A stretch of DNA of 39,067 bases from contig CAIUPP010000076.1 in NCBI GenBank assembly GCA_903901045.1, forward strand, positions 1 through 39,067. Reading direction: 5' to 3'. The DNA is from an uncultured Planctomycetota bacterium. GTDB taxonomy: Bacteria; Planctomycetota; Brocadiia; CAIUPP01. The notes beneath the pieces were generated by a model, which saw only the letters and a program-made list of their open reading frames with translations, had not been told where the DNA came from and did no database searches. Both the position numbers and the translations under genes were made by a program. Shown in pieces: positions 1-39,067 of the stretch (its first letter is position 1; each line of letters starts with the position of its first letter).

Positions 1-53
1 GGTTCGATCTTCGCCCATTGTGCGTCCGTCAGTTCGTCTCGATGTCTTGCCAT
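1..53 (-). CDS. IS5-family transposase, N-terminus only (cut by window edge)
   Basis: Read on the minus strand from the ATG at 53, the sequence encodes MARHRDELTDAQWAKIEP. This is the typical opening of IS5-group DDE transposases, whose DUF4096-type N-terminus has the LTDxQWxxIEP pattern. A good ribosome site (AAAGGAG, 9 nt before the ATG) supports the start. Only 17 codons are visible and the rest lies outside the window, so intactness cannot be judged. Its upstream end abuts the truncated recombinase at 106-522, suggesting that the insertion cut that gene. The IS terminal repeat cannot be defined from this side alone. Confidence 0.7.
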   Translation of the reverse strand, partial: MARHRDELTDAQWAKIE

Positions 54-105
54 GAAAAGATTCTCCTTTCCACGGCAAGGTTTAACATATCTGCATGAAA
101 ATTAA

Positions 106-522
106 AAGCTTACATCTAACAAGGTTGTGAAACCGGTTCTAGGCAAACTGGAGCAGCAGCTTGCACAGACCCAGAAGAAGAAGGATCAACTTTTCCAGAA
201 GCTCGATCCCGAAAAGCTGGAGTTCTTTCAGCCGCAGATTCAGACCTTGCAGGAGGAGGAACGTCGCTTGGAAGACCAGATTCGGGAAGCTCGGGCGCAG
301 AGTTCCGGCCCGGCGCCCAAACTGGTGATCGAGGCCGCTATGGAGGCGTATAAGAACTTATTGGTTGCACTCGACGGTAATGGCCGTCCCGCTCTCCGCG
401 AACTGCTCCGGGCGCTGGGGGTGCGGATAATCTATGACCCGGAGAAGAAGGAGGGAAGACTGCGTTTCGACCCTTTTGGGCAGTTTGCCAGCAGAAAAGC
501 ACAACCGCCGGCGGCCGCGTAG
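106..522 (+). pseudogene. C-terminal remnant of a serine site-specific recombinase
   Basis: The open frame runs from just after a stop at 103-105. It encodes a charged coiled coil (KLEQQLAQTQKKKDQL, then QTLQEEERRLEDQI), followed by ALRELLRALGVRIIYDP and GRLRFDP. Large serine recombinases end in this way: after the recombinase and zinc-ribbon domains, a coiled coil leads into an 'L..LV.RI...P...L.I' strand. No catalytic or DNA-binding domain remains, and the only in-frame starts are weak (GTG at 127), so I read it as a fragment truncated by the neighbouring IS5-type element. It stops 25 bp before the tRNA-Met 3' half. The family call rests on pattern similarity only and could be another coiled-coil protein. 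Confidence 0.5.
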
Positions 523-547
523 GCCACCCGACGGTTGTACCCTCACG

Positions 548-592
<45 letters not shown>

Positions 593-677
593 GACTAAAA
601 CCCTGATTTTCGCAAGTTCTTACCCTACCGCCACTTCCGCTCTAATCGCAACTCCCGTAAGGACTTTCAATGCAAAG

Positions 678-820
678 CATGTTGTGCATGTTTTGCATGT
701 TGTGCGTGAAAATTACTACATTTTACTACAGTGCCTTCTTTGAGGGCCGACCCCAACGATTGCCCTTTCGACCCGTTTAATGCCTGAATTGAGGAAAAGT
801 TTACTACATTCTACTACAGT
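678..820 (+). repeat. Arm-type short direct repeats in att module copy 1
   Basis: Three near-identical 9-mers (GCATGTTGT, GCATGTTTT, GCATGTTGT) run head to tail at 678-704. Two copies of TACTACATTYTACTACAGT lie in the same orientation at 714-732 and 802-820. The same arrangement recurs in module copy 2, with an extra 19-mer at 24,678. Regularly spaced short direct repeats next to an att core are what integrase or excisionase arm-binding sites look like. Iterons or regulator sites are alternatives. Confidence 0.5.
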
Positions 821-976
821 GGTCAAACACCACATTTTTCAGTTCTCATGACCCCAAAGGTTGCTGAGTCACGAAGCCGAATCACGGCGGTCGACTCCAG
901 TTGAGAGTGTGCAGGTGAGCGCCTTTTCATGTATCGGCGTTGGCCTCAAGAACCCTGTCAGCACACTTCCGTTGCG

Positions 977-1016
977 GTGGTCCACTTTCTTCAGAGCCAC
1001 TCCTTGAAGCACTCCT
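977..1016 (-). pseudogene. 3' remnant of an older DUF4143 ATPase gene
   Basis: On the minus strand this DNA aligns with the last codons of the intact gene at 25,155-26,348: ECFKEWL-stop-RKWTT here against IPLKEFLSKPVEHWV there. It is broken by a stop. It directly follows the stop codon of the functional DUF4143 gene at 1,017. Together with the 5' remnant at 2,302-2,370 it shows that the present gene sits inside the shell of a related one. Confidence 0.45.
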
Positions 1017-2237
1017 TCATTGGAGCAGGTTGCCTATGGGGATGGCCCACAGCCGCTCGCCTAGTGCCACGGCCTCTCGACCATTGTAGGCGAGTACGGC
1101 TGCTGCACAGGCCGGTGTCCGATCCAAAAATGTTCGCAAACCCGAAACATCGCTCTCGTTCCAGCGGGTAGCTGCTTTGACCTCAACGGCGCATACCTTG
1201 CGACCGTACTCGATCACAAAATCCACCTCGTGCCGGCCTTGTTCGTGCCAATAGGCCAGTTGTGCATCGGGCATGTGGGCTTCGAGCAGCGCCGCCAGGT
1301 TTTGCGCAACGTAGGTCTCGTACAGGGCACCGCGAAGAAGATCGTCGCGACCCGGTTCGAGTGTGGCAATGCCGGCCAGATGAGCCGCCAGCCCGCTATC
1401 GGTGAAGTGCAGCTTGGGCGATTTGACCAGACGGGAGCTTCGGTTCTTCAGGAACGGCGGCAGGCGGCGGATGAGGAAGGACGTCTCCAGGAGATTGAGA
1501 TAGCGGCCGGCGGTCACGGCATTCAGCTTGGCATCGCGCGCCAACGTGCTGATAACGAGCACTTGTCCTGTGCGCAACGCGGCCAACTGCGCCAGGGTAC
1601 GGAAGGCGACCAAGTCGGTGATCTGGGACAACTGTCTTACGTCGCGATCCACGTAAGTCTGCACGTAGCCCCGGAACCATTCGTTCACATCGCGCGCGGG
1701 GCCCAAGCATGCCGGCGGAAGGCCTCCGGTCAAGACCTCTTGCTCGGAAACGGGTTCGGCTTTGACCGATGGGAGCGCGGGTGAATTCATGAACTCTACG
1801 AGGAAGGGTTGCCGGTTCGTCCGTCCGTGCCGCTCTCGCCGGGTCATCGGATGCAGGGTAAAGTAAGCCGCGCGTCCGGCGAGCGTTTCGGAGACGTGGC
1901 CAAGAAGCGCGAGGTTGGCTGATCCGGAAAGAATAAACTGTCCGGATTGGCGTTGCGCATCAACGCTCTTCTTGATCGCGACGAGCAGACCAGGGCATCG
2001 CTGCACCTCGTCGAGGATGGTGGCGCCCTCCAACAACGACTCGGGATTCGACTGAGCCGCTGCCAAGGTGGCAAAGTCGTCGAGTGTGCGGTAGGCGTGG
2101 CCTCGGGCAAGGGCCAGCTCGTTCTGGAGCAGGGTGCTCTTGCCGGCCTGACGCAGCCCGGAGAGAACCAGCACCGGCAACTGCCGCAGGGCGCGCACCA
2201 GACGTGGCGTAATTTCGCGGGAGAGGTAGGTTGTCAT
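1017..2237 (-). CDS. AAA_14/DUF4143-type ATPase with nuclease-fold C-terminus (type 1)
   Basis: Protein of 406 aa. The Walker A motif is GLRQAGKST (residues 27-35) and the Walker B is TILDEVQ (73-79). The middle and C-terminal parts match the DUF4143 family and end in an EVDFVIE...AVEVKAA signature (the D...E-x-K of PD-(D/E)XK folds). These proteins are frequent in archaea and anaerobic bacteria as stand-alone, often mobile genes; their cellular role is not established, and toxin-like or defence roles have been suggested by context. I chose the ATG at 2,237 because a consensus promoter lies immediately upstream; the open frame extends to 2,384 but only through remnant sequence of another gene. 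Its sequence is clearly diverged from the paralogue at 25,155. Confidence 0.88.
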   Translation of the reverse strand: MTTYLSREITPRLVRALRQLPVLVLSGLRQAGKSTLLQNELALARGHAYRTLDDFATLAAAQSNPESLLEGATILDEVQRCPGLLVAIKKSVDAQRQSGQFILSGSANLALLGHVSETLAGRAAYFTLHPMTRRERHGRTNRQPFLVEFMNSPALPSVKAEPVSEQEVLTGGLPPACLGPARDVNEWFRGYVQTYVDRDVRQLSQITDLVAFRTLAQLAALRTGQVLVISTLARDAKLNAVTAGRYLNLLETSFLIRRLPPFLKNRSSRLVKSPKLHFTDSGLAAHLAGIATLEPGRDDLLRGALYETYVAQNLAALLEAHMPDAQLAYWHEQGRHEVDFVIEYGRKVCAVEVKAATRWNESDVSGLRTFLDRTPACAAAVLAYNGREAVALGERLWAIPIGNLLQ

Positions 2238-2276
2238 AGTAGAACATACTATAGCGGCATTATGACTATATGTCAA
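2236..2276 (-). promoter_or_regulatory. Promoter and overlapping palindrome of the type 1 DUF4143 gene
   Basis: Minus-strand TTGACA (2,276-2,271), a 17-nt spacer and TATAGT (2,253-2,248) form a near-consensus sigma-70 promoter. The predicted transcription start is only a few bases before the ATG at 2,237, so the mRNA would be almost leaderless. An inverted repeat, ATAGTA-GAACA-TACTAT (2,236-2,252), covers the -10 box and the start codon and is a plausible operator. Confidence 0.65.
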
Positions 2277-2301
2277 GAAGCTTTCGTCGCAACTGTGCAT
2301 C

Positions 2302-2370
2302 CAGTTGCATGAATCAGCGCGGTTGGCGAAGTCGGCGGGGGAGTTTGGCCGCATACGGGCGCGTGTACAT
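2302..2370 (-). pseudogene. 5' remnant of a type 2 DUF4143 ATPase gene
   Basis: From the ATG at 2,370 the minus strand encodes MYTRPYAAKLPRRLRQPR, then a TGA, then FMQL. The intact gene at 26,348 begins MYTRPYAAKLASRLREPR and continues RFMQI. Homology stops at about 2,302, where the unrelated promoter region of the type 1 gene takes over. The upstream promoter and operator are still recognisable. This is a decapitated allele interrupted by a different family member. Confidence 0.8.
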
Positions 2371-2383
2371 GGCGCCATCTCCA

Positions 2384-2432
2384 ATTACTCATTACGCTGA
2401 GTAATTTTGCTCACAGTGCCCGGAGAAGACAA
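2384..2432 (-). promoter_or_regulatory. Conserved promoter/operator of the type 2 DUF4143 remnant
   Basis: Minus-strand TTGTCT (2,432-2,427), a 17-nt spacer and CAAAAT (2,409-2,404) are followed by a perfect inverted repeat, ATTACTCA-6 nt-TGAGTAAT (2,384-2,405). The same arrangement stands before the intact gene at 26,348, there with a better -10 (TACAAT) and one mismatch in the repeat. Conservation in two diverged copies supports a real operator, possibly autoregulatory. Confidence 0.55.
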
Positions 2433-2465
2433 GCGCTCAATGGGCGTTCCTAGTTGGCCCGCATT

Positions 2466-4931
2466 CTAGGCAACCGCCTGCGGGACGCGCCACTTGATCA
2501 TCGCGACCTTCACCGCGTCGTTCACAACGAGACACGAGACCAGCGCATAGCCGAATATGGCGAGCATCTGCCACCAGGGCAGTGGCATGAGGTCCGGCAG
2601 TCCCACGAATGTCAGGACGGTGCCCGCGAACACGTCCAGCATTAGAGCCGCCACAAGGGTTCTGCTGGGCATCGTTGCCCAGAACCAACGCCGCTCTCTC
2701 GCGGATATGATGGAGAACGCGGCAAAGTAAAGCAAGGTCAGGAAGCTGAAGGTGTAGAGGGCATTGTCGTTCGTGGCCAGACCGAAGTGTGACCATCCAA
2801 TGTACAAGAGGAAAAGAGCCTCGGCGACCATCGCTACGCCTAGCAGCACGGACACGCTGATGAAGCCCCCGATGTTCCATGTCTCCGGCTTCCTGGACGG
2901 TCGAACGTGGTCGGTGGCGAGGGCGATCTTCGCAAAGTCCGTCATGAAGACAAGCAGCAGCATCGCAAAGGCGGAGACGACGAACTTGCCCGTGAAAAGA
3001 AAAGCGATGGCCACAAAGGCCGCCTTCAGGATCGTCCGGCTGATCTTGTTGATGATCCATGTCAGAACACGCTGGTAAATAGTTCGTCCCTGCTCGACCA
3101 ACGACACGATGTTCGTCAGGCCCGGTTCGGTCAGGACGACGCTTGCGGCGCCCTTGGCCACGTCGGTCGCGCTGCTGACGGCGATTCCCACTTCGGCCTG
3201 GCGCAAGGCGGGCGCATCGTTGACGCCGTCGCCCGTCATGCCGGTCACGTGGCCCGCAGCCTGCAAGTGCTGCACCACGAGGTACTTGTCCTCCGGATAT
3301 ATTTCTGCGAAACCATTGGCCCCCGCCAAAAGATCAACCGCCTCGTTGCCGGACTGATTGCTCACTGCCTTCAGGTCCGCCACGCGCCGGATGTTGGGCA
3401 ACCCGACTCCCTGGCCGATCTCACGCGCAACCGCTAGCGCGTCGCCGGTGAGCATTTTCACGGGAACCCCGAGGTTGTGGAGTGTGGCGATGAGTTGCTT
3501 GGCATCCGGTCGAGGCGGATCGTACAGTGTCACCAATCCGACCAATCCGGGGGTGCCCGTCTCGGGACCGCGCGCCACCGCCAGCGTCCGATAGCCCTTC
3601 AGGGCCGATTCGCTGACCTGCGCCTCCAACGCTTCAATTGCTGAGGGCTGGAGTCCGCATGCCTGCGCAACGGTTCGCACAGCGCCTTTCATGACGCGCA
3701 GCCGCTGACCGTTCTGCTCGACCACCGCTTCCGTCCGCCGGTTCTTAGCGTCGAACGGCGCGAAAGAAATGGGTATGACTTTGGGAAGGCTGTCGAAGAT
3801 ATGCCGCTCCTTCGCCGCGGCGAGAAACGCCAGGTCGATGGGATCCTGATTTGCCTCCTGGGACGCAAGTGCGCCGGCGAACAGCACATCAGCTTCCGTA
3901 GCTTGCTCCAACGGGATCACGCCCGTCACAGCCAGTTGGTTCATCGTGATCGTGCCCGTCTTGTCCACACAGAGCACGTCCATCGTTGCGGCATCCTCTG
4001 CTGCGCTGAGGCGTGTAACCAGCACACCACGTTTCGCAAGTTCCTTGGATCCGACGGCCATGCTGACGGTGAACATGACGGGGAGGGCGACCGGCACTGC
4101 GCTCATCAACAGGACGAGCATGAGCGGAACCATCTCAAGGAGCGGCGCCCTGCGAATCAGGGACATCACAATCACCGCGCCCAGCAGCACGCCGACTATG
4201 ACAAAGAGCCAGCGGACAACCTTGGCCACCACCGCTTCAATATGAAGCTTCGGCTTCGATTGCTGCACGAGCTCCGTGGTGCGGCCGAAGTAGGTCTGCG
4301 CTCCTGTCAGCATCACCACGCTGTTGCCTTCTCCCCGGCGGACGACCGACCCCGACGAAAGCACTTCGCCCGGGGCTTTTTCGACATCCTGTGATTCACC
4401 CGTGAGTGCGGATTGATCAACGCTCAGCGCTCCGGTGAGGAGTTTCAGGTCCGCTGGAATGATGTCGCCCGAACGCACTCGAACGATGTCACCGGGAACC
4501 AGTTCTCGGGCGGGAATGACCTGCCAAGTCGCCTCGCGGAGTACGCGCGCACTGACCTGCAACCTTCGTCGCAGTGTTTCGACGACGCCGGCGGCCCGGC
4601 GTTCCTGCATGTAGCTCAGCACGGCATTGACTACGAGCAGTGCGCCCACCACAGCCAGATCGGAGTATTTCCGGAGCACCGCGGAAAGGACCATGATTAA
4701 CTCAAGCATCCACGCCGACAGACCCCAAAACTTCCTGAGGAACCTGAGGACCGGGTGCTTTCTTCGTTCGACCACCTCGTTGTAGCCGTGCTCCTTCAGG
4801 CGGGCATCCGCCTGCGCATGAGTGAGACCCATCTCGGGGTTCACGCGGAGCGCCGCCAACGCGTCGGGAACCGACGCGGATACGATATCGGGTGCTGTGC
4901 CCACGCGAGATGTTTTCGTGACTGCTTGCAT
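2466..4931 (-). CDS. Plasma-membrane proton-efflux P-type ATPase (type IIIA)
   Basis: Protein of about 821 aa in the inner membrane that would pump H+ at the cost of ATP. Visible hallmarks in order: TGES actuator loop (near residue 178), PVALPVMFTV in the fourth membrane segment, the phosphorylation motif DKTGT (near 320), MKGA in the nucleotide domain, MLTGD and TGDGVNDAPAL in the P domain, then a membrane-embedded region with FMTDFAKIALATD. The PVALPV and TM6 Asp pattern fits the fungal/archaeal-type H+-ATPases rather than Ca2+ or heavy-metal pumps. I prefer the ATG at 4,931 (MQAVTKTSR); the frame stays open to an ATG at 5,045, which would add 38 residues of unlikely composition. It is transcribed away from the methyltransferase at 5,176 and ends 35 bp from the att-module promoter at 2,432. 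Confidence 0.92.
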   Translation of the reverse strand: MQAVTKTSRVGTAPDIVSASVPDALAALRVNPEMGLTHAQADARLKEHGYNEVVERRKHPVLRFLRKFWGLSAWMLELIMVLSAVLRKYSDLAVVGALLVVNAVLSYMQERRAAGVVETLRRRLQVSARVLREATWQVIPARELVPGDIVRVRSGDIIPADLKLLTGALSVDQSALTGESQDVEKAPGEVLSSGSVVRRGEGNSVVMLTGAQTYFGRTTELVQQSKPKLHIEAVVAKVVRWLFVIVGVLLGAVIVMSLIRRAPLLEMVPLMLVLLMSAVPVALPVMFTVSMAVGSKELAKRGVLVTRLSAAEDAATMDVLCVDKTGTITMNQLAVTGVIPLEQATEADVLFAGALASQEANQDPIDLAFLAAAKERHIFDSLPKVIPISFAPFDAKNRRTEAVVEQNGQRLRVMKGAVRTVAQACGLQPSAIEALEAQVSESALKGYRTLAVARGPETGTPGLVGLVTLYDPPRPDAKQLIATLHNLGVPVKMLTGDALAVAREIGQGVGLPNIRRVADLKAVSNQSGNEAVDLLAGANGFAEIYPEDKYLVVQHLQAAGHVTGMTGDGVNDAPALRQAEVGIAVSSATDVAKGAASVVLTEPGLTNIVSLVEQGRTIYQRVLTWIINKISRTILKAAFVAIAFLFTGKFVVSAFAMLLLVFMTDFAKIALATDHVRPSRKPETWNIGGFISVSVLLGVAMVAEALFLLYIGWSHFGLATNDNALYTFSFLTLLYFAAFSIISARERRWFWATMPSRTLVAALMLDVFAGTVLTFVGLPDLMPLPWWQMLAIFGYALVSCLVVNDAVKVAMIKWRVPQAVA

Positions 4932-5175
4932 GGCGACTGTCGTTCGTTTCCCGCATTCCTGGAACCCGGGATAGCTATATGTCTTACTCCAATTACCTAC
5001 AGAGGTGACGCCTCTCATTCTAGGTGGTGCGTCTGGTGTGGTCAACGAGAAGTTCCTGCACGTGTTGAGCTATGCCTTCCAAACGGTTCTGTGGAAGCTC
5101 CTTCAGTCCTTAGCTTGTTCATTGTCGGCCGCGCCGCGTATAATCCGCCTCAGGTATCAATGAAGGGTGGAAGGC

Positions 5176-5817
5176 ATGAGCAATAAAGGTGAGAAGCGCG
5201 ACTTCGACAAGGAAGCAGCCGCCTGGGACGAAAACCCCGGTCGCGTCAAGTTGGCCCACGATGTGGCGACGACCATCCGATATGAAGTACCGCTGAGCTC
5301 AAGCATGGACGTCTTGGACTTTGGGTGCGGGACGGGGCTCCTGACCCTCGGGTTGCAGCCATTCGTCCGCTCCATCACCGGCGTGGACAGCTCGCAGGGA
5401 ATGCTGGAAGTCCTTAGTACGAAGGTCGAGAACCGAAAACTGCCGAACGTTCACGCCCGGCACATGGACCTCGACGAGGGCGATGTGCTCGACGGGCGCT
5501 ACGATCTGATCGTGAGCAGTATGACCTTTCATCATATTAGGGAAATCGGGCCGCTTCTCAGCCAATTTCAGAAAGTGTGCGCCCTCTCTGGACATATTTG
5601 TATTGCTGACCTGGACTCCGAGGAAGGCCGGTTTCACGGCGACAATCACGGCGTCTTCCACTTCGGCTTTGACCGGAGCGCGTTACGTCAAGAGATGAAT
5701 AAGGCGGGGTTTGAGGATGTGCGGGACCGAACGGCGGCTACGATGACGAAACCGATCTCTGGCGGAACCGTCCGAGCATTCACCGTGTTTCTTCTAGCGG
5801 GTCGGAAGAAGCCGTGA
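5176..5817 (+). CDS. Class I SAM-dependent methyltransferase
   Basis: Protein of 213 aa with a Rossmann-type methyltransferase core. Motif I is DVLDFGCGTG (near residues 42-51), followed by an acidic strand end (ITGVDSSQGML) that binds the SAM ribose, a VHARHMDLDEG segment, and DLIVSSMTFHHI as motif IV. The family resembles the UbiE/methyltransferase-11 group; the substrate cannot be told from sequence. The ATG at 5,176 has GAAGGG at a good distance; a GTG at 5,167 is in frame but poorly placed. It is divergent from the H+-ATPase and convergent with the MBL-fold gene (19 bp between stops). No obvious functional link to either neighbour. Confidence 0.85.
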   Translation: MSNKGEKRDFDKEAAAWDENPGRVKLAHDVATTIRYEVPLSSSMDVLDFGCGTGLLTLGLQPFVRSITGVDSSQGMLEVLSTKVENRKLPNVHARHMDLDEGDVLDGRYDLIVSSMTFHHIREIGPLLSQFQKVCALSGHICIADLDSEEGRFHGDNHGVFHFGFDRSALRQEMNKAGFEDVRDRTAATMTKPISGGTVRAFTVFLLAGRKKP

Positions 5818-5836
5818 TGTCGAGATCGTGATGCTC

Positions 5837-6682
5837 TCAGCCGGAGCGTGTCCAGATGAACCGATGCCCTATGGAGCATGATCGGTAAGCTGGACCCAAG
5901 TGTTTGGCCAGATAGGCCATTGCCGTTTGCCCGGTGCAGTGGCATGGGGCGACAAGCTGGACTTGATACCGCTGAATGGCGGAGACTGTGAACCGAAGGC
6001 GATCCTGATTGGCGGAACCCAAATGCATGCCGCCGATCACCGCGTGAATGCTAAACGCCCCGGTGACCTCGGCCACATAGTCGAGAGTGTTAGTGACCCC
6101 GGCGTGAGCACAGCCCAGCAGAACCACGATTCCACTTTGCGTGTTGAACCACATGGCTTGATCATCGTTCAGGACATCCGGTGTCTGGCAGCCCGGATCA
6201 AGAAAGAACCTTCCGCCTGTGTCCTCGAACCGGTTGCGCCGGGGGATTGGGCCAGTCACCCAGATGCCATCGTCAATTTCTGTAGGTGTTGTGATCCAAC
6301 GCGTCCGGCTGTCCAACTGCCGTACCGATCGTGCGCATGCCTCCGGCATGCCGACCGGATTGGGCGGCGCATTCGTGCGCTCTCTGTAACGCGGTTGGAC
6401 GGCGTCCGGGTGAAGGAAGAGGGGAAGATCGGTGCGCCCATGGAAGACCTCCGGCAGCCCGCCACTATGGTCGTAATGCCCGTGGCTCAAAACGACCGCT
6501 GAAAGGGCCGCCATATCCGCGCCAAGCAGTCGAGCATTGTGCGAGAGCGCGGTCCCGGTCTGCCCGGTGTCGAAGAGGATCGAGGCGTTCTCAGTCTCCA
6601 CCAATGCCGAAAATCCATGTTCCACAACGGCATCGGCCTCTCCGCGTTGGTCATCCACCAGGATAGTGATGGTCGTCTTCAT
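5837..6682 (-). CDS. MBL-fold metallo-hydrolase, DHPS-like subgroup
   Basis: Protein of 281 aa and last gene of the six-gene operon. It has the metallo-beta-lactamase metal motif LSHGHYDHSGG (HxHxDH) near residue 65, a later GCAHAGVTNTLDY and a distal CHCTGQ, which together ligate a dinuclear metal site. The arrangement matches the archaeal/bacterial subgroup that includes the 7,8-dihydropterin-6-methyl-4-(beta-D-ribofuranosyl)-aminobenzene 5'-phosphate synthase-type proteins; the substrate here is unknown. Its ATG overlaps the stop of the thioesterase gene (ATGA), so the two are probably translationally coupled. Confidence 0.85.
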   Translation of the reverse strand: MKTTITILVDDQRGEADAVVEHGFSALVETENASILFDTGQTGTALSHNARLLGADMAALSAVVLSHGHYDHSGGLPEVFHGRTDLPLFLHPDAVQPRYRERTNAPPNPVGMPEACARSVRQLDSRTRWITTPTEIDDGIWVTGPIPRRNRFEDTGGRFFLDPGCQTPDVLNDDQAMWFNTQSGIVVLLGCAHAGVTNTLDYVAEVTGAFSIHAVIGGMHLGSANQDRLRFTVSAIQRYQVQLVAPCHCTGQTAMAYLAKHLGPAYRSCSIGHRFIWTRSG

Positions 6683-7128
6683 GGCTCACCATTGCATCCG
6701 GCAACAGATGTCCGGGTTTTCCGCATGAAGATACCTTCTCCCTTGGCCTTCAGGCGGTTGCCCTGAAAGACATTCGCTTCAACCACAAAAGCGTTGCCGG
6801 TCTCTCTGACGACTCTCGCTGTGACCACAGCGGAACGGCCTGCTTGCAGAGGCTCCCGAAACCGCACGTTCAACTGTGCGGTAAGCGCCGGCACGCCGCG
6901 CTGGAAGAGGCAGTTGGTCATGGCTGCGTCCAGCATAAGCGAGATGATACCGCCATGCACCAGGCCGGTGTATCCCTGCATCGCAGGAGTGCAGTCAACG
7001 GTTGCCGTTACTCCGCCGTCATCCGTGGCGCGGAACTGTATGCGAAGCCCGGTAGGATGATGAAGACCACACGCAACGCAGTGTGAGTGTTCCTGCGAGC
7101 ACAAAGAGGATAGTGACGCGACACTCAT
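6679..7128 (-). CDS. PaaI-like hotdog-fold thioesterase
   Basis: Protein of 149 aa. HCVACG near the N-terminus is followed by a hotdog domain with GYTGLVHGGIISLMLDAAM, the HGG-containing catalytic helix of PaaI/YbgC-type acyl-CoA thioesterases, and then LNVRFREPLQAG. Cys-rich starts with the same HGG motif occur in 4HBT-superfamily members of anaerobes. I chose the ATG at 7,128 because it overlaps the upstream stop as ATGA; the frame is open to 7,218, but that stretch is out-of-frame coding sequence of the neighbour. It likely hydrolyses a CoA thioester, substrate unknown. Four-base overlaps on both sides place it firmly in the operon. Confidence 0.82.
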   Translation of the reverse strand: MSVASLSSLCSQEHSHCVACGLHHPTGLRIQFRATDDGGVTATVDCTPAMQGYTGLVHGGIISLMLDAAMTNCLFQRGVPALTAQLNVRFREPLQAGRSAVVTARVVRETGNAFVVEANVFQGNRLKAKGEGIFMRKTRTSVAGCNGEP

Positions 7129-7466
7129 TTTCTCTTTCCCAGACTGGCCACAAGTTCCGCCGCCAGCTCGACGCATTGCTCGCAACTCAGCGTCTTGCTC
7201 TTGCGAATCTCGCGGCACAACTCAGACCCGGCCTTGGCGGCAAACGCCGTGCGCAGACTGCCGCGTACTGCTTCATGCTCAACCAACTCACAAGCGGCGT
7301 GCAAGGCTCCGCAGCGTCCGCCATCGGCGCGGCCGCCGCCAAGATGCTGTGCCTGTGCAATCTTGTCTTCCGTAACGCCATGTTCCCGCTGAAACGCGCG
7401 AAGGACGCTTTGGGCACAATTGGGTTGTCTGGTCTTGAAGGCGGCAATCGCTCGCTGCGCCGGCAT
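7125..7466 (-). CDS. C_GCxxG_C_C family redox-type protein
   Basis: Protein of 113 aa with the spaced cysteines of this family: NCAQSVL near the start, GGGRADGGRCGALHAAC in the middle, then LCREI and LSCEQCVEL towards the C-terminus. The family is common in anaerobes and is thought to bind a metal or Fe-S cluster or act in redox chemistry, often beside molybdenum- or electron-transfer genes; biochemical function is not established. A ribosome site (AGGAG) lies about 10 nt before the ATG. It is 36 bp downstream of the AhpD-like gene and overlaps the thioesterase by four bases. Confidence 0.82.
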   Translation of the reverse strand: MPAQRAIAAFKTRQPNCAQSVLRAFQREHGVTEDKIAQAQHLGGGRADGGRCGALHAACELVEHEAVRGSLRTAFAAKAGSELCREIRKSKTLSCEQCVELAAELVASLGKRK

Positions 7467-7502
7467 CGGGTTATCTCTCCTTCCTCCTAAACAATCATGC
7501 GA

Positions 7503-7853
7503 TCATTTCTGCGGACCGAATTCCTCGATGGCTTTGGCCACGAACGTCGAGTAAGTCAAGGCCGGGCCGCCGCCCATGAGAATAGCCACGCCGCAGGTCT
7601 CGGCGATTTCCTCCTTCGTCGCGCCGGCTTCAAAGCACTTCTTGACGTGAATGGCGATGCAATAGTCGCACGTCGCGCAGATCGCGATGCCCAGAGCGAT
7701 CAACTCTTTCTGCTTGAGACTCAGCACACCGTCTTTGAGCACGTCCGACATGAGCCTCTTGGTGAAGTCCTCGGCTACTTCCGGGATCAACTTGGCGAGC
7801 TTGGGCATATTAGCCTGAAATTCACCGAGTACTTCTTTGGGCGATTTTGCCAT
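7503..7853 (-). CDS. Carboxymuconolactone decarboxylase/AhpD-like protein
   Basis: Protein of 116 aa, the usual length of single-domain AhpD-like proteins. The active-site signature is seen at CATCDYCIAIHVKKC: a CxxC pair followed by a conserved His, as in alkylhydroperoxidase AhpD. GATKEEIAET follows, typical of the family. It may act as a thiol-dependent peroxidase or carrier. A clear AGGAG precedes the ATG by 8 nt. Its place between a NifX-like protein and a C_GCxxG_C_C protein suggests a shared redox or cofactor task. Confidence 0.88.
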   Translation of the reverse strand: MAKSPKEVLGEFQANMPKLAKLIPEVAEDFTKRLMSDVLKDGVLSLKQKELIALGIAICATCDYCIAIHVKKCFEAGATKEEIAETCGVAILMGGGPALTYSTFVAKAIEEFGPQK

Positions 7854-7904
7854 GAGCGTTTCTCCTATTTCTATATGGGTCTGGTACGGTTCCTGCGCAA
7901 TTGT

Positions 7905-8294
7905 TCAGTGCTGGCATCGGCAGAAGCTGCCGCAGCTCTTGAGTTTGCCTGCCAGGTACGCGGCGACGGCCTCTTCCGGAGTGGTTTCGCCTTCAACCAC
8001 CAACGCCTGGACGCCGTTGGCTTTGAGTTCTTCCGCCGCGCGCCACCCCATGCCGCCGCACAGCACCGCCTGGCAATCGGACAGCGCGTTCACTACCGCC
8101 GCGTGGCTATGCTCCTGCCCATGCTCATGATGCTCTCCGCTGCATTCCCCCTTGGCAAAGGCGGTGTGGGTATTGGTGCGCACTTCTTTGCCGACGACCT
8201 TGCCGTCGGTCGTATCGAAGACGATGAAGCAGGTGCTCCGGCCAAAATGCGGAGAGAGGGTCGTTCCGTCTGCTGAGGCTACTGCGATCTTCAT
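7905..8294 (-). CDS. NifX/NafY-like dinitrogenase iron-molybdenum cofactor family protein
   Basis: Protein of 129 aa with the single NifX-like domain: MKIAVAS at the start, SPHFGRS as the cofactor-binding loop, CQAVLCGGMGWRAAEEL and then GETTPEEAV. A His-rich stretch (EHHEHGQEHSH) sits in the middle, and the protein ends CGSFCRCQH; both could bind metal. Stand-alone proteins of this family in anaerobes are paired with DUF134 regulators and are thought to handle metal or Fe-S cofactors; no nitrogenase genes are visible here. AGGAG lies 7 nt before the ATG. Confidence 0.9.
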   Translation of the reverse strand: MKIAVASADGTTLSPHFGRSTCFIVFDTTDGKVVGKEVRTNTHTAFAKGECSGEHHEHGQEHSHAAVVNALSDCQAVLCGGMGWRAAEELKANGVQALVVEGETTPEEAVAAYLAGKLKSCGSFCRCQH

Positions 8295-8321
8295 TTCAGG
8301 TCTCCTATGGTTTGTTTCAGG

Positions 8322-8780
8322 TCAGCGTCCACTACGGACGCAACGTCCGCGCCCCGCTCCAGTGCGAGCGCAGGCGGCTTCCCGATGGATATTCCGGCTC
8401 TTGCACTCCGGGCAGCCGACAGGCCGGCCCGTGCCGAACGGCAATTCCCAAGCATGCTGACAATCGGTGCATTTGAACTTGCGCGTCTCAGGCATTTGTA
8501 CTACACCTCCGTCTATTCTAAGCACCTTTCCCTGGATCAACGCCTCGGCAACTTTCTTCCGGGCGGCCTCCACAATGCGGCCAAGGGTCTGGCGGGAGAC
8601 TCCCATCTTCTCCGCAGCCGCCTTCTGGTACAGGCCCTCTAGATCAACCAGCCGAATCGCTTCAAGTTCGTCCAAGTGGAGTACCACCTCCTCCAGAGAC
8701 GACGCGGGAATGCCGGCAGGTTTGAACATCGCACAATGAGGCGGGCCAGCGACTCGCCGACAGCAACAGGGTCTGGGCAT
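8322..8780 (-). CDS. DUF134 DNA-binding protein with C-terminal zinc ribbon
   Basis: Protein of 152 aa that heads the operon and probably regulates it. The DUF134 part opens with MPRPCCCRRVAGPPHC and contains the sigma-70-region-4-like helix-turn-helix LDELEAIRLVDLEG...QKAAAEKMGVSRQTLGRIV. A second module (CTDCQHAWELPFG...GCPECKSRNIHR) has two CxxC pairs typical of a zinc ribbon. The ATG at 8,780 has GGAG 9 nt upstream; the frame is open to 8,864 without a better start. Its own promoter carries a perfect palindrome, which suggests autoregulation. Confidence 0.88.
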   Translation of the reverse strand: MPRPCCCRRVAGPPHCAMFKPAGIPASSLEEVVLHLDELEAIRLVDLEGLYQKAAAEKMGVSRQTLGRIVEAARKKVAEALIQGKVLRIDGGVVQMPETRKFKCTDCQHAWELPFGTGRPVGCPECKSRNIHREAACARTGAGRGRCVRSGR

Positions 8781-8804
8781 TCGAATCCACTCCTTTCTCC
8801 GCCT

Positions 8805-8834
8805 ATTATGGGCATATGCCCATATCCAAGTCAA
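8805..8834 (-). promoter_or_regulatory. Promoter of the DUF134 operon with 18-bp perfect palindrome
   Basis: On the minus strand TTGACT (8,834-8,829) and CATAAT (8,810-8,805) are separated by 18 nt. The palindrome TATGGGCATATGCCCATA (8,807-8,824) fills the spacer and enters the -10 box. A dimeric repressor bound there would block RNA polymerase. The DUF134 protein is the nearest candidate. Confidence 0.72.
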
Positions 8835-8974
8835 TGGCTGGGTGGAAGCAGGCGCGTGAAGCACTCGACTATGGTCTATGACGAGACGGAGATAGAGACC
8901 GTTGCCGGCGAAAGTGAACGAGTGTCTTCCTGCTGTCGTTAGGGTTAGCTCTCGCCGCCCATGATCGGCACGTC

Positions 8975-11854
8975 TTATCTACGATCTGACGCACGGTAGG
9001 CGCGGCGGTGTTCGTCGGCCGTACGGATGGCCTCGGCTGCTTCATCGTGCAGGCCGAGTGAGCGCAACACACTGGCATAGTGGCGGTAGTTCTGGTCCAA
9101 CAACCCGTGGAGGAAAACCATCTCCGGATGTTTCTCCAGCAGGATAGCCAGTGCCTTAGCGTTCTCCTCGAACATGTCGTGCGCTTCGGACGGCTTGGAC
9201 TGCGTCGCGAGTATGTTGGCCAACGTCAGGCGGAACATCCCCTCCCACACCTGATAGTAGGGCACGTCGGGAAACTGCGCAATCAGGGTGGTTTGTATCT
9301 GGAGCGCGTCTCGTGCGCATGTTTGCGCTTCTGCCAGTCGCTGCATGTTCAGGAGCAGCGTGGAAATTTGATGTTCAATGTGGGCGCGTGACGCCCAGTA
9401 ACTTGGAATGTTGGGGTACCGCGTAACGAGCGTATCCGAAACTCCCAGCGCCTTTCGCAACCGCTTCTCCGCGTCGGCGAAACCTTCGGACGTGACGTGA
9501 CGGATGTCCACTGCGGCATAGGCTTCGCACAGGTCGAAGCGGTACTCGGATATATCGGGGTAGTTCTGGACCAGGCCTTCCAGAAGCGTGATGGCATGGT
9601 CCATGTTCTCCATCGTCTTGCTGGGGTTGCGCGCACCAAACGTCGTCTGCCAGTCACGATAGCAGAGGGCCAGCATGTGAGGGTAATTCGGTGCGTCGGG
9701 ATATCGCGTCGTTAGGTCCTGCAGAATTTCTATGGCGCTCCTCAGATACTGTTTCTGTTGGGCATCGCTGTCACCTGGGCCTTCCAGTTCGGCCTGGCCC
9801 GATGGCGGCAATGGTTCAGACAGGGGCCCGTCTGGGGGCACGGGAAGAGGCGGACCGCGATATTCCCTCGGGCGTCCCTGGCCTTCCTGAAGTGGCGGTA
9901 GCGGCTCGCTAGGACGCAACCTGCCAGCGGGGCTTTGCGGCTCAGCACCTGGCGCTGGCGAGGGACGCGTACCCAGGAAGTAGTACGTCCGCGCCAGTTC
10001 GAAGCGGGCTTCGGGCGCCGCCGAGGCATTGGATTCCGATGATTTCAGAAGATCGAGCGCCGTGAGGTGCGCGGAGCGCTCTTCGGCAAAGCGACCGCTG
10101 ATGCGACAAAGGCCGCCGAGGTCATTTTGAATTCGTGCGATCTCGATCCCAAGGCTCAAGTCTTCCGGCGAATGCTTCGCCATGGTCTCGTAAATGGCGA
10201 TGGCGCGCCGATAGGCTGCTTCTGCCTCTTTGTACTGTCCGAGTTGGCAGCGAATGTCACCCACGCGTCGGCTCGCGTCCGCCGTTTTAAGGCGCAGGAG
10301 GGTCGTGTCGTCCGTCTGCGCAGCGAGCTTGCCATAGAAGATAAGCAGGTCTTCAAGAAGGGCCGCCGTTTCCCGACTCAACGGGGGCGGTGCCGTGAGG
10401 TTGATGACGTTGCTCTCATCGCCCCCGATTCCGAGATCGGGCAGGGCAATCGCTCGGCTTGGCGCAAGGCGGTCGAAGACGCGGTCAAGCGTGGCTGTCG
10501 CCAACTCCACACTTGCCTCTGCTTCCCTGCGCTGTCGCGCCTCGCCTTGGAGGGCGCGTGTGGTGCGGACATAGCCGGCGCTCGAAACTACGGCCAACAG
10601 AACCACGAGCAGGACGGCGACGCCGGTGAGTGAGGCGACCGCAGGGTTCCGGCGGCACCATCGCCACGCGCGTTCGAGCGATGAGGTCCGCCGCGCGAGA
10701 AGCGGGCGGTCCTCGATGAACCGCTGAAGGTCCTCAGCCATGGCCGCCGCCGATGCATAGCGATGGCCCGGATCGCGCGCGGTTGCCGTGAGGACAATCG
10801 TTTCCAGGTCGCGCGGGACATGGGGATTGAGATTGCGGGGCCGGGGCGCTTCTCCTTCGATAATGCGGCGCATAAGCGCGCTCCGGTCGGACTCGCGAAA
10901 GGCCGGTTGCAGCGTCAGCAGTTCGTAGAGCGTCAACCCGAGGCTGTAGATGTCACTGCGCGCGTCGGTCTTACCCTCGAACTGCTCCGGTGCCATGTAG
11001 CGGAGTGTTCCGGTGATGCCGCCGCTCTGTGTCAGATCCTGCGACGACTGGAGCGCCTTGGCCAGGCCGAAATCGGTCACTTGGACCGCACCTTGCTCAT
11101 CAACGAGGAGGTTACCGGGCTTGATGTCTCGGTGCAGCGTCCCCTGAGCATGCGCGTAGGCGAGTGCGTCGGCCACTTGGCGTCCAATGAGCGCGACGCC
11201 CCGCCAATATGCCGGATCGTCGTCTGACCGGATGTCCCCTGTCGCAGCGCCGAAGAGTTTCAGGCAGAGCGCATCGAAATCAACCGCAGTGCCGTTTGCG
11301 CCGCCGGGGAGGGCCGCAGGGGAGGTCCTCGCCAGCCGCCCGATCAGGGCGTCAAGGCCCGGCCCCTGAATGAGCTGCATGACGTAGTAATGGAAGCCGT
11401 CGTTTTCGCCGGCGCCGTATATCTGCACGATGTTCGTGTGGTGGAGGGCGGCGGCCAACCTGGCCTCGCGGTCAAAGCGTTCCAGTTGTCTGGGATCCAG
11501 CAGGGACTGTCTTGGCAAGACCTTGATGGCGACGCGGCGGTGAAGGGATTCCTGTTCGGCCTCGAAAACGATCCCCATTCCGCCGCGCCCTATCTCGCGG
11601 AGAATGCGGTAGTCGCCCAACCGCTCCAACTTGACGCCTCCGAGCGAAACGCGGCCGCCATGGGTCCGTTCTTGCATGGACTTGAGGCGTTCCATTGAGG
11701 CGATGGTAGGGAACAGTTCGCGGATTTCGTCGGCCAGGTCGGGGTGTTTGGCCACGTACTCCGAAACAGAAGGATTCTCGCCGCGCCGCTGGCGTTCCAT
11801 GAAGTCCTCGGCGAGGGCTTCCAGCGGATGGCGTTGCGGATCAACTGCGGACAT
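8975..11854 (-). CDS. Membrane-bound Ser/Thr protein kinase with TPR-like sensor domain
   Basis: Protein of 959 aa. A short segment (PSVSEYVAKHPDLADEI), typical of planctomycete-type kinases, precedes a Hanks-type kinase domain: IGRGGMG P-loop (near residue 88), VAIKV lysine, HRDIKPGNLL catalytic loop (near 240) and DFG (near 260). One membrane helix follows (VAVLLVVLLAVV, about residues 405-428), so the C-terminal half is probably outside the membrane. That half has TPR-like helical repeats, interrupted by a proline-rich, low-complexity stretch at about residues 625-690. The ATG at 11,854 has GGGGAAG and overlaps the sigma-factor gene by 14 bp, indicating co-translation. The kinase may control the ECF factor, as inferred for such pairs. 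Confidence 0.9.
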   Translation of the reverse strand: MSAVDPQRHPLEALAEDFMERQRRGENPSVSEYVAKHPDLADEIRELFPTIASMERLKSMQERTHGGRVSLGGVKLERLGDYRILREIGRGGMGIVFEAEQESLHRRVAIKVLPRQSLLDPRQLERFDREARLAAALHHTNIVQIYGAGENDGFHYYVMQLIQGPGLDALIGRLARTSPAALPGGANGTAVDFDALCLKLFGAATGDIRSDDDPAYWRGVALIGRQVADALAYAHAQGTLHRDIKPGNLLVDEQGAVQVTDFGLAKALQSSQDLTQSGGITGTLRYMAPEQFEGKTDARSDIYSLGLTLYELLTLQPAFRESDRSALMRRIIEGEAPRPRNLNPHVPRDLETIVLTATARDPGHRYASAAAMAEDLQRFIEDRPLLARRTSSLERAWRWCRRNPAVASLTGVAVLLVVLLAVVSSAGYVRTTRALQGEARQRREAEASVELATATLDRVFDRLAPSRAIALPDLGIGGDESNVINLTAPPPLSRETAALLEDLLIFYGKLAAQTDDTTLLRLKTADASRRVGDIRCQLGQYKEAEAAYRRAIAIYETMAKHSPEDLSLGIEIARIQNDLGGLCRISGRFAEERSAHLTALDLLKSSESNASAAPEARFELARTYYFLGTRPSPAPGAEPQSPAGRLRPSEPLPPLQEGQGRPREYRGPPLPVPPDGPLSEPLPPSGQAELEGPGDSDAQQKQYLRSAIEILQDLTTRYPDAPNYPHMLALCYRDWQTTFGARNPSKTMENMDHAITLLEGLVQNYPDISEYRFDLCEAYAAVDIRHVTSEGFADAEKRLRKALGVSDTLVTRYPNIPSYWASRAHIEHQISTLLLNMQRLAEAQTCARDALQIQTTLIAQFPDVPYYQVWEGMFRLTLANILATQSKPSEAHDMFEENAKALAILLEKHPEMVFLHGLLDQNYRHYASVLRSLGLHDEAAEAIRTADEHRRAYRASDRR

Positions 11855-12494
11855 GATCTTCCCCGTCAAAGAAACCCGGAACCTGTGCAAGGATTGCCTT
11901 CAGCCGTCGCAACGCCCGGACGTACCGTATGCTGGCGGCCTTTTGTTCAATGCCCAATTCATGAGCCACTTCGCTGTTGCTCAACTCCTCGAAATGGCGC
12001 AGTGCGAGGACTTCGCGGTCAACAGGGTCCATCTCCTCCAGCGCCTGTTCGACCCGGTTCATGAGGTCCACGCGAACGGCCGCTGAACTGGGAGAAGTGA
12101 TATCGCCAACCAGGCGTGAGACCATTGAAATGGACGTAGCCTCCGGGTACCCCCCGGTATGAAGGGCCCCCTCGCGTCTTGCGTCGCGCATCTGGGCGCC
12201 CATATGATGACGGTGGATGTCTACCAGCGTCTGCCTCACAATCGCGCGCAACCAAATGAACGGTGTCGGATAGGCCGAGGCACCGTAGTGTTGAAGCCGC
12301 TGGACCGCCGCCAGATAAGCCTCCTGAAGCACGTCGTCCGGGTCCACGCGGTCCCTGAGCCGACTGTGCAGCCTGAAGTTCACAGTCCGCCACAGGCGCT
12401 CTCTATTGTCCGAGAATACCTGCGCCAGAGACTGTTCGTCGAGAACTGTTACTCGAGGCGCCGGATGCTCACCCTCGTGCGGGCCTTCAACCAT
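11841..12494 (-). CDS. ECF sigma-70 family factor paired with the kinase
   Basis: Protein of about 217 aa. Sigma region 2 is seen as VDPDDVLQEAYLAAVQRL, and region 4 as MDPVDREVLALRHFEELSNSEVAHELGI followed by ASIRYVRALRRLK. The PDDVLQE and FEELSN patterns are those of ECF factors that occur with Ser/Thr kinases in Planctomycetes-like bacteria. I prefer the ATG at 12,494 (GGGAAG upstream); an in-frame ATG at 12,563 would add 23 residues. It ends inside the start of the kinase gene. It faces away from the exported-protein operon at 12,692, with 197 bp between them, so it could direct that operon's transcription; this is an inference. Confidence 0.88.
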   Translation of the reverse strand: MVEGPHEGEHPAPRVTVLDEQSLAQVFSDNRERLWRTVNFRLHSRLRDRVDPDDVLQEAYLAAVQRLQHYGASAYPTPFIWLRAIVRQTLVDIHRHHMGAQMRDARREGALHTGGYPEATSISMVSRLVGDITSPSSAAVRVDLMNRVEQALEEMDPVDREVLALRHFEELSNSEVAHELGIEQKAASIRYVRALRRLKAILAQVPGFFDGEDHVRS

Positions 12495-12691
12495 TCGATC
12501 TTCCCATTCTATAAACGCAGAGCGCCGAAGGCATTCTACAACAGTTGGACGCCAATCCGCCATGCCTGGCCGCGCCTCCGAGAATTCCGCGAAAGAGATG
12601 GTTATGCCTGTAGAAAGACCCTGCGGCTGCCCGTTTACATCATTGGAGCCTCAGATGCCGCACTGTGTTGGATGGAAAAAGGAGAAACTCA

Positions 12692-14392
12692 ATGACCCGA
12701 TGGATTGTCGGTCTGGCTGGAATACTCCTGGCAGCGTGCAGCACCGGCGCGGCGGGGCAGGAGAAGATGCCCGGCTTCGCGCTGATTCCGGCAGGCAAGT
12801 TCGAAATGGGGGACCATCTCGGATTTGTGGACCCCAAACACGGCGGCGACGAGACGCCGATTCACACGGTGCGGCTCGACGCGTTTTACATGGGCATCAA
12901 CGACGTCACCACGCAGCAGTATTGCGACTTCCTCAATGCAGCGCTGGCGGAACATCTGATCGAGGTTAAAGAGGGCGGTGTCTATTTCGTAGGTGGAAAG
13001 GATCTACTTTGCGAGACGCGCGAGATGTCACGCTACAGCCGAATTGGCTGGGATGGGAAAACCTTCGTTGTTCTCGACAAGAAGGATCACCACCCGGTCA
13101 TCTGCATCCGGTGGCCCGGTGCCGCTGCTTACTGCAACTGGATGAGCGCGCAGAACAAACTGCCGCTCTGCTACAATACCGCCACATGGGACTGCAATTT
13201 CAACAAGAGTGGTTTTCGCCTTCCGACTGAGGCGGAATGGGAATTCGCCGCTCGCGGCGGCTTGCAGAATCCCTACCGCAATTTTCCATGGGGCGATGAA
13301 GCCGACGCCACAAGAGCCAATTGGCCTGAATCCAAGAACCCATACCGCACAGGGCCGGAACCTTGGACAACCCCGGTCGGATTCTTCGATGGCACACTGC
13401 ATCGCAAGGCTGACTTCGGCTGGCCGGGCGCTCAGGAAACCTTTCAAGCCGCCAACGGCGCCAACGGCTATGGACTCTATGACATGGCGGGCAACGTCTG
13501 GCAGTTCGTCAATGACTGGTATGACCGTGATTACTACGCCTACAGCCCTGCCGACAATCCGCCAGGGCCGGCTCAAGGCAGCCTGATGCCCAACGGCAAG
13601 CCGTATCGCGGGATGCGCGGCGGCAACTGGTATAATGGAGAGAACGGCCACAGTCGGGTCTCCAACCGCAACCCGTCCTACTATCGCGGGCCGCAAGACC
13701 CGGACCATCCATATTATCATCTCGGTTTCCGCGTCGTTCTGCCGGTCAACGCCGAGAACCGTCCGATTGTGAAACCCACGCCCGTGCAGAAGGTGGAGCG
13801 GCGCGACACCGCGCCCGGTGGTCGGCCTGCCAATGCAGCCAATCGCCCGGCGCTGGCGGATGCGACACAACCAGTCCGCAATGGAACTTTTATCCTCCGC
13901 AGTTCCGCTGTGACGGACGGCGGAACGCTTCCGACGGAGTTCACCGGCGACGGGGCTAGCGCTACGCTGCCGCTGGAGTGGAGTGGCGCCCCGGAAGGAA
14001 CCAAGAATTTCGCGCTCATCATGCATCATGTGGCGCCTGACCAGACCAAGTGGTATTGGGTCCTCTACAACATACCGGCGAACGTCCAAAGCCTGCCCAA
14101 GAATGTGAAAGGGATTGGGACGTTGGGGAATAACAGTATCAACGATCGCGTTGGCTATGCGCCGCCGCATTCCAAGGGACCGGGCCCCAAAACTTACATC
14201 TGCACGGTATATGCCTTGTCCGCTGCTCCGCAACTCAACGTCGCTCCGGAAAAGGTCAGCCGCGATGTCCTGCTGGCGGCCATGAAGGACAATATTCTTG
14301 CTACCGCGGAATTGCGCGTGACTTACTCACGACCCGAGGGAAGCACTGACGCGGCGGACGAGCGCCGTCCCGGCCCAACCCCAAGACCCTAA
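12692..14392 (+). CDS. Lipoprotein: FGE/SUMF1-like domain fused to a YbhB-type PEBP domain
   Basis: Protein of 566 aa with a lipoprotein signal (LAGILLAACS, Cys near residue 15). The first part is a formylglycine-generating-enzyme-like domain: LIPAGKFEMGD, then GFRLPTEAEWEFAARGG, NGYGLYDMAGNVWQFVNDWY, MRGGNWYNG and YYHLGFRVV. The paired catalytic cysteines expected after RGGSW are absent (WYNGENGHSRVSNR), so classical FGE activity is unlikely. The second part (about residues 400-550) is a phosphatidylethanolamine-binding-protein domain of the YbhB/YbcL kind: FILRSSAV, PLEWSGAPEGTKNFALIM, WVLYNIP and GPGPKTYICTVYAL. AAGGAG lies 7 nt before the ATG. First gene of the exported operon; the fusion is unusual. 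Confidence 0.88.
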   Translation: MTRWIVGLAGILLAACSTGAAGQEKMPGFALIPAGKFEMGDHLGFVDPKHGGDETPIHTVRLDAFYMGINDVTTQQYCDFLNAALAEHLIEVKEGGVYFVGGKDLLCETREMSRYSRIGWDGKTFVVLDKKDHHPVICIRWPGAAAYCNWMSAQNKLPLCYNTATWDCNFNKSGFRLPTEAEWEFAARGGLQNPYRNFPWGDEADATRANWPESKNPYRTGPEPWTTPVGFFDGTLHRKADFGWPGAQETFQAANGANGYGLYDMAGNVWQFVNDWYDRDYYAYSPADNPPGPAQGSLMPNGKPYRGMRGGNWYNGENGHSRVSNRNPSYYRGPQDPDHPYYHLGFRVVLPVNAENRPIVKPTPVQKVERRDTAPGGRPANAANRPALADATQPVRNGTFILRSSAVTDGGTLPTEFTGDGASATLPLEWSGAPEGTKNFALIMHHVAPDQTKWYWVLYNIPANVQSLPKNVKGIGTLGNNSINDRVGYAPPHSKGPGPKTYICTVYALSAAPQLNVAPEKVSRDVLLAAMKDNILATAELRVTYSRPEGSTDAADERRPGPTPRP

Positions 14393-14401
14393 GGAACGAC
14401 T

Positions 14402-16096
14402 ATGACGCAACATTACGAAACGCGTCTTCCTTCACGAAAGGCTCGAATCATGGACCTCAAGACTGTTGTCTGCTTCCTCGGGGCGCTTGCCGTGGGCGCG
14501 GCCGTAACGTCACCGGCCGTGGGACAAGAAGTAAGCAAGCCGCCACAGGATCAACTCCTCGCGCAACGATCTGATCGCGGGCCAGCTGGAGGCCGGAACG
14601 AACCCGGAGGAGGAGGAGGCGGCGGTCGGGTCGCTATGCCGGAGAACAAGACGCCGACGTCTCCCAATCCGGGGCAGACCGTCGGGCTGTTCCTCAATAC
14701 CACCAAAGCATGCGCAGGCTATACGCTGTTCGCACCGAAGCACAACACCGTCACTTACCTGATGGATAACGAGGGACGAGTTGTGCATCACTGGAAGAGC
14801 GCCTACGAGCCTGGGCAATCCGCCTATCTTCTGCCGAACGGCCATCTGCTGCGCGCCGCCATGGTTAGGGTGCAGGGCGGCACCGGCGGCGGGGAAGGTG
14901 GGCGCATCGAAGAATTCGACTGGGAAGGCAACCTTGTCTGGGAATTCGACCACGCTACCCGCGATTACCAGTTGCATCATGACATCAAACCGCTGCCGAA
15001 CGGCCACGTTCTCGCGCTGATGGTCGAGCGCAAGTCCCGCGAGGAGGCAGTTGCGGCCGGTTTTGCCGCCGGTCTCTTGAGAGAGGACTATCTAGTGCCC
15101 GATGCCGTGGTGGAGATAGAACCCATTCTGCCTAAAGGCGGACGCATCGTCTGGGAGTGGCACGTCTGGGACCACCTGGTCCAGGACTTAGACCGCACGA
15201 AGCCGAACTACGGCGACGTCGCCGCGCATCCGGAGTTGATTGACGTGGCCTGCAACGGCCGCGCCACGCCGGCGTTCTGGAACCACATGAACTCCATCTC
15301 CTACAACGCGACTCTCGATCAGATCATGCTCAGTGTCCGCGGCTGTAACGAAATCTGGATTCTGGACCACAGCACCACAACCAAGGAAGCCGCTGGCCAC
15401 ACTGGCGGCAAACAGGGCAAAGGCGGCGACCTCATATATAGATGGGGCAACCCGGTGGCCTACCGGCGCGGAACCGCCGCCGACCGGCAGTTGTTTGACC
15501 AGCACGACGCGGAATGGATTCCCGACGGCAGTCCTGGCGCAGGTAACATCACGATTTTCAATAACGGCTACGACCGAGGTTGGTCTAGTATCGAGGAGAT
15601 TGTTCCGCCGCTGGATGCTAACGGTCACTACATCCTTGCGACCGGCAAGACCTATGGACCTGAGAAGCCAGTCTGGCACTATGAAGCAAAGAACCGTACC
15701 GACTTCTTCTCTTCGGAAATCTCCGGCGCGCATCGGCTGCCCAACGGCAATACACTCATTTGCGCCGGCGTCGTCGGTCACCTGTTCGAAGTTACTCCCG
15801 CCGGTGAGATGGTCTGGCAATACGTCAACCCGATGGTGCGCGGCGGCATTCTTGCCCAGGGCGAGTTGCCAGGCAAAGATATGCGCGGGCACCTGTGGAA
15901 CGCCGTCTTCAAGGCCCACCGTTATGCGCCGGATTATCCCGGTTTGGCTGGGCGCGACCTCGTGCCGCAAGGCGTCATTGAGTTGCCCGCCGCTCAGAAG
16001 GGCAAGACCGGTCTCGACCAAGTGAACGAGCAACCTCGCGACGAGCGCGCCCGCCCCGGTCGGGGTGACAGGCCGGACCGTCCACCTCGCAATTAG
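14402..16096 (+). CDS. Exported arylsulfotransferase-like beta-propeller protein (1)
   Basis: Protein of 564 aa. A signal peptide is evident (VVCFLGALAVGAAV, cleavage after VGQ likely), then a Gly/Arg-rich linker. The rest matches the arylsulfate sulfotransferase (ASST) family: repeated blade motifs such as YLLPNGHLL, LVWEFDH, LHHDIKPLPNGHVLAL, WNHMNSISYN, QHDAEWIPDG, ITIFNNGYDR, HRLPNGNTLICAG and MVWQYVNP. Conserved His residues (HHD, WNH, QHD) sit where ASST enzymes place their catalytic residues, but substrate and activity are unknown. Two starts are possible: 14,402 (AAGGA at 6 nt) or 14,450 (MDLKTV). It starts 9 bp after the FGE-like gene. Confidence 0.82.
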   Translation: MTQHYETRLPSRKARIMDLKTVVCFLGALAVGAAVTSPAVGQEVSKPPQDQLLAQRSDRGPAGGRNEPGGGGGGGRVAMPENKTPTSPNPGQTVGLFLNTTKACAGYTLFAPKHNTVTYLMDNEGRVVHHWKSAYEPGQSAYLLPNGHLLRAAMVRVQGGTGGGEGGRIEEFDWEGNLVWEFDHATRDYQLHHDIKPLPNGHVLALMVERKSREEAVAAGFAAGLLREDYLVPDAVVEIEPILPKGGRIVWEWHVWDHLVQDLDRTKPNYGDVAAHPELIDVACNGRATPAFWNHMNSISYNATLDQIMLSVRGCNEIWILDHSTTTKEAAGHTGGKQGKGGDLIYRWGNPVAYRRGTAADRQLFDQHDAEWIPDGSPGAGNITIFNNGYDRGWSSIEEIVPPLDANGHYILATGKTYGPEKPVWHYEAKNRTDFFSSEISGAHRLPNGNTLICAGVVGHLFEVTPAGEMVWQYVNPMVRGGILAQGELPGKDMRGHLWNAVFKAHRYAPDYPGLAGRDLVPQGVIELPAAQKGKTGLDQVNEQPRDERARPGRGDRPDRPPRN

Positions 16097-16109
16097 GGAG
16101 AACCATTTC

Positions 16110-17702
16110 ATGAAGCGTGCATTGGTGATGCTCGTCTTGCTCGCCACGTCGGCTTACGCCTATGAACGGCTGCAAGGACCGACCGAACTGCTCTTTTGTG
16201 ACAAGGAAAGAGCCTTCAACGGCTACACCCTCTTCGGCGTCGGCAGTCGAACCTATCTGCTCGACATGGACGGCCGCGTCGTTCATGCTTGGCCGATCGG
16301 GACGAATCCACACCTGTTAGAGAACGGAGACATTCTCGACGCCTCGAAGGACGACCCCAGCGGTTTCCAGGGATTCAAGGAGGTGGACTGGGACGGCAAG
16401 ACGGTGTGGGAATACACGGAGAAGCGCCAGGGCTACGCCCCACATCATGATTGGGCGCGCATCTTCAACAAGAAACTCAAAGCGCCTACCACACTCTACA
16501 TCGCAAACAAGTCCATTACCCAGGACCAGGCCATAGCCGCCGGCGCAGACCCGCAAAAAGGCCCCTATCGAGACGGCGAAATGGATGCCATCGTCGAGGT
16601 GGACATGCAGGGGAACGTCGTGTGGGAATGGTGTTTCTTCGACCACGTCGTGCAGGATGTTGCCCCGGCGAAGCCGAACTACGTGGGCCAAGGCAAGACC
16701 GTTGCGGATTATCCCGGCCGTATCAACCTCAACATGCCCGGCAAGCCGCTCAAGCGCGACTGGTTGCACTGCAATTCGCTGGACTATAGCGCCGAGTCCG
16801 GCCATCTTGTCATCAATTCGGTGCAGGGGGAGCTCTACGTCATTGACCATGACGGCACATTCGTCGCCGGCGACCCGAAGGCCAGTATCGCGAAAGCGGC
16901 CAGTGCCGCCGGGGATTTTCTCTATCGCTTTGGCGATCCCGCGCGCTACGCCCAGGGTGACCCACCGCGCGTGCTGGAGAACTGGGACTCGGCGACCTCC
17001 GGCCACAAACAGATGGGTGGCAGCCATGACGTGCAGTGGATTCGGCCGGGACTGCCCGGTGCCGGACATATCATGGTCTTCAATAACGGCCAGTATCTCT
17101 TTCAACGGACGCCGCAGTCCTCCGTCCTTGAAATCAACCCCTTCCTTGATGCGAACGGACGCGACGCCGGCAAGTATGTCAACCCTCCTGATGCAGGTTA
17201 CCGGCGCGAGACTTACGACAAAGACACCCACAACGAGCCGCGTCAGATATCGAAGCAAGTCGTTTGGAGCTTCCGATCCGTCAACAGTCACGGCTTTTTC
17301 AGCCACATCGGATCGAGCGCTCAGCGCCTGCCCAACGGCAACACGTTCATCTGCTCCGACACCGAGGGCCATTTCTTCGAGGTAACCGCTGACGGGAAGC
17401 TCGTGTGGGAATACATCAACCCCGTCACGCGCGACGGAGCGGTGAAGACGCTCGGAGACGCTCTGCCGATGGCGAACTCCGCGTTCCGAGCCTACCGCTA
17501 CGCCGCTGACAATCCGGCGTTCGAGGGACGCGAGTTGACGCCGCAGGGCACAATCACTGAACGCGCGGCGCAAGGTCTTGATCCCCAACCGAGACGCCGG
17601 CCTGAGGGAGATCGTCCTCAAGGGAAGGGCGAGGGCAAACCGCAAGGCGGCGAAGGTGACAGGCCAGAGAACGGCCAGAGCCGCCCAAGACCCCAACAAT
17701 GA
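16110..17702 (+). CDS. Exported arylsulfotransferase-like beta-propeller protein (2)
   Basis: Protein of 530 aa, paralogue of the preceding gene. The signal peptide MKRALVMLVLLATSAYA is clean. The blade motifs correspond one for one: HLLENGDIL, VDWDGKTVWEY, APHHDWARI, NVVWEWCFFDHVVQD, LHCNSLDYSAESGHLVI, GSHDVQWIRPG, HIMVFNNGQ, QRLPNGNTFICSD and LVWEYINPV. It ends in a charged, low-complexity tail rich in Gly, Pro, Arg and Gln. The start is fixed by AGGGAG 9 nt upstream. It follows paralogue 1 by 13 bp, so the pair likely arose by tandem duplication and works together. Confidence 0.82.
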   Translation: MKRALVMLVLLATSAYAYERLQGPTELLFCDKERAFNGYTLFGVGSRTYLLDMDGRVVHAWPIGTNPHLLENGDILDASKDDPSGFQGFKEVDWDGKTVWEYTEKRQGYAPHHDWARIFNKKLKAPTTLYIANKSITQDQAIAAGADPQKGPYRDGEMDAIVEVDMQGNVVWEWCFFDHVVQDVAPAKPNYVGQGKTVADYPGRINLNMPGKPLKRDWLHCNSLDYSAESGHLVINSVQGELYVIDHDGTFVAGDPKASIAKAASAAGDFLYRFGDPARYAQGDPPRVLENWDSATSGHKQMGGSHDVQWIRPGLPGAGHIMVFNNGQYLFQRTPQSSVLEINPFLDANGRDAGKYVNPPDAGYRRETYDKDTHNEPRQISKQVVWSFRSVNSHGFFSHIGSSAQRLPNGNTFICSDTEGHFFEVTADGKLVWEYINPVTRDGAVKTLGDALPMANSAFRAYRYAADNPAFEGRELTPQGTITERAAQGLDPQPRRRPEGDRPQGKGEGKPQGGEGDRPENGQSRPRPQQ

Positions 17703-17715
17703 GGCGTGGAGGAGC

Positions 17716-19212
17716 ATGATGATCCCGGCAAGAACCACTCGGTGCACCGCAGCACTCGCCGCCATTCTCCTTTCCACCGCCGCGTTCACAGCCCATGCGC
17801 AGGACCGCGCGTCACGCGGCGCCGCCGGGCCGGCATCGAACCTCTCATGCTTCCTGGGCCGCCCCACCGACCGGTCAATTGCCCTGAGCGTCCTCGCCGC
17901 CAGTGAGCTGACAGCCTGGGCCGAGTATGGCGTCAATCCGGGAACGTATACGGAGAAGACGGATGTCCGTGCAGTCCAGCCGAATGTCCCGTGCGAATTC
18001 GAGATCACCGCACTAACGCCCAATACGCGCTATTATTACCGCCTGCTCATTCGGACCCCCGGTAAGAATGATTTCACGCCCGAACCGGAGGCCACATTTC
18101 ACACGCAGCGCGCGCCGGGCAGCACGTTCACCTTCGCCCTTCAGGGCGATTCGCACCCGGAACGCGACGGCAAGATGTTCAGCCCCGAGCTCTACTGGCT
18201 GACGATGCGCAATGCGGCAAAGGACCCGCCGGATTTCTATCTGACACTCGGCGACGATTTCAGCATTGAGCGCCTCATCAGCCGGAAAGCGCTCAGCCAG
18301 GCGAATGTGGACCAGGTCTACGCCTATCAGCGCTCATTCCTCGGTGTGGTCGGACGCTCCTCGCCACTTTTCCTGGTCAACGGCAACCACGAACAGGCGG
18401 CCCGGTACCTGCTCGACGACACAGCGGACAACGCCGCCGTCCTGGCCGGACTGGCGCGGACGTGCCTTTACCCTCTTCCCGCCCCCGACGCCTTCTACAC
18501 GGGAGACGCGGAGGAAGTGAAGCATGTGGGGCTGTTGCGCGACTATTACGCATGGACCTGGGGCGATGCGCTCTTCGTCGTGATCGATCCCTACTGGCAT
18601 TCCGCGGTACCCGTGGATGATGAAGCTGGCGGCAGACAGCGTGATAAGAACGGCAATACGGATGGCGGCAAGAAACGTGATCTTTGGGAGGTCACGCTGG
18701 GGGAGACTCAATACCGATGGTTCACCCGGACTCTCACCGAGAGCAAGGCGCGGTGGAAGTTCGTCTTCTGCCATCACGTGCTGGGCACTGGCCGGGGCGG
18801 CATTGAGCGGGCCGGCCTGTACGAATGGGGTGGAAAGAATGAGAGGGGCGTGTCGATGTTTGCGGAGAAGCGTCCCGGTTGGGAGCTTCCGATCCACCAA
18901 CTCATGGTGAAGACCGGCGTCACGATCTTCTTCCAAGGACACGACCACCTATACGCGCGCCAGGAACTCGACGGGATCGTCTACCAGTCGTGCCCAAATC
19001 CGGCCGATGACACATATCAGGCGTTCAACCGCGATGCTTACCGCTCCGGTGATGTCCTGCCGAACTCCGGCCACCTGCGCGTGACTGTGTCGCCAGAGAA
19101 AGTGACGGTTGACTACGTGCGCTCGTGGCTGCCGAAGGACGAGAACACCCAGCACAAAAATAACGAGGTTTCATACTCCTACACGATCCCGGCACAGGGA
19201 AAGACGAAATAG
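17716..19212 (+). CDS. Exported purple-acid-phosphatase-like metallophosphoesterase (1)
   Basis: Protein of 498 aa with a signal peptide (TAALAAILLSTAAFTAHAQ). An N-terminal fibronectin-like domain (LGRPTDRSIALSVL, then LTPNTRYYYRLLI) precedes the phosphoesterase domain. All metal motifs are present: GDSH, LGDD, GNHE, CHH and GHDH. This is the layout of bacterial PhoD/purple-acid-phosphatase-like enzymes, which cleave phosphomonoesters or diesters outside the cytoplasm with a two-metal centre. GGAGG stands 3 nt before the ATG at 17,716 and 6 nt before the next ATG at 17,719, so the latter may be the true start. It follows the beta-propeller gene by 13 bp. Confidence 0.87.
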   Translation: MMIPARTTRCTAALAAILLSTAAFTAHAQDRASRGAAGPASNLSCFLGRPTDRSIALSVLAASELTAWAEYGVNPGTYTEKTDVRAVQPNVPCEFEITALTPNTRYYYRLLIRTPGKNDFTPEPEATFHTQRAPGSTFTFALQGDSHPERDGKMFSPELYWLTMRNAAKDPPDFYLTLGDDFSIERLISRKALSQANVDQVYAYQRSFLGVVGRSSPLFLVNGNHEQAARYLLDDTADNAAVLAGLARTCLYPLPAPDAFYTGDAEEVKHVGLLRDYYAWTWGDALFVVIDPYWHSAVPVDDEAGGRQRDKNGNTDGGKKRDLWEVTLGETQYRWFTRTLTESKARWKFVFCHHVLGTGRGGIERAGLYEWGGKNERGVSMFAEKRPGWELPIHQLMVKTGVTIFFQGHDHLYARQELDGIVYQSCPNPADDTYQAFNRDAYRSGDVLPNSGHLRVTVSPEKVTVDYVRSWLPKDENTQHKNNEVSYSYTIPAQGKTK

Positions 19213-19300
19213 AACCCAGACGGATCGTCATCGCTGGGGCGCTATTTGTTCCAAGAACCCGTCACAAGCGCGGATTTTCCCAGAATCCCTGTAGACAAGA

Positions 19301-19340
19301 GCCGTTCCACCACGTTGATATCAGTAGAGGATGGAACGGC
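19301..19340. repeat. 9-bp perfect inverted repeat in the gap before the PKD gene
   Basis: GCCGTTCCA (19,301-19,309) and TGGAACGGC (19,332-19,340) are exact complements separated by 22 nt. They lie in the 164-bp gap between the first phosphoesterase and the PKD/LTxxQ gene, 37 bp before its ATG. No T-tract follows, so a terminator is unlikely; an mRNA hairpin controlling the downstream genes or a protein-binding site is possible. Confidence 0.4.
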
Positions 19341-19376
19341 GAAGGTGAGTGATCTCTTGAAGAAGGAGTCAATCCC

Positions 19377-21764
19377 ATGAAACGCAAGGCTTGGCTCGTG
19401 TTGGTGTGCGGTGTGTTGGTACTGGCTGCCGGCGTCGCACTCGGCGCGGGACCCACAGCAGCATTCAACTTCACGCCCGCCTCTCCCATTGCCGGGCAGG
19501 CCGTGGAGTTCACCGACACCTCGACCGGGAATCCCACGACCTGGTCATGGACCTTCGGCGACGGCGCGACGAGCGTGCTCCAGAACCCAGTCCACGCCTA
19601 CTCGACCGCAGGCACGTTCACGGTCACCCTCACGGCCGGCAACGCAGGGGGGAGCAACAGTGCCAACCAGAATCTCACCGTCAGAACGAACATCCCAGCC
19701 TTCACCATGGCCCAGACTATTTCCGACGGGGCGCAACGCACAACCCTGGCCTTTTCGGGCCTCGCCATAATGACCGGAAACCTCGAAGCGCAGTCCTTCT
19801 TTCCGCCGGGCAAGGTGGCTGACTATACCGGCTTCCAGTACTTGCGCGACAATGACCCAGACAACATGGGCCACAACACCAGCTTTCTGACTCGGGTTGC
19901 CAACAATGTCATTTATGTCCTGAACGACGACCAGTTCGCTCAACTCAAGACGCTTGCCGTTAGCCAACGGGATCAGATCAATCTTTATGGCTACAAGCGC
20001 TTCCCATTGATGAAGGCTTACCGACGCCTCCTCGATGGCGACGTTCCCGCCGGTTCTCCAGGCCTGAATCTCAACGCCGTCAAGCAGGCATCCCGGGAGC
20101 TGTACCTGATAGACGGCCAAATCAGCTTCGACCGCGCCCTGCTCTACGCAAATGTCCTCAACTCCATGGATTCCGCCCAGAAGGCCTACCTGGACTCCAT
20201 GAAGGGCAAGGGGTGGAAGTCCTGGCCCGACATCACAAACGCTCAGATAGATAGCAAGATGAAAGGGCTGCCCCAAGGGACAGCGGTGGCCGTGATGACC
20301 TATGCCGGCGACCTGTTCAGCTGGTACGCCGGTTCGGTGGATGCCGATGTCTACTTCTGTCCGGAACGCCATGGCACCTACTACGGCGGGTTTTACATCA
20401 AGGACGCGCCCGCCATCGGTCATGAAGGATACAGCATTGACGAGCAGCTCACCGCCACCGCCGGGTCCGCCCTCTGCGACAGTTCCAAGGGATACGTCAC
20501 CCAGGCTCAGGCCACGGTCATGTCAAGCCTGGTGGCCACTCAGAAGAACAATCTCTACGCGGGCGCGTCCAACATTGTCGCCACGCGGACGCAAATCGAC
20601 ACGCTGTTGCGCAGCCTCCTGATCTCCACCGCCTCGGGCGATACCGTGAAGGCCCAAGTGCTCACCCTATCGGGCGCCTACGGCGACTTGGACGGCGAGA
20701 ACAACTACAACTACGCCACCGTCTTCGCCCAAGTCTACAAGACGTTGACCAACGCCCAGAAGACCGCGCTTATGGACCTCAGAACGTCCATCATGTCCGG
20801 GACCTATGCGGACGGGACCCCGTTCGACTATACCGTCTGCACCACGCCTTTCCTCTATTCAAGCCCGATCACGGACCAGAGCGTCCTCACGCCTTATATA
20901 GCCAACACCGACTATCTTTTCCTCGAGGGAACCACCACGACGACTACGCTGTCGCCGCCGACTACTACCAGCACGACAACGACTTCGACGACCACGTTGC
21001 CGCCCGCAACTACAACCAGCACAACGACGACTCATGCAACCACCACGACCACTCATGCGACGACAACCACCTCAGCCTCAAGCACTACGTCAACGACTGT
21101 CACAACGTCGACGTCCAGCACCACTACTACTACTATCCCCGGGCGTATCGCAGTGCTGTATCCATCTGACTCCGGAATCACCCTCGAACGCGGGAAGACG
21201 TATATTACTCAGTGGACAACCGTCGGCCTGCCCGCGAAGACCAAGGTGAAGGTTGAGCTCGTCAACGGCGGGAGCGAAACGTGGGTTCTCTCCGCCGACA
21301 CGACCAACCTCTGGATAAGATGGACCGTTGGCAAGAGCATCAAGGGTGCGGATATGTATCCGGATGGGGACGACTATCGGATTCGAGTCAGCGCACTCAA
21401 TGGCAGCGACTCGGATGAGAGCGACAGCGACTTCGCCATCGGCAGCGTCAGCTCGCTGACCGTGAGCGGACCAGCCACCGTTACAGGCGGTAGTGCGCCG
21501 GTACAATACAGCTGCACGGCTCACTACGACTTCGGCGACGACCGGGCCGTTACGAACGAAGTCAAGTGGAAACTCCTCGTCCCCAGTTCCAAGCCCATTG
21601 TAGCCTGGCAGAACAGCAGTGCCGGGAGGATGCGCGCCGATGGGATGCTCATCACAAAGGAAGCGACCTCAGACCAACTCTGCCGAATCCTGGCAACTTA
21701 CGACAAGGGCACGGCGGCGGTTGCCGGCTGGCAGGATGTGACTATCGGTAGCGCAGCACCGTAG
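19377..21764 (+). CDS. Exported PKD / LTxxQ-helical / mucin-linker / Kre9-like multidomain protein
   Basis: Protein of 795 aa. Signal peptide to about residue 23; a PKD domain (24-105) with FTDTSTGNPTTWSWTFGDG; a helical core (about 106-515) homologous to the next gene; a Thr/Ser-rich mucin-like linker (519-587); a module like fungal Kre9/KNH domains (GKTYITQWTT...YRIRVSALNG, about 590-685); and a final Ig-like part. The core carries LTxxQ-like motifs (LNDDQFAQL, MDSAQKAYL, VTQAQ, LTNAQKTAL), and motifs shared with its paralogue: PPGKV, GFQYxRD, GHNxxFLxRVA and CPERHGTY. I do not recognise the core family and assign no enzyme function. The architecture suggests a surface protein binding polymer or cell wall. 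Confidence 0.8.
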   Translation: MKRKAWLVLVCGVLVLAAGVALGAGPTAAFNFTPASPIAGQAVEFTDTSTGNPTTWSWTFGDGATSVLQNPVHAYSTAGTFTVTLTAGNAGGSNSANQNLTVRTNIPAFTMAQTISDGAQRTTLAFSGLAIMTGNLEAQSFFPPGKVADYTGFQYLRDNDPDNMGHNTSFLTRVANNVIYVLNDDQFAQLKTLAVSQRDQINLYGYKRFPLMKAYRRLLDGDVPAGSPGLNLNAVKQASRELYLIDGQISFDRALLYANVLNSMDSAQKAYLDSMKGKGWKSWPDITNAQIDSKMKGLPQGTAVAVMTYAGDLFSWYAGSVDADVYFCPERHGTYYGGFYIKDAPAIGHEGYSIDEQLTATAGSALCDSSKGYVTQAQATVMSSLVATQKNNLYAGASNIVATRTQIDTLLRSLLISTASGDTVKAQVLTLSGAYGDLDGENNYNYATVFAQVYKTLTNAQKTALMDLRTSIMSGTYADGTPFDYTVCTTPFLYSSPITDQSVLTPYIANTDYLFLEGTTTTTTLSPPTTTSTTTTSTTTLPPATTTSTTTTHATTTTTHATTTTSASSTTSTTVTTSTSSTTTTTIPGRIAVLYPSDSGITLERGKTYITQWTTVGLPAKTKVKVELVNGGSETWVLSADTTNLWIRWTVGKSIKGADMYPDGDDYRIRVSALNGSDSDESDSDFAIGSVSSLTVSGPATVTGGSAPVQYSCTAHYDFGDDRAVTNEVKWKLLVPSSKPIVAWQNSSAGRMRADGMLITKEATSDQLCRILATYDKGTAAVAGWQDVTIGSAAP
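20931..21137 (+). repeat. Thr/Ser-codon low-complexity tract (mucin-like linker)
   Basis: About 200 bp of degenerate ACN/AGC/TCA-type codons, with some Pro, His and Ala, encode an extended O-glycosylation-like linker. The codons vary at the third base, so the tract is kept at protein level and is not a simple slipping microsatellite. It separates the helical core from the C-terminal modules of the 795-aa protein. Confidence 0.75.
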
Positions 21765-21864
21765 GCGTGCCTTTAGGGTAAGCCTCCCGCGAGGAGACCA
21801 TGAATACGCACGGACGAAACAACGAACGCAGGCGAAAGGTTTCCAGACATGAAAGGAGATCGTC

Positions 21865-23199
21865 ATGTGGTACGGAAGCAAGCTCGGAATCGTAGTGGCC
21901 GGCGGCGCACTGACCCTGGCGCTTTGTCTTGGCGGCTTCGAAGTCGCCTCCGCCCAGCCGCGCGACGGGCGTCCGCCCGCCAACAACAGGCCGCCACGCG
22001 ACGGCGGACAACCCGGTGGTGCCCAGAACTATTCCATTGAGCAAGCCGTGTCGGAAGAGGCACAACTGCACACCATCGCCTTCAGCGGTCTGGCGTTCAT
22101 CACCGGTGACTACGGCGCATGCACGTTCATGCCGCCGGGCAAGGTGTGCGACTTCTTCGGCTTCCAGTACATGCGCGACATTGATGCAGCCGGTGCGGGG
22201 CACAATCCGAAGTTCCTCGACCGCGTTGCTGGAAACGTCCTGTTCAACCTGACCGACGCGCAACGCGCCACGTTTGAGAAAGCCGCGCGACAGGAGGCGC
22301 TGGACGTGCGCACGCTCGCGGAGAAACGCCTGCCTCTCATCAAGGCGTTCTGCCGCAAGTTGAATGGTGAGGTCCCCGCAGGCAGCCAGGGGCTGAACAA
22401 AGAGTCCGTGATCAAGTACGTGGGGGACTTCTTCGCCTTCGATGCGGAGATCAGCTACCGGCGCGCGCAGCTTTTCGGGCAGGTCGCCGCCTCCTTCACC
22501 CCGGAGCAGAAGGCGTATCTGGCGAAGATGAAGTTCGGCGACTTCAATACCTGGCCGGACGTTGACATGGAACAGTACAAGCTGCCGAGGGGCACCGAGA
22601 AGATGATCAACGTGGTGTACATGACCTACGCCAGCGAGTTCTTCAGCTGGTACGCCGGGAATGTGGAGGCCGACACCTACTTCTGCCCCGAGCGCCATGG
22701 CACCTACTTCGGCGGATTCTACATGAAAGACATGCCCGCCATGGGCAAGCGCGACTATGACATCAGCACATCCGTTACCGGCGACAGCGGCAAGGCGTTC
22801 CTCGATGCCCTCACGGCCGAACAGCGCGGCAACATCACCGGGATCATCAGTCTCCAGAGCAAGGCGCTCGCGGAGATGATCACGGTTCGGCGCGGAATTT
22901 CCACGGAGTTGCGCCGATTTCTGAAGGGCGAAACAGCGGACAAGGAGAAGGTGTTGGCTCTCGGCAGACGCTATGGCGAATTGGACGGAGAAGTTTCCTA
23001 CTATTACGCCGCGGCATTTGCCAAGGTCAGCAAGACGCTGACTGCCGCCCAGCGGGCCGCTTTCATGAAATTGCGCAATCTGGAAGGCTACAAGAGCGCC
23101 CCAGCGTACATCTACTCGGACCCGGTTGAGCAAGGGATAGCGCTGCCGGACACGGACAACTTCTTCTTCCCGTCCAAGAAAGCGACGGAGACCCGGTGA
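21865..23199 (+). CDS. Exported LTxxQ-motif helical protein, paralogue of the PKD protein core
   Basis: Protein of 444 aa. A signal peptide (LGIVVAGGALTLALCLGG, cleavage near SAQ) leads into a Pro/Arg-rich segment and then the helical core. Four LTxxQ motifs are spaced along it: LTDAQRATF, FTPEQKAYL, LTAEQRGNI and LTAAQRAAF, as in Spy/CpxP-type periplasmic proteins but over a much longer chain. Strongly conserved with the 795-aa protein are FSGLA, PPGKV, GFQYMRD, GHN...FLDRVA and the block YFCPERHGTYFGGFYMKD. The Cys/His/Glu there could bind a metal or cofactor. AAAGGAG precedes the ATG. Its stop overlaps the start of the next phosphoesterase (TGATG), so they are co-translated. Family unknown to me. 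Confidence 0.8.
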   Translation: MWYGSKLGIVVAGGALTLALCLGGFEVASAQPRDGRPPANNRPPRDGGQPGGAQNYSIEQAVSEEAQLHTIAFSGLAFITGDYGACTFMPPGKVCDFFGFQYMRDIDAAGAGHNPKFLDRVAGNVLFNLTDAQRATFEKAARQEALDVRTLAEKRLPLIKAFCRKLNGEVPAGSQGLNKESVIKYVGDFFAFDAEISYRRAQLFGQVAASFTPEQKAYLAKMKFGDFNTWPDVDMEQYKLPRGTEKMINVVYMTYASEFFSWYAGNVEADTYFCPERHGTYFGGFYMKDMPAMGKRDYDISTSVTGDSGKAFLDALTAEQRGNITGIISLQSKALAEMITVRRGISTELRRFLKGETADKEKVLALGRRYGELDGEVSYYYAAAFAKVSKTLTAAQRAAFMKLRNLEGYKSAPAYIYSDPVEQGIALPDTDNFFFPSKKATETR

Positions 23200-24632
23200 T
23201 GCGATACGCCCTGCAAATCCTGGCGGCGGTCTGCGCCTTCGCGATCTGTTGCCCGTCGCCTCCGGGCGCGGCAGCGGCGGAGGCGCCAGTGCCGAAGATC
23301 GAAAAGGATCGACAGGATAAGGTGAGTGGCGCTTTTTTGACCGACATCCCCGAATACGCCGGTAACGTCATTCTGGGCCGGCCGACGGACCGCTCCGTTA
23401 CGCTCAGCGTTCTTCTCCGAAAGCCGGCGCGGGTTCGGGTAGAGTACGGACTTCGCGGCGAACCCTTGAAAGAGCGAACCGAGATTTTCGATCTGCGCGC
23501 AGGAGAGCCGCGCGAGATATTCCTCAAGGGACTGGAGGGAAACGCTGCCTATGAGTACCAGGTCCTGGATGCCGATACGGGCGCTTCACTTCTGCCTGCC
23601 ATTGAGATTGGGACATTCCGCACAGCGCGACCGGCAGGCGCCCAGTTCACCTTTACAATCATCGCCGACTCGCACCTTGACGAAAACACTACGCCAGACC
23701 TCTTCATGCGGACGCTGGCCAATGTGGCGGCTGACTCACCCGATTTCCACATTGACCTCGGCGATACGTTCATGACAGAGAAATACGTGCAGGACTTTCA
23801 TGCGGCCTATAAGCAATATCTGGCTCAGCGCTACTATTTCGGGCTTCTTCACGCCCCTCTATTCCTCGTCCTTGGCAATCACGACGGCGAACTGGGAAGG
23901 TACCTTGATGGCACGGCCGACAGTATGCCCGTCTGGGCCAATACAATGCGCAAGAAGTACTTCCCCAATCCAGTGCCCGACAGCTACTATACCGGCAACA
24001 CGACGGCGGAGAGATTCGGCGGTCAGCTTCAAGACTACTATGCATGGCAATGGGGCGATGCGTTGTTCGTCGTGCTTGATCCGTACTGGTTTACGCCGCG
24101 CCCGGGCGGCGTAACCGACAATTGGTATCGCACGCTCGGGGCGGAGCAGTATCAATGGCTCAAACGTACGCTCGAACAGAGCCATGACACATTCAAGTTC
24201 GTGTTCATCCATAACCTTGTCGGAGGCCTGGGCAAGGACGGCCGCGGTGGCTCCGAGGCGGTCCCGTTCTTCGAATGGGGAGGCAAAAACCTCGACGGCA
24301 GCGAAGGGTTCCTGCAACGTCGCCCCGGCTGGCCCGCCCCCATCCACCAACTACTCCTGCAGAATCACGTGACGATTGTCTTCCACGGGCACGACCATCT
24401 CTTCGCCAAGCAGGCCCTTGACAGCATCGCGTACCAGACGGTGCCCCAGCCTGGAGATGCTCGCGGCAACACCCGCAACGCTGCGGAATACGGTTACAAA
24501 GGCGGCGTAATCCTTGGCAGTTCAGGCCATCTGCGCGTTGCGGTGTCTGCACGCGAAGTCAAAGTGGAGTATGTCCGCGCAGATGGGTCAGTGGCACACT
24601 CATACACGATTCCAGCAAGCAGACAGCCTTGA
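23199..24632 (+). CDS. Exported purple-acid-phosphatase-like metallophosphoesterase (2)
   Basis: Protein of 477 aa, paralogue of the gene at 17,716. A signal peptide (ILAAVCAFAICCPSPPGAAAA) is followed by a fibronectin-like domain (ILGRPTDRSVTLSVL) and a phosphoesterase domain with ADSH, LGDT, GNHDG, IHN and GHDHLF. The fourth motif has Asn where paralogue 1 has a second His. The start is ATG 23,199, overlapping the previous stop by one base; a GTG at 23,196 is in frame. Last gene of the exported operon. The repeated pairing of this family with propeller or LTxxQ proteins suggests a common extracellular phosphate- or sulfate-ester substrate. Confidence 0.87.
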   Translation: MRYALQILAAVCAFAICCPSPPGAAAAEAPVPKIEKDRQDKVSGAFLTDIPEYAGNVILGRPTDRSVTLSVLLRKPARVRVEYGLRGEPLKERTEIFDLRAGEPREIFLKGLEGNAAYEYQVLDADTGASLLPAIEIGTFRTARPAGAQFTFTIIADSHLDENTTPDLFMRTLANVAADSPDFHIDLGDTFMTEKYVQDFHAAYKQYLAQRYYFGLLHAPLFLVLGNHDGELGRYLDGTADSMPVWANTMRKKYFPNPVPDSYYTGNTTAERFGGQLQDYYAWQWGDALFVVLDPYWFTPRPGGVTDNWYRTLGAEQYQWLKRTLEQSHDTFKFVFIHNLVGGLGKDGRGGSEAVPFFEWGGKNLDGSEGFLQRRPGWPAPIHQLLLQNHVTIVFHGHDHLFAKQALDSIAYQTVPQPGDARGNTRNAAEYGYKGGVILGSSGHLRVAVSAREVKVEYVRADGSVAHSYTIPASRQP

Positions 24633-24677
24633 TGATCATTGGGCGGGAGATGATTGCGTAGGGGCGTTCCGGGAGTT

Positions 24678-24696
24678 TACTACATTTTACTACAGT
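24678..24696 (+). repeat. Extra copy of the 19-bp TACTACATT direct repeat
   Basis: TACTACATTTTACTACAGT occurs here, 79 bp before the tRNA-Met half of module 2, in addition to the two inside the module (24,923-24,941 and 25,011-25,029). Module 1 has no counterpart at this position. It marks the left island's end and may be the leftover arm of another junction. Confidence 0.6.
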
Positions 24697-24713
24697 AGCC
24701 CAATACCGAAAGA

Positions 24714-24747
24714 ACACAGGGACAAGCGTAAGTGCTTGTCCCTGTGT
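24714..24747. repeat. REP-like perfect hairpin, 14-bp stem
   Basis: ACACAGGGACAAGC and GCTTGTCCCTGTGT are exact complements around a 6-nt loop. Stems of the kind CAGGGACA...TGTCCCTG resemble REP elements moved by REP-associated Y1 transposases. It lies after the last gene of the exported operon and just before att module 2. No T-run follows on the plus strand, so it is not a classical terminator, although it could protect or end the transcript. A half-copy (GCAGGGACAAGCA) appears near 39,028. Confidence 0.6.
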
Positions 24748-24756
24748 ATGATAAGA

Positions 24757-24801
24757 TGGTAGCGGGGGCGGGATTTGAACCCGCGGCCTTTGGGTTATGA
24801 G
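24757..24801 (-). pseudogene. 3' half of tRNA-Met (CAT), attachment-site remnant, copy 2
   Basis: Minus-strand sequence from CTCATAA to ACCA, as in copy 1, but with T-stem GCGGG/CCCGC in place of GCAGG/CCTGC. Both strands of the changed pair differ, so base pairing is preserved. The 5' half of the tRNA is absent. The two copies therefore probably derive from different functional tRNA-Met alleles. Confidence 0.75.
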
Positions 24802-25150
24802 GACTAAAACCCTGATTTTCGCAAGTTCTTACCCCACCGCCACTTCCGCTCTAATCGCAACTCCCGTAAGGACTTCTCATGCAACACATGCATTGCATGT
24901 TGTGCATGTTGTGCGCGAAATTTACTACATTTTACTACAGTGCCTTCTTTGAGGGCCGACCCCAACGATTGCCATTCCGACCCGTTTAATGCCCTAACTG
25001 AGGAAAAGTTTACTACATTCTACTACAGTGGTCAAACACCACATTTTTCAGTTCTGACGACCCCAAAGGTTGCTGAGTAACGAAGCCGAATCACGGCGGT
25101 TGGCTCCAGTCGCGAGTGTGCAGATGAGCGCCTTTCCATAAGTTGGCGTC
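24757..25150 (+). repeat. Att-like module, copy 2 (direct repeat of 548-943)
   Basis: This is the second copy of the module described at 548. It contains, in the same order, the tRNA-Met half, an integrase-tail-like stretch (on the minus strand EKSLRELRLERKWRWGKNLRKSGF and a stop, split here only for description), GCATGTTGT-type repeats (about 24,887-24,913) and two 19-bp TACTACATT repeats. No gene lies in it. It is followed at once by the intact type 2 DUF4143 gene. Confidence 0.7.
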
Positions 25151-25154
25151 CTTC

Positions 25155-26348
25155 TCAACTGCGCACCCAGTGCTCCACCGGCTTGGAGAGAAACTCCTTG
25201 AGCGGGATGCCGTCTCCGCCAACCAGCAACAAGCGCTTCGGCTTGAACCCGGCGGCAAAAGCTTCCATGCCCGGCAGAGCGTCTCGTCGCCGTTTGCTCT
25301 TGACCTCGATGGCCGTGAGTACCTTCCCGGACTTGACCACAAAGTCGACCTCGCGATTGCGGTCGCGCCAGTAGAATAACTCGCACACTCCTGCCGCCGC
25401 TGCGTTCGCTAGATGAGCTCCGACAGCCGACTCGACCAGACGACCCTGAAACTCACCATCTGCCTGAGCCTCCTTGAGGGTGAGGCCGGATTGCGCCGTC
25501 ATCAAGGCTGTGTTCAGGACCTGCAACTTCGGGCTGGATCCGCGCTGTCGCACCCGTTCCCCGGCGTACTTTTGAAGCCCAGTCACCATGCCCGCCCCGG
25601 ATAGCAAACTGAGGTAATGAGCAAGTGTGACTGTGTTGCCCGCATCCTGAAGCTGACCGATCATCTTCTGGTAGGACAGGACCTGGCCGGAGTACTCACA
25701 CGCCAGATCGAATAGACGACGGAGCAGAGCCGGCTTATCTACTCGGGTCAGCAACAGCACGTCCCGAGAAATCGTTGTCTCGATCAGGGAGTCCTTGATA
25801 TATCGAGACCAGCGTTCTTGATCGTGCGCAAGCGTTGCAGCGCCAGGATAGCCGCCGAAGAAGAGATACTGGTCGAGTGTCCAGTTGAAGGCCTCTTCCA
25901 TCTCAGAGAAGGACCAGTGCGGGACGTGCAGTATCTCGAACCGGCCAGCCATGCTTTCTGTCAGCCCTTGCTGGATTAGGAGTGGCGCCGAGCCGAGCAG
26001 CACGACTTTGACGTGGGTCTCTTGAGCAGTGTCTTCGTCCCACAGGCGCTTCACTGCTTCCGCCCACCCCGGGACTTTCTGGACCTCGTCCAGGGCGAGG
26101 ATGGCGCCTTGCCTGCCCGTTTCATTCGCAGCAATCCGCGCCCTGTTCCACTGTTGCTCGATCCACTCATGTCCGCGCAGTGTCGGCTCATCTGCCGACA
26201 CGTACACCACACTGGACTTGGACGCATCAAGTGCCTGTCGAACCAGCGTTGTCTTGCCGACCTGCCTCGGCCCCGCCACGATCTGCATGAACCGGCGCGG
26301 TTCCCGAAGTCGGCTGGCGAGTTTGGCCGCATATGGACGAGTGTACAT
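25155..26348 (-). CDS. AAA_14/DUF4143-type ATPase with nuclease-fold C-terminus (type 2)
   Basis: Protein of 397 aa. Walker A is AGPRQVGKTT (near residue 26), Walker B is AILALDEVQ, and LLGSAPLLIQ follows as the sensor region. The DUF4143 part ends in REVDFVVKSGK...AIEVKSKRR, the D...E-x-K pattern of a PD-(D/E)XK fold. The ATG at 26,348 has GGAGGTGATG before it and a conserved promoter/operator. It is the intact version of the gene whose two ends survive at 977-1,016 and 2,302-2,370. Position next to a tRNA-half suggests that it travels with the element; role unknown. Confidence 0.9.
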   Translation of the reverse strand: MYTRPYAAKLASRLREPRRFMQIVAGPRQVGKTTLVRQALDASKSSVVYVSADEPTLRGHEWIEQQWNRARIAANETGRQGAILALDEVQKVPGWAEAVKRLWDEDTAQETHVKVVLLGSAPLLIQQGLTESMAGRFEILHVPHWSFSEMEEAFNWTLDQYLFFGGYPGAATLAHDQERWSRYIKDSLIETTISRDVLLLTRVDKPALLRRLFDLACEYSGQVLSYQKMIGQLQDAGNTVTLAHYLSLLSGAGMVTGLQKYAGERVRQRGSSPKLQVLNTALMTAQSGLTLKEAQADGEFQGRLVESAVGAHLANAAAAGVCELFYWRDRNREVDFVVKSGKVLTAIEVKSKRRRDALPGMEAFAAGFKPKRLLLVGGDGIPLKEFLSKPVEHWVRS

Positions 26349-26361
26349 GGCATCACCTCCA

Positions 26362-26410
26362 ATTACTCATTACTCTGAGTGATTGTACTCACAACGCCCA
26401 GAGAAAGCAA
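26362..26410 (-). promoter_or_regulatory. Promoter/operator of the type 2 DUF4143 gene
   Basis: Minus-strand TTGCTT (26,410-26,405), 17 nt and TACAAT (26,387-26,382) form a good promoter. Between it and the ATG lies ATTACTCA-6 nt-TGAGTGAT (26,362-26,383), an inverted repeat with one mismatch that overlaps the -10 box and is conserved in module 1. Confidence 0.6.
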
Positions 26411-26507
26411 GTGCCCAATTGACGTTTCCTATGACCAGGGTATCGCCTCCATTTCGCCGATTAGCACAGGTAGCCAAGAGACTGCTCGGTTTGCAGCGCC
26501 TTGTCCG

Positions 26508-26528
26508 GCATTCTAGGCCACCGCCTGC
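26508..26528. repeat. 21-bp word shared with 2,461-2,481
   Basis: The word beginning GCATTCTAGGC and ending ACCGCCTGC occurs here and at the 3' end of the H+-ATPase gene, with 20 of 21 bases identical. Here it lies in the 275-bp gap between the STAND gene's stop and the DUF4143 promoter; I see no gene in that gap. It may mark the outer limit of the duplicated module. Confidence 0.45.
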
Positions 26529-26623
26529 CTCGGCTAATTCTGTCACGGCGTCATGCTGTAGCATCGCCCTTCCTGTGTTCCCCAATCATCCGTCGAGCCC
26601 TTCTACTTCCTGAAAAGAGTCCT

Positions 26624-29600
26624 TCATGTCCGTAGCCATTCACCTACCTGCCCAGTGACCTTAATGCCTAGTGAACTACAGGCGCACGCCAAGATTGCCT
26701 GGGTTCTGTTCTTGGGCGGGAGAGCGGTTGCACGGGCAAGGTTCTCTAGGATCAGTCTCGGCGCGCTCAGCCGGAACTTCTCTCTCTCGAGCGCTCGTTT
26801 CCAGTAGGCCGCCACATAAGGCAGGACGACTTCCTCGTACACAAGAGCGTCGGCACCGATCGAACCTGTCAACCACTGGTACAGAGGTGTTTGATAGGCA
26901 GCTACACGTCGCAGTTCGGCATCGTCTTGGAGGCCATACCCGAGAAGGAAGATGACTGTCTCCGGCTTCCATCCCTTCCCTCGGATGCTCTCGACTTCCG
27001 CTTCAATGAAGCGAGTGTTGTCAAAGCGTTCGAAACTGGCCTCGATGGCATTCGCGATAGACGCCCATGCTCCTGATGTACTTCCCTTCACAGCGAACTT
27101 CTGGCATGCGGCGGCAATCCGGTGGGCATCGGACCTAAGGTCGATGCCCGACTCTTGAGCCTTGAAGGCGATATGAACCAGAGAGGGAATCACACCCAGT
27201 CCCAGCGTGTGGTCTGTAACAGCATTCCATCCTTCATCGGTGTCGGAACTCAATACCGCATCCACATCAGCATCGCGATAAGCTTCAATGCCCGCCTGAG
27301 GGTTCTGTTGGCGAATGAGACCTATGGCTCGCAAGGCCTTCGAGGCAGTGAACGCATCCTCCAGCGCCGTTTCGTAGTCCCCGCGCTGGATGGCTGCGGC
27401 CAGGGCATCGCGTGCAACGGCGGACCATAGGAATACTTGATTCATCGCACGAGCCAACTGGAATGTCTTGGCGACCCACCAAGATGCGCGTTCCTTGTCA
27501 CCGACCTGCCGTGCGAACACCGATACCTGCAACGTCATCGCCGGGAGGTTCCGGCGGTCAAAGAGGGGTAAGAGCTTTGGTGCATCGGCGAAGAACCGCC
27601 CGCTCGTCGGCAGTTCACCCCGAGTGTCTCCGGACTCGTAGAGGGGTTTTCCATCGCGCGAGACGAACGCAAAGTGGTTCCCCACATGACCAAAGAGAAC
27701 GGCGCGTTCTTTCCAATGGTCTTGATTACACTCCGATTCCAAAAGTAAGCCCAACGCTTTTTCCCAATGCCGAAACGTCTCCGGCTTCTTGCTGCTGCGC
27801 CAGTAGAGCAGGGCCAGTTCTGCACGGACTTTGGCTTGCTGTAACTTGGGAAAGTCCGTCGTGCTCTCGGCCAACGCGACGGCCCGTTCTCCAAGCGTCA
27901 GCGATTCCGGATGGTTTTCTGATGCGCCCGAGATGGCGGCATAGATCAGCGCCTCAACGCGAATCTCCGGGTAGCAATCGGTGTCACACTCAATGGCATC
28001 TCGGAGCCATGCGAACGCCTCGGCGTGCTTTCCGCCATAGTAGTACTGGCGACCGACGCATTCCCGGATCAGGAACAAGACGCGCGGATCCCCCGGCCCA
28101 GTCGAGATCGCGGTCGTTCCGATTTGTACGGCATGTTCCAGGTCTGCCATTTCCTCGGCCGCAATGACGATCTGCGTGCGCACGGCAAATGCTGCAAGGG
28201 CCGGTGCCTTCAACTGCTCTGCGCGCTCCTTCACGTGCTGGTAGCTCTCAAGGAACGAGGCCCAGTCGACCCCGATGTGACCGTGGGCGTCGAGCCACGG
28301 CAACTCCATCACCGTCCGGCAACCGAATGAGGCCGCTTCCGGTGAATCCAGCACCTGCGTGAGTTCTTCCGGTGGCAGAGCCTCGGCGGCATCCAACCAT
28401 GCGTGCAGATCCTCCAACGTGTTCACCGAATCCACAACCAACCAAAGGGCTAATCCGAGTGCATCTCTTGCGGGTGCCTGCTCCAGTATCCCCCCTGGAG
28501 ATTCCATGGAGATGAGAGACAGGATCCGTTTGAGAATCCCCCAGCCAAGTTTTTTGTCTCTCGACATGATAGCCCGCAGCGCCGGAACCACGGCCAAGAG
28601 GCTAACTGCTTGGGTTTCCGGCGTTACTTGGATCAGGTGGGTAAGGTCACTAAAGACGTAGGCGATGTCATTCTTGAACTTCTCGCCTACTGCGACCTGA
28701 AGGCTGCGAACCATGAGCTTCTTTTCCAGAGATAGAGCTTCCGGCAGGGGGCTGCTGTGCCAATACAGCAGGAGTCCCCAATCGTCCGTCGCACGTTCTG
28801 AGAGTAGTAAGCTGCGAAGGCCCGTTAGTAGAACCAGCGTGGCCGAATCAAAGTCTTGCGCTGCGGCAAAGTAGCCGATCGCTTGCATTCCGTCTAGGGG
28901 ATGGATTACCCGACGCTCCAGAATTCGTTTGCCCAAGAGCAGCCGGCACTCTCGTTGCGTGGTCGGGGGAACATTATCAACACCAACCGATTTTACAAGG
29001 GGCGATACTGACAACTTGAAGCCGGTTTCTTCCTGTACCCACAGCCCCAAGACGGTGTTGAGCAACTCCCGTGGTCTAGCCAGAGATGGCGCGGCATTGG
29101 CTAACGCAACGGCGTCCTCCGTTGAAAATGAGCCAATGACAATATTCAACCGGTACAGGAGGTCACGTGCAGCTATGTCAGATACGGTGTCCAATATGCG
29201 TTCAATGGTCTCCGAGGCGAGCCCCTGGCTGTGTTCCCCCTTCCAGATTCGACTTACGGTATCGCTATCGTACTGCCAAGCTCGGTCTCTAAGGTACTGC
29301 CCCATAGAAGACAGCAACTGGGGGTGGCCTTGCGCCGTCAGGTTGCACAGCTTCGCCATCGCTGTCGAGAACTTGCCGACTGGCGCGCCGTAGGCTCGGA
29401 ACAATTCCTCGGCTTCCTCATCGGACATTTTGAGGCAAGGCTCTTCGCCAAGCTGTGTTGCAGCCAAGGCGGTGCGGACCTCGCCAGGCAACTGGTAGTG
29501 GCTCGTGGACAGGATGTGGACCCCAGCGGTTGCGCTTTCGTGGGCGAGCTGGATCAGCAACTCTGCCAATCGACTCCCGGCGCACCGTCCCAAGTCATCA

Positions 29601-31066
29601 AGAACGATGATGCTTCCTCTTCCGAGCGATGAACAGGCCGCATGGACGATCAATGGCTGATTGGCAGCGTGTCCCCCTCCCAAGGTCGCTAGGGTGTGGA
29701 GGAGATAGAGGAAGGCCATTTCCACATCAAAATCTCGAAGTCCGATCCAGACGACCCTCTTTCCCGATGCCCGCACGGTGAGATTCGCTAGTTGGGTCTT
29801 CCCACTGCCCGCAGCGCCAACAATAGCCGTCCAGAGGTGTCCGTCGATACTCGCGAGCATCGTGCCGACCGCATTCTTTCGTTCACTTCTAAGAGCTACG
29901 AGAGGCGGCGCTTCCGTATTTTGCACTGCAAGCCGGATGTCAAAGGAGGCTGTTGGCAACCCCGCCGGAACTGGAGAAAGGAACGTGGCGAAATCGATGT
30001 AAGGAACCAGTCCTTTATGACCGGCCACACCGTGTGAGATACTTTCACGCGTTGTCGCAGCACTGGGGACGTTGCTCGCAATCGTGTTCTGTACCAGAAG
30101 AGAGATACGCTGGTCGGTGCATCCAGCCAACCCTCCTGATCCTAGGCTCGACAGTGTATCCAAGCGGCGTTCCATATCCTGTTGCTTGTCTGCAAATTGG
30201 TCATGTTGCACTTCGATGGCATCCACACGATTGGCCAACTTCCGAAGCTGATCCTGCAGATTTGCCAGGAGGGACGCATCTTCGGGGGCTAACTCGCTAT
30301 GGATCGCCTTGGGCAGGTCCGAGCGAGACAGAGACTTTGACCCCGTCTGTATGAGTTTTCTCAGCACAAAGATCAGCAATCTGTCGTATAGTCGATGAGC
30401 CTCGTCCGGTTCGGTTGCGTGCCCCTGCTTCCCCAAGATATCCAGTATGGTCGCTTCCAGATTCCTGGCATCAGGCACGCCAAGGTTCCAGTTAAACGTT
30501 TTCACGAAAGCGGCCAGTTGCTCGTAGTCGTACTGGCCCAGGGCGTGTTTGGCTTTATTCCAGTTGCTTTCCAAGTATTGAGTTGGCCGCTTGGCATCGT
30601 TCACCAGGTACTTCTGCAGGGAGCGTAACGCGCGGTGGTCTTCTTTAGACGCGCAGGGGCTGGCTTGGAGCTCGCGCCAGAGTTGGATGCCGGACTTTGT
30701 TAAGCCAGTCAGGAGAGGCTTTTCCCCGCCGGCAGTTGCACTGCTCGTAAATACGAAAGCGATTCTGATACTTCGGTTCCGTTCGCGGTGCAGAACGCTG
30801 TTGGCAATGGCACCAAGGGCCGATGGCGTTCGCAACGTCACACTGCTCTTCGTGATGCTCTTGATTTGCTCCAGAACCCTCGTACGCTCATTCCCCTCCG
30901 TTGATACGAGGGCCGTAACAAGGTCGATATCTTCACCCTTCTCCAATTCGAGTGTTTCGTGGTCATTGAGCTGCAACCATCTCAGAATTGTCCACTGGAA
31001 TTGGTACACGTACCCCTGAATTACTTGGCTTGCATCGCGATTGGCCAAGGGTGCAAAGTCACCCAC
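26624..31066 (-). CDS. Cap4-nuclease / STAND NTPase / TPR-like antiviral-type protein
   Basis: Protein of 1,480 aa. The N-terminus (about 1-230) resembles the DUF4297/Cap4 dsDNA endonuclease: GYVYQFQWTILRWL, then LELEKGEDIDLV (residues 40-50) and LEQIKS (65-70), i.e. the E/D...Q-x-K core of a PD-(D/E)XK fold. A STAND-type P-loop NTPase follows: GAAGSGKT (417-424) and SIIVLDDLG (485-493). From about 700 to the end it is all-helical with TPR-like pairs. This nuclease-NTPase-repeat order is that of Avs (AVAST) phage sensors, where the repeats recognise a phage protein and the nuclease cuts DNA. The start is GTG at 31,066 with AGGAG 9 nt before it. The target and Avs subtype cannot be assigned here. 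Confidence 0.82.
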   Translation of the reverse strand: MGDFAPLANRDASQVIQGYVYQFQWTILRWLQLNDHETLELEKGEDIDLVTALVSTEGNERTRVLEQIKSITKSSVTLRTPSALGAIANSVLHRERNRSIRIAFVFTSSATAGGEKPLLTGLTKSGIQLWRELQASPCASKEDHRALRSLQKYLVNDAKRPTQYLESNWNKAKHALGQYDYEQLAAFVKTFNWNLGVPDARNLEATILDILGKQGHATEPDEAHRLYDRLLIFVLRKLIQTGSKSLSRSDLPKAIHSELAPEDASLLANLQDQLRKLANRVDAIEVQHDQFADKQQDMERRLDTLSSLGSGGLAGCTDQRISLLVQNTIASNVPSAATTRESISHGVAGHKGLVPYIDFATFLSPVPAGLPTASFDIRLAVQNTEAPPLVALRSERKNAVGTMLASIDGHLWTAIVGAAGSGKTQLANLTVRASGKRVVWIGLRDFDVEMAFLYLLHTLATLGGGHAANQPLIVHAACSSLGRGSIIVLDDLGRCAGSRLAELLIQLAHESATAGVHILSTSHYQLPGEVRTALAATQLGEEPCLKMSDEEAEELFRAYGAPVGKFSTAMAKLCNLTAQGHPQLLSSMGQYLRDRAWQYDSDTVSRIWKGEHSQGLASETIERILDTVSDIAARDLLYRLNIVIGSFSTEDAVALANAAPSLARPRELLNTVLGLWVQEETGFKLSVSPLVKSVGVDNVPPTTQRECRLLLGKRILERRVIHPLDGMQAIGYFAAAQDFDSATLVLLTGLRSLLLSERATDDWGLLLYWHSSPLPEALSLEKKLMVRSLQVAVGEKFKNDIAYVFSDLTHLIQVTPETQAVSLLAVVPALRAIMSRDKKLGWGILKRILSLISMESPGGILEQAPARDALGLALWLVVDSVNTLEDLHAWLDAAEALPPEELTQVLDSPEAASFGCRTVMELPWLDAHGHIGVDWASFLESYQHVKERAEQLKAPALAAFAVRTQIVIAAEEMADLEHAVQIGTTAISTGPGDPRVLFLIRECVGRQYYYGGKHAEAFAWLRDAIECDTDCYPEIRVEALIYAAISGASENHPESLTLGERAVALAESTTDFPKLQQAKVRAELALLYWRSSKKPETFRHWEKALGLLLESECNQDHWKERAVLFGHVGNHFAFVSRDGKPLYESGDTRGELPTSGRFFADAPKLLPLFDRRNLPAMTLQVSVFARQVGDKERASWWVAKTFQLARAMNQVFLWSAVARDALAAAIQRGDYETALEDAFTASKALRAIGLIRQQNPQAGIEAYRDADVDAVLSSDTDEGWNAVTDHTLGLGVIPSLVHIAFKAQESGIDLRSDAHRIAAACQKFAVKGSTSGAWASIANAIEASFERFDNTRFIEAEVESIRGKGWKPETVIFLLGYGLQDDAELRRVAAYQTPLYQWLTGSIGADALVYEEVVLPYVAAYWKRALEREKFRLSAPRLILENLARATALPPKNRTQAILACACSSLGIKVTGQVGEWLRT

Positions 31067-31252
31067 CGGTAATACTCCTATCTCTAAGCATTCGCCGTGT
31101 TAACGGCCTTTGGCAAATGGTGTTACGGAGGAATCTACCCCTTGTCACCAGCGTTTTGCAAGTCGGCGACAGGCTTGGACCCCCATATCTCGATGCCCGG
31201 TAAGGAGCCGTTGAGCGCGAGACGAAGACCGCCGTTGTGGGAAGTTTTTGGT

Positions 31253-32308
31253 TCACGGCTTTGGCATATTCTGCCCCAAGAGGGTCTTAGCAGGCTCAAT
31301 GCAGTCCTTCAACAACTTGTTAACGACATATCCCCCCGCTTTATACCTTTCTGCCGCCCTTCGAAGTTCCCCCTTCACGTCTTGTCGTAGTTCCTTAGGA
31401 GTCAGTACTTCTGCCTCGCCACCCCATGAAAGCACCCACTGTCTGATTCCAAGTAAGTGGGATACCCGAAGCGATACAACAAGGCTGCCGTCCTTGTTCT
31501 CCTTGATCTTCTGGCTTGGATGCCAGTCACGTTCGCGGATGAACGGGGCGGCGTCTGGCGAAAACCATATCTTGACGTTGTATTGCTTCTCACCCACAAA
31601 CGCACCGAAATGCGAGCGAAGATAGGCGGCAGCATCAAAGTCGGCTGCTCCCTGAGCCTCCTCCGAAAGCGCCTCTGCGTCCCGAATCCGTGATATACCG
31701 AACATGAGCACCTGCCGCCGGTAATGATCAAACCCGATCAGATACCACTCCCCCTTGAAGCTCATCATGTGATACGGGTCCACCTCGCGGGTCAGCGGCC
31801 CTTTCGTGCCCGGCACCTGGTGCTGTATTCGCAGCACGCGGTTCGCGCGCAGCGCTTTCGCGACGGTTTCCCATATCGCCGGGTTGATCCGTGTCGTCGG
31901 TGTCGGCATGACCGAGAACTTCGCGTCCACCCATGCGGGATGAACGGATACCTTCTCCGGCAGCGTTTCCTGAATCTTGGCGAATATGGTGAGCAATCGG
32001 TCGTAAAGGGGCGTGTTCCTGTACTGGGCCAGCGCCTTCTCCGCAATCGTCAGAGCGAAGAGGTCTCCCTCGCTGATCCGAATAGCGGGCAAATCATACG
32101 TCTTGTCCGTGTAGTGATAACCGTGCCGGATGGGATCGTACTCCAGCGGCGCCTTTTGCTCCCATTTCAGGTACTCCATATCCCGCTGGATGGTCTTCGG
32201 GCTGGTTTCCCATTCCGCCGCCAGAGTGCGGCAGTTCGGATACTGGCCTTTCTGAATCTCCTTGTGAATGAACTGTAGCCGTCGGTATTGCGGCTTGAAT
32301 GTGAGCAT
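31253..32308 (-). CDS. WYL-domain transcriptional regulator
   Basis: Protein of 351 aa. N-terminal winged helix-turn-helix (CRTLAAEWETSPKTIQRDMEYL), then a WYL domain with HMMSFKGEWYLIGFDHYRRQVLMFGISRI and a C-terminal WCX-type part (YNVKIWFSPDAA...SLRVSHLLGIRQWVLSWGGEAEVL). WYL proteins such as CapW and BrxR repress defence operons and sense a ligand, perhaps nucleic acid. GGAAGG lies 6 nt before the ATG. It is divergent from the AAA+ gene, with a palindromic site between them, and lies 186 bp upstream of the STAND gene on the same strand, so it could control both. Confidence 0.9.
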   Translation of the reverse strand: MLTFKPQYRRLQFIHKEIQKGQYPNCRTLAAEWETSPKTIQRDMEYLKWEQKAPLEYDPIRHGYHYTDKTYDLPAIRISEGDLFALTIAEKALAQYRNTPLYDRLLTIFAKIQETLPEKVSVHPAWVDAKFSVMPTPTTRINPAIWETVAKALRANRVLRIQHQVPGTKGPLTREVDPYHMMSFKGEWYLIGFDHYRRQVLMFGISRIRDAEALSEEAQGAADFDAAAYLRSHFGAFVGEKQYNVKIWFSPDAAPFIRERDWHPSQKIKENKDGSLVVSLRVSHLLGIRQWVLSWGGEAEVLTPKELRQDVKGELRRAAERYKAGGYVVNKLLKDCIEPAKTLLGQNMPKP

Positions 32309-32333
32309 CGTGTCCCTTCCAAAGAAACTCTTA

Positions 32334-32392
32334 GGGGTCGGACCGTATATGTCCTACCCCACAGAGTATACTCTCCATCAGACAAAGGTCAA
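32334..32392 (-). promoter_or_regulatory. WYL gene promoter with inverted-repeat operator
   Basis: Minus-strand TTGACC (32,392-32,387), 16 nt and TATACT (32,370-32,365) form a strong promoter; the -10 lies in the palindrome AGAGTATACTCT (32,363-32,374). Just downstream, at the expected transcription start, is a 10-bp inverted repeat with one mismatch: GGGGTCGGAC (32,334-32,343) and GTCCTACCCC (32,351-32,360). It is well placed for autorepression and for control of the divergent AAA+ gene. Confidence 0.62.
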
Positions 32393-32417
32393 ATCGTTTG
32401 GCGTGGGAGGACTAGCC

Positions 32418-34349
32418 ATGAAGAAGATCACCCGATACAGCATGGGGATTCGCGCATCGGAAAAGCCGAAGCCATTTGCTTCGGACAAGCAGGTCCTTGA
32501 GGCCGCCCTGCGGATGTTCAGCGCACGAAAGGCGCTGGCCGACGCGACGCGCCGTTGGCAAGAGGAGGACAAACAAACCAGGTCGCTCAGAGAGCAGGCA
32601 CGGCGATTGACGGTGCACTGGCACAGCTCCTTCCGGATGACCGGCGAGCATGTGAACATCCGCCGCCGCTGCAAGCTGCACCGCCTCAACCGGCTGGAGT
32701 GTGAAATCCTCACCGCGCTGTTGCTGAGCCAAATCACTTTGTTGAAACCCAAGATTCAGAACTGCGCCGAGTTGGCGGAGGCGCTGGCGCTGCCGTCCGG
32801 CAAAACCTTAGAGGCACTGAAGTGCTTGGCGGGGCACAGACGGCTAATGCGGTCCGGCCTGATTTTCTGCAACGATTCGGAGGAGGACCTGGAAAGCCAG
32901 TGCATTCGCGTCACTGATGAACTCCTGCGAGAAGTCCTGACAGGCGAAGAAGAGCCCGAGTTGACCTGGCCGGTCAGAAAGGAGGAGGAGCTCTATGACT
33001 ATTTGGCCAGGCTAACTACAGCGCTCCGCGACAAGGATAGGGAATTCGTTCGCGGAAGCATGGGGTTCGCCACTCGGAGCAATGTTCCCGCTTTGGACAG
33101 GAAAATAGGGCGCTTGCTCTATGGGTTGCGCGCCACATTGGCCAGGCATCCCGCTTGGGCGTTGGGCCGCTTCCGGACACAACTCGATGGGATGGAGGGA
33201 GAGTGGACCATTTTCCTGGCGCTCCTAAGCAAAGAACTCGGCCACGTGGACTCCTCTGATTCGTTATTTTCGGGCCGGGGGCTGGCTCACGCGCTAAGTT
33301 CCAGGGAACACGAAATCGCCCCCAACCTCCAACGATTGGTCTCGAACGGTCGTTTGCTATCGGGGGAGTTTATCCAGCCTTGCGGGGGGACGGGCGAGAC
33401 GTTGGCCGACAGCCCGACGGAAATTGCGCAGACAGAGTTCGAGTTGACCCCCAGGGTCCGCGAGGCGCTTGGGCTGGAGAAGAGCGGACACAAGCGGCTG
33501 TGCGGCAAGCATGAGGTTCGCAAGCCCAAGGTTCAGATGGCCCAACTCGTGCTTTCAGAGGGGACTCGACGTGCCATCAATCTGGCGCTGGTCCATACGA
33601 GACATGAAAAGACTCTCACCAAGACGTGGGGTTTGGGCGAGATGATCCCCTATGGCCGGAATGTCGTGTTGCTCTTTTCAGGCCCTCCCGGAACGGGTAA
33701 GACCGCTTCTGCTGAGGCGCTGGCGCATGAACTGGGTCGGCCTATCCTGGTGGTGAATTATGCCGACATTCAGGACCGCTGGGTGGGCCAGACGGAGAAG
33801 AACATCGCCCACGTTTTCAACGAGGCCAAATCCAACAATGCCCTCCTTTTCTGGGACGAGGCGGACGCCATGTTCTTCGACCGCGACACGGCCAAGTACA
33901 ACTGGGAGGTGCGTGATGTCAACGTCCTGCTTCAGGAGTTGGAACGATTCGATGGCGTCTGCGTGCTGTCCACCAACCGCAAAATCGCTTTGGATAAAGC
34001 TCTCGAACGACGGATCACCGTCAAGGTGGAGTTCGAGCGGCCGGATGCCGCCGCGCGGCGGCAGATATGGGACAAGCTTATCCCGCCCAGGATGCCTGTA
34101 GCCGAAGACGTCGACCGCGACGCTTTGAGCCGGCACGACCTTTCAGGCGGCGAGATCAAGAACGTGGTACTCAATGCCGCACGCCTTGCGCTGGAATCTC
34201 GCGGTAAGGGACCGGTCCGCATGGAGGACTTTTTGAGAGCCACGGAGATGGAAGTACAAGGCAAGTGGAACGAGGAGAGCAGAGAGCCGGTCGGCTTCGC
34301 CCACAGTAGGCCGATCATTCACGCTGCGTCGCTCAAAGCGGGGGCATAG
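32418..34349 (+). CDS. AAA+ ATPase with unassigned helical N-terminus
   Basis: Protein of 643 aa. The C-terminal third is a classical AAA+ module: GPPGTGKTASAEALA (near residue 422), LLFWDEADAMF (near 476), a sensor-1 VLSTNR and an arginine-finger-like ALERRI. Before it lie about 400 residues that I do not recognise, helical and charged, with CILTALLLSQ-like and CLAGHRRLMRSGLI segments that may form winged helices. AAA+ proteins of this type remodel or unfold partners. GGGAGG precedes the ATG at 32,418 by 7 nt; the open frame continues upstream to 32,268 but across the WYL promoter. It is followed by an orphan gene 90 bp on, on the same strand. Confidence 0.85.
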   Translation: MKKITRYSMGIRASEKPKPFASDKQVLEAALRMFSARKALADATRRWQEEDKQTRSLREQARRLTVHWHSSFRMTGEHVNIRRRCKLHRLNRLECEILTALLLSQITLLKPKIQNCAELAEALALPSGKTLEALKCLAGHRRLMRSGLIFCNDSEEDLESQCIRVTDELLREVLTGEEEPELTWPVRKEEELYDYLARLTTALRDKDREFVRGSMGFATRSNVPALDRKIGRLLYGLRATLARHPAWALGRFRTQLDGMEGEWTIFLALLSKELGHVDSSDSLFSGRGLAHALSSREHEIAPNLQRLVSNGRLLSGEFIQPCGGTGETLADSPTEIAQTEFELTPRVREALGLEKSGHKRLCGKHEVRKPKVQMAQLVLSEGTRRAINLALVHTRHEKTLTKTWGLGEMIPYGRNVVLLFSGPPGTGKTASAEALAHELGRPILVVNYADIQDRWVGQTEKNIAHVFNEAKSNNALLFWDEADAMFFDRDTAKYNWEVRDVNVLLQELERFDGVCVLSTNRKIALDKALERRITVKVEFERPDAAARRQIWDKLIPPRMPVAEDVDRDALSRHDLSGGEIKNVVLNAARLALESRGKGPVRMEDFLRATEMEVQGKWNEESREPVGFAHSRPIIHAASLKAGA

Positions 34350-34439
34350 CACGAAGGACGGGTAACAGCGCCGGTCTGGGACTTACGGTAACGGAAACTG
34401 CTTCAATGACGTGCCGAACAAGAAGAGAAAGGAATGACA

Positions 34440-35072
34440 ATGGCGATCACACCAAAAGACAGGCAAGAACCTATGAGGAAACGGCCAATCAGAGTGGGCT
34501 GCGTGATGGGACTGTCGTTCGATGGCCGCTTTCGCGATGCGGTTGCACGGCTCCTTGAGGAAGGGAAGGACTGGTTCCCAACTCCTGATCTGATAGAGCT
34601 TGCTCATGCACTCCTGCCGCCGAACCGGTCTGAGATGTTGACCAGAGCCCTTGAGGATAGTGAAGAACACGATGTGATTGACTTCGAGACTCTTCACTTC
34701 CAGAGAATGGAGTACGGCTGGCATGTCAGTAAGAGATGGGACATATCGGAGTCTCTGGAAAAGTGCGACGCTCTGGCGAATGAAGTGCGTTCCTTGACGG
34801 GCCGGGATACTGTGGACCTTGACAACGAGATGGACCGCCAACGATTGTGGGACGTCTGGCAAAACAGCCACACGCGGAGCATTCAAAGCGACCCGCATTG
34901 GCGCGAGTCATGGAAGCCGGAGGACTTCCCATTGGAGTCCTACAATCCTGGGAAAGCGGCTGTGGTCTGCCGTCGCCTCGCTGCTCAGTTCGAAGTGAGG
35001 CCGCACTGCACGAAGGAACTGATCTTCTGGTTTATGCAGATTGCCGAGGGACTCCCTCGGGACGGATTCTAA
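34440..35072 (+). CDS. Hypothetical protein downstream of the AAA+ ATPase
   Basis: Protein of 210 aa that I do not recognise. It is acidic and soluble-looking, with no signal peptide or membrane segment. Visible patches include RFRDAVARLLEEGKDWFPTP, an HDVIDFETLHF segment and a C-terminal ELIFWFMQIAEGLPRDGF. AAAGGA lies 6 nt before the ATG at 34,440; an ATG at 34,434 touches that site and is less likely. The close spacing to the AAA+ gene and the same strand suggest a partner or substrate of that ATPase. Just past its stop is a fragment of an AAA+ gene, so the 3' side has been rearranged. Confidence 0.65.
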   Translation: MAITPKDRQEPMRKRPIRVGCVMGLSFDGRFRDAVARLLEEGKDWFPTPDLIELAHALLPPNRSEMLTRALEDSEEHDVIDFETLHFQRMEYGWHVSKRWDISESLEKCDALANEVRSLTGRDTVDLDNEMDRQRLWDVWQNSHTRSIQSDPHWRESWKPEDFPLESYNPGKAAVVCRRLAAQFEVRPHCTKELIFWFMQIAEGLPRDGF

Positions 35073-35122
35073 CGCTCAAAGTCGAATTCGAGCGTTGGAA
35101 TGCAGCCATGCGCAGACAGATG
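35063..35122 (+). pseudogene. Short AAA+ ATPase fragment
   Basis: The reading frame here gives LTLKVEFERWNAAMRRQM, closely matching ITVKVEFERPDAAARRQI of the AAA+ ATPase (DNA near 34,014-34,068). Similarity stops on both sides. It starts within the last codons of the orphan gene. It is probably a scar of duplication and deletion between AAA+ genes; the remainder of the gap to 35,278 shows no gene. Confidence 0.6.
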
Positions 35123-35278
35123 CGGCGGAAGGAAGTGACTCGTCGGCCTTCCGCAAACTCGGCTCGGCGCGGAGCAAGAACGGGGATTTCCATTATGTCC
35201 AAGCAAACGGTATGCTTCTCATTTGACGTTCGACGTCGTTTGAGATGCTTCCTACTCTCTTGATCAAGGATTCGTCTC

Positions 35279-36784
35279 ATGGCCAAGCACGGTAAGCCCA
35301 TAACGTTGTCGAAGTCCAAGTTCGTGGCCGGACTACAGTGCCTCAAGCGCCTCTACTGGCTCGTCCATGAACCGGAGACAAAGCCAGAACCTGACGAAGA
35401 GACTAAGGCAAGATTCGCCCAGGGCCATGAGGTCGGCGTACTTGCTCAGAAGGCCTTCCTTGGCGGGGTATTGGTGGAGGCCGAATACTGGGAAGTGGGC
35501 AAGGCGCTGGAGCGCACGCGGGAACTCATGGCCGATCCGAAAGTACCGGCGATCTTCGAGGCCGCCTTTCTGGCCGACCGGATTCTTGTCCGCACTGACA
35601 TCCTCGAACGCGTGCGCGGAGGTCGCTGGCGTTTGTCTGAGGTGAAATCCTCCACAGACGTGAGAGAGAAGTACCATCACGTGGAGGATGTGGCGATCCA
35701 GAAATACGTCCTGGAACGCGCGGGAGTGGAGCTTTCCAGCGCCAACCTGATGCACCTCAACCGCAGCTACATCTTCGATGGGGTTCACCTCGTTCCTGAG
35801 AAGCTTTTCACAACCGTCAACCTTTCGCGCAAACTGGGAGAAGTTGAGAAGGTTCTGCCAAGGCTCTTGCGGCAACAATGGGAGGCCCTCTCTCAGAATG
35901 AACCTCCCGACGTGGAACCGGGCGACCAGTGCGAGTGTCCCTACAAATGTGAGTTTTTCGACCGGTGCAATAAGGAATTGCCCAACGATCACATGTCCAA
36001 ACTCCCCCGCATCCGACAGGCAAAACTCGATCAACTGGCGGCGATGGGCATTGCTTCGATGCGCGATATACCTGACGACTTCCCCCTGAGCGCGACCCAA
36101 CGACGTGTCTGCCAGTGCGCTCAGACAGGCAAGCCCTATTTTAGCGCCGCACTACAGACGGACTTGGAAACGCTCGAATACCCGCTGTACTTCATGGACT
36201 TTGAGACCCTCTATCCGGCCATCCCGCGTTACGCGGGAATGCGCCCTTCCGACCACATTCCATTCCAGTGGTCCGTACATGTGCAGAGAAAGCCGGGCAG
36301 CAAGCTGGAACACCATGAATTCTTAGCGGATGACGGCCGCGACCCCCGCCAGGAGTTCATCGAGTCGTTGTTGAAAGTCCTGGAGGATGCGGACGGCAAG
36401 GGGCACGTGGTTGTCTACAACCAATCTTTTGAGTCCACCCGACTGGCGGATCTCGCACAATGGCTGCCGCCGTACGCGAAACGGATAGCCAAAGTCCAGA
36501 AGCGACTCTGGGACCTACGTCCGGTTGTGGAACACCACGTTTGTCATCCGGATTTCGGCGGGTCCTTTTCGCTCAAGAGCGTTCTCCCCGCTCTGATACC
36601 CGGCATGACGTACGAAGGCATGGAAGTCGCAGAGGGAGGTGAAGCCGGATTGGCGTATAATACGCTCGTGCGTGGGGGACTCTCCGCTTCTGACCGGCGC
36701 AAGCTGCGCGAAGCGCTCCTGGCTTACTGCGGTCAGGACACGCTGGCAATGGTCAAGTTGGTGGAACGATTGCGAAGCGCGTGA
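35279..36784 (+). CDS. DUF2779 protein: Cas4-like nuclease plus DnaQ-like exonuclease
   Basis: Protein of 501 aa. The first half resembles Cas4/PD-(D/E)XK nucleases: LSKSKFVAGLQCLKRLYW with an early Cys, DILERV then LSEVKSSTDVREKYHHVEDVAIQ (E-x-K near residue 121), and the cysteine cluster CECPYKCEFFDRC (near 219-231), likely a [4Fe-4S] site. The second half has YFMDFETLYPAIP (near residue 304), with later Asp/His positions of a DEDDh exonuclease, and ends CGQDTLAMVKLVERL. This is the DUF2779 family, frequent in mobile and defence regions. The start is ATG 35,279 after GATCAAGGA. The exact substrate is not known. Confidence 0.87.
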   Translation: MAKHGKPITLSKSKFVAGLQCLKRLYWLVHEPETKPEPDEETKARFAQGHEVGVLAQKAFLGGVLVEAEYWEVGKALERTRELMADPKVPAIFEAAFLADRILVRTDILERVRGGRWRLSEVKSSTDVREKYHHVEDVAIQKYVLERAGVELSSANLMHLNRSYIFDGVHLVPEKLFTTVNLSRKLGEVEKVLPRLLRQQWEALSQNEPPDVEPGDQCECPYKCEFFDRCNKELPNDHMSKLPRIRQAKLDQLAAMGIASMRDIPDDFPLSATQRRVCQCAQTGKPYFSAALQTDLETLEYPLYFMDFETLYPAIPRYAGMRPSDHIPFQWSVHVQRKPGSKLEHHEFLADDGRDPRQEFIESLLKVLEDADGKGHVVVYNQSFESTRLADLAQWLPPYAKRIAKVQKRLWDLRPVVEHHVCHPDFGGSFSLKSVLPALIPGMTYEGMEVAEGGEAGLAYNTLVRGGLSASDRRKLREALLAYCGQDTLAMVKLVERLRSA

Positions 36785-36866
36785 TACTTGATACGCTGGC
36801 CCAGCGTATCGCCCATGATTCCATGGCTCGTAGGGGCGGTCGGTTGGGACAGGACGACCATTTCGC

Positions 36867-36925
36867 TTGCTCTGCCGTTTGTGGAAGGTACAATACCGGC
36901 ATGACAGTTCACGATGGTCGTGAAC
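36867..36925 (+). promoter_or_regulatory. Promoter with adjacent perfect inverted repeat
   Basis: TTGCTC (36,867-36,872), 16 nt and TACAAT (36,889-36,894) are followed by GTTCACGA-TGG-TCGTGAAC (36,907-36,925), a perfect 8-bp inverted repeat just past the expected start point. It would serve as an operator, or form a 5' mRNA hairpin, for the 68-aa protein and probably the GmrSD-type gene. Confidence 0.6.
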
Positions 36926-36964
36926 CGTTAGTAAACCGGTCTCGATATTCTTGGGAGGACTGCG

Positions 36965-37171
36965 ATGTCAAGTGAAGAAGGAACCTTGCTAAATGAAGGC
37001 CAGCCGCTGATTGTGAAAACATGGTCTGATACCTACTCTATCGACGCACGTGGCACTTGGCCTGATTGGCAGAAGGGAGACAAAGTGCATCTCAGCTCTA
37101 CTTCCGGGAGTGTAGAACTCACGAATCACAGAAGCATGAAGTCCGTCAGCGGTTGGGTAACCAGACAGTAA
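36965..37171 (+). CDS. Small hypothetical protein (68 aa)
   Basis: A 68-aa protein without recognisable domain, signal or membrane helix. It is rich in Ser, Thr, Trp and charged residues (VKTWSDTYSIDARGTWPDWQ), suggesting a small beta-type fold. An excellent ribosome site (GGGAGG, 6 nt) and its own promoter and inverted repeat argue that it is real. It ends 79 bp before the GmrSD-type nuclease gene on the same strand. A regulator or immunity-type partner for that nuclease is possible but unsupported by homology. Confidence 0.6.
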   Translation: MSSEEGTLLNEGQPLIVKTWSDTYSIDARGTWPDWQKGDKVHLSSTSGSVELTNHRSMKSVSGWVTRQ

Positions 37172-37250
37172 CACGAATAGTGCGTATACGCAGGGCTTCA
37201 CAGCCATGCGGTTGGACTGGTTCTAACACGCGTTTTTTTGGACACCCATA

Positions 37251-38912
37251 ATGTCACAAGGCCAAATCGAAGTCCGAATGCACAAGGTGAAAGCGCTTCG
37301 GCGTCTTCTCGAACAGCAGGTTTTTGCTGTTCCACAACTTCAGCGTGAGTTTGTTTGGAATGGCCCGAAATCTGCGGCTCTTCTGGACAGCATATACCGT
37401 CACATCCCCATTGGAACGATCTTGCTGTGGAAAGCCGATCCGCAACGCAGGAATTTGCTCCGCGAACAACTTCACCTCTTGCCGCCCTACAGCCGTGCCA
37501 ATGATGAAATCTGGTTCTTGATCGACGGCCAGCAACGTCTGTCTGTGATCTACCAAGCGTTCCACGGCGAGACGAAGAAGAACTTTTGGGGGCGCGATGT
37601 TGATTTTCGGCGCATCTGCTTCGGCGTCCGGCCTTATGACGATGACGACACGCAGTCGGCTTTTTCTTACCGGCCGCCCGTAGAGGGACGCTATGTTTCG
37701 ATTGTGGACATTCTCTCCAGCAACTGGCGGCAGAAACTACGCAAGTACGCTGATTGGAAACTCAAGAAGATCGAGGAATGCCGACAACGCATTCTCAATT
37801 ACGAACTCCCACTTGTCAGCGTTCGAACCGCCAACTTGGAGGATGTACGCACGACGTTCATTCGGATCAACTCGGGCGGGATGCGTGTTACCTCTGCCGA
37901 TCAGGCTTTTGCACTGGCATCGCGGTTCAACCTACGACAACTGGCACGAGTCGAAAGGCAGGAGCTCCAGGATTTCGAAATGATGTCCTTCGACCCGATT
38001 ATCCTAGGCTTCATGTTCGCCAGTGGCGGGAATCAAGTTGGACAGAAAGCGATCCAGACGAGGATAGGACGATGGGAGAAGGACGTGCGTTGTGGCAAGC
38101 TGAAGATCAAGGAATTCAATAAGATGTGGAAGTATTACGCAAATGCGTTGAGCAAGTCCGTGGATTTCCTGCGCGAGAACTTCTGCGTGTATAATGACGA
38201 GTTCCTCCCATCTGAAAACATGCTAGCTACTCTGCCAATCTTCTTCCTGCACAATGGTGCACAGCCGACCACGGCACAGCGAAACGAACTCAGAAAATGG
38301 TTTTGGGCTACTGCCCTTGGGCAACGGTATTCTGGCCGTGGTTACCGCAAAAACCTCATCTCCGACATTCAATTCTTTCAGAGATTGGCGAAACACGGCC
38401 GAGCGCGCTTCACGTTGGAAGTGCGCGTGGACAAATCCGATCTGGATAGGGCTCAGTACACCCGCAGCGCCGCCCTCACCAATGCGTTCTTCTGTCTCTT
38501 AGCCTTGCGAAAGCCACGGCGCTTCAGCAATGGCGAGCCAATCCCCACGCAGATTGCTGCCGCCCGCGCCAACAGGAAGAACAAACACCATATCTTTCCG
38601 AAGGCTCTTCTGCAGGCCCAAGGCATCGGGTACAAAGATTACAACAGCGTTTGCAACATCTGTTTCCTGCCGTCCGAAGAGAATCAGGAAATCGGACGCC
38701 GTCGTCCGTCGGCTTACTTCCGAGAGGTTCGGAAAAACGGACGTTTTGTCACAACGATGAAAAGCCACTTGATTCCTCCCCTACGCGACGCAGGGATTTG
38801 GAACGAAAGTGTAACAAGGGGGTTCCGCCAGTTCCGACGCGAGAGACTGCACCTGCTCTGCAAGGCGTTTGAACGGGAAGCGGGGATGAAGCTGTTCAAG
38901 AAGGAAGGCTGA
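37251..38912 (+). CDS. GmrSD-type DUF262/HNH restriction protein
   Basis: Protein of 553 aa. The N-terminal DUF262 domain has VPQLQREFVW, LLDSIYRHIPIGTILLW and the hallmark IDGQQRLSVIY (near residue 90), with a later FIRINSGGMRVT. This ParB-like domain is the NTP-using GmrS part. Near the C-terminus KNKHHIFPKALL (near 446) with YNSVCNICFLPSEENQEIG fits the His-Me finger (HNH, DUF1524-like) nuclease of GmrD. The two parts are in one chain, as in many type IV enzymes that cut modified phage DNA. The start is ATG 37,251; no strong ribosome site is seen. The last gene of the window. Confidence 0.85.
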   Translation: MSQGQIEVRMHKVKALRRLLEQQVFAVPQLQREFVWNGPKSAALLDSIYRHIPIGTILLWKADPQRRNLLREQLHLLPPYSRANDEIWFLIDGQQRLSVIYQAFHGETKKNFWGRDVDFRRICFGVRPYDDDDTQSAFSYRPPVEGRYVSIVDILSSNWRQKLRKYADWKLKKIEECRQRILNYELPLVSVRTANLEDVRTTFIRINSGGMRVTSADQAFALASRFNLRQLARVERQELQDFEMMSFDPIILGFMFASGGNQVGQKAIQTRIGRWEKDVRCGKLKIKEFNKMWKYYANALSKSVDFLRENFCVYNDEFLPSENMLATLPIFFLHNGAQPTTAQRNELRKWFWATALGQRYSGRGYRKNLISDIQFFQRLAKHGRARFTLEVRVDKSDLDRAQYTRSAALTNAFFCLLALRKPRRFSNGEPIPTQIAAARANRKNKHHIFPKALLQAQGIGYKDYNSVCNICFLPSEENQEIGRRRPSAYFREVRKNGRFVTTMKSHLIPPLRDAGIWNESVTRGFRQFRRERLHLLCKAFEREAGMKLFKKEG

Positions 38913-39067
38913 CCGTTCCAAAACCGAATCTTTTCGAAACAGCGGCGGAACGGCGGTTTTGATGCCCGAGTTCCATAGAAATCACCGTGCATTGGGCAAA
39001 GCGGGCTTTTGAAACAGTTGTAGAAGGCAGGGACAAGCAAGATTGGGGTGGTAGAAAGGACGAGGAA
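38913..39067. other. Non-coding right end of window
   Basis: I see no gene here. Near 39,028 is GCAGGGACAAGCA, which equals one arm of the REP-like hairpin at 24,714, but its complement is not within the window. The defence block may continue to the right. Confidence 0.4.

Follow-up and report, generated by a model that had tools for sequence, protein, structure and literature searches.

A double-LTxxQ protein kept together with PEBP and metallophosphoesterases in many phyla: the seven-gene version of an uncultured planctomycetote

Do seven neighbouring genes of an uncultured planctomycetote, which combine sulfotransferase-type propellers, metallophosphoesterases and LTxxQ proteins, belong to one functional unit, and what would this unit do? 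The window (the whole stretch of DNA analysed, 39,067 nucleotides) is the complete contig G000:C76 of a 4.77-Mb genome with a completeness of 94%. The seven genes follow one another on the + strand from 12692 to 24632 (Table 1); from gene 1 to gene 6 the intergenic gaps are 57, 13, 13, 164 and 100 bp, and genes 6 and 7 overlap by 1 bp. For gene 2 an alternative in-frame start (ATG at 14402) is possible. Ribosome-binding-type sequences lie upstream of several of the genes, and the single terminator-like site found on the + strand within 12400-25200 lies 3' of gene 7, which is no excess over shuffled sequences. The spacing suggests that the seven genes form an operon, although the 164- and 100-bp gaps remain. 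Two - strand AAA_14/DUF4143 ATPase genes (1017-2384 and 25155-26348) flank the region, and a defence-like island (26624-38912) holds an LmuA/DUF4297-like protein of 1480 aa, a WYL regulator, an IetA-like AAA ATPase, a DUF2779/Cas4-like nuclease and a GmrSD/HEC-05-like protein.

Table 1. Genes of the seven-gene locus and candidate regulators beside it
Feature	Position	Strand	Domain matches
Gene 1: fusion of an FGE/SUMF1-like domain lacking the catalytic Cys pair with YbhB/PEBP; exported (predicted)	12692..14392	+	Pfam FGE-sulfatase 1.4e-45, PBP 7.1e-22
Gene 2: ASST1, arylsulfate-sulfotransferase-type propeller; exported (predicted)	14450..16096	+	PF05935 (Arylsulfotrans) 4.3e-23
Gene 3: ASST2, divergent propeller	16110..17702	+	PF05935 (Arylsulfotrans) 3.2e-16
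Gene 4: PAP1-type metallophosphoesterase, GDSHPER subtype; exported (predicted)	17716..19212	+	Metallophos 1.4e-06, weak Pur_ac_phosph_N
Gene 5: PKD domain, CORE-B (double LTxxQ), Ser/Thr-rich linker, C-terminal domain	19377..21764	+	PKD_4 1e-15
Gene 6: CORE-A, tandem-duplicated LTxxQ family protein	21865..23199	+	LTXXQ 31.1 bits
Gene 7: PAP2-type metallophosphoesterase, ADSHLDE subtype; exported (predicted)	23199..24632	+	Metallophos 7.8e-09
ECF-type sigma factor, divergent; candidate regulator	11841..12563	-	Sigma70_r4_2 5.5e-10, Sigma70_ECF 1.8e-07
Ser/Thr protein kinase with TPRs, adjoining the sigma factor; candidate regulator	8975..11890	-	Pkinase 1.8e-41

Each of the seven products begins with a hydrophobic stretch (best 10-residue Kyte-Doolittle mean of 2.3-3.4, against 0.75-1.85 internally), and that of gene 1 carries a lipobox-like LAAC. 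Three families occur as pairs of paralogues: the double-LTxxQ proteins CORE-B and CORE-A (41% identity, E 2e-97; the CORE domain of gene 5 was recognised by alignment, as Pfam gives PKD), the phosphoesterases PAP1 and PAP2 (39%, E 5e-101) and the propellers ASST1 and ASST2 (36%, E 1e-78). The first-pass annotation had thus rightly seen seven genes with export signals and three families in pairs; its gene set also stands, with the FGE-like/PEBP fusion of gene 1 missing from its title. A search of the whole source genome returned no second site for the phosphoesterase pair or the ASST pair, and one extra copy of CORE (78% identical) on contig C60. No phosphoesterase is found near this second copy; a PEBP reading frame and an Lcl_C protein lie upstream of CORE there (10860-14707).

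We searched for relatives of CORE and examined their neighbourhoods. The search gave 107 relatives from no fewer than 14 named phyla, and the best 80 of 107 were retained; 82 loci (the window included) were examined by six-frame searches. PAP2-type phosphoesterases occur in 42 of these loci, PAP1-type in 35 and CORE-B in 21; FGE occurs in 10, ASST1 in 7 and ASST2 in 7, so that ASST/FGE genes are limited to 8-10 of the 82 and propellers are absent from about 90%. Many contigs are short. Where CORE is flanked by 4.5 kb or more of sequence on both sides (46 loci), a phosphoesterase is present in 28 and absent nearby in 18. Among the loci as a whole, 46 bear a phosphoesterase; it lies on the same strand as CORE in 45 of these and within 1 kb in 38. 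PEBP is found in about 29 of the 82 loci (19 reading frames of its own, 13 fusions to CORE, 2 to a phosphoesterase and 1 to FGE), and in L035 CORE-B, PAP2 and PAP1 share one open frame. A histidine kinase is near CORE in about 31 of 81 loci and a response regulator in about 25 of 81, the commonest small unit being histidine kinase/response regulator, CORE, PEBP and one or two phosphoesterases.

The same association is visible within the phylum. In an independent sample of 392 of its genomes CORE is rare (any match in 5, a full-length match in 4), and a strong phosphoesterase match occurs in at least 3 of the 4 genomes with full-length CORE, against 8 of 392 overall (hypergeometric P ~2e-5). 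Strong phosphoesterases exist without CORE in five sampled genomes (G387, G308, G095, G194, G264); because these genomes and the 18 loci mentioned above have one partner alone, CORE and phosphoesterase are not strictly interdependent. CORE and PEBP, with one phosphoesterase or two distinct ones, are nevertheless kept together in many phyla, partly by fusion. The module is real and conserved, and the window holds one lineage's version of it. This means that random association, the alternative to which the first-pass annotation had exposed itself, is refuted for CORE, phosphoesterase and PEBP, and that the set is upheld as a functional unit. ASST1-like genes (34 of the 392 genomes) mostly stand alone elsewhere in the phylum. 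The proposal of two repeated submodules in fixed order fails, the gene order varying among loci and the propellers being mostly absent, and the joint reading of two submodules acting on a polymer does not stand in its original wording.

A minimal version is found in Ca. Chlorohelix allophototropha, on a replicon of 375 kb, where response regulator, histidine kinase, CORE, YbhB and two metallophosphoesterases stand in a row; parAB and an IS66 transposase lie at most 12 kb away. In Clostridium magnum DSM 2767 the order is response regulator, histidine kinase, three glycosyl-transfer-like genes, CORE, PAP2, a small protein and PAP1; a PMT-like transferase adjoins CORE there and otherwise only in L080. 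The CORE-less locus L129 (G393:C6, 8221-14458) holds a phosphoesterase-like gene close to genes for an ASST-like protein and a PMT-type transferase. The CORE tree intermixes phyla beyond what vertical descent would give: even on its starred branches alone, the label must change five times or more for Verrucomicrobiota and four times or more for Planctomycetota; binning errors in metagenome-assembled genomes and paralogy can produce false mixing in such a tree. The distribution is patchy, as 1 of 58 relatives, the window's own genome, has CORE, and the Chlorohelix copy lies on a secondary replicon, which has been termed a chromid (PMC10972752). The best reading of these sequence data is that the module moves horizontally between phyla. 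A phage or viral origin was rejected, as no CORE turned up in phage records or IMG/VR. About 49 of the 80 relatives come from samples of lake water or lake sediment, a count without a base rate from which we claim no enrichment. The source lake of Chlorohelix is iron-rich, and most of its sampled neighbours are ferruginous and sulfate-poor (PMC10972752).

In the phosphoesterases the metal-ligand motifs D-x-H, GD, GNH, H and GHxH are kept in 37 PAP2-type and 33 PAP1-type alignment rows, each subtype (GDSHPER, ADSHLDE) is conserved over the loci with complete motifs, and both subtypes are found together in 22 of the 47 loci with complete motif sets. The AF2 model of PAP2 (pLDDT 94.1) has the fold of plant purple acid phosphatases (1xzw, Z 30.8, rmsd 3.5 over 354 residues; PhoD, Z 27.1), a fold which leaves the substrate unrevealed.

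ASST1 keeps, in the alignment, the equivalents of the active-site residues His252, His356, Arg374 and His436 of E. coli AssT (PMC13426309). ASST2 lacks the sulfuryl-binding Arg374 equivalent, INSVQGE replacing SVRG in the family alignment, and some homologues have lost the catalytic His. At the FGE position GGSYLCHDSYCNRYR, which holds the catalytic copper-binding Cys pair, gene 1 has GGNWYNGENGHSRVSNR, and the site is without Cys in gene 1 and in all six homologues that span it. A catalytic FGE activating a nearby sulfatase was therefore ruled out, as there is no Cys pair and the module of the window has no sulfatase. FGE and ASST share one open frame in five loci (L016, L026, L028, L031, L059), in the order ASST2-ASST2-FGE-ASST1 over 2388 residues in L026; these frames and that of L035 run from stop to stop on contigs of metagenome-assembled genomes, and the true starts may differ. 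Sulfatase-family proteins lie within or beside the module genes in six other CORE loci, all of Verrucomicrobiota (PF00884 in all five scanned, a CxPxR-type motif in L023, L045 and L057), and none of the six has ASST. A sulfatase apparently replaces ASST in other lineages; because Verrucomicrobiota are rich in sulfatases, this is no more than suggestive. The sulfate and phosphate ester chemistry proposed earlier is plausible in view of the PAP motifs, the ASST1 residues and these six loci. Lcl_C-type proteins are seen near CORE in L011, L034, L007, L060 and L084 (PF07603 confirmed in the first three) and perhaps fill the role of the FGE-like domain.

What, then, is CORE? Gene 6 passes the curated Pfam cut-off for LTXXQ (PF07813; 31.1 bits against 24.3), as does the homologue of C. 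magnum (33.5 bits). A Spy/CpxP-like unit has been duplicated within CORE: its two halves align as homologues across 148 columns (E 2.3e-16), and both show the Spy-like LTxxQ pattern. In this half-against-half alignment the N-terminal element PPGKV.DFFGFQY.RD is in register with a middle element PERHGTYFGGFY.KD; since the element by itself aligns weakly (E 0.0024), its homology depends on the joint alignment. Across 92 sequences 38 columns are invariant, among them PPGK, GHN, C-P-E, KD and YG..DG, and in 10 loci the N-terminus carries a small signature domain LT...AK.I.EAFR.AG. Compared by hhalign with the single unit of E. coli Spy, CORE gives a probability of 71-79%, and with CpxP 6-25%. The AF2 model of CORE-A (pLDDT 91.9) is all alpha. 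It has no Foldseek match in the PDB at E <= 0.001, which is no proof that the fold is new; the best VIA match (Z 4.8) is to unrelated helical bundles, and a missing match is no exclusion of the Spy/CpxP fold. A sequence search of the PDB gave no usable match.

No histidine kinase adjoins the module in the window, where the sigma factor and the Ser/Thr kinase are the candidate regulators; a similar pair directly adjoins CORE in L023, its kinase being a homologue of ours. In L014 (6470-8188 and 9773-11179) and L017 (6765-8666 and 9887-11299) the histidine kinase and the N-terminus of CORE have in common a motif C.GK ... RP of about 40 residues, a match judged by eye.

What the module does we infer from its protein families. 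It would process phosphate esters outside the cell or at its envelope: the presumably dinuclear-metal enzymes PAP1 and PAP2 would hydrolyse two different phosphoester substrates or carry out successive steps, and PEBP and CORE may bind and present a ligand or signal it to the adjacent two-component system, in the window perhaps to the kinase/sigma-factor pair. In the subset which includes the window, the ASST set could add PAPS-independent sulfuryl transfer, and the FGE-like domain without cysteines may serve as a binding or scaffold domain.

Of this conserved exported phosphoester-processing module, with ASST or sulfatase as options, we would say that the chances are evenly divided, since the 38 invariant residues of CORE would also suit an enzyme, not all long-flank loci have a phosphoesterase and few have ASST or FGE. 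If CORE were indeed an enzyme or a cofactor-binding protein, the half-motifs PPGKV.DFFGFQY.RD..GHN and YFCPERHGTYFGGFY.KD could form a new active site, and the phosphoesterases and PEBP would provide or complete its substrate. This is favoured by the invariant columns, which hold across many phyla and contain C, E, K, D, R and H, by the motif regions in register and by the lack of a close PDB fold; to our knowledge, however, no enzyme is known in the LTxxQ superfamily, and we consider it unlikely. CORE could otherwise be a sensor or chaperone like CpxP or ZraP, gating a histidine kinase in response to envelope stress or metals, with the phosphoesterases as effectors of envelope repair. The LTXXQ score, the duplicated Spy-like unit, the frequent two-component genes and the motif common to kinase and CORE all point that way, but Spy and CpxP have about 160 residues, one LTxxQ unit and no PPGK or CPE motifs, 38 invariant residues are rare for chaperones and the window lacks the adjacent histidine kinase, which makes this improbable too.

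Nutrient scavenging, in which secreted phosphatases and sulfotransferases would liberate the phosphate and sulfate of dissolved organic esters and be grouped by co-regulation only, is compatible with the enzyme types, with the many relatives from lakes and with the sulfate-poor surroundings of the Chlorohelix lake. We find it doubtful, as no recurrent transporter was noticed beside the module, the fusions and the invariant residues of CORE exceed what loose co-regulation would give, and ASST transfers sulfate and does not release it. Chance or a habit of the lineage, which would have brought unrelated exported genes side by side, gains some credit from the fairly common, mostly solitary ASST1-like genes of the phylum; it is contradicted for the core set by linkage and fusions over many phyla and survives for the ASST pair only, so that as a general explanation it is very improbable.

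Hence we retain, on an even balance of right and wrong, a regulated and horizontally moving exported module for phosphoesters with optional sulfate-ester enzymes. Going further, and leaning slightly against it, we tentatively suggest that CORE represents a new protein family whose active or ligand site is likewise new, and that CORE, PEBP and phosphoesterases make up an undescribed extracellular phospho-/sulfo-ester pathway transferred across phyla among anoxic-lake bacteria. Co-retention in at least 14 phyla, transfer and partial fusion indicate strong selection on the gene set. Its central protein is yet annotated as "hypothetical protein" in Chlorohelix, and, as the first-pass annotation had supposed, no such system is described in the literature found: no paper within our scope, outside which most subscription papers fell, joins LTXXQ with a metallophosphoesterase or an arylsulfotransferase. 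The module is testable in culture, being present in C. magnum DSM 2767 and in the Ca. Chlorohelix enrichment, and it could reveal new ways in which anoxic-freshwater bacteria handle phosphate and sulfate esters.

Finally, the components can be compared with known systems. With FGE (SUMF1, PF03781) the module shares the domain fold family; what sets it apart is the Cys pair, absent from the window gene and from every homologue that spans the site, and the fusion of its FGE-like domains to PEBP or ASST. With YbhB/YbcL (PEBP, PF01161) it shares the domain family, its own version being predicted to be exported and fused to CORE, phosphoesterase or FGE. ASST1 resembles AssT (PF05935) as an exported propeller with the His/His/Arg/His set; unlike AssT, ASST2 lacks the Arg and some loci have FGE-like fusions in open frames of up to 2388 residues. 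PAP1 and PAP2 share with purple acid phosphatases and PhoD the fold, including an N-terminal FN3-like domain, and the motifs D, GD, GNH, H and GHxH, at 13-21% identity to solved members. According to the family alignments, however, motif I of purple acid phosphatases (GDxG) is replaced by DxH (ADSH in PAP2, GDSH in PAP1), and GDxxY is without its Tyr ligand (GDTFM in PAP2, GDDFS in PAP1); they therefore probably act like other dinuclear phosphoesterases and not as classical purple acid phosphatases. CORE, for its part, is like Spy, CpxP and ZraP (PF07813) in its LTxxQ motifs, its all-alpha structure, its export and the OmpR-type two-component system often adjacent to it. Unlike Spy and CpxP, whose chains have one LTxxQ unit each and dimerise to form a cradle, it joins two homologous units and added motif elements in a single chain, and it differs from all three in its 38 invariant residues and in its linkage to phosphoesterases and PEBP.
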